Positions 1 through 47,827 of a stretch of DNA of 47,827 nucleotides are shown here, in pieces. Origin of the DNA: a virus. The stretch covers positions 1 to 47,827 of IMG/VR virus record IMGVR_UViG_3300031578_000067, one strand, 5' to 3'. The position numbers were made by a program, and so were the translations under genes. The notes below the pieces were generated by a model. That model was not told the DNA's origin and did no database searches. It was given only the letters and a program-made list of their open reading frames with translations. How positions within the stretch are numbered: the first letter of the stretch is position 1; every line of letters starts with the position of its first letter.

Positions 1-2
1 CA

Positions 3-1352
3 TTAACCAGTGGCGTTACTGGCACCTTGCCGCTGGCTAATGGTGGCACGAATCAGACCACCTGGACAGCCAGCCGGTGCGTGCAGGTGAATGCCGGGGG
101 CACAGCTTTGGAGAGTGCTGCTGCCGCCTGCGGGGTGGGCGGCGGCGGCGCCGTCGATAGCGTGTTCACTCGGACAGGCGCGGTCGTAGCAGCAGCATCT
201 GATTATGATGCTGATCAAATAGACTTTACGCCTGCTGGAACTATTGAGGCAACGGAGGTACAGGCAGCTATTGAGGAAGTAGCGGCCGAGGCCACTGGTG
301 CCCCAGGTGGCGATCCCGGCGAGATCCAGATCAACAACTCCGGTGCGTTTGATGGCCGGGCTGTTGGCACTGGTTTGACGATAAACGCCACGCGCCTTGC
401 TGTTGATGACACTGTGTACACCCCTGACGCCGATGCTGGAACAATAACTGGCGCTCGTACTATGACGGGCGTGGTGACTACTACTGGCGCGGCGGCGAAA
501 GTGGACAATTCTGGTGCTGAGGGTGGTACGATCCCTGTTCAGGCCGGCACGGCGCCACCGGGAACATGTACGGCCAATACGGAGATGTTTTTGGACACTG
601 ATGCCGCTGCCGGGAGCAGGCTATTGCGGTGCAATGGGACCGGCGATGGCTGGACTGGCATGGACGATGCGGGGGGTGGAGGCAGCTCCTATAACCAAAC
701 AATCGACGATGAAGATACTCCGCTCACTCAACGGGCGACAGTGAACTTTGAAGGAGCCGGCGTTACTTGCGCCGATGATACCGATCAGACTACCTGTACG
801 ATTCCAGGCGGTAGCAGTGTGTCCATGCCGACTGGTGGGCATTGGCGACCGGGAGACAATGTCAACTGGCAAACAGCCGCAGGACAAGGAGTTGGGACTG
901 CTAACTACATAAAGGTGGAGAAGATCGTCCCACCATACGACATTGCCGCTCCAACAGTGTCGTCGAGCGTTTCAACAGCACACAGCGGCCATTATTGCGG
1001 GCATGTAATCTTTGATGCTGCGCTGGATCTAGTGGAGGAAGGCACGCCTTTCTCCGTGACCTCTACAGGTAGAGTCACGACGGCATTCTCAACAACTCTC
1101 TCGGCTGGGACGCTGTATTACTTGGGCTTCTCGTGCGATGGAACCACGGCGGCATTCCACGCATTCGATACGGATGGATCTGGGAGTTGGGCCGCTGTGA
1201 TGGGCGTTGCGGCGAATGACCGCTATGGTACGTGCGCGAATACCGCCGATGCGAGTCTGGCTGCTGGTGAGGCTACTTGGGCACCGGCTGCTTGTGGAAC
1301 CGTGACAGGCAGCACAACCCAACTGCCATTCGTGTGGCTCATGGAGAAATAG
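3..1352 (+). CDS. Phage tail-fibre protein, C-terminal part (5' end outside window)
   Basis: The frame is already open at the first base, so the gene begins upstream. The opening residues follow the tail-fibre signature G-T-L-P-x-A-N-G-G-T, common in phage fibres and host-specificity proteins. The rest is low-complexity, rich in Gly, Ala, Thr and Asp, and looks like repeated beta-rich fibre segments (for example an M-F-L-D-T-D patch near residue 195). The C-terminal 170 residues are less repetitive and could be the receptor-binding tip or a trimerisation domain. The gene ends 2 bases before the next start, so both belong to one late transcript. The assignment as a fibre is fairly firm; the receptor is unknown. 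Confidence 0.75.
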   Translation, partial: LTSGVTGTLPLANGGTNQTTWTASRCVQVNAGGTALESAAAACGVGGGGAVDSVFTRTGAVVAAASDYDADQIDFTPAGTIEATEVQAAIEEVAAEATGAPGGDPGEIQINNSGAFDGRAVGTGLTINATRLAVDDTVYTPDADAGTITGARTMTGVVTTTGAAAKVDNSGAEGGTIPVQAGTAPPGTCTANTEMFLDTDAAAGSRLLRCNGTGDGWTGMDDAGGGGSSYNQTIDDEDTPLTQRATVNFEGAGVTCADDTDQTTCTIPGGSSVSMPTGGHWRPGDNVNWQTAAGQGVGTANYIKVEKIVPPYDIAAPTVSSSVSTAHSGHYCGHVIFDAALDLVEEGTPFSVTSTGRVTTAFSTTLSAGTLYYLGFSCDGTTAAFHAFDTDGSGSWAAVMGVAANDRYGTCANTADASLAAGEATWAPAACGTVTGSTTQLPFVWLMEK

Positions 1353-1354
1353 CC

Positions 1355-4300
1355 ATGAAAAACCTCATTCTATTTCTACTGGCTGTTTCACTCTGGGCCG
1401 CTGCCCCAACTGCCACGCTCACGCTGACTGAGATGGACAGCGGGACACAGACCGACCGGCCATTTTCGATCAGCTACGTCTTCGCCAAAGGAGACATCCC
1501 GAACTATCCGCGGCCCGTGATCGGTGGGACACCCGAGTCGATCTGGCAAGCCAATGTCAAGACTCGCTGGCGCGATGGAACGGCCTCGTGTTCGATCTCC
1601 GACGCAAGCAACACCGAGCCGATCTACATCACCTGCGCGGCTCACGGGTTTCTGACAGGCGAATCCGTGGTGATCGCGGATGTGGAGGGGAACACGTCAG
1701 CGAACGGTCGCTGGAAAATCTATGCCTTCAGCTACAACCAGTTCGCTCTGATCGGGAGTTCTGCCAACGGTGATTACACCACTGGAGGCACAGCGACCGG
1801 TCCGGGGCCTGGCAGCGTCAAGCACGCCATCATCAGCTTCACAGAGAGCTTCACGGCGGATCAGAGTAAAACTTTGACCTTCCGAAACTCAGTCAACCCG
1901 TGCTCTAGCGGCGACCAGTCCGCTTGTGATGCGGCGGGGCTGAACGAGGCGGAGATGCTGGCTTTCAATTCGAGCAACTGGGACGCCCGGATTGAGACCA
2001 CAGCCTCCTCGATCACTCACACTTTCGCCGGGGCACGGGAGATCGTGGACGCCGCCACGGTTGAATACTGGCTTCTTGGACCCGTGGCCACGGTGGTCAT
2101 CGTCCGAGACAACACCAGTGCCAGGGCCTACGACAAGGGATACAACTGCCTCACCAACTGCACTGGCAACTTCTCGAGTGCAACCTGGTCGGACGACACG
2201 ACCAACAAAGCACTTCATCCGACGTACCAACTCTGGTTCTACACCGGATGGAACGGCGTGAAGGTCGATTACATCCTCGAAAACACTTGGGCGACGTTCG
2301 CCCAACCGCAGCGGTACGACTGGGCCGTGATGTCTGACACGAGTTTCTCTACCACGGAGGACAGCGCCAATGGCATGACTCACTACATGGGCTCCCGCTG
2401 GCGGGTTACGGCCTGGGATGGAGACGAGCCGGGCACAGTCGAGATCGACCGCAACCGCCTTTACCTCCAAACTACTGGGGTGATCCCCAACTATCCTGAA
2501 GACAAGACTATAACTCCGGGAGATCTGACCACGCTCTACAATACAGTAGCCGCTGGTGATTACGTTGTCGGCAGCGGGGATGGTCTGTGGAACAAGTATT
2601 TTCCGGCTGTCGGAGGGCGCCCTGATCTCGGGCTGTTGCCAGCTTGGTATGTTCACTTTGTCATGGGCGGATTCCCGGCAGCAACGGAGCCCTTCATCCT
2701 GGCGCTGGGCGATATTTCTGGGTACGTGGCAGCCGGCAGTGGGAGCTACAACAATCTGGTTCATCTCCGTGAGTCCGTCAAATCCGGTTACTTCTGGGAT
2801 GCGGACGCTGATGGAAGTGCCGATGGTGACGCTGACGACAATATTGCCGGCAACGGAGCGTTCGGGAGACCGATCTCGATCCACACGCGCCCGACCAGTG
2901 ATTACGGTGCTAAGGGTTGGTCATACCTGGTGGCCCCGGGCAGTTCGGGATGGTCCGCTGATCGGGATCATCAACCGAGCATGGTTCACTTGCCGTACCT
3001 GTTGACGGGTGATCCTTACTACCTGGAGGAAATGTACTTCTGGGGCGCATGGAACGTCTGGGGGCTAAATGGTGGTCTTACGGAGGACTACCACCGTCAT
3101 GGTTCTTGGGGTCTTCTCAAGGGCCAGGTACGCGCGATGTGGGCCCTGCGGAATCAGGCGTCTGCGGCCTATTTCGCGCCTGATGGCAGTATGGAGAAAG
3201 AGTATTTCCGCACAAACGTCGACCGGATCGTCGCTGCGTGGGAAGGATTTACGGACGTGCGGGGGCCGACGTACCTGAAGGTCACCAATGCCCCTGACAA
3301 TGATCCCTGTCCGGCCAGTGGCGGAACCAATGGATCTTTTTCGTACAACGCCTACAGCAAGGCTCTGTATGCCCCGGCGTCTTCAACGCCCTGGTGTTGG
3401 GGCCGGAACTTCTTGTGGCGCGCAGGGAACAGATTTCACTGGCCGGGGTACTATCCAATCCCTGGAGGCGAGGCCGAAGCCGGCATGAACGCTTGCTATA
3501 CAAACTCGAATTGGATGCTCTCGATCGCCTACATGAGCGCTGGCTGGACGGGCGACATGGGATTCCCCGTCGATGGCTGGATGCGCGGCGGCGGCGAGCC
3601 AGCGATTGTGCAGAGCACGCACCCTGATTGGAACAGGAAGTTTCCCGCGGCGTACCGATTCCCGATGTATGGGACTGAGGAAGCCTGCAGCACAAGCACC
3701 TCGTGGGTTTTCCAAACACCAGAGGCTTTCTATTCGGCCTACGGGACGTATAGCTACCCCGAGTGGACCAACAACTACGCCGAAGGCGGCTACATCCATA
3801 TGTGGCTTGCCGCTCTAAGCTACCTGGGCGACTACTCTTACGGGCGCTACAGGGGGCCAGACGCCCTCGCCTGGTACACGAATGAGACCAACGTACCCAA
3901 CGCCCGCACCTGGGATATAGTGGGTGGCACTTTCGATTTTGATTACACTTATGCGCTGAAGCCCCGGACCAAACCGGTGCGTCCGACCGTGGAGCAGGGC
4001 GACACATTCGCGATCTTTCGCTACACGGTGCCGGCGGCCGATTCGAGCTGCACGGTAGCCGGTGGTGCTGATGGGCTGACGGGGCGGTCCCGAGAGTTCG
4101 TCAAGACCGGCCTAACAGCAGAAACTGAGTATTCCGCTCACGCTGTCTCGTGCTCTGACGACCCGTGGGGTTCTACAACGGTCGACGCCTACACCACACT
4201 CGCCACGTTGAGCGGGACGGGCTCATTCGCCGTCACGGTGGGCTCCGGATCCACAACCGTCTACGTGGACTGGGACTACGACGGTGCCGCTCCCTGGGCG

Positions 4301-4438
4301 AACACCGACTCGGAATCTTGCGCGGCTGGTTGCACGGTCGCGCTTACCAGCCCCAACAAGGGGCTGATCTATTACCGCATCCGGCGCGATGCCGGGGGCG
4401 ATATCGTCGGCGCCGTGCGCGCCGCCATCGTGAGGTAA
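1355..4438 (+). CDS. Large exported tail-region protein, possible polysaccharide-active enzyme
   Basis: The product has 1027 residues. The ATG at 1355 was chosen because GGAG lies about 9 bases upstream and it gives a clear signal peptide: a Lys-Asn start, a Leu/Ala-rich core and a small-residue cleavage region near residue 20. Many Cys pairs (C-x3-C and wider) suggest disulphides outside the cytoplasm. The centre (about 500-830) is rich in Trp and Tyr, with helical stretches and an H-Q-P-S-M-x-H motif resembling alpha/alpha-toroid polysaccharide lyases and glycosidases. The last 130 residues look like beta-sandwich modules. No catalytic site can be assigned. It sits directly after the fibre gene, so a surface-sugar depolymerase or a host-altering secreted protein is possible. 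A signal peptide is odd for a virion part. Confidence 0.6.
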   Translation: MKNLILFLLAVSLWAAAPTATLTLTEMDSGTQTDRPFSISYVFAKGDIPNYPRPVIGGTPESIWQANVKTRWRDGTASCSISDASNTEPIYITCAAHGFLTGESVVIADVEGNTSANGRWKIYAFSYNQFALIGSSANGDYTTGGTATGPGPGSVKHAIISFTESFTADQSKTLTFRNSVNPCSSGDQSACDAAGLNEAEMLAFNSSNWDARIETTASSITHTFAGAREIVDAATVEYWLLGPVATVVIVRDNTSARAYDKGYNCLTNCTGNFSSATWSDDTTNKALHPTYQLWFYTGWNGVKVDYILENTWATFAQPQRYDWAVMSDTSFSTTEDSANGMTHYMGSRWRVTAWDGDEPGTVEIDRNRLYLQTTGVIPNYPEDKTITPGDLTTLYNTVAAGDYVVGSGDGLWNKYFPAVGGRPDLGLLPAWYVHFVMGGFPAATEPFILALGDISGYVAAGSGSYNNLVHLRESVKSGYFWDADADGSADGDADDNIAGNGAFGRPISIHTRPTSDYGAKGWSYLVAPGSSGWSADRDHQPSMVHLPYLLTGDPYYLEEMYFWGAWNVWGLNGGLTEDYHRHGSWGLLKGQVRAMWALRNQASAAYFAPDGSMEKEYFRTNVDRIVAAWEGFTDVRGPTYLKVTNAPDNDPCPASGGTNGSFSYNAYSKALYAPASSTPWCWGRNFLWRAGNRFHWPGYYPIPGGEAEAGMNACYTNSNWMLSIAYMSAGWTGDMGFPVDGWMRGGGEPAIVQSTHPDWNRKFPAAYRFPMYGTEEACSTSTSWVFQTPEAFYSAYGTYSYPEWTNNYAEGGYIHMWLAALSYLGDYSYGRYRGPDALAWYTNETNVPNARTWDIVGGTFDFDYTYALKPRTKPVRPTVEQGDTFAIFRYTVPAADSSCTVAGGADGLTGRSREFVKTGLTAETEYSAHAVSCSDDPWGSTTVDAYTTLATLSGTGSFAVTVGSGSTTVYVDWDYDGAAPWANTDSESCAAGCTVALTSPNKGLIYYRIRRDAGGDIVGAVRAAIVR

Positions 4439-4440
4439 TT

Positions 4441-4932
4441 ATGTCAGAATATTTCGGAACTACGCAGGACTGGCTTAACCAGACCGTCCTCGCCGTGCAG
4501 CAGGTGCGCGATCAGCGCAACGTCACGGCTATGGCAGCCTACAAACAGGCCCACGATGATTGGGTGAAGTTCCGCGTGGGCGATGAGCCACAGCCGCCTG
4601 GTTCATGGGTGATCGTCAATTTTGAAGCGGTCATTGATGGAGTGAAGTACGTCGTGCCGCAGGACGATCCGGTCTACCGGCCTGATATACCGCTCTGTGA
4701 GCCGCTGCCCGTGCCGGAAAAGCCGGACTTGAGCGGCCTACCTGGAATCGGAACACCATTTTACCCCGCCCGGCCGAAATGGCGGCGGCGCATCATCGGC
4801 CGGGCGCGGCTGGACCAGGCGGGGAAGAAGCGAAGTATTGCCGTTGACGGCGAGACGGTCGAATACTTCCTGGAAGCCTACCCGAACATCTCTAATGAGA
4901 TGGTATCGGCTTGGTGGGAGCCGGTAGGATGA
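4441..4932 (+). CDS. Hypothetical phage protein, 163 aa
   Basis: It starts 2 bases after the preceding stop, with no clear ribosome site of its own, so translational coupling is likely. The N-terminal 60 residues are helical with aromatic residues. A Pro-rich middle follows, then a basic segment (about residues 115-130). No family is recognised. It sits between the exported protein and the run of small membrane proteins, where phages often place tail accessory or lysis genes. Function unknown. Confidence 0.65.
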   Translation: MSEYFGTTQDWLNQTVLAVQQVRDQRNVTAMAAYKQAHDDWVKFRVGDEPQPPGSWVIVNFEAVIDGVKYVVPQDDPVYRPDIPLCEPLPVPEKPDLSGLPGIGTPFYPARPKWRRRIIGRARLDQAGKKRSIAVDGETVEYFLEAYPNISNEMVSAWWEPVG

Positions 4933-5138
4933 GCATCGCAGCACTTGGCATTATCGATAAGGTTCTCGCCATCGTCGTACTGCTCTTGGAGGCGGAACCC
5001 CCGGAGATCCGCCGCGCCAAAATGGTGGCGTGGTACGTCATCACGAAACCGTGGTGGATCTGGATGGTGCCGGAACAGTACCGCGACGGCATCGACCAAT
5101 TGGCGGCTGACATCAAGCCGCAGGAGGTAACACCATGA
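4929..5138 (+). CDS. Small membrane-associated protein, 69 aa
   Basis: The start overlaps the previous stop as ATGA, the usual coupling in this genome. A hydrophobic Ile/Val/Leu stretch lies at residues 3-20, followed by a charged region and a Trp-rich patch (P-W-W-I-W). It may be a membrane or interfacial protein of the lysis region. No family is recognised. Confidence 0.6.
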   Translation: MSIAALGIIDKVLAIVVLLLEAEPPEIRRAKMVAWYVITKPWWIWMVPEQYRDGIDQLAADIKPQEVTP

Positions 5139-5356
5139 ATGAAATTCTCACACTACTCACCGCGGATTCGCCACGGTGGGTAATTCTGCTCGTGATGGCG
5201 GCGTACTTCCTTTACAACCGCGTTGTCCAGCTTATGCCAGAACCCAAGGACGTGCCGGAGCCGAAGCGCTGGTGGTATCAGTGGGTGTTCGACGTATTCC
5301 ACCAGGTCGCCGGGAATTACAAGCTGGTGGAAAAGGCCGAGCGGCAGCGGAAATAA
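5135..5356 (+). CDS. Small single-span membrane protein, holin-like by position
   Basis: The product has 73 residues and overlaps the previous stop as ATGA. One transmembrane helix is predicted at about residues 14-32, followed by a charged, Pro-rich C-terminal tail ending in basic residues. Size and place suit a holin or other lysis helper, but there is no sequence signature to prove it. Confidence 0.6.
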   Translation: MNEILTLLTADSPRWVILLVMAAYFLYNRVVQLMPEPKDVPEPKRWWYQWVFDVFHQVAGNYKLVEKAERQRK

Positions 5357-5376
5357 GCTGGAGATCGGGGGCCCAC

Positions 5377-5724
5377 ATGGTCACTGATGCTGATAGAAAC
5401 CATGCAGTCGAACGCCACGAGATGAGGGATAGCCAGAACCGGCGCAACACGATTGCGGCCGCGACGCTTTTCGCCTTCCTCACGCTTCAACTGATCGTGT
5501 CCGTGGTAGCCTTCAAGGACCTCGAATCGGATGTGAGGCAGAATACCGAAGCGCGGCAGATGCAGGCCGCAATGAGCCTTGCACAGCAAGAGCGCTACGT
5601 AGAGGGATTGATGGTCATTCAGCGGCTCGTCGCTACGATGGAGGCACTTACCAAGCAGGTGGCGGTACTTGCCGAGCAACAGGAAGCATTCCGCCGTGAA
5701 CTGGCCGCACAAAGGAAACCATGA
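5377..5724 (+). CDS. Membrane-anchored coiled-coil protein, 115 aa
   Basis: The start at 5377 leaves a 20-base gap after the previous gene. The N-terminus is hydrophilic (Asp/Arg/Asn-rich, residues 1-25), then one hydrophobic helix spans about 26-46, followed by a long heptad-like region rich in Gln, Glu and Ala. This layout (short N-terminus, one span, coiled coil) recalls Rz-type spanins or phage holin-associated proteins. The assignment rests on topology only. Confidence 0.6.
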   Translation: MVTDADRNHAVERHEMRDSQNRRNTIAAATLFAFLTLQLIVSVVAFKDLESDVRQNTEARQMQAAMSLAQQERYVEGLMVIQRLVATMEALTKQVAVLAEQQEAFRRELAAQRKP

Positions 5725-5993
5725 CACAATTGAGCCTCATACTCGAATATCCCCAAGTGGTGGATTACATCAACCTCGTGGTCAGTGCTGTGGTCATTGG
5801 GCTACTCGCGATTCAGAACCTCACGGTCGGCAAAGCATTCGCGGAAATGCGCGTCGAGATGCGCGACATGGAGGCCCGCATCCGGAAGGATTTTGCACAG
5901 ACGGTGGAACCGCTGCGAGAGAAGGTCACCAAAATCAACGAGAGACTGGAGGCATTACGAAATGAGCACGACAAGAATCATCGCGCAGATTGA
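5721..5993 (+). CDS. Membrane-anchored coiled-coil protein, 90 aa
   Basis: It overlaps the previous stop by ATGA. A hydrophobic helix at about residues 15-33 is followed by a charged helix with heptad spacing to the end. The topology is close to that of the 115-aa neighbour, so the two may be diverged copies or partners in one envelope complex. No family name can be given. Confidence 0.6.
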   Translation: MTQLSLILEYPQVVDYINLVVSAVVIGLLAIQNLTVGKAFAEMRVEMRDMEARIRKDFAQTVEPLREKVTKINERLEALRNEHDKNHRAD

Positions 5994-6126
5994 AAAGATC
6001 GAACATGAGCTAGATCTGTTGAAGCTGATGGTCAGGGAAACGCCGACCGCTGATGAGCCGAGCGTTGAAACCCGTGGCGGTGGCGGTCGCACGGACCCGC
6101 CGCCCGAGGACCCCGGCCAGCCGTAG
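5962..6126 (+). CDS. Small coiled-coil protein nested over its neighbour's end, 54 aa
   Basis: An ATG at 5962 with a GGAG-type site about 10 bases upstream opens a frame overlapping the previous gene by 32 bases. The first 30 residues form a charged amphipathic helix; the tail is Gly- and Pro-rich. The out-of-frame overlap recalls Rz/Rz1 pairs, but no lipobox is visible. Plausible but unproven. Confidence 0.45.
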   Translation: MSTTRIIAQIEKIEHELDLLKLMVRETPTADEPSVETRGGGGRTDPPPEDPGQP

Positions 6127-6132
6127 AATGTC

Positions 6133-6348
6133 ATGGAAGAGGCGCGGATCGTGATCGGTCTAGTGGCGACGGCGCTGCTATGCATCGCCGCTATTGGGCT
6201 TGTTATCAGCCTAAGAGACCGGCAGCGAATATTGATAGAGGAGCGTCGATTTCTGGCAGAGTCAGGACTGCTACGCGCTGATGTGGAGCGCCTCGAATCG
6301 CGAGTCACGGCGCTGGAAAAACTGCTGTCCAGCGAAAGCGGTGAGTAG
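6133..6348 (+). CDS. Small membrane-anchored coiled-coil protein, 71 aa
   Basis: One transmembrane helix (about residues 6-26) is followed by an Arg/Glu-rich heptad region ending in L-E-S-R-V-x-A-L-E-K-L. It is the sixth small protein in a row and the fourth with membrane-plus-coil or coil design. Its 3' end overlaps the convergent membrane gene by 78 bases. Confidence 0.55.
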   Translation: MEEARIVIGLVATALLCIAAIGLVISLRDRQRILIEERRFLAESGLLRADVERLESRVTALEKLLSSESGE

Positions 6349-6897
6349 CAGAATCAGTCCGCATCGAAAGATTAATCGCGCCTCGTCCCATTCCGTCTGA
6401 GTTGCCGCCCGCTGCAATCCCGCCCACGAGAACAGTCCGCAATAGATTGTCATTGTGACCGCGTGCCAATAGAGTAGGCCACGCTGTCTCACTGGATGGA
6501 TCAGCAGCCACAGGACGGCCACTAGGAGCGCGGAGCAGCAGAGCAGATGCGTCGATAGCCGTACTTGATTGAGCATGGTCACCGGTACGTCAACAGGCCA
6601 CGTCCACCAGGCGATCCAGACCGCCGCAAGCCCCGCCCCTACAGACCCCGCCAACAGATTCAGCCGTTCCCCGGCGTTCATGATCCATGTCATCAGCGCC
6701 CACGCTTCGATAGCGGCTGCTATACGCGCGGTCAACACCCACGGTTCCCACGCCAGATAGACAGCCGTGCCACCCTCCCGATAGAGCCACCACTTGACCG
6801 TCTCCAGCGCGAGGTACAGGCCGAAGGCGACGAACACCCTCCGCCACGCCACGAGGGCCAGCGTCACGGCAAGGGCGGTCCCGACAATCCAGTCCAT
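6271..6897 (-). CDS. Polytopic integral membrane protein, 208 aa
   Basis: This leftward gene contains about six hydrophobic helices rich in Leu, Ala and Trp separated by short Arg-containing loops, with the C-terminus likely cytoplasmic. It converges on and overlaps the rightward coiled-coil gene. It is the only leftward gene in the left third of the window. No family is recognised. A superinfection-exclusion or lysogenic-conversion role is a guess from its isolated orientation. Its hydrophobicity argues strongly that it is real. Confidence 0.6.
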   Translation of the reverse strand: MDWIVGTALAVTLALVAWRRVFVAFGLYLALETVKWWLYREGGTAVYLAWEPWVLTARIAAAIEAWALMTWIMNAGERLNLLAGSVGAGLAAVWIAWWTWPVDVPVTMLNQVRLSTHLLCCSALLVAVLWLLIHPVRQRGLLYWHAVTMTIYCGLFSWAGLQRAATQTEWDEARLIFRCGLILLLTAFAGQQFFQRRDSRFEALHISA

Positions 6898-6962
6898 ACC
6901 TGATTGTATTCCGGCAACTGGCTTATAGTTCCAGCGATGTTTATGAATAATGCAAATAGTTG

Positions 6963-6991
6963 TTGACGACGTGTCGGCATGGAGTTATACT
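6963..6991 (+). promoter_or_regulatory. Sigma70-type promoter of the early operon
   Basis: TTGACG (6963-6968) and TATACT (6986-6991) are separated by exactly 17 bases. It stands about 35 bases before the first early gene (7026), in the divergent gap next to the leftward membrane gene. Both boxes match consensus at five of six positions. Confidence 0.75.
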
Positions 6992-7025
6992 CATCTCCAG
7001 TCGCAATAAGTACTGTAACACGAAA

Positions 7026-7241
7026 ATGATTGAAGCCAAACAGCAGTTCCTAGCCGAGCACCCCGGCGTCATTCGGCGCACTGCCGAACGCACACGCAAA
7101 TCCCCTGGCGTTGTCTCCCGCATTTTCTGGGAGAAGGATCGCAGTCAGGTGATTGAGGAAGCGCTCACCGCCGTCGGTGCCCCAGGCTTCCCCCGAGAAG
7201 AGCCGAGATGGCGCAGGTCCAAGAAACAGGGGGAGTTATGA
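7026..7241 (+). CDS. Small helix-turn-helix DNA-binding protein, 71 aa
   Basis: ATG at 7026 is the first start after the promoter. A longer reading from 6960 would begin upstream of the transcription start. Residues 15-45 hold a turn-helix resembling small Cro/XRE-type regulators: a V-V-S-R-I-F segment followed by a basic D-R-S-x-x-I-E-E-A-L. The C-terminus is very basic. As the first early gene it is a likely early regulator. Target unknown. Confidence 0.6.
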   Translation: MIEAKQQFLAEHPGVIRRTAERTRKSPGVVSRIFWEKDRSQVIEEALTAVGAPGFPREEPRWRRSKKQGEL

Positions 7242-7369
7242 CGGACTATTTGCTTATCGTCGGAGGCATTGTGGGGGCGGCGGTTGCCGCAATCATCTCC
7301 GAGAAGATCCGGTTTGATCAGCATCGGCGCCGGATACTGGCGCTCATGGTGGAGGAACTCGACAAATGA
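7238..7369 (+). CDS. Tiny membrane protein, 43 aa
   Basis: It overlaps the previous stop (ATGA) and has GGGGGAG upstream. One Gly/Ala/Ile-rich transmembrane helix spans residues 4-21, followed by a short charged tail with R-F-D-Q-H-R-R-R. It is coupled on both sides by ATGA overlaps. Confidence 0.55.
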   Translation: MTDYLLIVGGIVGAAVAAIISEKIRFDQHRRRILALMVEELDK

Positions 7370-7566
7370 GGGTCTACCACGACAACGAAGGGGCCGTGCA
7401 GATCAGGGAGCGCAAACTCGCAGAGGCCGTCTACGGCCAGGGCCAGGTCGCTCTCGCGTTCCGATATGCCGACATGCGACGCAGCCGGTTTCGGTGGTTT
7501 GTCGCAGCGGTCGCCGGGTGGACGGTCGCTGCGTTCAACGGGTGGGCGTACTGGATGACGAGATGA
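7366..7566 (+). CDS. Small protein with C-terminal membrane segment, 66 aa
   Basis: It begins as ATGA on the previous stop. The first 40 residues are charged; a Trp/Ala-rich hydrophobic helix lies at about 44-63. No family is recognised. Part of a coupled chain of four tiny early genes. Confidence 0.55.
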   Translation: MRVYHDNEGAVQIRERKLAEAVYGQGQVALAFRYADMRRSRFRWFVAAVAGWTVAAFNGWAYWMTR

Positions 7567-7823
7567 GCTACCCCGGTCTCGATCGTTGGCAGCCGCCGGC
7601 GGATTGTACGTCCGTCATGACGGAGCACAAGGGCAAGGGGTACGAGACCCCGATCCCACCGACCGGCGACGATGATCCGGTGCGCAAGGGTTTGGTTGAC
7701 GAGATCGCCGCGAAAGTGAAAGCGCGGCACGGCAAAGGGTTTTCCACGACGCAGGAGCGCCCACCTTACACCCGGGCCGGTGCAATGCCGGTCCGGGCTT
7801 TTTTGTCTGAGGAGAAGTCATGA
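7563..7823 (+). CDS. Hypothetical early protein, 86 aa, with a terminator inside its 3' end
   Basis: It starts as ATGA on the preceding stop. The sequence is hydrophilic and Pro-rich, without recognisable domains. The last 17 codons run through a strong hairpin with a T tract (7772-7805), so the end of the protein and the terminator share sequence. It couples by ATGA to the next gene at 7820. Confidence 0.5.
   Translation: MSYPGLDRWQPPADCTSVMTEHKGKGYETPIPPTGDDDPVRKGLVDEIAAKVKARHGKGFSTTQERPPYTRAGAMPVRAFLSEEKS
7772..7805 (+). terminator. Intrinsic terminator or attenuator inside a coding end
   Basis: The arms CCCGGGCCGG and CCGGTCCGGG pair over 10 bases (one G-T wobble) around a 7-8 base loop and are followed by C and five T. 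Because genes continue on both sides with coupled starts, partial termination (attenuation) between the leader genes and recT is more likely than a complete stop. Confidence 0.6.
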
Positions 7824-8068
7824 CCATTCGAATCCAGTGTCGGGGAGAGGATGGGCGGTATCGACCCGCCGGTGTCGGCGAGTTCAGTGAGGCCGCCCTG
7901 AAACAGATTAACAGATATGGTGCCAATGGGACTTGGGGCGACGGCTGGTGGTTCACAAGGAGTTGGCTCTGCCGCTTCTGTCTTAATATGGCGGAGTTCC
8001 ATCAAGCCGACTCTATCCTCGCCGACAAGTGGATCGAACGCTACCGCAAGATCAGGGAGATTCAATGA
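7820..8068 (+). CDS. Hypothetical early protein, 82 aa
   Basis: Coupled start (ATGA) with GAGGAG upstream. The protein is rich in Trp and Gly in the middle (W-G-D-G-W-W) with two Cys three residues apart (C-R-F-C), possibly half a metal site. It ends in a basic helix, directly before recT. Function unknown. Confidence 0.6.
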   Translation: MTIRIQCRGEDGRYRPAGVGEFSEAALKQINRYGANGTWGDGWWFTRSWLCRFCLNMAEFHQADSILADKWIERYRKIREIQ

Positions 8069-9069
8069 GCCAACAAATTCAGAAGAGAGCCGAGCAGCCT
8101 ATCATGGACATGCTCAAGAAATACAAGGTCCAGATCGAGGGGGTGATTCCGAATCACATGACCCCGGATCGAATGATGCGTTTGGTGGTGGGGGCCTTCA
8201 ACCAGACACCCAAGCTCCTGGGCTGCGCTCCTCTTTCGCTGGTGAACGCGGTTGTGACAGCCGCTAGCCTCGGGCTCGAGATCCGGCCCCGTTCGGCGTA
8301 TCTTGTGCCGTATGGATCTCAGTGCCAACTCTTGATCGACTACCGCGGCAAGATCGACTTGGCGATGCGCTCAGGGAAGGTTGGTTCAATCAACACCCAG
8401 ATAGTCCATGCCCATGACCAGTTCGACCTCGTGTTCACCGATAAGGAGACGAGCCTCACCCATCGTCCCCTGGTGTGCAAGAAGAGTGGCCACGCCATGG
8501 AACCGATTCCCGAGAAGGAGCGCGGTGAAGTCATCTTGGTTTACTCCGTTGCCAAGCTGAAGGGCGGGGATCCCGTGCTGGAATACATGACCTTCGACCA
8601 GATCGAGGGTATTCGGAACCGTGCCAGGGCGGGCAAGGACGGGCCGTGGGTGACGGACTGGGAGCAGATGGCCCGCAAGACGGTGATTCACCGGATCTGC
8701 AACTATCTGCCGATGTCGCCCGAGTTGGCGGCATCCCAGGATGTGGACGACGCCTACGAGACGGGGCGGCCACTCCCGCCGGCCTTCGAATTCGACGCCG
8801 CCGATCTGAATCAGGGGCCGATCATCGAGCAATCCGAGGAGAAGGCCGGGCAAGTGGCGGAGGCCAAGGCCAAGGCTGCTGCAGTGAAGCAGAATCCCAA
8901 AAAAGCGCCGGCACCGTCTCCGGAGCTCTCCCGCGAACCAGGGGATGACGTCGACGAAGAGGAAGAGCCCGAGTCTGATCCGCAGCCCACCCAGCAGGAG
9001 CAACCGCAGCGGCAAGCCAATATCAGCACCCGGCCGGATCCCCGGCTGGTGTTTCCAGGAAGGAGTTAA
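8065..9069 (+). CDS. recT: RecT-family single-strand annealing recombinase
   Basis: The 334-residue product starts at the ATGA overlap at 8065. Residues 35-215 carry the RecT core: the L-G-C-A-P-L-S-L-V-N-A segment, L-G-L-E-I-R-P then the Y-L-V-P-Y-G and L-I-D-Y-R-G-K motifs, and a C-terminal W-E-x-M-A-R-K-T-V-x-R. The C-terminal third is acidic and low-complexity, as in many RecT proteins. RecT anneals complementary single strands and supports phage recombination and end repair, usually beside an exonuclease. Here the next gene is an SMC-like ATPase rather than RecE or YqaJ. Confidence 0.93.
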   Translation: MSQQIQKRAEQPIMDMLKKYKVQIEGVIPNHMTPDRMMRLVVGAFNQTPKLLGCAPLSLVNAVVTAASLGLEIRPRSAYLVPYGSQCQLLIDYRGKIDLAMRSGKVGSINTQIVHAHDQFDLVFTDKETSLTHRPLVCKKSGHAMEPIPEKERGEVILVYSVAKLKGGDPVLEYMTFDQIEGIRNRARAGKDGPWVTDWEQMARKTVIHRICNYLPMSPELAASQDVDDAYETGRPLPPAFEFDAADLNQGPIIEQSEEKAGQVAEAKAKAAAVKQNPKKAPAPSPELSREPGDDVDEEEEPESDPQPTQQEQPQRQANISTRPDPRLVFPGRS

Positions 9070-9071
9070 TC

Positions 9072-10439
9072 ATGCCATTGACGGCATTTGAGATCTGGAA
9101 CGTGAAAGAGGTCCCCCATCTCCGCGTGGAGACGGGGGTGATCACCACACTGACGGGCGAAAATGGTGTTGGAAAATCTACAATTCTAGATGCTCTCATT
9201 GATGTGTTCAGGGGCGGGTCCGATCCGGGGCTAATCCGGAACGGAGCCGAGTACTGCAAAACACGGCTGGAAGTTTTGGGTGGAGAGGTATACGAGAAAA
9301 CCATCTGGCCGACAAAGTACGAGCTCAAAGGATTCAACCCCGACGGTAGCAAGATGGAGGCCGTCAAAACCCATCTAGACGCGCTTGCTAAGAGCCTCCA
9401 GTACGATCCCATCAAGTTCATCTACGCCAAAGCGCAGGAGCGCTTTGACATCGTGCTCGAGCAACTGCCGATCAAGTTCAGCCGGGAAGAGATTGCCGAA
9501 GCTGTGGGAGATGTTGCCAGTGACGATGTCCCGGACGGGCCGGTCGACTTGGCGGCGCTGGACAAGATCCGGAAGGCGGTCTACAACCGCCGGAAGGACG
9601 TCAATGTCGCCCATCGGGACATGGAGGGCACGATCAGAAAGCTGGCCGAATCGCTACCTGAAGGTGACGATGAAACGGATTGGAGCCAGCGGGTCGCCCA
9701 ACTTCGCGCCGAGGTCGACTCGAAACGCGGCATCTTGGGGGAAGCCCGGGCACAACTCGCCCAGCAGGCAGAACAGGCAAAGGCCGCAGCGCGCAAGCAG
9801 GCCGACGAGGAGATCAACACTATCCGGCAGCGTCTGGAAAAGGAAATCGCAGATCTCGAAGACGAGAAGAACCGCGTCTACTCCGAGGGCGCCGCTGACA
9901 CCCGGGCCGAGATCGAAGATCTCACGGGCCAACTCGGGGCCGCCGAAGAGCGGGCAAAGGCCACCGCGCGGAGCCAAGGGGCGAAAGAAAACCTCGAGAA
10001 TTTCCGCCAGCAGGCCCGCCAGAAGTACCTCCAGTCGGAGAAACTCTCCGGCATCCTCGATTCAATCGACGCCTTGAAGGAGAGCAAGCTCCAGGATCTG
10101 CCCATCCCGGGACTGGACATCAAGGACGGCGAGATCTACCTCAGTGGGGTCCACTGGGATCACGTCGAGGATTCTGCCCGGTTCCTATTTGCGATTCAAC
10201 TCTCTGCCTGCCGGCCAGGAGAACTCGGCTTCATGATCGCTGATCGGGCCGAAGCCCTGGACGAGAATCGCTGGCAGGGTCTGCAAGACGCAATCCGCAA
10301 CGCCGGGCTGCAACTGGCGGCCGCGCGCCGGGAGGAAGGGCCGCTCCAGGTTCAGAGCGACGGCACGCTGTTCCCGGTCGACAAGACGGCACCCGATGAG
10401 CCGGAATCCCGGCCGCGGCGCAGGAGACGAACGAAGTGA
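9072..10439 (+). CDS. SMC/RecF-like ATPase, recombination partner of RecT
   Basis: The 455-residue product has a Walker A motif G-E-N-G-V-G-K-S-T at 29-37. A long coiled-coil stretch rich in Glu, Arg, Ala and Gln spans about 185-335. The C-terminal ATPase half has an M-I-A-D-R-A-E-A-L-D segment in place of the usual Walker B D-E. Length and layout match phage ATP-binding proteins of the SbcC/RecN type found beside recT. A separate nuclease subunit is not seen. It starts 2 bases after recT. Confidence 0.75.
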   Translation: MPLTAFEIWNVKEVPHLRVETGVITTLTGENGVGKSTILDALIDVFRGGSDPGLIRNGAEYCKTRLEVLGGEVYEKTIWPTKYELKGFNPDGSKMEAVKTHLDALAKSLQYDPIKFIYAKAQERFDIVLEQLPIKFSREEIAEAVGDVASDDVPDGPVDLAALDKIRKAVYNRRKDVNVAHRDMEGTIRKLAESLPEGDDETDWSQRVAQLRAEVDSKRGILGEARAQLAQQAEQAKAAARKQADEEINTIRQRLEKEIADLEDEKNRVYSEGAADTRAEIEDLTGQLGAAEERAKATARSQGAKENLENFRQQARQKYLQSEKLSGILDSIDALKESKLQDLPIPGLDIKDGEIYLSGVHWDHVEDSARFLFAIQLSACRPGELGFMIADRAEALDENRWQGLQDAIRNAGLQLAAARREEGPLQVQSDGTLFPVDKTAPDEPESRPRRRRRTK

Positions 10440-10624
10440 AGAAGCCACTCAAACAGATCCCCGTAGCGATGCGGGAGTGCCGCGTCTGCGGGAATCTGAT
10501 CCCCGTCAGACGGGGCATTATGGACGAACACACCACGCGCGGACACGGAACATACGCAGTGGTGTTTGATTCCGAAACTGAGTGCCCCGGCAGTGGGCGC
10601 CCGTACAAGGAAAGAAGGAAATGA
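10436..10624 (+). CDS. Small zinc-binding protein, 62 aa
   Basis: GTG start overlapping the previous stop. It contains a C-R-V-C-G knuckle (residues 14-18), a His (D-E-H) and a later Cys, spaced like a minimal zinc finger. It is rich in basic residues at both ends. Possibly DNA-binding or a subunit of the recombination cluster. Confidence 0.6.
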   Translation: MKKPLKQIPVAMRECRVCGNLIPVRRGIMDEHTTRGHGTYAVVFDSETECPGSGRPYKERRK

Positions 10625-11241
10625 TACTACCATCGAAAATCACGCTTCCAGGAGCCCTGATTGATCAGGTGATCCTCCAACCCAACGAGGACGGCGGCAA
10701 GGCTGTCTTGGCCCTCTCCGCTCCACTGCCGGCCAATCTAGCAGAGATGCTCAAGGTCCGGGAGATGTTCTACGACGACAAGGGGCTCATCCGCGAGTGG
10801 ACCGGTGGCGTCGGGCTACCGGGCAACTTCACCGAGTACCAACTCGATGTCGGCATGGACGGCGGAATGGTGCGCCTCTCGCCCGACAAGATCCACTGTT
10901 TCAAGGTGTCGACCGAAGACGTCAATGATGGCGGCAAGATGGTCACGCTGAATTTCCGTGCCCACTTCTCTGTGGACGATGAGGTCGACAAAGTTTGGAC
11001 CTTCGCCCGGACGACGAACAAGGACACCTTCGGCTGTGAACTGCATTCCCGGCAAGGTACCCTTTTTGCGGCCTCAGATGAGGCGGGAAAAGAGGAAGTG
11101 CCGCAACCCAAGGGAGAACAAGACAAGGGTTACGACGAGAAGCCGTCGGCGCCCGTACTGGCGACCATGCAGCAGATGAAGGCGCGGGAACAGACCGCCA
11201 AGACGCTCAAGTTCCCGAAGCCTGGCCAGACGTTTCAGTAA
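10621..11241 (+). CDS. Recombination-cluster protein, 206 aa, possible ssDNA-binding role
   Basis: The ATG at 10621 overlaps the previous stop. Residues 1-145 are beta-rich with alternating hydrophobic and charged residues. The C-terminal 60 residues are Lys/Glu/Pro-rich and flexible, ending in a basic K-F-P-K-P-G-Q tail. No firm family match. Position between the ATPase and RusA is where many phages keep a single-strand binding protein, but the acidic tip typical of SSB is absent, so this is only a suggestion. Confidence 0.6.
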   Translation: MILPSKITLPGALIDQVILQPNEDGGKAVLALSAPLPANLAEMLKVREMFYDDKGLIREWTGGVGLPGNFTEYQLDVGMDGGMVRLSPDKIHCFKVSTEDVNDGGKMVTLNFRAHFSVDDEVDKVWTFARTTNKDTFGCELHSRQGTLFAASDEAGKEEVPQPKGEQDKGYDEKPSAPVLATMQQMKAREQTAKTLKFPKPGQTFQ

Positions 11242-11246
11242 GTTGC

Positions 11247-11323
11247 CGGTGCGCCTCCGGGCGTGTCCCTCCCCTTCGCAGCGTGCCGTGATTTCCTCCC
11301 ACGGCTCAGCCGGAGGCGCACCG
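11247..11323 (+). promoter_or_regulatory. Structured intergenic element upstream of rusA
   Basis: In the 96-base gap before rusA, the arm CGGTGCGCCTCCGG (11247-11260) is exactly complementary to 11310-11323. An inner hairpin GCCGTG/CACGGC (11285-11290 with 11300-11305) sits between them. No T tract follows, so it is not a classical terminator. Its position just before the start suggests an RNA structure that affects rusA translation or mRNA processing. Confidence 0.55.
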
Positions 11324-11337
11324 ACCAGAGTTCCGTC

Positions 11338-11838
11338 ATGACATTCTGTATCAAAATTCTCGGCCCTCCACGGACAAAAAAAGCCCACAACAGGCTGACT
11401 GGTTATGGCCCAAAATGTCCGGTCTGTGGTCGCCCACAGTTCAACAAGGTCATGCCTTCAAAAGCCCACGATGATTGGTTCAACCAGAGCATGCTCTTCG
11501 CTCCGCTGATTTGTCGGCAACTTAAGGCGATGGGAGTGGTGCTCCCCATCAGAAACAAGGTCCAGGTCCGGGCGCTGTTCTACCGGGACCGGGACGTGGG
11601 CGATCTCGTGGGCTACGAGCAGGCGCTGGGGGACTACCTCCAGGAGCCCAAGCAGAGCCCGAAGAATCCGGGCAAGCGGGTACGGAACGGCGCCGGCATC
11701 ATTCATGACGATCGACAGATCGCCTCATGGGACGGATCCCGGCTGATGAAGGATGCCAAGAACCCCCGGATCGAGTGCGAGATCAGCACGCTCGATGATG
11801 GGTTTCAGCAGGAAGAGTTGGGACTCGTGGATGAATGA
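11338..11838 (+). CDS. rusA: RusA-like Holliday junction resolvase
   Basis: The 166-residue product starts at the ATG at 11338, which gives the typical short N-terminal strand I-L-G-P-P-R. Catalytic acidic residues lie in R-D-V-G-D-L (about 83-88) and in the I-I-H-D-D-R-Q motif (about 122-128), followed by a Lys (M-K-D-A), matching RusA. An extra C-P-V-C-G-R-P knuckle near residue 26 is unusual and may bind zinc. RusA cuts four-way junctions and would process intermediates made by RecT. A longer GTG start at 11263 lies inside the inverted repeat and is less likely. Confidence 0.85.
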   Translation: MTFCIKILGPPRTKKAHNRLTGYGPKCPVCGRPQFNKVMPSKAHDDWFNQSMLFAPLICRQLKAMGVVLPIRNKVQVRALFYRDRDVGDLVGYEQALGDYLQEPKQSPKNPGKRVRNGAGIIHDDRQIASWDGSRLMKDAKNPRIECEISTLDDGFQQEELGLVDE

Positions 11839-12745
11839 CAATCTCAACGACAATATCCGCGGTGGGTGGGTTCGCCTGTACCGCTCATTCATTCGGTCGA
11901 GTATCTGGACCATGCCGTGGGCGTGGAAGATCACAGCGATCGCCTGTATGTTGTTAGCCAATCACAAGCCGACGAAATGGTGGGACGGGACGGCAGAAGT
12001 ACTGATCCCAGCCGGTAGCTTTATTACATCCCTCCGGAACATGGAGAAAACCGTCAAGATAACACAAAAACAGACTAGGGCCGCTTTTAGGGCACTCGAA
12101 AGGGCAGGGTTTCTGACAACCAAGAGGACTCACAAATGGACGATGGTAAGTATCTGTAATTGGGCGCGTTATCAGCCGATGGATGACTATGAGGGCACAG
12201 AGATTGAAACAGTCCAGGGCACACCAGAGGGCGCAGTGAGGGCACAGTGGGGGCACAGTGAGGGCACAGTGAGGGCAACAAACAAGAATGATAAGAATGA
12301 AGAGAATGAAAAGAATATACCCCCCATACCCCCCTTCGCTCCTCCCGACGAAGAACTCTCAGAATCCTGGAATCTGAAACCTCCCACTGAAAACGGGAAG
12401 CCGGATGTCGAAAAGCTGATTGGCTCCTACGCTCGGAGGATTTTCGACCGGCACAAGAAAAAGCGCGGCTGTTCACTGGCGATGGCGACGGCCAAGCTGC
12501 GGACGGCGTGCTCAGGGATGTCAGTGGCGCGGGTGGAGAAACTGCTGGCCCAGATTGACCAGAGCCATGAGGCTTGGTGTCTCAGCTATGAGTGGACGAA
12601 GGATGGCGGCGAGTACCAGAAAGGGCTCGATCCGTTCCTGAATCCGAAGGCCCGGCGCTGGGAAGCACTGCCCGATCCCAAAGACGCGACGGAAGATCCC
12701 GGCGACCTGCCGGAGTACAGGGATCCGTATGGGGACGAGGAGTAG
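11831..12745 (+). CDS. Replication initiator (lambda-O/DnaD-like) with internal iterons
   Basis: The 304-residue product overlaps rusA by 8 bases. Residues 10-115 form a winged-helix domain of the phage initiator type: W-V-R-L-Y-R-S-F, then I-T-Q-K-Q-T-R-A-A-F-R-A-L-E-R-A-G-F recognition helix, then I-C-N-W-A-R-Y. A low-complexity linker follows, encoded by the iteron array. The C-terminal 120 residues are helical with an I-G-S-Y-A-R-R-I-F-D segment that may recruit the helicase. A 3-kb stretch of other genes separates it from dnaB. The layout (DNA-binding half, iterons, helicase-loading half) copies lambda O. Confidence 0.75.
   Translation: MNDNLNDNIRGGWVRLYRSFIRSSIWTMPWAWKITAIACMLLANHKPTKWWDGTAEVLIPAGSFITSLRNMEKTVKITQKQTRAAFRALERAGFLTTKRTHKWTMVSICNWARYQPMDDYEGTEIETVQGTPEGAVRAQWGHSEGTVRATNKNDKNEENEKNIPPIPPFAPPDEELSESWNLKPPTENGKPDVEKLIGSYARRIFDRHKKKRGCSLAMATAKLRTACSGMSVARVEKLLAQIDQSHEAWCLSYEWTKDGGEYQKGLDPFLNPKARRWEALPDPKDATEDPGDLPEYRDPYGDEE
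12191..12320 (+). repeat. Iteron array and A-rich tract, candidate replication origin
   Basis: Five near-identical units of consensus GAGGGCACAGT start at 12227, 12238, 12249, 12260 and 12271, an exact 11-base period of about one helical turn. Outlying copies lie at 12191 and about 12215. Immediately downstream, 12277-12320 is strikingly A-rich on this strand and G/C-poor, like a DNA-unwinding element. The period is not a multiple of three, so the array is not explained by peptide repeats. Confidence 0.7.
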
Positions 12746-12746
12746 C

Positions 12747-14231
12747 ATGTGGCTCTACCTACCAGATACATCTCCCTATTCTCCGGCGTCGGAGGACTCG
12801 ACCTGGCCGTCAAGCTCGCTCTGCCGGACGCTCAGTGCGTCTGCATGGTGGAGGGGGAAATCCCTGCCGCCGAAGTCCTGGCGGCGCGTATGCACGAAGG
12901 CTCTCTCGACGACGCGCCTATCTGGTCTGACGTCAGAACTTTCCGCAGCGAACCGTGGCGCGGCCTCGTGGATGGCATCGTTGGCGGATTCCCATGCACC
13001 GACCTATCCGTCGCCGGAAAGCGGGCCGGAATCGACGGTGAGAAGTCGGGGCTGTGGGGAGAGTTCCGACGTATCATCGACGAAGCCAAGCCCGGATGGG
13101 TCTTTATCGAAAACGTCCCAGGACTGGTCTCAAGCCTCACTCTTCTCCACCGATCCGACATTCTGGAACACTACGACCGACTTCGGGACGCCGCGAAAAC
13201 AGCGCGGGATCGTTGGTACGTTGAAGCTCACATCGAGCGGCTACACCGGCGACTTCTCAAAGAACACGGGATCTCCGCTTTGCTCTATGTCTGCTGCCAG
13301 TTGGAAGAACTGGGTTACCGAGTTGCGGTCGAGGAAATTGCAGCGTCGGACGTTGGCGCTCCGCACAAGCGGGAGCGGGTCTTCATCCTGGCCTACGCCA
13401 CGGGCCGGGGATCTACAGGACAAGGTTGGTGGCAAAGCAAGAATCAAAAACGGTCGGGCAGTGAGGGAGAGTGGCGAGGATTTCTCGATGAGCTTATTAT
13501 CGACTGCCGAGCGCTGGCCCTCCCCTCGCAGCGAGGACGCGGAGAGTTGCGGGAACCATCCGGGGGCGACGGACAGCCTCACGGGGGCGGTGGGGCAGTG
13601 GAGCACACCGAAAGTGAATTGCGGGGAACACCCGGGACGCATAAAACACAAGCCGGGTCAGGAGTTGCATCTCGACATTCAGGCGAACAACTGGCAAACC
13701 CCGGCGACCGACTCATTCCGCAGCAGGGGCGGGGATCGGAAGGACGAACAGGGGCTGGATCAGCAGGCGAGGCTGTGGACGACTCCCCAAGCCCACGACT
13801 CGGCAGGCGGGAATCCGAAGAGGGTACGGCGCCACGGGACGAAGCACGGATGCGCGAATCTGGCGGACGATGTGATGCTGTGGCGGACACCGGATGCGCC
13901 GGGGAGCGGCGGGCCGCGGAACAGGCAGAACTCGATAGGCAACGGGCACCAAGTCACGATAGCGGAACAGGCCGAACACTTTTCCCTCCCGGCCCCAACG
14001 ACACCGACGCCTGGAGCGAAGTGCTGGTGCGGAGACCCTGGATGCGGCCGGCAATCTCACAAGCGGAAATTGAATCCGCTCTTTGTAACGTTCCTGATGA
14101 ATTGGCCCGTTTGGTGGTGTCACAAAGAACCGATGCCCTACGCGCGGCGGGCAATGGCGTCGTGGCTCTCCAAGGGGCGGTGGCGTTTGTGGAGCTTGTG
14201 CGGAGACTTCAGCAGTGAGCAAGCCCGATGA
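12747..14231 (+). CDS. Overlapping second protein in another frame, W-x-T-P repeat family
   Basis: An ATG at 12747 with GAGGAG 4 bases upstream opens a 494-codon frame that covers the whole methyltransferase gene and ends 13 bases after it. The product is Ser/Trp-rich at the N-terminus. From about residue 215 it repeats W-P-T-P-R-A, W-P-S-P, W-S-T-P, W-Q-T-P, W-T-T-P and W-R-T-P, then has L-N-P-L-F-V-T-F-L-M-N-W-P. I recall the same W-x-T-P and L-N-P-x-F-V-x-W-L-M-G features in phage proteins annotated as methyltransferase-related, which is why I list it. It may be a true second product or a conserved shadow of the methyltransferase. Not decidable by eye. Confidence 0.45.
   Translation: MWLYLPDTSPYSPASEDSTWPSSSLCRTLSASAWWRGKSLPPKSWRRVCTKALSTTRLSGLTSELSAANRGAASWMASLADSHAPTYPSPESGPESTVRSRGCGESSDVSSTKPSPDGSLSKTSQDWSQASLFSTDPTFWNTTTDFGTPRKQRGIVGTLKLTSSGYTGDFSKNTGSPLCSMSAASWKNWVTELRSRKLQRRTLALRTSGSGSSSWPTPRAGDLQDKVGGKARIKNGRAVRESGEDFSMSLLSTAERWPSPRSEDAESCGNHPGATDSLTGAVGQWSTPKVNCGEHPGRIKHKPGQELHLDIQANNWQTPATDSFRSRGGDRKDEQGLDQQARLWTTPQAHDSAGGNPKRVRRHGTKHGCANLADDVMLWRTPDAPGSGGPRNRQNSIGNGHQVTIAEQAEHFSLPAPTTPTPGAKCWCGDPGCGRQSHKRKLNPLFVTFLMNWPVWWCHKEPMPYARRAMASWLSKGRWRLWSLCGDFSSEQAR
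12749..14218 (+). CDS. DNA cytosine-5 methyltransferase (Dcm-like)
   Basis: The 489-residue product has the C5 methyltransferase motifs: motif I (I-S-L-F-S-G-V-G-G-L, 8-17), motif IV G-G-F-P-C-T-D-L-S with the catalytic Cys at 83, motif VI E-N-V-P-G-L (121-126), motif VIII K-R-E-R-V-F (208-212) and motif X G-N-G-V-V-A-L-Q near the C-terminus. The long variable part between VIII and X would read the target. The GTG at 12749 gives full motif I. It would methylate phage DNA, probably against host restriction. Nearly the whole gene is overlapped by a second open frame starting 2 bases earlier. Confidence 0.88.
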   Translation: MALPTRYISLFSGVGGLDLAVKLALPDAQCVCMVEGEIPAAEVLAARMHEGSLDDAPIWSDVRTFRSEPWRGLVDGIVGGFPCTDLSVAGKRAGIDGEKSGLWGEFRRIIDEAKPGWVFIENVPGLVSSLTLLHRSDILEHYDRLRDAAKTARDRWYVEAHIERLHRRLLKEHGISALLYVCCQLEELGYRVAVEEIAASDVGAPHKRERVFILAYATGRGSTGQGWWQSKNQKRSGSEGEWRGFLDELIIDCRALALPSQRGRGELREPSGGDGQPHGGGGAVEHTESELRGTPGTHKTQAGSGVASRHSGEQLANPGDRLIPQQGRGSEGRTGAGSAGEAVDDSPSPRLGRRESEEGTAPRDEARMRESGGRCDAVADTGCAGERRAAEQAELDRQRAPSHDSGTGRTLFPPGPNDTDAWSEVLVRRPWMRPAISQAEIESALCNVPDELARLVVSQRTDALRAAGNGVVALQGAVAFVELVRRLQQ

Positions 14232-14415
14232 AATGGAGATGGTGACAGTGCGCCTGACGAACGGGACCGACGAGCGGGGCAACCTGCGGTTTGTGGAGGT
14301 CAAGGCTCGGCGGCCGCGGAATGACAAGCGACGAGAGTTTCTGTGCCCGGTGTGCGGCGGTCCGACGTGGGGCCCGCAGATCGACTGCGGCTATCACAGG
14401 GAGCGAAGGAGGTAA
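14215..14415 (+). CDS. Small zinc-binding protein, 66 aa
   Basis: GTG start overlapping the methyltransferase stop. A C-P-V-C-G-G motif (about 44-49) and a later Cys and His (D-C-G-Y-H) suggest a zinc site. The N-terminal 30 residues look like a small beta domain with basic residues. Several such mini zinc proteins occur in this operon. Function unknown. Confidence 0.55.
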   Translation: MSKPDEMEMVTVRLTNGTDERGNLRFVEVKARRPRNDKRREFLCPVCGGPTWGPQIDCGYHRERRR

Positions 14416-14420
14416 CAGAA

Positions 14421-14582
14421 ATGCGGGGAGCACGTTGCAAGGCCCTGAAAGCGAAGTTCAAGCGGCTGAATGGCCGTGCGCCACACAAGACGTTTTGGAC
14501 GGGTGGGCGGTATTTTGAGCACATCCCTTCCGAGTGGCGGCACCTGAAGCGGGGGTGGAAGAGGGGGGGGGCTGAGCGATGA
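14421..14582 (+). CDS. Small basic protein, 53 aa
   Basis: ATG at 14421 follows a strong AAGGAGG site. The product is highly basic (Arg/Lys about one third) with a K-A-L-K-A-K-F-K-R-L helix, suggesting nucleic-acid binding. The 3' end contains a run of eight G bases near 14566, so the reading frame there should be checked against reads. Confidence 0.55.
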   Translation: MRGARCKALKAKFKRLNGRAPHKTFWTGGRYFEHIPSEWRHLKRGWKRGGAER

Positions 14583-14890
14583 CCGACTATTGGACGGAGT
14601 GCATTGAGACAGCCGCCGACGAATGCGGTCTGTTGCTGACAGCGGAGCAGTTGGAATGCCTTGCAGGTGCGGCGGAATCTGGTCATCAGTATTACGGGCA
14701 AGCATACCCAAGTCCATCTCCATCGCTGGACACAGAGACCGAACGTCTAAGGCGCGAACTGAAACAGGAACGTGACAAAGTTATGTGTCCAGAATGCAGA
14801 GGAACTGGAGTGGAGATCGTGTATTTCTCAGACCGGGTGTCCAGAAGTGAGTGTTACCGATGCCGTGGCAAAGGGCGGGTGCTGCCATGA
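14579..14890 (+). CDS. DnaJ-type zinc-knuckle protein, 103 aa
   Basis: ATGA overlap with the previous gene. The N-terminal 60 residues are acidic and helical. The C-terminus has C-P-E-C-R-G-T-G and C-Y-R-C-R-G-K-G, the paired C-x2-C-x-G-x-G motifs of DnaJ zinc fingers, which would hold one zinc. Such free-standing knuckles are common in phage early regions. The partner is unknown. Confidence 0.65.
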   Translation: MTDYWTECIETAADECGLLLTAEQLECLAGAAESGHQYYGQAYPSPSPSLDTETERLRRELKQERDKVMCPECRGTGVEIVYFSDRVSRSECYRCRGKGRVLP

Positions 14891-15117
14891 CCGAGAAGCC
14901 GAACGCTTACATCCCACCGCCACCGGATGATTTCTGCTGTCCGTATTGCGGTGAACCCCTTGCGCTTGATGACCAGTATGGACGATTCTGTGCCCATCAG
15001 GACGGCCAGAAGTGCGGCGACATCTACGCCTGCTTGAACGAAGACGCCGAATGCTACCGAACGTATTGGCATTTACCAGTCGGTAACTCCGAATTGATTG
15101 AGGGATACCCATGTTGA
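14887..15117 (+). CDS. Small zinc-binding protein, 76 aa
   Basis: It starts 3 bases before the end of the previous gene. A Pro-rich N-terminus is followed by C-C-P-Y-C-G-E-P and later Cys and His residues (C-A-H, C-G-D-I, A-C-L), enough for one or two zinc sites. No family is recognised. Confidence 0.6.
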   Translation: MTEKPNAYIPPPPDDFCCPYCGEPLALDDQYGRFCAHQDGQKCGDIYACLNEDAECYRTYWHLPVGNSELIEGYPC

Positions 15118-15185
15118 CCGAGAAGCCGATCCTATTCTCAGGCTGGCGGTATGCGTTTGAGAGGACGGAGGCCCCCAATAACTGA
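15111..15185 (+). pseudogene. Possible remnant of an ASCH-domain phage gene
   Basis: A 24-codon frame starts within the previous stop and begins T-E-K-P-I-L-F-S-G, the typical opening of phage ASCH-domain proteins. It then loses similarity and stops while the helicase gene has already begun at 15151. It looks like the stump left by a deletion, or a tiny leader gene for dnaB. Confidence 0.35.
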
Positions 15186-16527
15186 GCGCAACCAAATCGA
15201 GTTGGACTCCGGCCTTCCGGCGGCGGTGGATGTGGAGATCATGGTGCTGGGCGCGATGCTCACGGACCATGAGGCTGCGAAGACTGTCTTCTCGATTCTC
15301 GATGTGGATGACTTCTCCCTGGATAAGCATCGGGTCATCTTCGCCGGTTGCCGGGCAGTGTACGACGCTGGCTCCTACCCGGATTTGGTGAATGTCCGCC
15401 AGTGGCTTCACGAGAAAAACAAGTTGGAGTCCATTGATGGAACGAGCTACCTCGCGACGCTCGGTGAGGATCTGCCCCAGGTGTACCACCTGGACTCCTA
15501 CATCGGCATTCTGCGGAAGAAAACGATCCTGCGGCGGGCGGCATTCATGGCCCAGTCGATCATGGCTGAGTGCTGCCGCCAGGACGCTGACACCGACACT
15601 GTTCGCCGGGCTGAGGCGTTCTACCGGGAGCTGGCGACTGAGGAGGAAACCGGCGGCGCGCTCCAGTCTTTCGGGGAATTCCTCCAGCACTACGAAGGCG
15701 GGCTACAAGAGTTTCTGGCACCCAAAAGGGGGGGCATCTCCATTGCGCTGCCTTGGGCCAGCCTCACGAGGATCGTGCCGGGGTTTGGGCCCGGGCAGGT
15801 GATTGTTCTCGCCGCGCGGCCGGGGTTCGGTAAATCCGCCTTCATGGGCAACGTGGGTGTCTATGCCGCACGAAGTGGATCCGGGGTAGGTGTTTTCTCG
15901 CGGGAGATGTCGAGCGAAGAAAACTGGCGCCGGATGATATCGGGCATCGCCCAGGTGGAGCTCCACAAGATCTGCCGGCGGCAACTCAATGACACTGACC
16001 GGTATCACGTAAAGGCGGCGGCGGCGGACCTGGACAGTCTTCCGATCTGGATTGACGAGTCTCCGGATTCCACTCCAGCCTCCCTCGATGCCGCGCTCCA
16101 GAAGCACCGCGGCAAGGGCCGGAAACTGGGTCTGGTGATTGTGGACTATCTCCAACTGATGCGCTCGGCCCGGCGGCAGGAGCGGCGTAACGACGAGGTC
16201 GCTGAGATCTCCAGGCAGATGAAGTTGATGGCCCTCGAGTACAAGGTGCCGTTCTTGGTGTTGAGCCAGCTTTCGCGAGACAGCGTGAAGCGGAACGAAC
16301 GGCCGCAGTTGCAGGATCTGCGGGACTCCGGGGCGATCGAGCAGGATGCCGACGTAGTGATGTTTCTCTACCAGGATCCCAAGAACCAATTTGCGGAGGT
16401 CCGCGAGACGGAAGTGCTCGTCAGAAAGCAGCGGAACGGGCCGCTGGGCAAGGTGCGGCTGAACTTCAACGGCCCGTACCTGCGGTTCGACGAGATGGAC
16501 GAGAGCGACAAAAGGAGCGAGGTCTAG
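15151..16527 (+). CDS. dnaB: Replicative DNA helicase, DnaB family
   Basis: The 458-residue product has the N-terminal DnaB domain (V-D-V-E-I-x-V-L-G-A-M-L near 26-37). The RecA-like motor has Walker A A-R-P-G-F-G-K-S-A (222-230), an F-S-R-E-M-S segment, Walker B L-V-I-V-D-Y-L-Q-L-M, the S-Q-L-S-R sensor and the D-L-R-D-S-G-A-I-E-Q-D-A-D motif. Length matches the family. Translation starts inside the ASCH-like stump. The initiator encoded 3 kb upstream is the likely loader. Confidence 0.93.
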   Translation: MRLRGRRPPITERNQIELDSGLPAAVDVEIMVLGAMLTDHEAAKTVFSILDVDDFSLDKHRVIFAGCRAVYDAGSYPDLVNVRQWLHEKNKLESIDGTSYLATLGEDLPQVYHLDSYIGILRKKTILRRAAFMAQSIMAECCRQDADTDTVRRAEAFYRELATEEETGGALQSFGEFLQHYEGGLQEFLAPKRGGISIALPWASLTRIVPGFGPGQVIVLAARPGFGKSAFMGNVGVYAARSGSGVGVFSREMSSEENWRRMISGIAQVELHKICRRQLNDTDRYHVKAAAADLDSLPIWIDESPDSTPASLDAALQKHRGKGRKLGLVIVDYLQLMRSARRQERRNDEVAEISRQMKLMALEYKVPFLVLSQLSRDSVKRNERPQLQDLRDSGAIEQDADVVMFLYQDPKNQFAEVRETEVLVRKQRNGPLGKVRLNFNGPYLRFDEMDESDKRSEV

Positions 16528-16529
16528 GC

Positions 16530-19097
16530 GTGTACAAGATCCTCCAAGGCGACGTGATTGAGAAGCTGGCGGAGTTCCCTGATGGGAGTTTTCACGGCTG
16601 CCTCACGGATCCGCCGTATGCCTTGGGGGAGAAGCGGAATATGAGGCGGGCAACGCCGCGGGAATCGAGCCGGGGGAAGGCGGCCGGGTTCATGGGAATG
16701 GAATGGGATTCCGACATTCCGACTGTGGAAGTCTGGGCCGAAGTGCTCCGCGTCCTGAAGCCGGGGGCCATGTTACTCGCTTTCGGCGGAACCCGTACTT
16801 ACCACCGGCTCATGTGCAACATCGAAGACGCCGGATTCGAGATCCGCGACTGCATGATGTGGCTGTACGGGTCGGGATTTCCGAAGTCGCTGGACATCTC
16901 GAAGGCGATTGACAAGGAAGCGGGGGCGGAGAGAGAAGCCCTTGGCGTGAAAAGGTCTGGGTGTCGCGCGGCTAGAGGCGGAGGCGAATTTGTGGGTAGC
17001 CCCACAATCGAATCAGAAAAGTGGCAATCTGTCACCGCCCCCGCCACCCCCGCCGCCAAGACCTGGGCTGGCTACGGGACTGCGCTGAAGCCCGCATACG
17101 AAATTATCATAGGCGCGCAGAAACCATATGATATCAAAGGGCTGTGCGGTATAATGGTTCACAGGATAGGTAACCAAATATGCCAATTGTCATTACGTGC
17201 CAAGGCTGCGGAAACAGCTTCTCAGTCCAGCCGAAACGGGCTGCTACCGCTCGATTCTGTTCTATGGGATGCCGTAAGGAAGTGCAATACACCGGGCGCT
17301 TTGTTCGGTCTGATGGATACGTTGCCGTGCGGCTTGGAGATTCCTTCGAGCTTGAACACCGGCTTATCATGGCTGCAATCCTTGGGCGTGATCTTGAAAC
17401 ACGAGAACACGTTCACCACAGAAATCAGATCAAGTCTGACAACAGACCTGAGAATCTTGAACTCATTGTCGTTTCCGAACACGCCAGAAGACATCATCGC
17501 GGGCGCGACTCATCAACATGGCATAGGATCAGATGCCTTAACTGCGGTCAGTATTTTCAACGCCGTAGAAGCCAAACTAAGACACATCCTAACGCCTTCT
17601 GTTCGCGGTCCTGTTACATCTCGGGAGCGCATCTCACGCCTGGACGTTCTCGGTAATTTGTCTCCCGCCTGGGAGCCTATCATCGTCGCCATGAAGCCGA
17701 CAGACGGCACCTTCGCCAACAACGCACTCAAGCATGGTGTGGCGGGAATCAATGTGGACGGGAGTCGGGTGCCAGTATCCGATGCGGCATACGCGAAGAA
17801 TTGTAGTGGTGATCGCGGTCACGATCAAGACCGACAGCGGCGAAGCGGTTTTCAGGTGACCTGCGGATCAGCATCAGATGTCGGCCGCTGGCCCGCCAAC
17901 CTCATCCTGGATGAAGACTGGATTCCAGTACGATACTTGAAGTACAATATAGATAGCGGCGTCAGTGCCGCAATAAAGGAGTACTTCAATGATTACCATG
18001 GCCTGCAAGATGTGCGGCAAATTGATGGAAACGTACCCAAGCCGGAAGGCCAGGAAGAAGTATTGCGGTCGGAAGTGCTACGCCAAAGCACTCAGCCAAA
18101 ACAACCGAGGCGAAGCGCACCCGATGTTCGGAAAGCATCACAGCCAAGCCTCTATCGAGAAGATGAGAGTCGGGCAGACGGCGGTAGTTCGTCGGGGCGC
18201 GGACTCATCGAATTGGCAGGGTGGGAGGTTTGTGAGCAAGGGATACGTGATGCTCTCAGTGTCGGGACTATCGCCAGCGGACCAAGTTCTTGCGGTTCCG
18301 ATGTTAAACAAGAGCCGGGATTATCTCCCAGAACATCGGCTCGTGATGGCTCGGGAGTTGGGTCGTCCGTTGACACGGAAGGAGATCCCACACCACAAGA
18401 ACGGGGTCAAGAGCGACAACCGAGTTCGCAATCTGGAGATGGAAGACAACGCCACGCACAAGATGACCCACCAGCAAGTCGTCCGGGAACTACGGAAACT
18501 TCGGAGAGAGAACGAGGATCTTCGGTCGCAACTCTTGAAGTTCTTGAATCCGACATCCCCGCAGTTTGGTTGAAGTACTTCGGCTACACAGGCAAGGCCG
18601 TTCGCATTGGATCAGCGGAAATGCTGGACAGGCAGAGCGGAACACTGACCAGTGGGGCGAATCCCACGGAGCGACACTCCGACAAGACACGCAGTGTGTA
18701 CGGGGCCTTTAAGGGACATGAATGCAAGGCCGTGCGGGGTGCCGATTCTGGTGGCGCCTCGCGGTTTTTCTACTGCGCTAAGGCATCCGCCAGTGAGCGA
18801 ACGCTGGCCGATGGGACGCAGATTGACCATCCAACCATGAAACCGCTGGCGCTGACAACGTATCTGGCACGTCTCATCTTGCCGCCGTGCGGTGGAAGCA
18901 TCTTCGTCCCATACTCCGGTGTGGCCTCAGAGGTTATCGGAGCCATTCGCGCTGGCTGGACCGAAGTTACCGGGATCGACTTGAGCCCGGATTACTGCGA
19001 GATGGCCGAACGGCGGATCCGCGACCAGGCCCCGCTGTTCCACAACTATTTTCAAGGAGGAAACGATGACCGAAGTCACGGTCGAGACGCTACGTGA
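16530..19097 (+). CDS. DNA adenine/N4-cytosine methyltransferase interrupted by two HNH genes
   Basis: A GTG start after GAGG opens an 855-codon frame. The catalytic D-P-P-Y lies at 27-30, L-K-P-G-A-M-L-L-A-F-G-G follows, and the C-terminus has H-P-T-M-K-P and V-T-G-I-D-L-S, the cofactor-binding end of this beta-type family. Two inserts of 191 and 211 codons hold HNH endonuclease genes in other frames. Each is flanked by a diverged copy of the same methyltransferase residues (L-K-P-A-Y-E-I-I-I-G-A-Q-K-P and L-S-P-A-W-E-P-I-I-V-A-M-K-P; then D-W-I-P to L-K-Y and D-I-P to L-K-Y). Without them the enzyme would have about 453 residues, a normal size. Whether the interrupted enzyme is active is unknown. 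The 3' end overlaps the next gene by 32 bases. Confidence 0.75.
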   Translation: MYKILQGDVIEKLAEFPDGSFHGCLTDPPYALGEKRNMRRATPRESSRGKAAGFMGMEWDSDIPTVEVWAEVLRVLKPGAMLLAFGGTRTYHRLMCNIEDAGFEIRDCMMWLYGSGFPKSLDISKAIDKEAGAEREALGVKRSGCRAARGGGEFVGSPTIESEKWQSVTAPATPAAKTWAGYGTALKPAYEIIIGAQKPYDIKGLCGIMVHRIGNQICQLSLRAKAAETASQSSRNGLLPLDSVLWDAVRKCNTPGALFGLMDTLPCGLEIPSSLNTGLSWLQSLGVILKHENTFTTEIRSSLTTDLRILNSLSFPNTPEDIIAGATHQHGIGSDALTAVSIFNAVEAKLRHILTPSVRGPVTSRERISRLDVLGNLSPAWEPIIVAMKPTDGTFANNALKHGVAGINVDGSRVPVSDAAYAKNCSGDRGHDQDRQRRSGFQVTCGSASDVGRWPANLILDEDWIPVRYLKYNIDSGVSAAIKEYFNDYHGLQDVRQIDGNVPKPEGQEEVLRSEVLRQSTQPKQPRRSAPDVRKASQPSLYREDESRADGGSSSGRGLIELAGWEVCEQGIRDALSVGTIASGPSSCGSDVKQEPGLSPRTSARDGSGVGSSVDTEGDPTPQERGQERQPSSQSGDGRQRHAQDDPPASRPGTTETSERERGSSVATLEVLESDIPAVWLKYFGYTGKAVRIGSAEMLDRQSGTLTSGANPTERHSDKTRSVYGAFKGHECKAVRGADSGGASRFFYCAKASASERTLADGTQIDHPTMKPLALTTYLARLILPPCGGSIFVPYSGVASEVIGAIRAGWTEVTGIDLSPDYCEMAERRIRDQAPLFHNYFQGGNDDRSHGRDAT
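17127..17654 (+). mobile_element. HNH endonuclease insertion 1 in the methyltransferase gene
   Basis: The segment lies between two diverged copies of the same 15 codons (17082-17126 and 17655-17699). It is less GC-rich than its surroundings and holds one HNH gene. No group I or II intron features are visible, and only 53 bases precede the HNH start and none follow its stop, so a bare homing-endonuclease insertion is favoured. The 573-base step between copies keeps the methyltransferase frame. Confidence 0.65.
17180..17656 (+). CDS. HNH homing endonuclease 1
   Basis: The 158-residue product is in a different frame from the surrounding methyltransferase. It has an N-terminal zinc knuckle (C-Q-G-C-G, then C-S-M-G-C), the HNH core with E-H-R-L-I-M then V-H-H-R-N and K-S-D-N-R-P-E-N-L-E-L, and a second C-terminal Cys cluster (C-L-N-C-G, C-S-R-S-C). 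This matches phage HNH endonucleases that cut DNA to copy themselves. Its stop overlaps the restart of the target sequence. A TATAAT at 17150-17155 may be part of its own promoter. Confidence 0.85.
   Translation: MPIVITCQGCGNSFSVQPKRAATARFCSMGCRKEVQYTGRFVRSDGYVAVRLGDSFELEHRLIMAAILGRDLETREHVHHRNQIKSDNRPENLELIVVSEHARRHHRGRDSSTWHRIRCLNCGQYFQRRRSQTKTHPNAFCSRSCYISGAHLTPGRSR
17946..18542 (+). mobile_element. HNH endonuclease insertion 2 in the methyltransferase gene
   Basis: It lies between diverged copies of the codons for D-x-I-P and L-K-Y (17916-17945 and 18552-18578). The step between copies is 633 bases, again a multiple of three. The HNH gene's last codons run into the right-hand target copy. 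No intron features are seen. Confidence 0.65.
17989..18573 (+). CDS. HNH homing endonuclease 2
   Basis: The 194-residue product, out of frame with its host gene, has AAGGAG upstream of its ATG. Order: zinc knuckle (C-K-M-C-G, then C-G-R-K-C), an N-U-M-O-D-like D-N-A-binding stretch with M-F-G-K-H-H-S, the HNH core (P-E-H-R-L-V-M, I-P-H-H-K-N, K-S-D-N-R-V-R-N-L-E-M), and a C-terminal coiled coil. It is related to the first insert but too diverged to be a recent copy, so the gene was probably invaded twice. Confidence 0.85.
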   Translation: MITMACKMCGKLMETYPSRKARKKYCGRKCYAKALSQNNRGEAHPMFGKHHSQASIEKMRVGQTAVVRRGADSSNWQGGRFVSKGYVMLSVSGLSPADQVLAVPMLNKSRDYLPEHRLVMARELGRPLTRKEIPHHKNGVKSDNRVRNLEMEDNATHKMTHQQVVRELRKLRRENEDLRSQLLKFLNPTSPQFG

Positions 19098-19269
19098 GAA
19101 CATCCACCGGCTACTGGAGTTGGTGGCCGAGGAGAAGCGGGAATGCAAGGCCTGCGGGGCGACGATCTACTTCGTCGTACACAAGAGCGGGAAGCGGGCC
19201 CCCTACACTGGCGATGCCCTGAACCACTTCATCGACTGCCCGCGGGCGAAGGAATTTCGAAAGAAGTGA
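19066..19269 (+). CDS. Small zinc-binding protein, 67 aa
   Basis: A strong AAGGAGG precedes the ATG, which lies inside the methyltransferase 3' end. An amphipathic helix (1-25) is followed by C-K-A-C-G and later H-F-I-D-C-P, forming a C-x2-C...H-x3-C zinc site. Function unknown. Confidence 0.65.
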   Translation: MTEVTVETLRENIHRLLELVAEEKRECKACGATIYFVVHKSGKRAPYTGDALNHFIDCPRAKEFRKK

Positions 19270-19274
19270 GAGCG

Positions 19275-19628
19275 ATGCCCAAACCACCCCCAAACGCAAA
19301 AGATCTTCCGAAGTGGGATGTCAGCCTGGCGCTGATGTTTCCAGAGGACGCAGAGATTGCTGGTGCGGTTGATCCCCGAATAGACGACGCGGACGAGGTT
19401 CTGAAGGCGCTGTCGGACGATTACTGCTTCTTGCTGGCGACGTGGATCCGCAACGCCAGCGGTCCGTTCGATCATGTGTGGTTTTGGCGGTGTCGCTTGC
19501 CCCAGCGAAAAGGCCAGCGGTGCCGAGTTTTGGTCCGCGGCGGGAAGAATACCGTGGCGGTCCAGTTTGAGGATTCGGAGATTGTATTCACATCGCGGTA
19601 TGCGGTGCGACGAGGAGCGAAAAAGTGA
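19275..19628 (+). CDS. Hypothetical early protein, 117 aa
   Basis: ATG at 19275, six bases after the previous gene. The sequence is mixed alpha/beta with an acidic central part and a basic C-terminus (R-R-G-A-K-K). No family is recognised. The next gene overlaps it as GTGA. Confidence 0.6.
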   Translation: MPKPPPNAKDLPKWDVSLALMFPEDAEIAGAVDPRIDDADEVLKALSDDYCFLLATWIRNASGPFDHVWFWRCRLPQRKGQRCRVLVRGGKNTVAVQFEDSEIVFTSRYAVRRGAKK

Positions 19629-19852
19629 GCATCCAAATCCCCCGGAAGCCTTACGTCCTGACCGAATACGGGGCGGTCTGGTTCCCAGTGGCGGTGCGGA
19701 GAGAATACCATCTGCAGTCGCGGTGTGCGGTTTGTGAACACGAGATCACAGAAGGCTACGCTGTCGGGGTAATACCCCACACGGACCTGCCGAACTTCCT
19801 CCTGCACGAAGCCTGCGCGCCGGCGGAGGTTCTGAAGAAAGCGAAGGAGTGA
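19625..19852 (+). CDS. Small zinc-binding protein, 75 aa
   Basis: GTG start overlapping the previous stop. C-A-V-C-E-H, then a His (V-I-P-H) and H-E-A-C, form a likely treble-clef-like zinc site. A hydrophobic beta strand precedes it. No family name. Confidence 0.6.
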   Translation: MSIQIPRKPYVLTEYGAVWFPVAVRREYHLQSRCAVCEHEITEGYAVGVIPHTDLPNFLLHEACAPAEVLKKAKE

Positions 19853-19853
19853 A

Positions 19854-20075
19854 ATGCGACTCGGAGAGATCATTCGGAAATGGCGGATCGTCCAGGAGCG
19901 GACTGTCCGCGACCTGGCGGTCGAGATAGGCATCAGCGCGTCGACGCTCTCGCGGATCGAGCGGGGGGAGAAGATGGACGCGCCGACGTTCATGCGGCTG
20001 CTGAACTGGCTGACTGCGGAGCCGCCGCAGGCAGAAGAGCCGGCGGCCGGGCCGGTGCAGGAGTCGATGCTATGA
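19854..20075 (+). CDS. XRE-family helix-turn-helix regulator, 73 aa
   Basis: Residues 1-55 form a complete XRE/Cro domain: L-G-E-I-I-R-K-W-R, then T-V-R-D-L-A-V-E-I-G-I-S-A-S-T-L-S-R-I-E-R-G-E. The C-terminal 20 residues are Pro/Glu/Ala-rich. It lacks a cleavage or dimerisation domain, so it is Cro-sized rather than CI-like. It stands directly before the 1-kb structured region. Confidence 0.85.
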   Translation: MRLGEIIRKWRIVQERTVRDLAVEIGISASTLSRIERGEKMDAPTFMRLLNWLTAEPPQAEEPAAGPVQESML

Positions 20076-20195
20076 TTTTCACCCCCACTCCCGGGCGAGC
20101 TGAGGCGGTTCCCACCTTACTCCTCCTCAGAGCAAGATGCGGGATCTTTGAAGCAGATTTCGCCGCCAACTGCGACGACCCCGGGAGAGGGGACC

Positions 20196-20447
20196 AGTTT
20201 GCTGGCGGCGGCGTGGACGGTGACACGCTATCGCGACACGTCGATGACAATTCGCATTCATCCGCCCTCGTGGTGGACAGAGCGAGACGTATCCAGGCGG
20301 CCTACCGGGATGAGCGCGGACTAGGCGGTAATGGCTCACCTAATTTAAGGGTGAAAAACAAGCCTGGCAAGGCGGAGCTATTGCAATCCGTGATGCTACG
20401 ATCATCGACGATGGCTCAAGCCGGTTCGACTCCGGCCCGCCAGCATC
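20196..20447 (+). ncRNA. Structured unit 1, tRNA-like ends
   Basis: TGCTGGCGG (20200-20208) pairs perfectly with CCGCCAGCA (20437-20445). Just inside the 5' arm is a D-arm-like hairpin GCGTG/CACGC. Just inside the 3' arm is a perfect T-arm, stem GCCGG/CCGGC with loop TTCGACT (20420-20436). This is tRNA-like geometry with about 200 extra bases between. Confidence 0.4.
20364..20444 (+). tRNA. Degenerate tRNA-Arg(ACG)-like fold inside unit 1
   Basis: An alternative compact fold: D-stem CGGA/TCCG (20373-20376 with 20387-20390), anticodon stem TGATG/CATCG with loop CTACGAT (T33, anticodon ACG, A37), and the T-arm at 20420-20436. The acceptor pairs only 5 of 7 bases, the D-loop lacks GG and the variable loop is 12 bases. 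It is either a pseudo-tRNA or coincidence within a larger RNA. Confidence 0.25.
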
Positions 20448-20579
20448 AGTTTATGCCCGGTCCCCATCCGGGAGTGAGTTGGGATGGGGAGCAATCTGAC
20501 CAACACAAGGAAAAAGGGATTCCTGGGTACGCCGCGGCTCCCATCAGATTCCCGAGTAGCGCCCAGGTCAGGCCGGGTA

Positions 20580-20798
20580 AGTTTGCTGGCGGCGGCGATA
20601 GCACGCACGAGGACGACGTGGCCGAGGAACTCACGACTCCGGCCAGTGGCAACACTGGAAGCATTGGGGGAGCGAAGCGGGAAACCGCGTGGACCGACAC
20701 CACAAAGCAGGGAGTTCGTCCATCCGTTCGAGTCGGATCACAGGATATTGAAGAACGGAACAGACCATTGCCGGTAATCAATCCGGCCCGCCAGCATC
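20580..20798 (+). ncRNA. Structured unit 2
   Basis: It uses the same arms as unit 1: TGCTGGCGG (20584-20592) with CCGCCAGCA (20788-20796), and an 18-base stretch around the 5' arm identical to unit 1. Inside are hairpins CCAGTG-GCAA-CACTGG and GCGG-GAAA-CCGC with GNRA loops, a T-arm-like ATCCG/CGGAT around TTCGAGT (20722-20738), and GCCGG/CCGGC next to the 3' arm. Confidence 0.4.
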
Positions 20799-20984
20799 AA
20801 GATACACCACAAGGGAACGCAGAGGGAAAGTCATGCATCGTGAGTCATTGTGGCAGATATCTCACGGCAAAGGCCAGCCAACCGGGCATCGGGTCGGCGC
20901 TGCCAGACAATGTGCGGTTCCGCTCCCTGTCCCCGTATATGAAGCAGCATCCGGGCTTGGACCCGATGGCAGGCCCGGTTTAAC

Positions 20985-21118
20985 AAGTTTGCTGGTGCTC
21001 GGACAGCCGCGAGGGTTGCGCGCTGGAGTGCAGCCCCGGCCGGTGGGATGGGTGACACAGCCCGAATCGAGTACGGCGCCGGGCGTCGCGATCACCCCAA
21101 TCCGGCACACCAGCAATT
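20985..21118 (+). ncRNA. Structured unit 3 with compensatory change
   Basis: TTGCTGGTG (20989-20997) pairs with CACCAGCAA (21108-21116). Relative to units 1 and 2 a C-G pair has become T-A and an outer T-T mismatch has become T-A, so pairing is kept while sequence changes. Inside, GGGTGA/TCACCC and GCCCG/CGGGC form a nested stem. The unit ends just before the ribosome site of the next gene. Confidence 0.4.
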
Positions 21119-21129
21119 GGAAAGGAGTT

Positions 21130-21309
21130 GTGAAGGCAATGGAAGACTTGAAAGACGGTGACCAGGTGTTTGTGATTCAACGCGAATCCGAGATGTACCG
21201 GAAGACCGGACGGGTGGTAGAAAACGGGGCTCGGGTTGCGGTCAGATTCGACGGCTGTCCGCGGCTGTGGCATTTCGAGCGTAAATGGCTGCTGAAGCTC
21301 ATTTACTGA
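21130..21309 (+). CDS. Small beta-barrel (SH3/KOW-like) protein, 59 aa
   Basis: GTG at 21130 follows AAAGGAG. The sequence D-G-D-Q-V-F-V-I and T-G-R-V-V-E-N-G-A-R-V-A-V-R-F-D-G alternates like a small SH3/KOW barrel. A longer upstream reading would run through the structured region and is rejected. Function unknown. Confidence 0.6.
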   Translation: MKAMEDLKDGDQVFVIQRESEMYRKTGRVVENGARVAVRFDGCPRLWHFERKWLLKLIY

Positions 21310-21312
21310 GGT

Positions 21313-21954
21313 ATGAAGATGACGAAAACTGAGTTACAAATCATGGAAGGTTTGCGGAAGCGCATCGCACAATTGGGGAAGTACATCGTGAATCTTGAAA
21401 CGCAAACGCATTCTCCGGTTGGATTGCGATGGGCCGAGGTGGCCGAATCCAGGCTGGAAATCATTCAGGAACGCGACCAGCGCATCGCGGAACTGGAAGC
21501 ACTCCAAGAGGAACAGGCCGCTGTGCTGCCGGAAGATTGCAGCTTGGCAGATTGGGCCAAGGCGTGGCGAGAGCGGACAGCGGACTTGGAGGCCGACCGC
21601 GACCGGCTGCGTGCGGCGCTGGAAGATATCCACATGGACCGGCGCCCAGCAATGCGTGAATGGTGGCGCATCCACACTTGGGCGCAACGTCGGGCGGCGC
21701 TTGCCATTGGATTGATAACACAGTCTGACTGGGAACACTTTCTCCGTGAGTGTGACGCCGCCCTCTCCGCCACCGGGGATCACGAGCACCCGGACACGGT
21801 GAGTCGCGCAGCGATCAATGAACTCCTCGATGAGCACGAGGAGGCATGTTGGAATATGGACGATAGGAAATGGGTTCGGGACACGCGTTTAGAGACCGTG
21901 CAGGATATCCGCACCGCCATCGCCGCGCTGCCAGAGGAGGCCGACCGTGGCTGA
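21313..21954 (+). CDS. Coiled-coil protein, 213 aa
   Basis: Start is ATG at 21313, with a second ATG at 21319 better spaced from GAGG. Residues 1-115 are a nearly continuous charged heptad helix. The middle has Trp-rich helices (R-E-W-W-R-I) and the C-terminus is acidic. No family. Likely structural or a scaffold for another early protein. Confidence 0.65.
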   Translation: MKMTKTELQIMEGLRKRIAQLGKYIVNLETQTHSPVGLRWAEVAESRLEIIQERDQRIAELEALQEEQAAVLPEDCSLADWAKAWRERTADLEADRDRLRAALEDIHMDRRPAMREWWRIHTWAQRRAALAIGLITQSDWEHFLRECDAALSATGDHEHPDTVSRAAINELLDEHEEACWNMDDRKWVRDTRLETVQDIRTAIAALPEEADRG

Positions 21955-22276
21955 GAACCGCAAGTGGATCTGCCAGTACTGCGGAGGCCGGGCCACGGTA
22001 TCCAATGGAAAGTACATGTGGTGCTCTTCCCTGGTCTGCCAGCGCAAACACGACTTGGATATCTGCGAGCCAAATCTCGGCGTCCTGCGATTCAACGCCA
22101 CGGTGTTCGGGCGGTTCCGTGGGTTCATCGGATGGCTGCTCTTGGAGCCGTTCGTGCGGCTGATTCCGCCGACATGGGTGTGGAACTACAAGCCACGAAC
22201 GTGGCGCTATGAGATTTGGGGTTGGGTGAACTCAAGTTCGTACTGGTGGTACGAGCGGATGAAGGGGAGGTGCTGA
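21947..22276 (+). CDS. Zinc-ribbon membrane protein, 109 aa
   Basis: GTG start overlapping the previous gene by 8 bases. An N-terminal zinc ribbon (C-Q-Y-C-G-G, then C-S-S-L-V-C) is followed by a hydrophobic helix (about 58-75) and a very Trp/Tyr-rich C-terminus. It is probably membrane-bound with the ribbon in the cytoplasm. Function unknown. Confidence 0.6.
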   Translation: MAENRKWICQYCGGRATVSNGKYMWCSSLVCQRKHDLDICEPNLGVLRFNATVFGRFRGFIGWLLLEPFVRLIPPTWVWNYKPRTWRYEIWGWVNSSSYWWYERMKGRC

Positions 22277-22573
22277 ATGACCGCAAGTGAAGCGCTGGAG
22301 CGGGTCGAAGCAATTGAGCCACTGGTGGATGAGGCGGAGGACGGGCCACTCAATGACTCGTCGATCGGTGTGGAGAATCAAGTCGCGTTCGCCCTGGATG
22401 CTGGCCGCAAGGTGTGGGCTGCGGCGCTCATCAAGGCGCAGGTCGAACAGACGATACGGTGCCAATTGCAATATCAGCAACTTGGCTGGTGGAGGAACGA
22501 AGAGAAACGGCTTGAGGCCGCGCTGAAGGAACTGGAGGGACGAGATGAAACACACGATTCAACTCAAAGCTGA
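22277..22573 (+). CDS. Hypothetical helical protein, 98 aa
   Basis: ATG at 22277 with GGGGAGG upstream, immediately after the previous stop. The product is acidic and helical, with a W-W-R-N-E-E-K-R-L-E-A-A-L-K-E-L heptad end. No family is recognised. Confidence 0.6.
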   Translation: MTASEALERVEAIEPLVDEAEDGPLNDSSIGVENQVAFALDAGRKVWAAALIKAQVEQTIRCQLQYQQLGWWRNEEKRLEAALKELEGRDETHDSTQS

Positions 22574-22784
22574 GATAGATGACCGGGTAGCCGTCCGCAA
22601 TTACAGGCGTTCCGGTCTGTGGGAAGAGGGTAGGCTTGAGAGAGTCGAAGTTTGTTGGTGGCTTTCGCCAATACCCAGCATCTCCTACACTGTTCATCTT
22701 GATCGCGCCAGCGATGCCGGGAATCCGATCCGGCTCTATGTCAATGGCGATGCAATCAGGAACATGGAGGCCCTCGATGCCTAG
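22545..22784 (+). CDS. Hypothetical protein, 79 aa
   Basis: It overlaps the previous gene by 29 bases and starts after a GGAGG-type site. The predicted fold is all beta, with alternating hydrophobic residues and W-W-L-S. No family. The end overlaps a tiny membrane gene. Confidence 0.55.
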   Translation: MKHTIQLKAEIDDRVAVRNYRRSGLWEEGRLERVEVCWWLSPIPSISYTVHLDRASDAGNPIRLYVNGDAIRNMEALDA

Positions 22785-22851
22785 TGCCGCCTATTTTATT
22801 GTCGGTGGAGTGCTGCTCATTTTCGGGCTGTGGTGGTTTTACCATGACTGA
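22777..22851 (+). CDS. Mini membrane protein, 24 aa
   Basis: ATG at 22777 with GGAGG at good spacing encodes one transmembrane helix (Ala-Tyr-Phe, then Gly-Gly-Val-Leu-Leu-Ile-Phe-Gly-Leu-Trp-Trp) and stops 8 bases into the next gene. Size, ribosome site and hydrophobicity argue for a real micro-gene. Confidence 0.45.
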   Translation: MPSAAYFIVGGVLLIFGLWWFYHD

Positions 22852-23131
22852 CACCCGCACCGACGCCGAACTGAACGAACGCATCGCCCGGTGGATATGC
22901 GTCTACCCGCCGCCCGACTACTCCGGCGACCTCAACGTGTGGGGGGACATTTACAACGGGTTCCGTGCTGACAGGTGGACTACCAGTTCAGCATTCCTCA
23001 AGCAACTACTTACAGATTTGGATGTTGGCGATGTTACCGGCGATTACGGCTGGCTCACAATGATATTTTCCACCGCCCGGCAGCGTGCCGAGGCGCTGGT
23101 AGCTGTGATAGAGGGTGCGCCCAAGCCATGA
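22844..23131 (+). CDS. Hypothetical protein, 95 aa
   Basis: ATG at 22844 gives an N-terminus M-T-D-T-R-T-D-A-E-L typical of small phage proteins. A longer upstream start would duplicate the mini membrane gene's codons out of frame. The sequence is acidic with Trp and Tyr. No family. ATGA overlap with the next gene. Confidence 0.6.
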   Translation: MTDTRTDAELNERIARWICVYPPPDYSGDLNVWGDIYNGFRADRWTTSSAFLKQLLTDLDVGDVTGDYGWLTMIFSTARQRAEALVAVIEGAPKP

Positions 23132-23706
23132 GACAAGTGCGGCGCCGAAACAAACCGATCATCGTGGACAGCGAGACGCCGACGTTGGCGCTCCAGGAAT
23201 TGATCCAGTATCACCGAGATCATCGACCACCACTGCCCACCCCGGAACAGCCCCTGCCGAAAGACCTGGCGTCGATCGCCGAAGCATCGCAACTCTGCAG
23301 AATATGCAAAAAGACCATCTACAACCTCATCTCTCGCGGTTTCATTGATGCGTGGGGCACCCGGCGCCTGCGGCGCGTATCCCTGAGCCAACTGATGCCG
23401 CAGACGTCCGTCCGGACCTGGCACACGATGGTCTGCGTGATCTGCCACGCCGAGATCAACGGCCGGCCCGGAGAGCGCACGGGCTGGAGGTCGCTCGAGC
23501 TGTCACCCCGGCGCCAACTGTTCGTCTGCCCGCGGCATTTCCCGCCGAAGCCGGTCTTAGCGGAAGCCACCCCGGCCGTGCGGGATCCGGAACTGCGGGC
23601 GTATCAAGAGGCTACATTACGCTGCTGGGGCGAGATCATCAATCGCGTAATCGAGATGGTCGAATACCAGCCGAAACCGAAAGAGGAGAAAGAAAGCAAT
23701 GCCTAA
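23128..23706 (+). CDS. HTH and zinc-site protein, excisionase-like, 192 aa
   Basis: Residues 48-90 form a MerR/excisionase-type helix-turn-helix (A-S-I-A-E-A-S-Q-L, then K-T-I-Y-N-L-I-S-R-G-F-I-D-A-W-G) as in DNA-directing phage regulators. A zinc site follows (C-V-I-C-H, later C-P-R-H). The C-terminus is a charged helix. It could be a directionality factor for the integrase or a transcription regulator near the end of the early operon. Confidence 0.65.
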   Translation: MRQVRRRNKPIIVDSETPTLALQELIQYHRDHRPPLPTPEQPLPKDLASIAEASQLCRICKKTIYNLISRGFIDAWGTRRLRRVSLSQLMPQTSVRTWHTMVCVICHAEINGRPGERTGWRSLELSPRRQLFVCPRHFPPKPVLAEATPAVRDPELRAYQEATLRCWGEIINRVIEMVEYQPKPKEEKESNA

Positions 23707-24091
23707 TTATCAATCTTGTTCAGTTCCTTTTAGCCCGCTCGACTTGTCGCGTGGGCCGGGGCTGACGGCAACCCAAAAACGAAAGCTAGCTGATGAGGAC
23801 TGCGGCCAAGCAGTCCCCCCTCCCTGCGCGGAGAATCAGAGCCAAGTTCGGAGTGCATTGGGCAGTCTCGAGCAGCATCTGGCTGACCTTACCAATGAAC
23901 TCGTGGGATTAACCGAAGCCCTCGAGCCGGTCATGTTACAAGGTCCCCCACTTTGTACCCAAGAGAAAGAGAAAGAGAAAGTGGACAGGTCTGGATATGT
24001 CCCCCTCGCTGTTCGGATCTGGATGAGTGTAGAGATTGTACAGGGGATCAACGACCTCATTATCCGCCTGCGGGAGAACGTGAGCATCTGA
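23699..24091 (+). CDS. Hypothetical protein, 130 aa
   Basis: It overlaps the previous gene by 8 bases. A flexible N-terminal 50 residues is followed by a helical part (S-L-E-Q-H-L-A-D-L) and a C-terminal amphipathic helix. A run of K-E-K-E-K sits in the middle. No family. Confidence 0.55.
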   Translation: MPNYQSCSVPFSPLDLSRGPGLTATQKRKLADEDCGQAVPPPCAENQSQVRSALGSLEQHLADLTNELVGLTEALEPVMLQGPPLCTQEKEKEKVDRSGYVPLAVRIWMSVEIVQGINDLIIRLRENVSI

Positions 24092-24095
24092 GACC

Positions 24096-24848
24096 ATGGA
24101 CGTCCATGTACTAGCCAGCGGATCCGGAGCGAACTGCATCGCTCTGGTTGAGGGAGAGGCTGCAATCCTCGTGGACTGCGGCCTTCCCCGCGCGGTGCTG
24201 TTCAAGCGGCTGAAAGCGGCCGGCATTGAGCCTGGCCAACTCCGCGCGATCTTCGTTACCCACGAGCACGGCGACCATGCGGCCGGGGTGAGGAGCGTGG
24301 CCGGCGGGTTGCAGATCCCGGTCTACGCAAGTCAGGGAACCCTCGAAGCGCTCAATCTCACAGGACTGGTACAAAGTTTTGCTCTCCATCGAGACATGGA
24401 GTTGCTAGCTCCGTTTGGCGGTCCTGAAGTATGGGTTGATTCTTTCCCTGTGAGTCACAATGCCGCTGAGCCTCGAGGTTTCCGCTTCCGCCGGGGGGCC
24501 TACCATCGGTGGGACGTGGCGATCATCCTGGATTCCGGCAGCATCCCGGTACCGCAGGCCCGCGACGTGTCGACGCTCGTGATCGACTGCAACTACGACG
24601 AGGATGTCCTGGCCACCTGCGAATACGATGCGGCCCTGAAATGCCGCGTCTCCGACAACCATTTGAGCAACGACCAGGTGGGAGAGTTCCTGGCAGGATG
24701 CAACACCACGCCGGAGACGGTGATCCTGGCCCATGTGTCCGCGGTCTCCAACCGCCGGGAGCTGGTGGAGGCGATGTTCATCGTGGCCCGGGAACGGCGA
24801 AAGGTGTTGGTAGCGCCCGCAGACGGCGGGCTCAAGGTGACGATATGA
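24096..24848 (+). CDS. Metallo-beta-lactamase-fold hydrolase, YycJ/WalJ-like
   Basis: The 250-residue product has the metal motif T-H-E-H-G-D-H (55-61) after an N-terminal S-G-S-G-A-N-C and V-D-C-G-L, plus S-H-N, D-C-N-Y-D and D-N-H-L-S-N motifs and a final A-H-V-S. This order matches the YycJ/WalJ branch, single-domain enzymes thought to act on nucleic acids or phosphodiesters. Length is normal for the family. Such genes occur in phage replication operons, where a nuclease role is likely. Confidence 0.85.
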   Translation: MDVHVLASGSGANCIALVEGEAAILVDCGLPRAVLFKRLKAAGIEPGQLRAIFVTHEHGDHAAGVRSVAGGLQIPVYASQGTLEALNLTGLVQSFALHRDMELLAPFGGPEVWVDSFPVSHNAAEPRGFRFRRGAYHRWDVAIILDSGSIPVPQARDVSTLVIDCNYDEDVLATCEYDAALKCRVSDNHLSNDQVGEFLAGCNTTPETVILAHVSAVSNRRELVEAMFIVARERRKVLVAPADGGLKVTI

Positions 24849-25159
24849 GCGAGAGATGGAGGCCGTCCCCCCAGGGCACGCTAGATCAATTACTGAACAG
24901 CATTGAGCAGCAATTGAACTATACCGATCACCTCATCGTGACGAGTACGTTTTTGCACACGTTCGATTCTGATGAACGCGATGAAAGGACTGACTTCATC
25001 TCCGCCGCGATGGCTATCAAGGACGGTCGTCGACCGGACTTCTCCTACTTGGAGTCGATCAAAGAAAAGTGGGAAAAGGGTCTGAAGGAACGGCAGCTTG
25101 TTGCGGAATACTGGCCAGCCTCTGCGACCTACCGTGTCCGACGCCAAACAAAAGGGTGA
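24845..25159 (+). CDS. Hypothetical helical protein, 104 aa
   Basis: ATGA overlap with the hydrolase. Acidic, helical, with a C-terminal basic tail. No family recognised. Part of the end of the early operon. Confidence 0.6.
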   Translation: MSERWRPSPQGTLDQLLNSIEQQLNYTDHLIVTSTFLHTFDSDERDERTDFISAAMAIKDGRRPDFSYLESIKEKWEKGLKERQLVAEYWPASATYRVRRQTKG

Positions 25160-25163
25160 CGAT

Positions 25164-25472
25164 ATGAATCAAGAAAACTTTCAACAATTGGACGAAAATG
25201 CGACACGCCGATATCAGGAGATGTATCTCGATCGCCACCTGAAGGCGCAGGCCGCCATCCAGACGGAATTGACTGAGATGGTTGAGCAGGAGAAGGCTTT
25301 CATCCTCACCGACGAGGAAGAGCGCCTCCTGCGATGCTTCCGGCAATTCCGCGCCCGCAACATCAAGCCGGGGGCCGTATTCAAATGGCAAACGCATCCC
25401 GAGGCCGGCGTGATTCTGGCACCGAAGGAAGGCGTGCTAGTCAGGGATCCGAGCGATCTGAATGAGACGTGA
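25164..25472 (+). CDS. Hypothetical helical protein, 102 aa
   Basis: ATG at 25164 four bases after the previous stop. The first 70 residues are charged helix (E-M-V-E-Q-E-K-A-F). A small beta end follows. It is the last gene of the rightward early operon and converges on the leftward operon across about 70 bases. Confidence 0.6.
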   Translation: MNQENFQQLDENATRRYQEMYLDRHLKAQAAIQTELTEMVEQEKAFILTDEEERLLRCFRQFRARNIKPGAVFKWQTHPEAGVILAPKEGVLVRDPSDLNET

Positions 25473-25473
25473 G

Positions 25474-25504
25474 CAAAGAAAAGCCCCGGACCGAAGCCCG
25501 GGGC
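25474..25504 (-). terminator. Intrinsic terminator of the leftward operon
   Basis: Read leftward: GCCCCGG (25504-25498), loop GCTTCGGT, CCGGGGC (25489-25483), then TTTTCTTT. The stem is perfect and GC-rich with a T tract only in the leftward direction, immediately after the last leftward gene. It may also slow rightward polymerase. Confidence 0.85.
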
Positions 25505-25543
25505 CGCTGATTCTCTCCTTTCCTTTCCCTTGCTGCGGGTCGT

Positions 25544-25693
25544 CTAATCCGCCGCCGTGTGCCCGCTACCACGGCGCGGCGGGTCCTGAGCCGCTAGGGA
25601 CGGCGTGAAGCTGCCGATTAAGATCGTCAAGATAGCGTTGAGTATCTTCACCGGCATACGGCGCCCGAGGCGAACTCTGAATGACCCAACCAT
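25544..25693 (-). CDS. Small membrane or exported peptide, 49 aa
   Basis: A leftward ATG at 25693 preceded by AAAGGGGGTG opens 49 codons with an Arg-rich start, a hydrophobic helix (I-L-N-A-I-L-T-I-L-I-G-S-F) and S-L-A-A, resembling a signal peptide. It is the last gene before the terminator. No family. Confidence 0.5.
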   Translation of the reverse strand: MVGSFRVRLGRRMPVKILNAILTILIGSFTPSLAAQDPPRRGSGHTAAD

Positions 25694-25707
25694 CGCATCA
25701 CCCCCTT

Positions 25708-25911
25708 TCATTCGTCCCACTGCTCTATGAGATCGTCGGTCCCATGCACCGCCAGATCCATATTGTCTGCTGTGATCGTCAAGGCTTCCCCGGTGGAAAA
25801 CGTAAGCGTAACCTCAACGTAGGGATACAGGGACAAGTCACCATGCCGCTTAGTCTCAACGCAGGAAAGCTTTTTGCCAATCAAGGCCCGGAAATTTTCG
25901 ATATTCTTCAT
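25708..25911 (-). CDS. Hypothetical protein, 67 aa
   Basis: Leftward ATG at 25911 overlaps the integrase stop (ATGA) and has GGAAGG upstream. Beta-rich, acidic, ending I-E-Q-W-D-E. A longer reading would lie inside integrase codons and is rejected. Function unknown. Confidence 0.6.
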   Translation of the reverse strand: MKNIENFRALIGKKLSCVETKRHGDLSLYPYVEVTLTFSTGEALTITADNMDLAVHGTDDLIEQWDE

Positions 25912-26795
25912 CCTTCCACCCCCAGATAGTCGCAGGCCGGGTGCTCCAGGTCCAGGTCGGTCGCCAGATACCGTTCCGTCGTCGCCTGGGCCGAGTGCCC
26001 GTAGGTCTTCTGGATCTGCCGGATGTCGGCGCCGCCCTTGAGCCCCAGCTTGCCGAACGTCCGCCGCAGATCGTGCGGCGCGCACTCGAAGCCCAACTGC
26101 TCTGCGTAGCCCTTCACCACCCAGTAAATCCCCGAGTCCGTCATGCCGCGCCCGTTCGAGCGCCCGGCTTTATTCACTGGCCGCAGAACCGGCCCTTCTG
26201 TGATCTCAGCCGCTTCCAACCACTCGAGCACGCGCTCGTGAGCCCACGCCGGCATCGGTACGGTTCGCACCCGGCCGCCCTTGCCGATCAGATCATGGAT
26301 GACCGCCCGGCCGTCGAGCACTTGGATGTGCTCCACTGTCACCGCCGCGGCCTCGGCCCGGCGCAAGGCACACCCGAAAAGAAGGGCAAGGAGAGCCCGG
26401 TCCCGCTTGCCGCGTGGGTGAGCACCGTCCGGGGCCTGCAACAGCGACTGGGCCTGCTCCTGCGAGAGCCAGTGGCCCATCCTCACGCCATGCTGGCGTA
26501 TCCCCGGGATAGAGGTAATGCTCTGCACGTCCTGGTGCGCCATGCCCCGCGCGCCCGCTTCCTTGGCCAGCAGCTTGATCGCGGTGAGATGCTGATTGAT
26601 CGTCACCGCCGATGCGCCCTTGTGCCGCAGGTGATCGAGATAGGCCAGCACAGTATCCCGGCTGAAGCTGGCTTGCCCCGCGTCCTCTGTCCACGCGAGG
26701 AACGCCCGCAGGCCCCGGCTGTACGTGCGCCGCGTGTGAGGCGACGCGACCGCCCTAATTGTGAGCGGCACCAGTGCTGTCGTTTTCGTGTCCAT
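25908..26795 (-). CDS. Tyrosine recombinase (phage integrase)
   Basis: The 295-residue product has an N-terminal SAM-like core-binding domain (H-T-R-R-T-Y-S-R-G-L-R-A-F then L-A-Y-L-D-H-L) and the catalytic domain with R145 (C-A-L-R-R-A-E), K172 (G-K-G-G-R-V-R), H241-x2-R244 (H-D-L-R-R-T-F), H267 (Y-G-H-S) and nucleophile Y276 (E-R-Y-L). All catalytic positions are present and the length is XerD-like. It would integrate the phage or resolve multimers. No obvious attachment site is visible beside it. Confidence 0.92.
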   Translation of the reverse strand: MDTKTTALVPLTIRAVASPHTRRTYSRGLRAFLAWTEDAGQASFSRDTVLAYLDHLRHKGASAVTINQHLTAIKLLAKEAGARGMAHQDVQSITSIPGIRQHGVRMGHWLSQEQAQSLLQAPDGAHPRGKRDRALLALLFGCALRRAEAAAVTVEHIQVLDGRAVIHDLIGKGGRVRTVPMPAWAHERVLEWLEAAEITEGPVLRPVNKAGRSNGRGMTDSGIYWVVKGYAEQLGFECAPHDLRRTFGKLGLKGGADIRQIQKTYGHSAQATTERYLATDLDLEHPACDYLGVEG

Positions 26796-27039
26796 GCTGC
26801 TGCCTTTCAATCTCTTCCTTGGTCGGCCACACGACCTCGCCGTGCTCCGCGTGGAACACGAGATGGTCGCCGGGATCCGTGATCCGGACCTCGAGCCCGT
26901 CGTCGATGTGCGATCGCACCATGAAACGCACGCCAGCACCATTCAAAACCTCTTCGGACTCGATCTCGATTGGCCTATCGTGCATTCCATCCGCCCCGTA
27001 CAAGTAGAGAAACATTGGGAAATTTGATCTTGGCATCAT
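26755..27039 (-). CDS. Hypothetical protein upstream of integrase, 94 aa
   Basis: ATG at 27039 with AAAGGAG upstream; the 3' end overlaps integrase by 41 bases. Beta-rich N-terminus, then a His/Asp/Asn-rich tail. No family. Coupled expression with integrase is likely. Confidence 0.6.
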   Translation of the reverse strand: MMPRSNFPMFLYLYGADGMHDRPIEIESEEVLNGAGVRFMVRSHIDDGLEVRITDPGDHLVFHAEHGEVVWPTKEEIERQQHGHENDSTGAAHN

Positions 27040-27056
27040 GTCTCCTTTCCAACCCT

Positions 27057-27093
27057 CCCCACTCCGCCCTCATCGAAGGCGGAGCAGGCGGGG
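27057..27093 (-). other. Intergenic stem-loop (leftward operon family, weaker member)
   Basis: CTCCGCC (27062-27068) pairs with GGCGGAG (27078-27084), with an outer CCCC/GGGG (27057-27060 with 27090-27093). It sits between a stop codon and the ribosome site of the next gene, like the elements at 28.8-31.8 kb. Confidence 0.45.
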
Positions 27094-27105
27094 CACCCGC
27101 AGGGG

Positions 27106-27351
27106 TCAGTCAGTCCTAACGGTGTGGACCGGCAGAACCTCAACAGCCGGGGCGGCACTCTCAGCTTGTGCAGCCTTGACCATTTCGAAGTACTCCTCGT
27201 GGTACTCCAGTGAGCACCCGCCGCGATCCCCGCGGAATTTGACGATGATGTTGTGCTCGCCATCCGGCATGGTGCTGGCTATCATGGCGACGACTTCCGC
27301 CGGATCAATCAGCGCCGTCTCGCCCTTTCTCGTTTTGAATTCAAGTAGCAT
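27106..27351 (-). CDS. Hypothetical protein, 81 aa
   Basis: ATG at 27351 with AAGGAA upstream. The sequence has beta strands (L-L-E-F-K-T-R-K-G-E-T-A-L-I) and an acidic helix, resembling small phage beta-barrel proteins. No family. Member of the leftward operon. Confidence 0.6.
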   Translation of the reverse strand: MLLEFKTRKGETALIDPAEVVAMIASTMPDGEHNIIVKFRGDRGGCSLEYHEEYFEMVKAAQAESAAPAVEVLPVHTVRTD

Positions 27352-27362
27352 TGTGTTCCTTC

Positions 27363-27989
27363 TTACGCAGCCTTCCGGCCGCTCTCCTTGCCCATCCTAT
27401 ACCAGCAGCTTCCGCGGTGGCGCAACGCTCGACCGCAGGGACACCGCAAATCCGTGTCAAGACCCATCTGGCGCCGCACGGCCAACGCCTTCTGATACCA
27501 GTTGTCGCCGGCGCCGTGGCTTATACCCAACCGCCGGCACGCCTCCGCGACCGGCACGCCTTCCTGAAACACCAGCCGCACGAATGCCGGCTTCTTTGAT
27601 TGTGTCGGGTGGTGGATCCCACCGCGGAATATCCGGTCCAGCACAAAACTCCGCCGACACCCTCTACTCTTGCACCGCCAGACCTGGGTACCCGCAGAGT
27701 TCCGGCCCCGGCTCTCCGTTGTCCCGCCGCAGTAGATGCACGCGGGATTCTCGAGCCAGGCCGCTACGCGATGCTTGGCAAATATCATCTCCCACAAAGC
27801 GTTGAGCAGGTGATCGTGTGCCTCGTCTTCATCCCGGGCCCACACAATCAGCGTGCCCGCCGCATCGGGTGCGTGGAGTTCCCAGCGCCGCGCCCCCGCA
27901 TACTGTTTGTTGAGCTGGTGCCGCAAGGATTCGCACCCCCGGCCACTCGGCCGCCGCTCGTTGTATTCGATGTCAAAGTAGCCCCCCAT
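27363..27989 (-). CDS. Zinc-ribbon plus HTH protein, transposase-like DNA-binding part
   Basis: ATG at 27989 with AAGGAG upstream gives 208 residues. A zinc ribbon (C-I-Y-C-G-G, then C-K-S-R-G-C at about 80-100) is followed by a basic helix and an HTH (V-A-E-A-C-R-R-L-G-I-S-H), then another Cys cluster (C-P-C-G). This resembles the DNA-binding front of IS1-type transposases, but no DDE catalytic domain or terminal repeats follow. More likely a phage regulator than a mobile element. Confidence 0.65.
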   Translation of the reverse strand: MGGYFDIEYNERRPSGRGCESLRHQLNKQYAGARRWELHAPDAAGTLIVWARDEDEAHDHLLNALWEMIFAKHRVAAWLENPACIYCGGTTESRGRNSAGTQVWRCKSRGCRRSFVLDRIFRGGIHHPTQSKKPAFVRLVFQEGVPVAEACRRLGISHGAGDNWYQKALAVRRQMGLDTDLRCPCGRALRHRGSCWYRMGKESGRKAA

Positions 27990-28059
27990 CTTCCTAATCT
28001 CCTTCCTGCATGAGAGCAGGCCCAAGCGGGCGACCCGCGCCGCCCGATCAGGTCCGTAC

Positions 28060-28305
28060 TCACGCTCCAATCCGCTTTCGCCGCCGCCCGCCCGCACGCT
28101 TCGGCACGCTCACCCCGTGTGCCGCCGCCAGACGCTTCAGGCCCAGGGAGAAGATGCTTTCCCAGTCCACCGACACCCGTTCGGTACGAGTGCCCGCCCT
28201 CCAGAGCTCGATGTATCGATCGTGGATCTCCACATTCAGCAGCCGCCCGCGATCCTTCACCGCCGTCTGCCGCTTCAAGGTCTTTCCTTCGCCTAACGTG
28301 GTCAT
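28060..28305 (-). CDS. Small basic protein, 81 aa
   Basis: ATG at 28305 with AAAGGAG upstream. It contains V-E-I-H-D-R-Y-I-E-L-W-R-A-G and ends in a strongly basic R-A-G-G-R-R-R-K-R tail, suggesting nucleic-acid binding. No family recognised. Confidence 0.6.
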   Translation of the reverse strand: MTTLGEGKTLKRQTAVKDRGRLLNVEIHDRYIELWRAGTRTERVSVDWESIFSLGLKRLAAAHGVSVPKRAGGRRRKRIGA

Positions 28306-28318
28306 AAGACTACTCCTT

Positions 28319-28435
28319 TCAGCCATACTGCACAATGCACACCAGCGCCAGCGCCACGGCTACCGCTACCGCCAGAGGCCACATGAGGCCACCATCTGGC
28401 CGATAGGATCCGCGGCGATGCGCCCAAACAATCAT
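28319..28435 (-). CDS. Mini membrane protein, 38 aa
   Basis: The leftward ATG at 28435 overlaps the previous stop (ATGA). After a basic start, an Ala/Val/Leu helix of about 20 residues runs almost to the C-terminus. Confidence 0.5.
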   Translation of the reverse strand: MIVWAHRRGSYRPDGGLMWPLAVAVAVALALVCIVQYG

Positions 28436-28656
28436 CGGAACCACCCCCGGCGCCGCGGCTTCTGCCCGGGAAGCGAGTACCCGGACTCCCGCCACTCGCC
28501 CGCCAGCTCGTCGAGGTGGGGCGTGATCGTCTGCCGCTCGGCCGTGCCCGCGTAGAATGGATTGCGCCGCTTGTCTCGCTGGCGGTCGATTTCATCGAGG
28601 ATCATCACCCCGACTTTCAGCCGCTCCGCTGTCGTCATGCGATCGGCTGGTGTCAT
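28432..28656 (-). CDS. Hypothetical helical protein, 74 aa
   Basis: ATG at 28656 overlaps the stop of a 13-codon leader (ATGA). Charged helix (E-R-L-K-V-G-V-M-I-L-D-E-I-D-R-Q-R) and a basic end. No family. Confidence 0.55.
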   Translation of the reverse strand: MTPADRMTTAERLKVGVMILDEIDRQRDKRRNPFYAGTAERQTITPHLDELAGEWRESGYSLPGQKPRRRGWFR

Positions 28657-28694
28657 GGCCGGCCACCCTTTGCCGTAGTACAATGTCCTTGCAT
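28653..28694 (-). CDS. Possible 13-aa leader peptide
   Basis: GAGGAG is placed correctly for an ATG at 28694, which opens 13 codons and stops in an ATGA overlap with the next start. The downstream gene has no strong site of its own, so it is probably translated by coupling through this leader. Confidence 0.4.
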   Translation of the reverse strand: MQGHCTTAKGGRP

Positions 28695-28766
28695 CGTGTT
28701 GTCTCCTCAAGATTGCCCGATGTGCGGGCCGGTTATCTTGGCAGGTTCCCGGCCCGGTTACTAGAG

Positions 28767-28813
28767 CTAACCGCTCTCCCCGCACCCTCATAACGCGCGG
28801 GGGCAGGGGTTAG
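28767..28813 (-). other. Intergenic stem-loop E8
   Basis: CTAACCGCTCTCCCCGC (28767-28783) pairs with GCGGGGGCAGGGGTTAG (28797-28813) at 14 of 17 positions plus one wobble. The upstream gene's stop codon (28810-28812) is part of the stem. Same family as the elements at 29.1-31.8 kb. Confidence 0.6.
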
Positions 28814-29121
28814 ACCACTTCATCCGGTATTACCGCAGGCGGCAGGCCGCTATTTTCAACGCTCACATGGTTGTGGCCAAGCCCAATCCAGTAGGCCACA
28901 ATCGCGGCACCCTTCGGTGTTAGCTTCCACCAGCACATAGCGCCGGGGTTCGGCTTCTGTGCGTGTTCCATGTATCCACCCTGAACGGCCTGCTTGTATT
29001 CTGTGGCGCACCCAAGGCCAGTCCATTGCTTGAGAATGCTCTGCTTGTCATTGCCATTGAATCGGCAGCGACGGCGAAGCGCCTCTGCAAGAACACTGTG
29101 TTCTTTTGTCCGTAGTATCAT
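28810..29121 (-). CDS. Hypothetical protein, 103 aa, winged-helix-like
   Basis: ATG at 29121 preceded by GGGAGGATTGGACG. The sequence alternates helices with K-L-T-P-K-G-A-A-I-V-A-Y-W, a typical winged-helix wing, so DNA binding is possible. No family name. Confidence 0.6.
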   Translation of the reverse strand: MILRTKEHSVLAEALRRRCRFNGNDKQSILKQWTGLGCATEYKQAVQGGYMEHAQKPNPGAMCWWKLTPKGAAIVAYWIGLGHNHVSVENSGLPPAVIPDEVV

Positions 29122-29139
29122 CGTCCAATCCTCCCTTCT

Positions 29140-29185
29140 CTAACCGCTCTCCCAGCGCCCCTCCAAGCGCCGGGGCAGGGGTTAG
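29140..29185 (-). other. Intergenic stem-loop E7
   Basis: The 19-base arms 29140-29158 (CTAACCGCTC then TCCCAGCGC) and 29167-29185 pair at about 14 positions. The stop codon of the upstream gene (29182-29184) lies in the stem, and the next ribosome site follows directly. Confidence 0.6.
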
Positions 29186-29397
29186 GCAGTCAGGCAACTT
29201 CTCAGGATGCCAATCATCCGGCGTTGTTCACCGGCTACGGCGCGCGCTCCACTGTCACCGTCAGAGTCTTTCTCGTTTTGCTTGGCATGTCGCCTGAGGT
29301 CCGCGATGATGCCAATCAATGGATTACAGACCGGGCAATTAGGATCGACTCCCGGCTTGTGTGTTGCGCTTCTATGTAGTTGTTCTGCGAGTTTCAT
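29182..29397 (-). CDS. Hypothetical protein, 71 aa
   Basis: ATG at 29397 after GGAGGATTGGACG, the same leader as the 103-aa gene. It has a C-P-V-C-N-P knuckle and His residues near the N-terminus, then a long charged helix. Possibly zinc-binding. Confidence 0.55.
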   Translation of the reverse strand: MKLAEQLHRSATHKPGVDPNCPVCNPLIGIIADLRRHAKQNEKDSDGDSGARAVAGEQRRMIGILRSCLTA

Positions 29398-29411
29398 CGT
29401 CCAATCCTCCA

Positions 29412-29442
29412 CCACTCCCCCAGCCGGGCCACGGGGGAGCGG
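29412..29442 (-). other. Intergenic stem-loop E6
   Basis: CTCCCCC (29415-29421) pairs perfectly with GGGGGAG (29433-29439), extended by mismatched flanks. It is placed between a stop and a ribosome site, but here the stop codon is outside the stem. Confidence 0.55.
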
Positions 29443-29449
29443 TCGAATA

Positions 29450-29770
29450 TCAGGCGGATGTTAACTCCATCGGACCGCCCACGATCTCGCATTCGCCAGC
29501 GTGGATTGTCTTGCGCCACTCATCGTCGCCGATCTTACAGGAGTGACACCAGGCCGAACAGCCATTGTCAATCCATAGCGACTCAGCAATCCCGCCGCCG
29601 CGTCTGGACTTCAGGTAGTACACTGTTCCTCCCTCCAGCCCTTCCGGCATGGTTTCCAGTTCTCCGAAGCAGACCACGGTTCCGCCGATGCTCCGCATGA
29701 TCTCTCTTAGCGCGTATCCTTGCGAAAAGGGTAACGGCTTCTCCAGATTGAATAATCTCGCTTGCAGCAT
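29450..29770 (-). CDS. Hypothetical protein, 106 aa
   Basis: ATG at 29770 preceded by GGAGGGG, one base after the upstream stop. Two Cys (C-S-A-W-C-H-S-C) cluster near residue 80. Beta-rich N-terminus. No family recognised. Confidence 0.6.
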   Translation of the reverse strand: MLQARLFNLEKPLPFSQGYALREIMRSIGGTVVCFGELETMPEGLEGGTVYYLKSRRGGGIAESLWIDNGCSAWCHSCKIGDDEWRKTIHAGECEIVGGPMELTSA

Positions 29771-29771
29771 T

Positions 29772-29981
29772 TCATCCCCTCCAGGCCCAAGTCTTTTCTC
29801 CAATGCATTTCCAACCAGGGGACGACCACCCCACCAGCTCTCTGTCCCTGGTTTCCCATCGCGTATCGTACGGACGGGAAACGGGCATTATGCAGCGCTT
29901 GTCAGCGTACAAGATAGCGAAAAACTCCGCCTTTGTAACCTGCCTCATCCCGTCTGGTACTTGTGCTGCTTCGGTTTGCAT
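29772..29981 (-). CDS. Hypothetical protein, 69 aa
   Basis: ATG at 29981 with GGAGG at good spacing. A K-A-E-F-F-A-I-L-Y helix is followed by a Trp-rich C-terminus. No family. Confidence 0.55.
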   Translation of the reverse strand: MQTEAAQVPDGMRQVTKAEFFAILYADKRCIMPVSRPYDTRWETRDRELVGWSSPGWKCIGEKTWAWRG

Positions 29982-30000
29982 TCTCGTATCCTCCATTCGG

Positions 30001-30054
30001 TTAGTACCGCTCACTCCACCGCATCCCCAGGACGCGGCAGAGTCAAAGGTCTAA
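30001..30054 (-). other. Intergenic stem-loop E5
   Basis: Outer TTAG/CTAA with ACC/GGT (30001-30008 with 30048-30054), then ACTC/GAGT, then CCGC-A-TCC with GGA-C-GCGG. The upstream stop codon (30051-30053) is in the outer stem. Confidence 0.5.
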
Positions 30055-30386
30055 TGGAGCAAGTCTCCCAGCCCCACGGTCACAAACCGCGCCTTCAGAG
30101 CCTCATTGAAACCGGGGTCAATCCCTTTGAAGCGGTGCCCCTGGTCCTCATTCCACTGTTTGATCCCCCGTATTTCAGCGGAGAATTCAGCATCGGTTTC
30201 GGCGGTCCGCTTGGTTACGTCGCCCTCACAATACGTCACGATCAGGCGTCGTTCAGGGTTCGCCCATGTGCCGAAGTACCAAGCGTCCTGATCCGTATCC
30301 ACTTGGGCGAATCCGCGAGCGATGGTACACAGCTTGAAGTCGTACAAGTACCGATCAGCGTTCATGAAAGTTTTAACCGTTTGCAT
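30051..30386 (-). CDS. Hypothetical protein, 111 aa
   Basis: ATG at 30386 with GGAGG upstream. Beta-rich core with W-Y-F-G-T-W and V-T-Y-C; C-terminal helix. No family. Confidence 0.6.
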   Translation of the reverse strand: MQTVKTFMNADRYLYDFKLCTIARGFAQVDTDQDAWYFGTWANPERRLIVTYCEGDVTKRTAETDAEFSAEIRGIKQWNEDQGHRFKGIDPGFNEALKARFVTVGLGDLLH

Positions 30387-30406
30387 TTCATTCCTCCATT
30401 CAGAAT

Positions 30407-30459
30407 CTAATCGCCTCACAGCTCCCCACTGCCACCAATGGGGAGATAGAGGGGACTAG
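30407..30459 (-). other. Intergenic stem-loop E4
   Basis: Inner CTCCCCA/TGGGGAG (30422-30428 with 30439-30445) is perfect. An outer nine-base stem with two mismatches starts at the stop codon (30456-30458). Confidence 0.6.
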
Positions 30460-30716
30460 CCAGCATTCCTCACCAAAACGTCAAAGTGCGCACGTCTGGC
30501 AAAACTGATAGTGTTGCCAACGTGAAACAACACCAACAACTTCCCCCACCTGGCAACCGGGATAGGCCGAGCATCGGCCATAATGCGGGCCGTATGAGTA
30601 GGAGACTGCGGCACTGTGTTTCCACACTCCAGATACCGCCGTTGCATTCTCTCTCTGAGTCTTGACAGTCGTACTATTTCCAAGTGCTCATGCGCTATGG
30701 CTTCATAATTCAACAT
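30456..30716 (-). CDS. Hypothetical protein, 86 aa
   Basis: ATG at 30716 after GGAGGGTTGGACG, the third gene with this leader. Helical basic N-terminus (R-L-S-R-L-R-E-R-M-Q-R-R). No family. Confidence 0.55.
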   Translation of the reverse strand: MLNYEAIAHEHLEIVRLSRLRERMQRRYLECGNTVPQSPTHTARIMADARPIPVARWGKLLVLFHVGNTISFARRAHFDVLVRNAG

Positions 30717-30752
30717 CGTCCAACCCTCCATTCCTTTTCGTGCTTGTCGTGT

Positions 30753-31115
30753 CTAGTGCGACTCCTCGAATTCTTCGGAGTCCGTCTCGCCCACAAACTC
30801 AGCGATGGACGGGAAGCGGGTAACCGGGACATAGCGCGTCCTCTCGCGTACCGTGACAATCCGTTCGTCCCGGTCGGTCGTAATCACGCGCCGAACAACC
30901 AGGAACCGTGAATCAGCCGTCAAGTGGCAGTGCTGAAAATCGCCACAGCTTACCGCCGCCCGTGCGAATTCCACCGCCGCAGGGTCAGCATGTCGCCCAT
31001 TTCCAAACGCTACTTGCCGTTCGCCGATGGATACCGGCTTTGAACATTCGGACCCTTCCCAAATCGGGCCATAGATGGCGCCAATTAAACGTGTTTCGCT
31101 TTCAAAGTGTCGCAT
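30753..31115 (-). CDS. Hypothetical protein, 120 aa
   Basis: ATG at 31115 with GGAGG upstream. Beta-rich, with an acidic C-terminus (E-T-D-S-E-E-F-E-E). No family recognised. Fourth gene in the leftward transcript after the promoter. Confidence 0.6.
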   Translation of the reverse strand: MRHFESETRLIGAIYGPIWEGSECSKPVSIGERQVAFGNGRHADPAAVEFARAAVSCGDFQHCHLTADSRFLVVRRVITTDRDERIVTVRERTRYVPVTRFPSIAEFVGETDSEEFEESH

Positions 31116-31133
31116 TTCGTTCCTCCATTCCTT

Positions 31134-31183
31134 CTAGTGTCCTCATCCCCGCCGTCTGTCACCCGGCGGGGGAAGTGCGCTAG
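31134..31183 (-). other. Intergenic stem-loop E3
   Basis: Inner CCCCGCCG/CGGCGGGG (31147-31154 with 31164-31171) is perfect. Outer CTAG/CTAG (31134-31137 with 31180-31183) contains the stop codon of the upstream gene. Confidence 0.6.
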
Positions 31184-31326
31184 TGTGCCGGTCTCGGAAT
31201 CTTGCGCTCAAACCAGATCAAGAACAGTCCCGTACGGATCACCTTCCACCCGTTTGCGTGTAGCCGTTCCGCCTGCTTCAAACCGCGTAGTGTGCTCGTG
31301 TCAACAATCTTGTACTTGAGTGCCAT
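31180..31326 (-). CDS. Small protein, 48 aa
   Basis: ATG at 31326 preceded by GGGAGG opens 48 codons with an amphipathic pattern (L-K-Q-A-E-R-L-H-A-N-G-W-K-V-I-R-T-G-L-F-L-I-W-F). The gene fits exactly between elements E3 and E2, which supports it. No family. Confidence 0.55.
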   Translation of the reverse strand: MALKYKIVDTSTLRGLKQAERLHANGWKVIRTGLFLIWFERKIPRPAH

Positions 31327-31334
31327 GTTTCCTC

Positions 31335-31387
31335 CCTAAGCATTCACAACTGCCCACGCGCTACCATGGGCAGATAGAGTGCTTAGG
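31335..31387 (-). other. Intergenic stem-loop E2
   Basis: Outer CCTAAGCA/TGCTTAGG (31335-31342 with 31380-31387) and inner CTGCCCA/TGGGCAG (31350-31356 with 31367-31373) are both perfect. The stop codon 31383-31385 is inside the outer stem, and the ribosome site abuts its other arm. Confidence 0.65.
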
Positions 31388-31769
31388 CCGCAACGTTCAG
31401 CGCTTCCCGCTGAATCCTGCGTGCCTGCAACATCGCATCATTGGCAGTCAGATACCACTGGGAGCAGATCTGCCGCTGAGCATCAAACTTGGCCAGGTAC
31501 TCGTCAAGGTAATGGCAGCGGTACGTATCCCGCTGAGTACTGCCAGTGTAGCGGTACCTGATATGCAGTATCCCGCCCATGGAGCTATCAACGCTTGATA
31601 GCCCGAATTTGTATTGACTGCGGGGCTCCTCGGGATCTTTCGCCGTCGCAAACCAATTGATTTCACCGGCTGCCGCGTCCCAGTAGGCACGCTCAAACAG
31701 TCCAGACTCCCGCGCCATCGCGTCGAAGCGTTCCAGCTTGTCTTTTTTCGTCAGTCCGTATCTTGCCAT
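31383..31769 (-). CDS. Hypothetical protein, 128 aa
   Basis: ATG at 31769 with GGAGG upstream. The N-terminus is basic (R-Y-G-L-T-K-K-D-K-L-E-R-F). A beta part and a C-terminal helix (A-M-L-Q-A-R-R-I-Q-R-E-A-L) follow. No family. Confidence 0.6.
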   Translation of the reverse strand: MARYGLTKKDKLERFDAMARESGLFERAYWDAAAGEINWFATAKDPEEPRSQYKFGLSSVDSSMGGILHIRYRYTGSTQRDTYRCHYLDEYLAKFDAQRQICSQWYLTANDAMLQARRIQREALNVAA

Positions 31770-31783
31770 ATTTCCTCCATCCT

Positions 31784-31832
31784 TAAACGTTCACCCGGCC
31801 CCACGCGTGACCATGGGGCCGAAGAGCGCTTA
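31784..31832 (-). other. Intergenic stem-loop E1
   Basis: Inner CGGCCCCA/TGGGGCCG (31796-31803 with 31814-31821) is perfect; outer TAAACG/CGCTTA (31784-31789 with 31827-31832) has one wobble. Loop and flanks match E2 closely, but the stem bases differ with pairing kept. Confidence 0.65.
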
Positions 31833-32075
31833 CTCACACTCCACAAACGGCGCAAGCTGCGCTGATTCCAGGTCAGTCCCGCCCCCGCACGCACGGTCCA
31901 CGAGGTCCGCGTCCACCGCATGAGGGTTCAGTGCTTCACACTCGCTGTCCGTGCCGCAAGCAAACACCTGCTGGCCAGCAGGATTGACGACTATCTCAGG
32001 CACGCTCAGAAGAGCATAGCCGATAGCGACGACGGCCAACTGCCCAGCCGCGAATACCATCAATCTTTTCTTCAT
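31830..32075 (-). CDS. Exported or membrane-anchored small protein, 81 aa
   Basis: First gene of the leftward operon. ATG at 32075 after GGGAG gives a signal-anchor: M-K-K-R-L then a hydrophobic helix (8-29). The rest has four Cys (F-A-C-G-T-D-S-E-C, A-C-G-G-G, V-E-C) that may form disulphides outside the cytoplasm. A role at the cell surface of the lysogen is plausible. Confidence 0.6.
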   Translation of the reverse strand: MKKRLMVFAAGQLAVVAIGYALLSVPEIVVNPAGQQVFACGTDSECEALNPHAVDADLVDRACGGGTDLESAQLAPFVECE

Positions 32076-32098
32076 CTCATGAACTCCCTTCACTCACG

Positions 32099-32127
32099 AT
32101 ATTACCCCAAGGGGCTGAGCATGTCAA
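32099..32127 (-). promoter_or_regulatory. Consensus promoter of the leftward operon
   Basis: Read leftward: TTGACA (32127-32122), 17 bases, TAATAT (32104-32099). This is the closest consensus match in the window. TCGTGAGTG directly downstream is a half-copy of the palindrome at 32852-32885. Confidence 0.85.
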
Positions 32128-32199
32128 TAGTTATTTTGCACCTACTTGCACTTTTTTTCAGTACCCCTATTAATAGATGATGCACGAATAGCCCCTTGG
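32107..32199. promoter_or_regulatory. Paired operator-like inverted repeats between divergent promoters
   Basis: CCAAGGGGCT (32107-32116) lies in the spacer of the leftward promoter. Its exact reverse complement AGCCCCTTGG (32190-32199) overlaps the -35 box of the rightward promoter. One protein binding both could close both promoters or loop the 70 bases between. Confidence 0.6.
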
Positions 32200-32223
32200 C
32201 ATATTCCAAACCTGTGATATGAT
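32196..32223 (+). promoter_or_regulatory. Rightward promoter of the RHH gene
   Basis: TTGGCA (32196-32201) and TATGAT (32218-32223) are 16 bases apart, directly upstream of the start at 32233. The short distance means a leader of only a few bases. Confidence 0.6.
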
Positions 32224-32232
32224 TGAGATGCG

Positions 32233-32562
32233 ATGCCCCGACGACCTACACCGCCACCCGCTCACGTCCGCCAGTGGTTTGCTCGGCAAGGCCAAAAAGG
32301 CGGCGAGACGACCGCGGAGCGCATGACGCCGGAGCAACGCAGCGCCAAGGCATCCAAGGCCGCAAGCGCCCGCTGGGCCAAAGCCCGGGGCGAACAGCCC
32401 GACAACCACAAACAGCCCACTGCCCCCCCTGATACAGTTGTCACCCTCCCCCCGGACCTCGCCCAACGACTCGACGCCCTGCAGCAACGTATGGGCCTGC
32501 CCTCACGCCAGTCAGCCCTCGAGATCGCCCTCCGCGCCGGGCTCAACTCCCTCACGGGATAA
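32233..32562 (+). CDS. Ribbon-helix-helix DNA-binding protein, likely switch regulator
   Basis: The 109-residue product has a basic, Pro-rich N-terminus (1-60) and a C-terminal ribbon-helix-helix domain: the beta strand T-V-V-T-L, helix D-L-A-Q-R-L-D-A-L-Q-Q, turn G-L-P-S-R and helix Q-S-A-L-E-I-A-L-R-A-G-L. It sits alone beside two divergent promoters with matching operators, which fits a self-regulating repressor of the CopG/Arc type. Confidence 0.75.
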   Translation: MPRRPTPPPAHVRQWFARQGQKGGETTAERMTPEQRSAKASKAASARWAKARGEQPDNHKQPTAPPDTVVTLPPDLAQRLDALQQRMGLPSRQSALEIALRAGLNSLTG

Positions 32563-32581
32563 TCAGGCACTTTCCGACCGG

Positions 32582-32667
32582 GCCGACGTGGCCAAAACTG
32601 CCGGGTTTCAATTCCGTCAAGATTGTTCACCATTGAAATACTCCGTTCACAGGTGAACCACGTCGGC
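32582..32667. repeat. Nested inverted repeats after the RHH gene
   Basis: Outer GCCGACGTGG/CCACGTCGGC (32582-32591 with 32658-32667); inner TTTCAAT/ATTGAAA (32606-32612 with 32632-32638); and GTTCACC/GGTGAAC (32625-32631 with 32652-32658), which overlaps the inner pair's span. Alternative folds are possible. Confidence 0.55.
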
Positions 32668-32851
32668 ACTGTGCCCGCATTTCCCCTCGTCCCCCAGCCC
32701 TCGGCCTCATGAGTCGAGGAAATGACGGACCGACTCAGTATTTACGTGGCTTATACCCCCCTATCCCCGTATTCTCGGACCCCGACCGTGCAAGGTTTGC
32801 GCTTGGGGGAGTACCCTTGGGCTGGTGGGTGGGTAGGTCCAGGTGCTCGAC

Positions 32852-32885
32852 ATCACTCACGACTTTGTACCTTATCGTGAGTGAT
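32852..32885. repeat. Perfect 11-base palindrome arms, operator-like
   Basis: ATCACTCACGA (32852-32862) and TCGTGAGTGAT (32875-32885) flank a 12-base spacer. The half-sequence CACTCACGA also occurs at 32091-32099, at the start of the leftward transcript. Confidence 0.6.
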
Positions 32886-32970
32886 CGGCCTCGAGCCACG
32901 CCACGCTCACAGCCCTCAACGGCAAGCCAGCGCCCACGACCTCGATAGGACCACGTGCACAAGGCGCCGG

Positions 32971-33011
32971 CCCCCCCCTTCGCGGGCACGATCCCGCCCG
33001 ACCGGGGGGGG
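32971..33011. repeat. C8/G8 hairpin with inner GCGGG/CCCGC
   Basis: CCCCCCCC (32971-32978) pairs with GGGGGGGG (33004-33011), with an inner stem at 32982-32986 and 32993-32997. Homopolymer runs make sequencing errors possible. No T tract, so termination is uncertain. Confidence 0.45.
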
Positions 33012-33403
33012 TGTATCAGTTAGGGTGCGCCATCTTCCGTCGCCGGCAGTTTGGTGATAGCGTCTCTGGGTGGAAATTTCGTAGTGGGAAGAAACTTATT
33101 TTCTACGGTTTACGTGATTTTCTAGTGGTTTGAATACACCACCGGTAAGAGAAGAGGGGGTGCAGTCGATTTCGTATTTCGAACATTTTCCGATCCAAGC
33201 GAATGGTGCTTCGGGTTCAGTGAAGCAGATTCGGTTGCCCCGGTATATCGCCCATGTTCGGGGAGCCCCAACGTTGACCGTGGCGAAGTATACCTCGCTG
33301 ACTGCTGATCGGCGTTGGGCCAGTTGCGTAGCCGGTACTGCCTGGAAGCTGCGTTATCGACCGCAGGCTGAGACCAGCGAACCCGTTTGTCAATTGACAG
33401 TCA

Positions 33404-33661
33404 CTACGCATCTGTACGTTCCTTCGGGGGGGGCGCCGCGGACTCTCGGCCGCGGGAATAGATGATCTTGACGGGTCCGTGTTGATAATTGGGCTCGCCG
33501 GTTTTGCGGATTCCGCGAGAGAAGCCGCGTTGTTTTCTGAGTTGATGTTGGATGATGTGCTCGTTGCACGGGCGGCGGGGAGACTGGTCCGCGGGGACAG
33601 ACCTGAATTCGGTGAAAGGAGTTAGGCCCGAATTCGCGTCGCCCCGCCTGTACGTCGACAT
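33404..33661 (-). CDS. Hypothetical basic protein, 85 aa (uncertain)
   Basis: A leftward ATG at 33661 lies almost at the predicted transcription start of the promoter at 33669-33697, so the mRNA would be nearly leaderless. The product is basic with R-K-Q-R-G-F-S-R-G-I-R-K. Third-position GC looks like coding sequence, but no family is recognised and a G8 run near the 3' end could shift the frame. Confidence 0.3.
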   Translation of the reverse strand: MSTYRRGDANSGLTPFTEFRSVPADQSPRRPCNEHIIQHQLRKQRGFSRGIRKTGEPNYQHGPVKIIYSRGRESAAPPPKERTDA

Positions 33662-33668
33662 CGAGATC

Positions 33669-33697
33669 ATTATGCGCCGATCGCAAATCCCTGTCAA
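33669..33697 (-). promoter_or_regulatory. Leftward promoter of a mirror-image pair
   Basis: Read leftward: TTGACA (33697-33692), 17 bases, CATAAT (33674-33669). Its spacer starts GGGATTTGCGA, nearly identical to the rightward partner. Confidence 0.65.
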
Positions 33698-33757
33698 GCC
33701 CCTTGTTCCGGGCCTAAGTGCTGTTAACGTAACACCCTACTACTCACACCATGGGGA

Positions 33758-33787
33758 TTGACAGGATTTGCGAAACTAATGTATTCT
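33758..33787 (+). promoter_or_regulatory. Rightward promoter of the packaging/capsid operon
   Basis: TTGACA (33758-33763), 18 bases, TATTCT (33782-33787). The stretch TTGACAGGATTTGCGA repeats the leftward promoter in mirror image (15 of 16), so a single factor probably controls both. It is the only promoter seen before the capsid genes. Confidence 0.65.
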
Positions 33788-33860
33788 TTGAGCAGTATAA
33801 GTCGAGGCCCGCCGGCGGGGCAAGAAAAAGCAGTCGGCCACCCTGTAGCGCGGAAGCGTG

Positions 33861-34235
33861 ATGACAACTATAACTTCCTCCGCAACGATCCAATACCTGA
33901 AACCTGGGGAATCCGTAGTGGTTCGATTCAAGAAAGGGCACATTTTCCGCGCCTTCCCCTGGGAGGACGTTTTACGGATTCTGCGGCACAACTTGGCCGA
34001 TGGCGTAATCAGCCGCGGCGGCAAGTTGCTGTATCTGCGGCTGCTGGTTTCCGTGTATCTGTTTCATCGCGTGATGGCCCGGAGCAAACTTCCGCCGCTA
34101 TCCAGCCGGCATGTTTCAGCGCACTGCCAGGTGAAGGGCGCCCAGGAATGGGTGGTTCGGTTCGATAAGGCGAAGACCGGGCGAATGGGAAGCGCTGTCC
34201 GGACCGTATTCGCTGGGGGAAGGGGAAAGAACTAA
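33861..34235 (+). CDS. Hypothetical protein, 124 aa, first gene of the late operon
   Basis: ATG at 33861 (a GTG three bases before is possible) after GGAAG. Beta-rich N-terminus (S-V-V-V-R-F-K-K-G-H-I-F-R-A-F), then a helix (L-L-Y-L-R-L-L-V-S-V-Y-L-F) and a basic end. No family. Position suggests an early packaging or regulatory protein. Confidence 0.6.
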   Translation: MTTITSSATIQYLKPGESVVVRFKKGHIFRAFPWEDVLRILRHNLADGVISRGGKLLYLRLLVSVYLFHRVMARSKLPPLSSRHVSAHCQVKGAQEWVVRFDKAKTGRMGSAVRTVFAGGRGKN

Positions 34236-34684
34236 TGCAAGAAGCAGGACCATGGGCTGATCTGCTCAACTTTCCGGTCGAACGATTCTCGACCCGGCGG
34301 TATGCCACAAAGTTGGCATTGTCCACGCTGAGGAATGCGGAAATCTCCAAGTTTGAGGACTACATGATTGAGGGCTTGGTGTACCAACTGGACGCCTACC
34401 TCGCTACGGAGCCATTGGGTGAGATCAAACATCCGCTGGGCTGGTGGCAGGCGTTTAAGGAGCGGTTCTTTCCGGTTTGGTTGCTCAAGCACTGGCCGGT
34501 CGCGTACAAGACCTACAACATCAAGCTGCTGTATCCGGAGATAAATACCCGGAGCCAGCAGGGGTTCAAATTCCGTCAGCATGTGGAAGTCGCTGTTACG
34601 CAGCCCCTCCGCCCAATTCGGGACTACATGCGGGAAGTGGATGACTACATGAGCTACGAGCAGCCACTTCTAGGAGAAAACTGA
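34235..34684 (+). CDS. Hypothetical protein, 149 aa
   Basis: TAATG overlap with the previous gene. Helical with many aromatic residues (W-W-Q-A-F-K-E-R-F-F-P-V-W-L-L). No family recognised. Conserved position before the small structural genes suggests a virion or packaging helper. Confidence 0.65.
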   Translation: MQEAGPWADLLNFPVERFSTRRYATKLALSTLRNAEISKFEDYMIEGLVYQLDAYLATEPLGEIKHPLGWWQAFKERFFPVWLLKHWPVAYKTYNIKLLYPEINTRSQQGFKFRQHVEVAVTQPLRPIRDYMREVDDYMSYEQPLLGEN

Positions 34685-35262
34685 TGAGCGTATGGGCACC
34701 GAGACCGAATGGAAGACCGACATTGCTGCCGGGAAGAGGCACAGGGCGTGGCGCTGGCCGCGGCCGGCTGGTTGGGGATGCTCCGCCACTGCCAGACTTG
34801 ACCCAGCCCGCTTCTCCGTTCCTGAATCCGCTTGATCCGAACTTCAACAATCCGCAAACCCCGCCGAATTGGACGTATCCGCCGGATCAGGGGATGAATC
34901 CTCTCAACTACGGCAACGCGGTTCCGCTCCCGAACGTGATTCCCGGGACGCCGGCGGCCGGACTCGATCCGACTTCTCCGGCATTCAACAATCCCCAGCC
35001 TCTGCCGCCTGTTGATCTGGGCGCACCCCCTTCGACATTTCTGGATCCGACCGCTCCGGGTTTTGCGAATCCGCAGCCGTTGCCGGGTGTGGACCTGGGC
35101 GCGCCGTCATTCAACCAGCCGGTGAGCCCGCGGCTGATCCCCGGTCGAACCCGGCGCGGAACAGTGGCGCCGGGCGTTCCGATACCGGCCCCGCCCGCAG
35201 CCACCGGACAGCCTGCGCCGGTCAACCCATTCACCAACATCTTCAAGCAGAGGTTTCGATGA
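34684..35262 (+). CDS. Proline-rich repeat protein, 192 aa
   Basis: TGATG overlap. Residues 40-145 hold about three degenerate copies of L-D-P-x-x-P-x-F-x-N-P-Q-P-L-P-x-V-D-L-G-A; the N-terminus is Gly/Arg-rich and the C-terminus Pro/Ala-rich. Likely disordered. Such proteins can be minor virion components or scaffolds. No family. Confidence 0.65.
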   Translation: MSVWAPRPNGRPTLLPGRGTGRGAGRGRLVGDAPPLPDLTQPASPFLNPLDPNFNNPQTPPNWTYPPDQGMNPLNYGNAVPLPNVIPGTPAAGLDPTSPAFNNPQPLPPVDLGAPPSTFLDPTAPGFANPQPLPGVDLGAPSFNQPVSPRLIPGRTRRGTVAPGVPIPAPPAATGQPAPVNPFTNIFKQRFR

Positions 35263-35447
35263 ACCAGAGAATTCGCAGGAAGCTCATCAAGCAGGGTAAG
35301 ATCATCGTCCCGCCGCTATCCGTCGTGACGGTGGCGAAGCTCGATCCTGGAAACTCCCAGGAGATGTTGATTCTCACCAAAGTGGCTGGGAACACGCTGA
35401 CTGTGACGAGACCTGCGCCGTGGATTCAGAATGCCCAAAGCCTTTGA
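35259..35447 (+). CDS. Small basic beta protein, 62 aa
   Basis: ATGA overlap with the repeat protein. Basic N-terminus (N-Q-R-I-R-R-K-L-I-K-Q-G-K) followed by beta strands. The next gene overlaps its last 17 bases. Function unknown. Confidence 0.6.
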   Translation: MNQRIRRKLIKQGKIIVPPLSVVTVAKLDPGNSQEMLILTKVAGNTLTVTRPAPWIQNAQSL

Positions 35448-35595
35448 GGAGTGCGTAAAATCCGGCGGCCGTGTGCGAACGATCAACCCGAAGGCTGGGC
35501 GCTACATGCACGTCTGTTTCAAAGACGGGAAATCCTACGCGGGTGAGGTCCATACCAAGAAAAAGCTCCGGCGGGAAGTCGGTGCGAAGAGTTGA
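35431..35595 (+). CDS. Small conserved-type phage protein, 54 aa
   Basis: ATG at 35431 inside the previous gene. The pattern F-E-E-C-V-K-S-G-G-R-V-R-T and H-V-C-F-K-D-G-K-S-Y-A-G-E-V resembles small conserved proteins found beside phage packaging genes. Its 3' end overlaps the outer stem of the tRNA-like element. Confidence 0.6.
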   Translation: MPKAFEECVKSGGRVRTINPKAGRYMHVCFKDGKSYAGEVHTKKKLRREVGAKS

Positions 35596-35766
35596 GATAG
35601 TCGAGTGGTGGAATTGGCAGACACTGGAGGTGCCAGAGGTAACGTACTGGCTCGCTGTGTTCTTCTGATCCCAGAGTACAAACTGGGGTGGCCGGTAGGG
35701 GTCGCGTGAGAGCGCCGTTTGGGTTCAAGTCCCAACTCAGAGAGCCTACACATACTATCTCAATTC
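35589..35766 (+). ncRNA. Structured tRNA-Leu-like element closed by a 13-base stem
   Basis: The arms 35589-35601 and 35754-35766 (core TTGAGATAGT/ACTATCTCAA) pair over 13 bases with one wobble. Inside are a D-arm typical of tRNA-Leu (GTG, loop GAATTGGCAGA, CAC; 35608-35624), an anticodon-like stem CTGG/CCAG with only AGGTG between (compare CTTGAGGTG of tRNA-Leu(GAG), so four loop bases are missing), a hairpin CCCAG/CTGGG (35670-35687), and a perfect T-arm TTGGG/CCCAA around TTCAAGT (35719-35735). The acceptor does not pair normally. Either a decayed tRNA or a tRNA-derived RNA. Confidence 0.5.
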
Positions 35767-35785
35767 AAACAAATCGGTAAGTACT

Positions 35786-36160
35786 ATGGCCAGAAGTCCT
35801 CTTGAAACCATTGCCATCGCCAAGCACATCGCGGGACCTGACAAACGGAACCCGTTCTTCTCCTATAAGAAGAAGCCGCGAAAGGTCTTTGAGAATCCGG
35901 CAGTTGCGCTCGAAGCGAAACGCAGGCTGGTCGAACAGGCGATCGCCGATCTCTACCCCGGCCACAAGGTGGAGAAGGCAGACGTGCTGGAACGGTTCAA
36001 ACTTGGGATGTCAGAATGTCCGATCTGGCTGAAGAGCCTCACAGAAGACACGGCCATCTTTCAGCGGCCGGGAGACGGAAACATGGCTGGCGTCCGGTAT
36101 TCGATTACCGATGGCAAAGTCACTCTCGGGGAGCCCTTCCCGCTTGAACTCCAGCTTTGA
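35786..36160 (+). CDS. Hypothetical protein, 124 aa
   Basis: ATG at 35786, weak ribosome site. Basic N-terminal half (F-S-Y-K-K-K-P-R-K-V-F), a helical middle and a beta C-terminus. It directly precedes the terminase genes and may be a packaging accessory. The next gene's TTG start overlaps its stop. Confidence 0.6.
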   Translation: MARSPLETIAIAKHIAGPDKRNPFFSYKKKPRKVFENPAVALEAKRRLVEQAIADLYPGHKVEKADVLERFKLGMSECPIWLKSLTEDTAIFQRPGDGNMAGVRYSITDGKVTLGEPFPLELQL

Positions 36161-36855
36161 AACAAGCAATTTCCGGCGTGCGCGCCCAGGAGCAGGTGCT
36201 CATCTACGAGCGCTACCAGCTCGAGCGCCCCAACAATTTCGAGTACCAGAAATGGTGCGAGGCGGCAGCCGAAGAGCACGGCCTCAGCGTCAGTCAGGTC
36301 CGCCGGATCATTTCTACCGGCGAAAAGGATTTTCTCGACCAGGTTTCCCAGGCGTCGGTTTCGAAAGCCCAGCAAGTAGCCGGGCTGATGGGGCTCCAGC
36401 TTGAGGATGCCTTCGAAATCCTGAAAGAGCAGTTGCACGCCACCGAGCGCCGGCCGCTTACCGACAAAGACGGCCGGATGCAGCGCAATTGCACCCATTG
36501 TGGCGGTTCCGGAAAGACGATCATCACCGACAGCGCCACCAAGAAAGAGCGCGGGATAACCTGCCTGTACTGTGAAGGTACCGGCGGCGAAGTGATCTGG
36601 CTGGAGAAGCCGCATAATGCGGCCCGGCTGAAGGCTGTGAAGCTCTGCTTTGATCTCTTCGGCGCCGCGGCCCCCGATCAGTTGGAGATCAACGCGAAAC
36701 ACACCCATTACCATGTCACCAGCGCAGTACTCGAATCCCGGCTCACCCAACTCTACGGACAGATCCAATCCCTGCAGTCCGGAGCTACTCGCCAGATTGC
36801 GGGAAGCGGAGACGATCAGCCGGGAACTGATGGTACGAAGGGCCATCGAGGATAA
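36157..36855 (+). CDS. Terminase small-subunit candidate with HTH and zinc knuckle
   Basis: TTG start overlapping the previous stop. Residues 15-60 form a helix-turn-helix (Y-Q-K-W-C-E-A-A-A-E-E-H-G-L-S-V-S-Q-V-R-R-I-I). A DnaJ-type knuckle C-T-H-C-G-G-S-G...C-L-Y-C-E-G-T-G follows at about 110-145, and the C-terminus is helical. Placement directly before the large subunit and an HTH fit a small terminase, which recognises the packaging site. The knuckle is unusual for that family. Confidence 0.6.
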   Translation: MKQAISGVRAQEQVLIYERYQLERPNNFEYQKWCEAAAEEHGLSVSQVRRIISTGEKDFLDQVSQASVSKAQQVAGLMGLQLEDAFEILKEQLHATERRPLTDKDGRMQRNCTHCGGSGKTIITDSATKKERGITCLYCEGTGGEVIWLEKPHNAARLKAVKLCFDLFGAAAPDQLEINAKHTHYHVTSAVLESRLTQLYGQIQSLQSGATRQIAGSGDDQPGTDGTKGHRG

Positions 36856-37468
36856 GTACTACTGGCTCACGCAGTGCACGCGGACCAAGGATGAGCAGGA
36901 TCTGGTGGACCCGTACAAGCCGTTTCCGGACAAGGATTACTTATGGCACGTGATACAGTATCTAGACAACTGGCCGAACCCAGTAAAAGCGATCGAGAAG
37001 AGCCGCACAATGATGGCTTCGTGGGGAGTTTCAGGTTGGAGCGGACATCTTGGATTCACCCATCCGGCTATATGCACGGTATTCCAGAGCCAGGACGAGC
37101 GCCGCGCAATCCACGATGTGGATTACGTCAAGGAACTCTGGAAGAACTCGCTGCCGGAGTTGAAGGATCGCTGGCCGATTCCGAAACCCGTCGAGCGCCA
37201 GCCGGCCACCGAATTCAGACTCTCTAACGACAGCCGCTGGGTGGCGCTTTCCCGGGATCCGGACGCGATTCGTTCTGAGCACCCGACCATCGTGGTTCTG
37301 GACGAGGCGGCCCACATGATCGAGGGGCAGGAAAGTTACGATATCGCGGTCGCAGCCAACCCGCTGCACATCATCCTGCTATCGAGCGCAGCACAGGGTT
37401 GGTACGAGGACTTCACCGCGCCGGCCATTCCGACGGACTGGCCGTGGGAGATGAGGGTGGCAGCATGA
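36830..37468 (+). CDS. terL: Terminase large subunit, N-terminal ATPase part (split gene)
   Basis: With ATG at 36830 the product has 212 residues (TTG at 36797 is a possible longer start, and the upstream residues also look genuine). It holds the ATPase motor: a Walker A-like K-S-R-T-M-M-A-S (57-64), Walker B T-I-V-V-L-D-E-A-A (153-161) and coupling motif L-L-S-S-A-A (183-188). It ends just after this, where an intact terminase would continue into the nuclease. That continuation is found 3.8 kb downstream at 41251. The motor pumps DNA into the procapsid. Confidence 0.85.
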   Translation: MVRRAIEDKYYWLTQCTRTKDEQDLVDPYKPFPDKDYLWHVIQYLDNWPNPVKAIEKSRTMMASWGVSGWSGHLGFTHPAICTVFQSQDERRAIHDVDYVKELWKNSLPELKDRWPIPKPVERQPATEFRLSNDSRWVALSRDPDAIRSEHPTIVVLDEAAHMIEGQESYDIAVAANPLHIILLSSAAQGWYEDFTAPAIPTDWPWEMRVAA

Positions 37469-37914
37469 GAATCCTGATCGTAGCCCACCCCGACGATGAA
37501 GTGATCTGGTTCGCGCCGGAGACATTCGACAAGATTGTCATCGTGTTCGAGGCATTCGGGGACGGACGATCGAGCGATGGGCGCCGGAAGGCGCTGGCCG
37601 AGCACCCGCTCAAAGACAAGATCACCCGGCTCGGGCTCCAGGAGAGCAACTTCTGGAGAGACCCGACCAAACGCGCGGTCCATGAACGAAACCGCGATGC
37701 GCTGTGCGGCTATCTCAAGACGGTTCTCAAGCCGGGCCCGGACGATGAGGTCACCACCCACGGCCCGATGGGCGAGTACCAACACGCCGATCATCTACTG
37801 GTACACCGGGCCTGCATGATGAACCTGGACTGCAAGGTGAACGGGAAAGACCCGAAGCTCTACCGGGAGATTCGCAAGGTGTACGAGAACAATGCATGCT
37901 GGACATGGGACTGA
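37465..37914 (+). CDS. LmbE/PIG-L-like deacetylase, 149 aa
   Basis: ATGA overlap with the terminase N-part. The metal motif A-H-P-D-D-E is at residues 8-13 and a second His pair lies in G-E-Y-Q-H-A-D-H. These are the hallmarks of LmbE/PIG-L enzymes, which remove acetyl groups from N-acetyl sugars. It is shorter than the usual 220-250 residues, so it may be a minimal form or truncated. It should act with the glycosyltransferases that follow. Confidence 0.82.
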   Translation: MRILIVAHPDDEVIWFAPETFDKIVIVFEAFGDGRSSDGRRKALAEHPLKDKITRLGLQESNFWRDPTKRAVHERNRDALCGYLKTVLKPGPDDEVTTHGPMGEYQHADHLLVHRACMMNLDCKVNGKDPKLYREIRKVYENNACWTWD

Positions 37915-38455
37915 GTTACAGATCTCTGCGGTGATCCCAACCCGGGGCGACGTCGATCTCGGTCCGATCGTTGACCGGCTGCGGGAATACCCCGAGGTCC
38001 GTCAGATCATCATCGAAATCGGCGATACGCCGTTCAACCGGTACCTGGGCGCGGAAAAGGCCCGGTACCCGGTGATCTACACCCAGGACGATGACTGCAT
38101 CACAGACATCCGGCCCCTGATTGAGCGGTATCGGCCGGCGATTCTCGTCAACGCCATGACGGCGGAGCACGAGCCAAACTACCGCGGCCAGCGTGACACC
38201 CTGATCGGGTTCGGCGGCATCTTCCACCGGGACCGGCTATCGGTTCTCAATGGCTGGGAGCGCGATCCACTGTTTCTCCGGGAATCTGATCGGGTATTCA
38301 CTTCCCTGGTCCCCTACGAGACAGTGTTCCCACAGATCGAGATTCTGGACTGTTCGTGCAACGGCGACCGGATGTGGAAGCAGCCGGAGCACACCAAGGC
38401 CGGAGAACAAATCCGCGAACGAATCAACGTGTTTCTGAGGACGCATCCATGCTAA
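37892..38455 (+). CDS. Glycosyltransferase-like protein, 187 aa
   Basis: It overlaps the deacetylase by 23 bases. The N-terminus (I-S-A-V-I-P-T-R-G-D) and the T-Q-D-D-D-C-I motif near 78 match a nucleotide-sugar binding GT-A fold with a D-x-D-type metal site. The acceptor half is short. Likely transfers a sugar to a phage or host target; substrate unknown. Confidence 0.7.
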   Translation: MHAGHGTELQISAVIPTRGDVDLGPIVDRLREYPEVRQIIIEIGDTPFNRYLGAEKARYPVIYTQDDDCITDIRPLIERYRPAILVNAMTAEHEPNYRGQRDTLIGFGGIFHRDRLSVLNGWERDPLFLRESDRVFTSLVPYETVFPQIEILDCSCNGDRMWKQPEHTKAGEQIRERINVFLRTHPC

Positions 38456-39138
38456 AGAAACTGTTCATTAGAGTATGGTTCGGGCCTCTTCCGGAGTGGA
38501 TGCCGCAGTATTACAACAACACTGCGGACCTGAAGCGCTACGGCTTCGACTGGCTCGTCGTCAACGACTACGAGTTTTTCCGGGAACGGATCCAACAAAC
38601 GCTGGGAATCGAGATCGCACCCTACGATGCAATCGCCGGAACGCGCAAAGCCGGCGACTTCGATCCGGCCTACGGAGTCATCTTCGCTGAGGAATTGCAG
38701 GGTTATGACTTCTGGGGGCACACCGGTCTGGATTGTGCCTATGGCCGGCTGGACAGGTTTGTCGGCGACAAATTCCTGGCCGACTGCGACATCTTCGGGA
38801 ATGATCCCGGGGCTATCTGCGGACCCTTCTCGCTCTACCGGAATTCGGACAAGGTGAATAACCTTTTCCGGCGTGTTCCGGATTGGGAACTCCTACTCAG
38901 TGACGCGGAGATGTATGGGTTTGACGAAATCCACTTCAACAGGATCGTGCAGCAAGCGTCGGCCGCCGGAGAAATCCGTTTCAAGACGGCATTCCACCAA
39001 TCGCACGACACCGAACCTGAGCATTTCCCGGTTCCCCGCATGAGATTGGAAGAGGACGGTACGCTCTTGGATCTGGCGAAGAACAAAGAGACGATGATGT
39101 TCCACTTCCACCGTTACAGGAAATGGCCGATTTTATGA
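38449..39138 (+). CDS. DUF6625-like glycosyltransferase, 229 aa
   Basis: ATG at 38449 just inside the previous gene. Motifs A-Y-G-V-I-F-A-E-E-L, G-Y-D-F-W-G-H-T-G-L-D and C-G-P-F-S-L-Y-R-N resemble the DUF6625 group, thought to be glycosyltransferases, where D-F-W-G-x-x-D-x-D marks the sugar-nucleotide site. The C-terminus is aromatic-rich. Overlaps the next gene as ATGA. Confidence 0.7.
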   Translation: MLKKLFIRVWFGPLPEWMPQYYNNTADLKRYGFDWLVVNDYEFFRERIQQTLGIEIAPYDAIAGTRKAGDFDPAYGVIFAEELQGYDFWGHTGLDCAYGRLDRFVGDKFLADCDIFGNDPGAICGPFSLYRNSDKVNNLFRRVPDWELLLSDAEMYGFDEIHFNRIVQQASAAGEIRFKTAFHQSHDTEPEHFPVPRMRLEEDGTLLDLAKNKETMMFHFHRYRKWPIL

Positions 39139-39887
39139 ATACGCGCATCCTTCTGACCGGCGGTTCGGGACGCCTCGGCAGTAAACTGCACCGTATTTTG
39201 CGGGCACTTCCGGATGTGGACTGTTTCGCCCCAACGAGAGAAGAACTGGACATTGCCGATTTTGACTCGTGTTTGGGAGTAATGGACTTCTTCTACCCGG
39301 ACGTTGTGATTCATGCCGCAGCTTTCGCCGATACGGCCGGCTGTGAGCGGAATCATGGTCGCTGCTGGGAAGTGAACGTGGAGGGTACAGAGAACATGCT
39401 GACCGCCAACGAGGCCGACCGCTTCGTCTACATCTCCACAGATTACATCTTCGACGGCGCAACTGGCAACTACGCGGAAGATGATGTCCCGGGGCCGGTC
39501 AATTTCTATGGACTCTCGAAGCTGGCCGGAGAAATCGCCGTCAGGCAATACGAGAATACCTTGATTCTGCGGGCGCCGTTCCGCGACGATCCGCCCTGGC
39601 GCTACGACCGGGCTTTTGAAGATCAGTTTACAAGCTGTGATTCCGTTTCAATCCGTGCTCCGCAAATTGTGGAGGCGGCCTTGAGCGATTGGACCGGCAT
39701 TTTGCACATAGGTGGCCGCCGCCGGTCGATCCTTGAGATGGCGCGCGAAGCCGGGCCAGCCGACATCGGCGGTATCTACCGGTCCGAATTCAAGAATATC
39801 CGTCTGCCGCGCGACACTTCTCTCAATAGCGATAGATGGCTCGCGTTGAAGGCCAAACAGGAGGTTCAGTTTTGTTCTCAGTCGTGA
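39135..39887 (+). CDS. RmlD-like NAD(P)-dependent sugar reductase/epimerase
   Basis: ATGA overlap sets the start at 39135 (an in-frame ATG at 39123 is less likely). The nucleotide-binding L-T-G-G-S-G-R-L-G opens the protein, followed by H-A-A-A-F-A-D, Y-I-S-T-D-Y-I-F-D-G and the catalytic Y-G-L-S-K. This matches extended SDR enzymes such as RmlD, which finish deoxysugar nucleotides. It would feed the neighbouring transferases. Confidence 0.85.
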   Translation: MNTRILLTGGSGRLGSKLHRILRALPDVDCFAPTREELDIADFDSCLGVMDFFYPDVVIHAAAFADTAGCERNHGRCWEVNVEGTENMLTANEADRFVYISTDYIFDGATGNYAEDDVPGPVNFYGLSKLAGEIAVRQYENTLILRAPFRDDPPWRYDRAFEDQFTSCDSVSIRAPQIVEAALSDWTGILHIGGRRRSILEMAREAGPADIGGIYRSEFKNIRLPRDTSLNSDRWLALKAKQEVQFCSQS

Positions 39888-41272
39888 TTCTCTCCAAGGA
39901 CATTGGCAATCTTCTGCCCTGTGTCCGGGCGATTTTCGAGCATGAGCCCGATCTTCCCCCTGATCGAATCATCGTGGTCGACGACGGTATCCGGGGGCGC
40001 GGCGACGATGGCCCGATCGTCATTGACGGCAAGCCGCTCACCACCATTCCGGGCGTGAAGCCGTTCGTCTTCGCCCGAAACGCCAATCTCGGGATTCGGC
40101 GCGCGAAGACGGATGTCATTCTTCTCAATGACGACGCTTTTCTCACGACTCCCCGCGGTTTCACCGGCCTCTCGGAGTTGTCGGCCAACAATCCGAAGCT
40201 CGGGCTGATCTCGGCCGCCGTGAAGGGTGTGGTCTGCAACCCGCTACAGAAAGACAACGGGAAAAAGGAAATCCGCCAGATCGACGCGAACATGGCCTTT
40301 GTTTGCACCTACCTGCCGCGCCGGGTGTACGAGCAGATCGGCTACCTCGATGAGCGTTACGTGGGGTACGGCTACGAAGACAACGACTACTGCCGGCGCC
40401 ACGACATGACTGGACTGTTCGGCAAGGTCGCGGCAAACGCCTGTGTTGTGAATCACGCCGGGCACTCCAATTTCCGCACGCAGAAAGGCTGGGTGGATCT
40501 CAGCCAGCAGAATCTCAACATCTTTAGTAAGAAGTGGAAAGACGACCCTGACTACGAGCGGGTTGTGGACATCATGTACCTGGCCTGCAACCGCCTGGAG
40601 TTCACCAAGGCCAGCTTCGAGGCCATGCGCGACAACACAGACTGGTTCTATTGCCACTCTTTGTGGGTCTACGACGATGGTTCGACCGACGGGACACGCG
40701 AGTATCTTGAGGAAGCCATTAAGACGATTCCGACCGATCGCGTTTTCATCAAATCGAACTTCGGAGGTCCGATCGGCCCGATGCAGCATTTCGTAACGCA
40801 CGCCACTTCGCCCTACCTGGCGAAGATCGACAACGATACCATGTTGCCGGATAGCTGGATCGAGACGTCGCTCGACGTGATCTGCAAGCATCCCGATCTG
40901 CACCTCCTTGGGATCGAACCCTTCAAGGTCGAACTCGGGAAGGATATGGCTCACACCGAATACGATGTCGTCCCGTCCTGGCACGGCCACATCGGAGGCA
41001 TCGGCCTGTTCCGGGCGTCGGCGTTCATCGACTCACAGCCCACTCCGGAACCCGGGAAATACTTCGGTTTCTGGAACTGGCAGACAGCGAACCCGCAAAT
41101 CACGCGCGGTTTCATCAATCCGGGAATGCCGGTTTTTCTGCTGGACCGGATGCCGGTAGAACCCTGGCGCGGACTCTCCGATGAGTATGTCCGCAAGGGC
41201 TGGCAGCGGCCCTGGCCGAACTACACGGAAAAGCAAAGTGATCTCTGGGAATGGCATCTCCAGGCGGCGTAA
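39872..41272 (+). CDS. Tandem GT2 glycosyltransferase, 466 aa
   Basis: TTG at 39872 with CAGGAGG 6 bases upstream. Two GT-A domains follow each other: domain 1 (1-220) with V-V-I-L-S-K-D, V-V-D-D-G and L-L-N-D-D-A; domain 2 (230-460) with Y-L-A-C-N-R, Y-D-D-G-S-T-D-G-T and K-I-D-N-D-T. Each has its own D-D-G and D-x-D, so both may be active and add two sugars. It ends where the terminase nuclease half begins. Confidence 0.85.
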   Translation: MFSVVILSKDIGNLLPCVRAIFEHEPDLPPDRIIVVDDGIRGRGDDGPIVIDGKPLTTIPGVKPFVFARNANLGIRRAKTDVILLNDDAFLTTPRGFTGLSELSANNPKLGLISAAVKGVVCNPLQKDNGKKEIRQIDANMAFVCTYLPRRVYEQIGYLDERYVGYGYEDNDYCRRHDMTGLFGKVAANACVVNHAGHSNFRTQKGWVDLSQQNLNIFSKKWKDDPDYERVVDIMYLACNRLEFTKASFEAMRDNTDWFYCHSLWVYDDGSTDGTREYLEEAIKTIPTDRVFIKSNFGGPIGPMQHFVTHATSPYLAKIDNDTMLPDSWIETSLDVICKHPDLHLLGIEPFKVELGKDMAHTEYDVVPSWHGHIGGIGLFRASAFIDSQPTPEPGKYFGFWNWQTANPQITRGFINPGMPVFLLDRMPVEPWRGLSDEYVRKGWQRPWPNYTEKQSDLWEWHLQAA

Positions 41273-42225
41273 GAATCCCCTGCAAGGGGGTGATGCTGAA
41301 GGTCACTCCGGACGGGATGCCGGTTCTGCGGCTGATGTTCGATGCAGATCCGGACAAAGATCCCGCCAACGAGAAGGGGCGGGCATGGCTGGAACAGAAG
41401 CGCAAGGAATTCACCAATGAGGCGATCTTCCGACAGGAGCTTTATATTGACTACGGCGCCAAGCGCGGCCAGCTTGTCTTTCCCGAGTTTGATCGGGCTC
41501 TCCATTGTGTGGATCCAAGCGCTGTACCGGAACAGCTTACAGTCTACTGCGCCATCGACCCGCATCCACGGACTCCGCACGCGATTCTCTGGATTGGAGT
41601 TGACCGGTGGGAAGACTACTGGGTCTTTCGAGAACTCTGGCCGAGCAAAGTGTACGGGAAGCCGAAGAACCTCAGCGACACCGATGAAGACAACCGCTAC
41701 ACCACCAAGGAGTATGTGGAAATCATCGCGATGCTGGAGGGGAACCGAATCGAATGGTGCGATCCGGAGACCGATAACGAGCACGGCTTCTACCGCGAGG
41801 AAGGTCACGGCGAACGGATCGTTGAGCGGTTCATGGATCAGGCGGGGAAAGGCTTCCGGGCCCGAGGCGGCGACGGCACACCAGAGCTGAGTATCTCGGA
41901 CGTCTACCACGACTACGGGATATCCTGCCGCGACCCGATCAAGTCTCACGAGACCGGCGAAGACGCCATTCGGGAACTTCTCAAGCTGCGGCATCACAAT
42001 ACGCTCGGACAGTGGCCGCGGATTCACTTCTCTACGGATTGCCCAGAGATCATCCTCGAAATGGAGAAGTGGCGGTACAAGTCGCGGAACAGACAGTTGG
42101 ACGAGCTGGAGCTTTGGCAGGAAGGCATCAAGGCCCGGCGGCATCTCATCGACTGCCTTCGATATCTAGTGACGGCCGACCTCGGTTGGATAGACCGGTT
42201 GGCATCAAGGAGAAAACCATCATGA
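41251..42225 (+). CDS. terL: Terminase large subunit, C-terminal nuclease part (split gene)
   Basis: ATG at 41251, overlapping the glycosyltransferase by 22 bases, gives 324 residues. Similarity to terminase begins at I-P-C-K-G-V-M-L-K. The segment F-R-Q-E-L-Y-I-D-Y-G-A-K-R-G-Q-L-V-F leads into the RNase H-like nuclease: first acid in A-I-D-P-H, a second in W-C-D-P-E, and the last in H-L-I-D-C-L-R-Y. All appear intact. It cuts concatemeric DNA at the start and end of packaging. It must act with the separate ATPase polypeptide. Confidence 0.85.
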   Translation: MASPGGVRIPCKGVMLKVTPDGMPVLRLMFDADPDKDPANEKGRAWLEQKRKEFTNEAIFRQELYIDYGAKRGQLVFPEFDRALHCVDPSAVPEQLTVYCAIDPHPRTPHAILWIGVDRWEDYWVFRELWPSKVYGKPKNLSDTDEDNRYTTKEYVEIIAMLEGNRIEWCDPETDNEHGFYREEGHGERIVERFMDQAGKGFRARGGDGTPELSISDVYHDYGISCRDPIKSHETGEDAIRELLKLRHHNTLGQWPRIHFSTDCPEIILEMEKWRYKSRNRQLDELELWQEGIKARRHLIDCLRYLVTADLGWIDRLASRRKPS

Positions 42226-42617
42226 GAGAGATACCAGTATGGGAATGCCCTGACGGGCAAGGCCGCGCCGATGCCGGTGCCGCCTTCGTGGAGGTAGCAG
42301 CCAAGACGGCCGACTACACCATCAAAGATTACGAGACAGGCAAGTGCTTCTCGAATGCCGGCGCCACTGGCACCGTTGTGCTGACTTTGCCGACGCCCAA
42401 GGCCGGCTTCTGGTTCCAGTTTGTGAAGATCGTTCCGGACCAGATTCTCTCGATCAAGGCCCCGACCGGAGTCACGATCAACATGGGAACGGCCGCCCAA
42501 GTCTACAAGGACGCCACCACGGAAACAATCTACGCGACCCTGCGCCTGGCGGCCTACTCAACCACCGCCTACGTGGTAGAAGCCGAGAAGGGCACTTGGG
42601 CCAACGCGGCCAGCTAG
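42222..42617 (+). CDS. Beta-rich virion protein, possible capsid decoration, 131 aa
   Basis: ATGA overlap with terminase and AAGGAG upstream. The sequence is strand-rich (T-V-V-L-T-L-P-T-P, F-W-F-Q-F-V-K-I-V, A-T-L-R-L-A-A-Y) with few charges, like head-decoration or tail-tip beta sandwiches. Placement between terminase and portal fits. No firm family. Confidence 0.6.
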   Translation: MREIPVWECPDGQGRADAGAAFVEVAAKTADYTIKDYETGKCFSNAGATGTVVLTLPTPKAGFWFQFVKIVPDQILSIKAPTGVTINMGTAAQVYKDATTETIYATLRLAAYSTTAYVVEAEKGTWANAAS

Positions 42618-42644
42618 GGAACCCTGCCAATCAAGCGGGGTTCC
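42618..42644 (+). other. Hairpin between decoration-like and portal-side genes
   Basis: GGAACCC (42618-42624) pairs with GGGTTCC (42638-42644) around a 13-base loop, directly after a stop codon and before AAGGAGGG. No T tract. It may tune expression or stabilise the upstream mRNA end. Confidence 0.45.
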
Positions 42645-42669
42645 TCCATTCAACAAGGAGGGAGTCCCC

Positions 42670-42870
42670 ATGCACGACGACGAGTACGACGAAACCAGGA
42701 AGCCGACCTCGGCTGAACTCATGCAGCGCTCCGAGGAGCAATACGCGGAGGATCTGATCCCGCTCCGTGAAGTATCGAGAATAACAGGGATTCCTGTTTC
42801 CGTCATTTTGGCAAAAGTGGATGCTGCCGCCCATTCACGGGGTTCAAAGATCCACAACAGGCACCTATGA
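42670..42870 (+). CDS. Small HTH-like protein, 66 aa
   Basis: ATG at 42670 after AAGGAGGGAG. Acidic N-terminus, then a short HTH-like L-R-E-V-S-R-I-T-G-I-P-V-S-V-I. It overlaps the portal start by 4 bases. Possibly a small regulator or portal helper. Confidence 0.55.
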   Translation: MHDDEYDETRKPTSAELMQRSEEQYAEDLIPLREVSRITGIPVSVILAKVDAAAHSRGSKIHNRHL

Positions 42871-44885
42871 GCGAAGAAAAGGACCGCGGGCAATTCATTC
42901 TCGACCGTAAGAAGCAGAGCCGCGAGTGGCTGAAGGATAACTTCTACCAAGAGTGGATTGACGCCTATAGAAACTACAAGGTCTACTGCGACCCGCAGAC
43001 CGATGATGAGGGCACGGTCGATGAGGAACGGAGCGCCATCGGCTCCCCGCTCACATGGTCGGCCGCCCAACGGCTGAAGGCCCGTGTCACCGCCCAGACT
43101 CCGAACTTCGCATTCCACGCAGAGGATCCGGACGTCGGTGAACTGATCGGCCGCACGCTCATGTACCAGTGGGACGTCGGCAGGTTCCAGCGCATTCAGA
43201 AGAAACATATCCTCCAGGCCGTTATCTGTGGTTGGAGCCCGCGCGCCTGGCACTGGGCCGTCGACGAATATCCTGGCAGCAAGCGGCTGGAAATCAACGC
43301 CGCGGCGAACGATCCGAGCCAGCTTCGCCTGGTGGCGGAGACCTATAAGATTCCCGAACAGGATCTTCAGCCGGGGAACCCGCGCACGATGGCGGTTCTG
43401 ACCGAACTTCTCAGCAAGAACGGTCGCGGCGGCCTGCTTCCCGTGGAGTACATCTACAAAGCCTACGAGGGACCGAAGTGCGAATTTATGTTTGTCGGAG
43501 ACTGTTTCCCGCAGCCGCACTTCCAGTCGATACAAAGTTCCGATTACTTCTTGGCGAACCGGCGCCGGGACATGCCGTGGATGCAAGAGGTAGCCAAAGC
43601 CTACCCGGAGCTGGCCAAGGGTTTCGAGACCGTGCGGGAGGAACACCCGGATGGAATGAAGGCGCGCTACTACGGAGACGATGAAGACACGGACCTGTTC
43701 CAAAGTCTGCTCACTGCTATCAACAAGTTCTCCGGATCAGACCGGGTATGGGGAGACGATCACGACACCGGACACTGGACGATCACCGAGCATCACGTAC
43801 CCGGGCCCGACCCGTATCTAGAGTACTGCTGCGGTAACATCTACATCGGCAGGATCAAGTACCCCTACGACCTGGCCGGCAAGATCGCCTTTACAGAGTG
43901 CATCCTGATCGACGACATTCTGAGTGGCATCGGGGATTCCACTTCCCGCGTGATGCGCGGCCTCCACAAGCTGCACGAGAAGCAGTTCAACGCCCGATCC
44001 GATTTGATATACAATTTGGCCCGCCCGCTTCTCGGAACGAACAACCGCCGCCTGATGGATAACCCGAACGAGATCCGGCGCGGAGCCGGCTTCCGGCTGG
44101 TCTACATGCGGAGTCCGAGTGATCTCTGGATGCAGCCGGAACAGGCCGCCATGGCCGCGGCTTCCGCCAGCCTGCAGGACGAGAGCGGAATCATGCGGCT
44201 CTACCAGATGCTGACCGGCGAGAACAATATGACGATGATGGCGAACGTCGATCCCAGCCAGAATCGCACCGCCACCGGGGCCAAGATTTCGGCTAACGTC
44301 ACCGACATTCTGACGAAAGACTTCCAGGACACACTCGAACAGTCCAGCCTCATCGAAGACGCGCAGATGATGTATCTCCTAAACCGCTCTGAGTTGTCGG
44401 AGCCCATCCGCTTTGAAGTGAGCCGGTACAACCGCCAGAACAGCTACTCCGAAGAGGCATGGAAAAAGAAGTGGGCGAGCATTGAACCAATCCACTTCCA
44501 GGTGGATGGCGAAATCACAGTGGAGTCCGGATCCATGCTGGCCGAAGACGACGAGAGCAGGGCCTCGGTGGCCAGGGAGATGTTCCAGGCTGCGCTCCAA
44601 TACCCGATGGCAATCAATCTGGAGAAAGCGCGGGATGAATTCCTGATTTCTCACGGCAAGCGCCACGAACTGGAGCAATGGATTCCGAAGCCGCCGCCGC
44701 GTACTCCACCCGAATTGAAAAGCAGCATGTCGATCGCCGCACGGTTCGAAGATCTGAATGATGCCCAACAGCGTCAGGCAATGGCTCGGATTGGGATCGA
44801 CAGCAATCCGCCGGCGAAAGGTGAAGCTCCGCCAGGTGGAGAGCCCCCGCCGCCACCGATGCCGCCGCAAGGGGGTGGCGCATGA
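42867..44885 (+). CDS. Portal protein, 672 aa
   Basis: The N-terminus (R-K-K-Q-S-R-E-W-L-K-D-N-F-Y-Q-E-W) and a central W-Y/P-rich body are typical of the large portals of podovirus-like phages with SU10-type capsids. A long helical part (about 400-560, including L-L-G-T-N-N-R-R-L-M-D-N-P) fits the stem and wing. The last 40 residues are Pro/Gly-rich. It forms the 12-fold ring through which DNA enters; order terminase-portal-scaffold-capsid supports the call. Confidence 0.8.
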   Translation: MSEEKDRGQFILDRKKQSREWLKDNFYQEWIDAYRNYKVYCDPQTDDEGTVDEERSAIGSPLTWSAAQRLKARVTAQTPNFAFHAEDPDVGELIGRTLMYQWDVGRFQRIQKKHILQAVICGWSPRAWHWAVDEYPGSKRLEINAAANDPSQLRLVAETYKIPEQDLQPGNPRTMAVLTELLSKNGRGGLLPVEYIYKAYEGPKCEFMFVGDCFPQPHFQSIQSSDYFLANRRRDMPWMQEVAKAYPELAKGFETVREEHPDGMKARYYGDDEDTDLFQSLLTAINKFSGSDRVWGDDHDTGHWTITEHHVPGPDPYLEYCCGNIYIGRIKYPYDLAGKIAFTECILIDDILSGIGDSTSRVMRGLHKLHEKQFNARSDLIYNLARPLLGTNNRRLMDNPNEIRRGAGFRLVYMRSPSDLWMQPEQAAMAAASASLQDESGIMRLYQMLTGENNMTMMANVDPSQNRTATGAKISANVTDILTKDFQDTLEQSSLIEDAQMMYLLNRSELSEPIRFEVSRYNRQNSYSEEAWKKKWASIEPIHFQVDGEITVESGSMLAEDDESRASVAREMFQAALQYPMAINLEKARDEFLISHGKRHELEQWIPKPPPRTPPELKSSMSIAARFEDLNDAQQRQAMARIGIDSNPPAKGEAPPGGEPPPPPMPPQGGGA

Positions 44886-45277
44886 GAGTGCGTATCGCAT
44901 CGAGCGTGATGAAGCCGATCCTGTTCATCTTGGCGAACCTGCTTGGATGGGCCTCATGGCTGCAAACCAAGCTCTCCGGGCTGAAGCCCCTGACCACTTC
45001 GGAGGAACGGCTCAACCACGAAGAGTTGTTCAATTTCAATGAGGACCGCTCCTTCCAAGAATTGATGGAGTCGAAATGGTTTCTGCGGGCGTTGAGGACC
45101 ATCTCGAAAACGCAATCCTTCCGGCTGATCGCCGAGATTCGGGCTCAGGTGGCGAAACGAGATTTTGAAGAAGCATCGCAATGCGAGGCCGCGGTTAGAG
45201 TGTTCGAAGACCTCGAAGCGGTGTTCCATGAATACGCCAAACTCTACGGTAAAGTTCCACCTAAACGACGGCCGTAG
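44882..45277 (+). CDS. Hypothetical head-module protein, 131 aa
   Basis: ATGA overlap with portal. A hydrophobic N-terminal helix (11-27) is followed by charged helices. It might be a membrane-touching assembly factor. No family. Confidence 0.6.
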   Translation: MRVRIASSVMKPILFILANLLGWASWLQTKLSGLKPLTTSEERLNHEELFNFNEDRSFQELMESKWFLRALRTISKTQSFRLIAEIRAQVAKRDFEEASQCEAAVRVFEDLEAVFHEYAKLYGKVPPKRRP

Positions 45278-45302
45278 TTGATTTCAAAACGGAGAAATTT
45301 CA

Positions 45303-46571
45303 ATGGCAGTAGCAGACACGACTTCTGTAAACACAGGTGCGTCTGGTAGCGCGGGCAGCTTCGGATCGCTGCTCCGACCGACAGCGGATCCCGATCTCGG
45401 AGTTGAATCCCGCGATGTTCCGGATGGCATCTATGACCCAAGCAAGGTAGACGACACGGACTCTTTCAAGGAGGAGCCCGCTGGCGACGTAGACGACCGC
45501 TCAACAGCCACTGACGAGATTCCGGAAGACGAGAGCGGCGCGAAAGAGGATGGCTCCGGCGAAAAAGGCGAATCACCTTCGGATGAAATCGAAGAGTTGG
45601 TTCGGAAGATCGCCGAGGAGACCGGCCTTGACCCGGAGAAAAACCGGGACGCGCTGTTGATACTTGCCGAGAGGGAAAACAAAAACCTCGAAGGCAAGCG
45701 GAATGAGGATCAGGAAGGCGAGTGGTTGACGCCTTGGGAAAAGGAACAAGCCGAAACGAAGACGGAAGAAGGCGCGAAGAGCCCGGCGCCGGCTGAGGGT
45801 GTCCAGAAACCACCCGCCGCTGGCGAAGGCAAACCGCCGGAGCCGTTCCGATTTGGCGATGTAGGAGACAACTGGAAAGATCTCGTCGAAGGAGAGACGG
45901 CTCTCGCCGAAGCCTGGGATAAGGGCGATACCGCGAAGGTAAACGAAGTCCAGAACGCGCTGTTCAAACGGCGGTTCATGGAAGCGGTACCGGTCGCGAT
46001 TGCCCTGAGCCAGCACGCATTCAAGCAGGAACTGGACAGCTGGAAAGCACAGTTCAGCGATGTCCTTCAGGAGAGTAAGCAGACTCGGGAACGGCGCCAG
46101 GATGAACTCGCCCGAGACTCGGCGCAAGCCGAACTGCTGAAAACCGGGAAGAAGGAATTGTTCGAAAAACTGTTCGCGCCCGATGGGGGGAAGCCGGTGG
46201 TGCATAAGGGAGAGGAATTCGCTCCGATCCCGTACAACCGCCTGGTTACACAGCATCCCGGCCTTTTGAAGATCAAGGCTGATCACCCTGATCCGGAAAC
46301 CGCCGCGAAGCTGACCTACATCGAGCGCTACCGCGCAGCGGCCAGACTGCTTGAGAGCCTGAACAGCGAGAGCAAAGTATCTGCCTCCGAGGCGAAAGCC
46401 TTAGTGAAAGCCGGGGCCGAATCCCGTAAGCGGGATGAAGAGTCACGCACCAGACAACGGCTGAACGCCGGAGGCAAAACCGCAACTGCCCCGAAACCGG
46501 GGAATGACTATGTAGACCGCGTTGTCGGTCTGTCGGGAGGTGGCTCGGTCCGCAAACTACTTGGAGGTTAG
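45303..46571 (+). CDS. Scaffolding protein, 422 aa
   Basis: The N-terminal 190 residues are very acidic and low-complexity; the remainder is charged helix with heptads, ending in a basic, Gly-rich tail (G-S-V-R-K-L-L-G-G). Composition, size and position directly before the capsid gene match phage scaffolds, which guide procapsid assembly and then leave. No protease motif is seen. Confidence 0.78.
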   Translation: MAVADTTSVNTGASGSAGSFGSLLRPTADPDLGVESRDVPDGIYDPSKVDDTDSFKEEPAGDVDDRSTATDEIPEDESGAKEDGSGEKGESPSDEIEELVRKIAEETGLDPEKNRDALLILAERENKNLEGKRNEDQEGEWLTPWEKEQAETKTEEGAKSPAPAEGVQKPPAAGEGKPPEPFRFGDVGDNWKDLVEGETALAEAWDKGDTAKVNEVQNALFKRRFMEAVPVAIALSQHAFKQELDSWKAQFSDVLQESKQTRERRQDELARDSAQAELLKTGKKELFEKLFAPDGGKPVVHKGEEFAPIPYNRLVTQHPGLLKIKADHPDPETAAKLTYIERYRAAARLLESLNSESKVSASEAKALVKAGAESRKRDEESRTRQRLNAGGKTATAPKPGNDYVDRVVGLSGGGSVRKLLGG

Positions 46572-46574
46572 CCC

Positions 46575-47786
46575 ATGGCCAACCAAACCGGTGTTCGCAC
46601 CACTACTCAGTACACTACCGAGACGCGCAACGTTCGGGACGTGCATGACAAGATCATGCTGTACGATCCCAGCGCCGCGCCCCTCATCACCCTTCTCAAC
46701 CGGGTCAAACGCCGCAAGGCGGTGAAGACCACGCATCACGAATGGTTCGAGCGCGACTATTGCGCTCAGTGGACCACTTCCGCGGCGGCGGCGTCTGCCC
46801 TGACGACCGCAACCACGCTGACTGTCACCGATGGCACGCTGTTCAATGCCGGATCCATGTTCGTTGCCCCGAAGGCAGTGACCAGTTCTTCGGCACCCGA
46901 ACTGATGCGCGTGACCGCCGTCACAGGGAACGTCCTGACCATCGTCCGCGATGTTGGCGGAGCAGGCGTCGACACGATCGCCAGCGGAGACTCTCTTCGA
47001 ATCGTCGGATCGGCGCACGAAGAGAATGGCGCTTTGCCGACCGCAATGGCGTCCGTTCCGTCCGCCCACTCGACGTATCTCCAGATTGTCCGCACCACCA
47101 CCAACTACTCGAACACGGCCATCGCGACTAACGTCTACGGTGCGCCGGGTTCCGACCGCGACTTGCAGCACTACATGGATATGGTTGAGCACAAGAAGAA
47201 GCTCAACTCCATCCTGCTGTGGGGCCGCGCTTCTCAGGACACCACGGGCGGCCCGAGCGGCTACCCGATCCGCACCACGATGGGACTGCGGAGCATCATC
47301 TCGACCAACGTCACCGACGCTTCCGGCATGTTGACTCGCAAGAAATTCTCCACCTTTGCCCGCTCGGCATTCCGATACGGAGAAAAGGAGAAGATCCTGC
47401 TCTGTTCGCCTCTGATCAAGGAGGCCATCACCGCATGGGGCACGAACTTCCTGAAGGTCAGCCCCGGCGAAGACACCTTCGGCGTGAACATCATGAAAGT
47501 CGAAACAGCTTTCGGCGTTTTCGCGATGGTCAATGACTGGATGCTGGAAGACGGCGTTACCGGGAAGAACGGGTTTGGCTCTCTGGCCTTCTCGATCGAC
47601 CTGGACATGATCACGTATTTGTATCTCCAGAACAACGGAGTGAACCGGGACACGAAGGTTGAACTCGATGTCGTCAAGGACGGCAGCGACGGCAAGCGTG
47701 ACCAGATCATCTCCGAATCCGGTTTCCGCATCATGCTGGAAAACCGCCACGCAATGCTCTACGACGTCACTGACTACATGCAGTAG
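46575..47786 (+). CDS. Major capsid protein, SU10/DUF5309-like
   Basis: ATG at 46575, 3 bases after the scaffold stop. The product has 403 residues. The opening D-V-H-D-K-I-M-L-Y-D-P-S-A-A-P-L-I and H-H-E-W-F-E-R-D match the DUF5309 (SU10-type) capsid family with an HK97 fold. An inserted beta domain lies at about 65-150 (T-L-T-V-T-D-G-T-L-F). The C-terminus is L-E-N-R-H-A-M-L-Y-D-V-T-D-Y-M-Q. It builds the icosahedral head. The gene is complete and 41 bases of the window follow it. Confidence 0.88.
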   Translation: MANQTGVRTTTQYTTETRNVRDVHDKIMLYDPSAAPLITLLNRVKRRKAVKTTHHEWFERDYCAQWTTSAAAASALTTATTLTVTDGTLFNAGSMFVAPKAVTSSSAPELMRVTAVTGNVLTIVRDVGGAGVDTIASGDSLRIVGSAHEENGALPTAMASVPSAHSTYLQIVRTTTNYSNTAIATNVYGAPGSDRDLQHYMDMVEHKKKLNSILLWGRASQDTTGGPSGYPIRTTMGLRSIISTNVTDASGMLTRKKFSTFARSAFRYGEKEKILLCSPLIKEAITAWGTNFLKVSPGEDTFGVNIMKVETAFGVFAMVNDWMLEDGVTGKNGFGSLAFSIDLDMITYLYLQNNGVNRDTKVELDVVKDGSDGKRDQIISESGFRIMLENRHAMLYDVTDYMQ

Positions 47787-47827
47787 TCTGGCGGCGCATC
47801 GTTACTAACAACCCAACGGGCTCCGGG

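Follow-up and report, generated by a model that had tools for sequence, protein, structure and literature searches.

Organization of the terminase locus

The locus examined here raises the question of how a phage comes to encode its terminase large subunit (TerL) in two separate genes, and whether the five sugar genes between them caused the separation. The window, i.e., the whole stretch of DNA that was analyzed, is a 47.8-kb linear virus fragment with a head module on the + strand at its right end. The module contains, in this order, a TerS-like gene, the ORF of the ATPase half (TerL-N), five sugar genes, the ORF of the nuclease half (TerL-C), a small gene, a portal-like gene, and an SU10-type capsid gene. 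The TerS-like protein (36157..36855) has an HTH-like N-terminus, and the 3' end of its gene overlaps the start of TerL-N (36821..37468), which is uncertain and may be ATG 36830 or a codon upstream. TerL-C (41251..42225) is followed by the genes for the small head-module protein (42222..42617), the portal-like protein (42867..44885), and the major capsid protein (46575..47786; PF17236, E=1.3e-40), all on the + strand.

The surroundings of the two halves are conserved in relatives, which are designated below by L numbers. Homologs of the TerS-like gene lie immediately 5' of TerL-N in L013, L025, and L029, the small gene is kept by synteny directly 3' of TerL-C, and the portal-like protein is 41-51% identical, along most of its length, to homologs in L013, L018, L025, L029, and L033. 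The TerL halves are located between the TerS and portal/capsid genes, as expected for a TerL locus. A scan of the main ORFs identified a tyrosine integrase (25908-26942, minus strand), and RecT, a DnaB helicase, and an N6/N4 methylase are also encoded away from the head module. The original prediction, namely that ATPase and nuclease halves flank five coupled sugar genes, holds for the ORFs, their coordinates, and both folds.

The sugar cassette between the two halves

Five overlapping and coupled genes, all on the + strand, fill positions 37465-41272. The first (37465..37914) starts in an ATGA overlap with the TerL-N stop and encodes a PIG-L/LmbE-like de-N-acetylase (PF02585, E=2e-6; 28.7 bits against a cut-off of 28.2), in which zinc motifs of the HPDD/HxxH type (AHPDDE and HADH) were seen. 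The second (37892..38455) encodes a candidate GT-A-like glycosyltransferase with a YTQDDD motif, the product of which is 32% identical (E 3e-22) to that of a gene adjoining a GT2 gene elsewhere in the record of L039. It is followed by a gene for a glycosyltransferase-like DUF6625 protein (38449..39138; PF20330, E=1.9e-27) and, overlapping the latter by ATGA, a gene for an RmlD-like NAD(P)-dependent sugar reductase (39135..39887; PF04321, E=5.8e-35; YGLSK motif). The last gene (39872..41272) encodes a tandem GT2 glycosyltransferase that matches PF00535 in two stretches (7e-17). Its ORF is open from 39836, and the likely start is TTG 39872 behind GGAGG. Domain 2 of this enzyme shares 38.7% identity with the GT2 located between the TerL halves of L039, and the other domain matches a gene elsewhere in that record, outside the gap. 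All five enzyme types named in the original prediction were found, four with Pfam matches and the GT-A-like protein without one.

The cassette has no sugar-nucleotide synthesis genes of its own, and its enzymes would draw on host sugar precursors. They would be co-expressed with the head genes and may add sugars to a virion protein or to the host surface. Judged by operon position only, virion or surface glycosylation is the most likely role, and the placement of the cassette in the head operon favors a virion target. It is quite possible, if not the reading to which we lean, that the cassette alters a sugar of the host surface (superinfection exclusion or lysogenic conversion) or of DNA rather than the virion. 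The tyrosine integrase makes lysogenic conversion possible, and phage glycosyltransferases are frequently classed as host-takeover genes. However, the cassette lies in the late head operon and does not adjoin the integrase. A role in DNA glycosylation is also disfavored because the scan of the main ORFs detected the N6/N4 methylase only and no base-hypermodification gene.

Identity of the two halves and the position of the cut

TerL-N matched the terminase families of Pfam and PHROG weakly, below all cut-offs, and a profile of 15 family members of TerL-N matched the T4 gp17 structure 3ezk (E=3e-6). The AlphaFold model of TerL-N (pLDDT 88.9) aligned with gp17 residues 106-311 with a Z score of 21.4 and a deviation of 2.7 Å over 197 residues. 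The protein contains the Walker B motif VVLDEAAHM, the coupling motif SSAAQG, and the sequence KSRTMMASW, which we take to be a lambda-like deviant P-loop. Its identity to the homologs in L013, L025, L018, L029, L028, and L021 is 42-56%. The model and motifs indicate that TerL-N is an N-terminal ASCE ATPase of the terminase type, equivalent to subdomain I of gp17.

TerL-C matched the terminase large subunit family phrog_2 (E=1.2e-8). Its AlphaFold model has a pLDDT of 65 and resembles the terminase nucleases of D6E, P22, and SPP1 (Z 15.9-12.8, down to 11.5 with RB49). As originally predicted, the acidic residues of this half are intact: D103, D196, and D301 are invariant across the family alignment and are presumably the catalytic acids of an RNase H-like nuclease. 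Since the Pfam scores of both TerL-N and TerL-C are below the cut-off, phages of this type can be overlooked or wrongly scored in viral surveys based on TerL as the marker.

The fold match of TerL-C to the D6E terminase (Z 15.9) begins at residue 82, and in gp17 numbering the nuclease domain begins at approximately 364-367 in the structural alignments. Because TerL-N ends at gp17 residue 311, a lid/transmission segment of approximately 50 residues would be located in residues 1-80 of TerL-C, an assignment made by position only in a low-confidence stretch of the model. If TerL-C carries this segment, the break falls within the ATPase region, upstream of the transmission subdomain, and not exactly at the ATPase-nuclease border where it had originally been placed.

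The joined sequences of TerL-N and TerL-C aligned end to end, colinearly and without loss, with the fused TerLs of L029 and L026; this was the comparison with intact terminases that the original prediction had proposed. In the window, the two ORFs are in different frames and have their own stops and starts, with the five genes between them, which agrees with the expectation of two separate polypeptides. The two domains are not on one polypeptide in the window or in 32 other contigs. No second copy of either half, and thus no second intact terL, was present within the 47.8-kb linear record.

Split and fused terminases in relatives

Scans of viral and genome contigs with one protein at a time (TerL-N, TerL-C, the capsid, the portal, or GT2) gave no matches, the capsid alignment proved too divergent for scanning, and the annotated phage collection contained no close homologs of the window TerL. 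The TerLs of Kuura and EBPR podovirus 3 were considered as close relatives and rejected because they are not close. Relatives were found by two linkage-blind searches, which together gave 28 split and four one-ORF TerLs, and by an alignment scan. The first search used a hand-made degenerate DNA pattern for the TerL-N motif RSxHP[TS]....DEAA and detected 22 TerLs, of which 18 were split and four were in one ORF (L016, L019, L026, and L029); L019 and L026 are near-identical, and the fused state of L016 was judged only by a long open frame. A second linkage-blind motif pattern added 10 contigs, all split and none fused, two of which (L135 and L144) are identical in the gene found. An alignment scan with TerL-C added L039, L043, and the pair L040/L042, which has an identical sequence from two metagenomes; all were split. 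The contig of L041 begins too near TerL-C to be scored.

The split state was thus found in 33 of 37 contigs, the window included. The original prediction had proposed looking in related phages for the same split or an uninterrupted gene; both exist (four relatives are fused), and within the family the split is the majority state. Outside the window's family, nearly all other TerLs from the TerL-C alignment scan were in one open frame. Among 396 genomes of the phylum to which the Acidobacteria MAG L113 belongs, only one distant TerL was detected, also in one open frame.

Contents of the gap

Many of the split pairs have no cargo between the halves. In L012, L020, L021, L022, L023, L030, L032, L040/L042, L127, and the record of L014, the start of TerL-C lies at most a few tens of bases from the TerL-N stop, and several pairs have GTGA or ATGA overlaps; the stop/start overlap is 4 nt in L021, L032, and L040.

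In the loaded relatives, the cargo measures 0.6-5.4 kb and differs in kind. L025 carries a glycosyltransferase (PF13524), L028 a GT-like gene, and L039 a GT2, so that sugar genes occupy the gap in four members of the close clade, the window included. A PCMT methyltransferase and a histidine phosphatase are present in L024, and L015 has homologs of these genes together with a LAGLIDADG nuclease. The remaining gaps contain secreted-looking ORFs (L033/L018), small ORFs (L043), several small ORFs (the record of L027), or a 143-aa ORF (L133). Apart from pairs of near relatives, the only cargo homology between lineages is one GT2 domain common to the window and L039. The GT in the gap of L028 matches a gene located outside the gap in L040. 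Together with the matches between the window and L039, this indicates that the composition of the cargo changes and that sugar genes enter and leave the gap.

History of the split

An unrooted tree was built from 25 TerLs, with 16 of its 22 inner branches starred. Split TerLs occur on every deep branch, and the fused members are nested among them (L029 with L033/L018, and L019/L026 with L030/L031). Because of this nesting, two changes between the fused and split states, the minimum on the tree, suffice, and the distribution is most simply explained by an old split followed by two re-fusions. Without re-fusion, about ten parallel splits at one place would be needed by our count on the tree. The presence or absence of cargo changed at least 3-4 times. 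In the closest split pair (L033 and L018), dN/dS was 0.014 for TerL-N and 0.029 for TerL-C, and these very low values show that both halves have been maintained by strong purifying selection while separate.

It had originally been proposed that the cassette split TerL. It is improbable that the cassette of the window did so recently by insertion and that the relatives represent independent parallel insertions. The one-ORF TerL of L029 falls within the window's own small clade, and with an unrooted ancestral state parallel splitting is possible. However, this explanation requires about ten independent breaks at one position, several of which left no insert, against two changes, and relatives on all deep branches are split without cargo or with quite different cargo. 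We concluded that the gap was there before the cassette, which is one of the several unrelated loads that it has received and did not cause the split.

We also regard it as very unlikely that the halves are decayed remnants, with the element defective or packaged by another terminase encoded outside the contig. The contig is linear and incomplete, and the search covered this fragment only. However, the motifs and invariant acids are intact, the TerS-TerL-portal-capsid synteny is kept, L033 and L018 show very low dN/dS for both halves, and most of the family is split.

Introns and inteins are a known mode of terL interruption in phages, with homing nucleases; terL inteins have been described in the N4-like Vibrio phage JA1 and cyanophage Mic1 (PMC3670811, PMC7156551), and one relative, L015, has the LAGLIDADG nuclease in its gap. 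Nevertheless, we consider it hardly credible that such an element rejoins the halves with the cassette as its cargo. Rfam searches gave no intron match in the window locus with E values up to 0.5 allowed, or in 12 relatives at the gathering threshold, and the 4-nt overlap in several split pairs leaves no room for any intron. Regarding an intein, TerL-N stops at 37468, and TerL-C, in a different frame, has a start of its own. Neither element is therefore evident, as originally noted. The locus resembles the terL of JA1 and Mic1 in being interrupted and in the possible presence of homing nucleases; however, splicing turns the latter back into one chain, whereas the halves in the present family stand alone, with ordinary cargo or none.

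The weakest explanation, a cassette wrongly joined into an intact terL by assembly, deserves almost no weight, since, although the window is a single metagenomic contig, the genes overlap and are coupled at both junctions, and the split recurs at the same place in more than 30 other contigs from many metagenomes and independent assemblies, including the identical L040 and L042.

Stop-codon recoding was rejected because the stops (TGA, TAG, and TAA) and frames differ. Recombination at a short near-repeat round both junctions (GCAGCATGAGAATCC / GCGGCGTAAGAATCC), noted by eye, was also set aside because it would not restore an open frame. This near-repeat was absent among the repeats shown by the repeat finder.

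A proposed two-polypeptide packaging motor and its cargo slot

Current packaging models assume that a single TerL chain couples ATP hydrolysis to the movement of DNA. The present results make it highly probable that an unisolated phage group has a two-gene, two-polypeptide TerL, with the gap as a recurrent insertion slot. We further propose, with reasonable though lesser confidence, that the ATPase core and the lid-nuclease act in trans as a two-component motor, that the covalent link is not needed in principle, and that the gap doubles as a site of accessory-gene exchange. Coupled translation of a single late message would produce TerL-N and TerL-C together, and the two would then assemble non-covalently into the motor.

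TerL-N and TerL-C share with T4 gp17 the ATPase core fold, the order of the Walker B and coupling motifs, and an RNase H-type nuclease after them. Unlike gp17, which is one chain, they are encoded by two genes, and the P-loop KSRTMMASW lacks GKT. Cutting gp17 at the linker preserved both activities and abolished translocation (PMC3012670), and, thus, the assembly of TerL halves in trans is not self-evident. However, in these phages the break occurs upstream of what corresponds to the gp17 linker and nuclease domain, whereas the experimental cut was at the linker. The transmission subdomain belongs to the ATPase domain in gp17 and appears to go with the nuclease in the window phage, and this placement may make the natural split tolerable. 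Given the loss of translocation in cut T4 TerL, the requirement for a covalent link can be tested directly in these phages. A natural, apparently old, and selected split TerL is also material for finding the contacts that drive the motor.

We found no description of a split TerL of this kind in the open-access literature, only introns, inteins, and unrelated splits. Among the latter are the tail-knob gene of phi29-like phages of Gram-negative bacteria (PMC11476376) and the RNA polymerase of Fonsibacter phages (PMC6811365). In these cases, as in the present family, one ancestral protein is encoded as two genes across a clade. However, the present split affects the packaging motor, and its gap is a repeated cargo slot.

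Within the head operon, the TerL junction is a gene border like any other, and insertions at this point can therefore leave both halves unharmed. The gap has been loaded repeatedly with unrelated cargo and has probably been emptied or re-fused at times, and it would offer accessory sugar genes a route into the core head operon. As in the moron or cargo slots of tailed-phage late operons, unrelated accessory genes lie tightly packed on the same strand between structural genes, whereas the present slot is between two halves of one enzyme. Among the 11 split contigs of the close clade, the boundary between TerL-N and TerL-C was the most loaded of the head module, exceeding 500 nt in eight; the corresponding numbers were two for TerL-C and the next gene, one for the next gene and the portal, and none for the scaffold and capsid.

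Discussion

The P-loop of the TerL-N family, the ATPase half of the split terminase large subunit (TerL), reads KSR(T/D)MMxSW or similar (37000-37030 in the window), and its first lysine and its arginine were invariant in 15/15 members of the family alignment. T4 gp17 has GKT in its P-loop, whereas the TerL-N family does not; the family motif is similar to the deviant P-loop of lambda gpA.

The gap between the two TerL halves contained other genes in relatives. In L015, a LAGLIDADG-type homing nuclease ORF (L015:5874-6344, minus strand; PF14528, 2.8e-6) is a possible clue to the route by which cargo entered the gap. The minus-strand 143-aa ORF in the L133 gap (L133:2451-2882; start MKIYVASSWRND) likely encodes a nucleoside 2-deoxyribosyltransferase-like protein, as judged by eye. 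The 174-nt gap of L139 holds a 58-aa ORF (L139:3264-3440) resembling a shortened DNA methylase (TSPPYWGLRKY), which is perhaps the leftover of deleted cargo. A second sugar cluster was located outside the gap in the record of L039 (L124:1372-3463, minus strand), comprising a GT2 gene, a homolog of the glycosyltransferase candidate at window 37892-38455, and a third ORF.

A TerL of a different family also appeared as two ORFs (L045:845-2389; 213 and 254 aa, 139 nt between them); this arrangement may reflect either a split that arose independently or a frameshift. A 4.4-kb contig assigned to an Acidobacteria MAG carried a TerL-C-like (nuclease half) ORF with an early stop (L113:3536-4051), downstream of bacterial-looking genes. 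No TerL-N was present on this contig, which may be a prophage remnant or misbinned.

Since a minus-strand block of the window (25708-32200) holds a tyrosine integrase gene (25908-26942, minus strand; PF00589, 1e-23), the results suggest that this phage is temperate.
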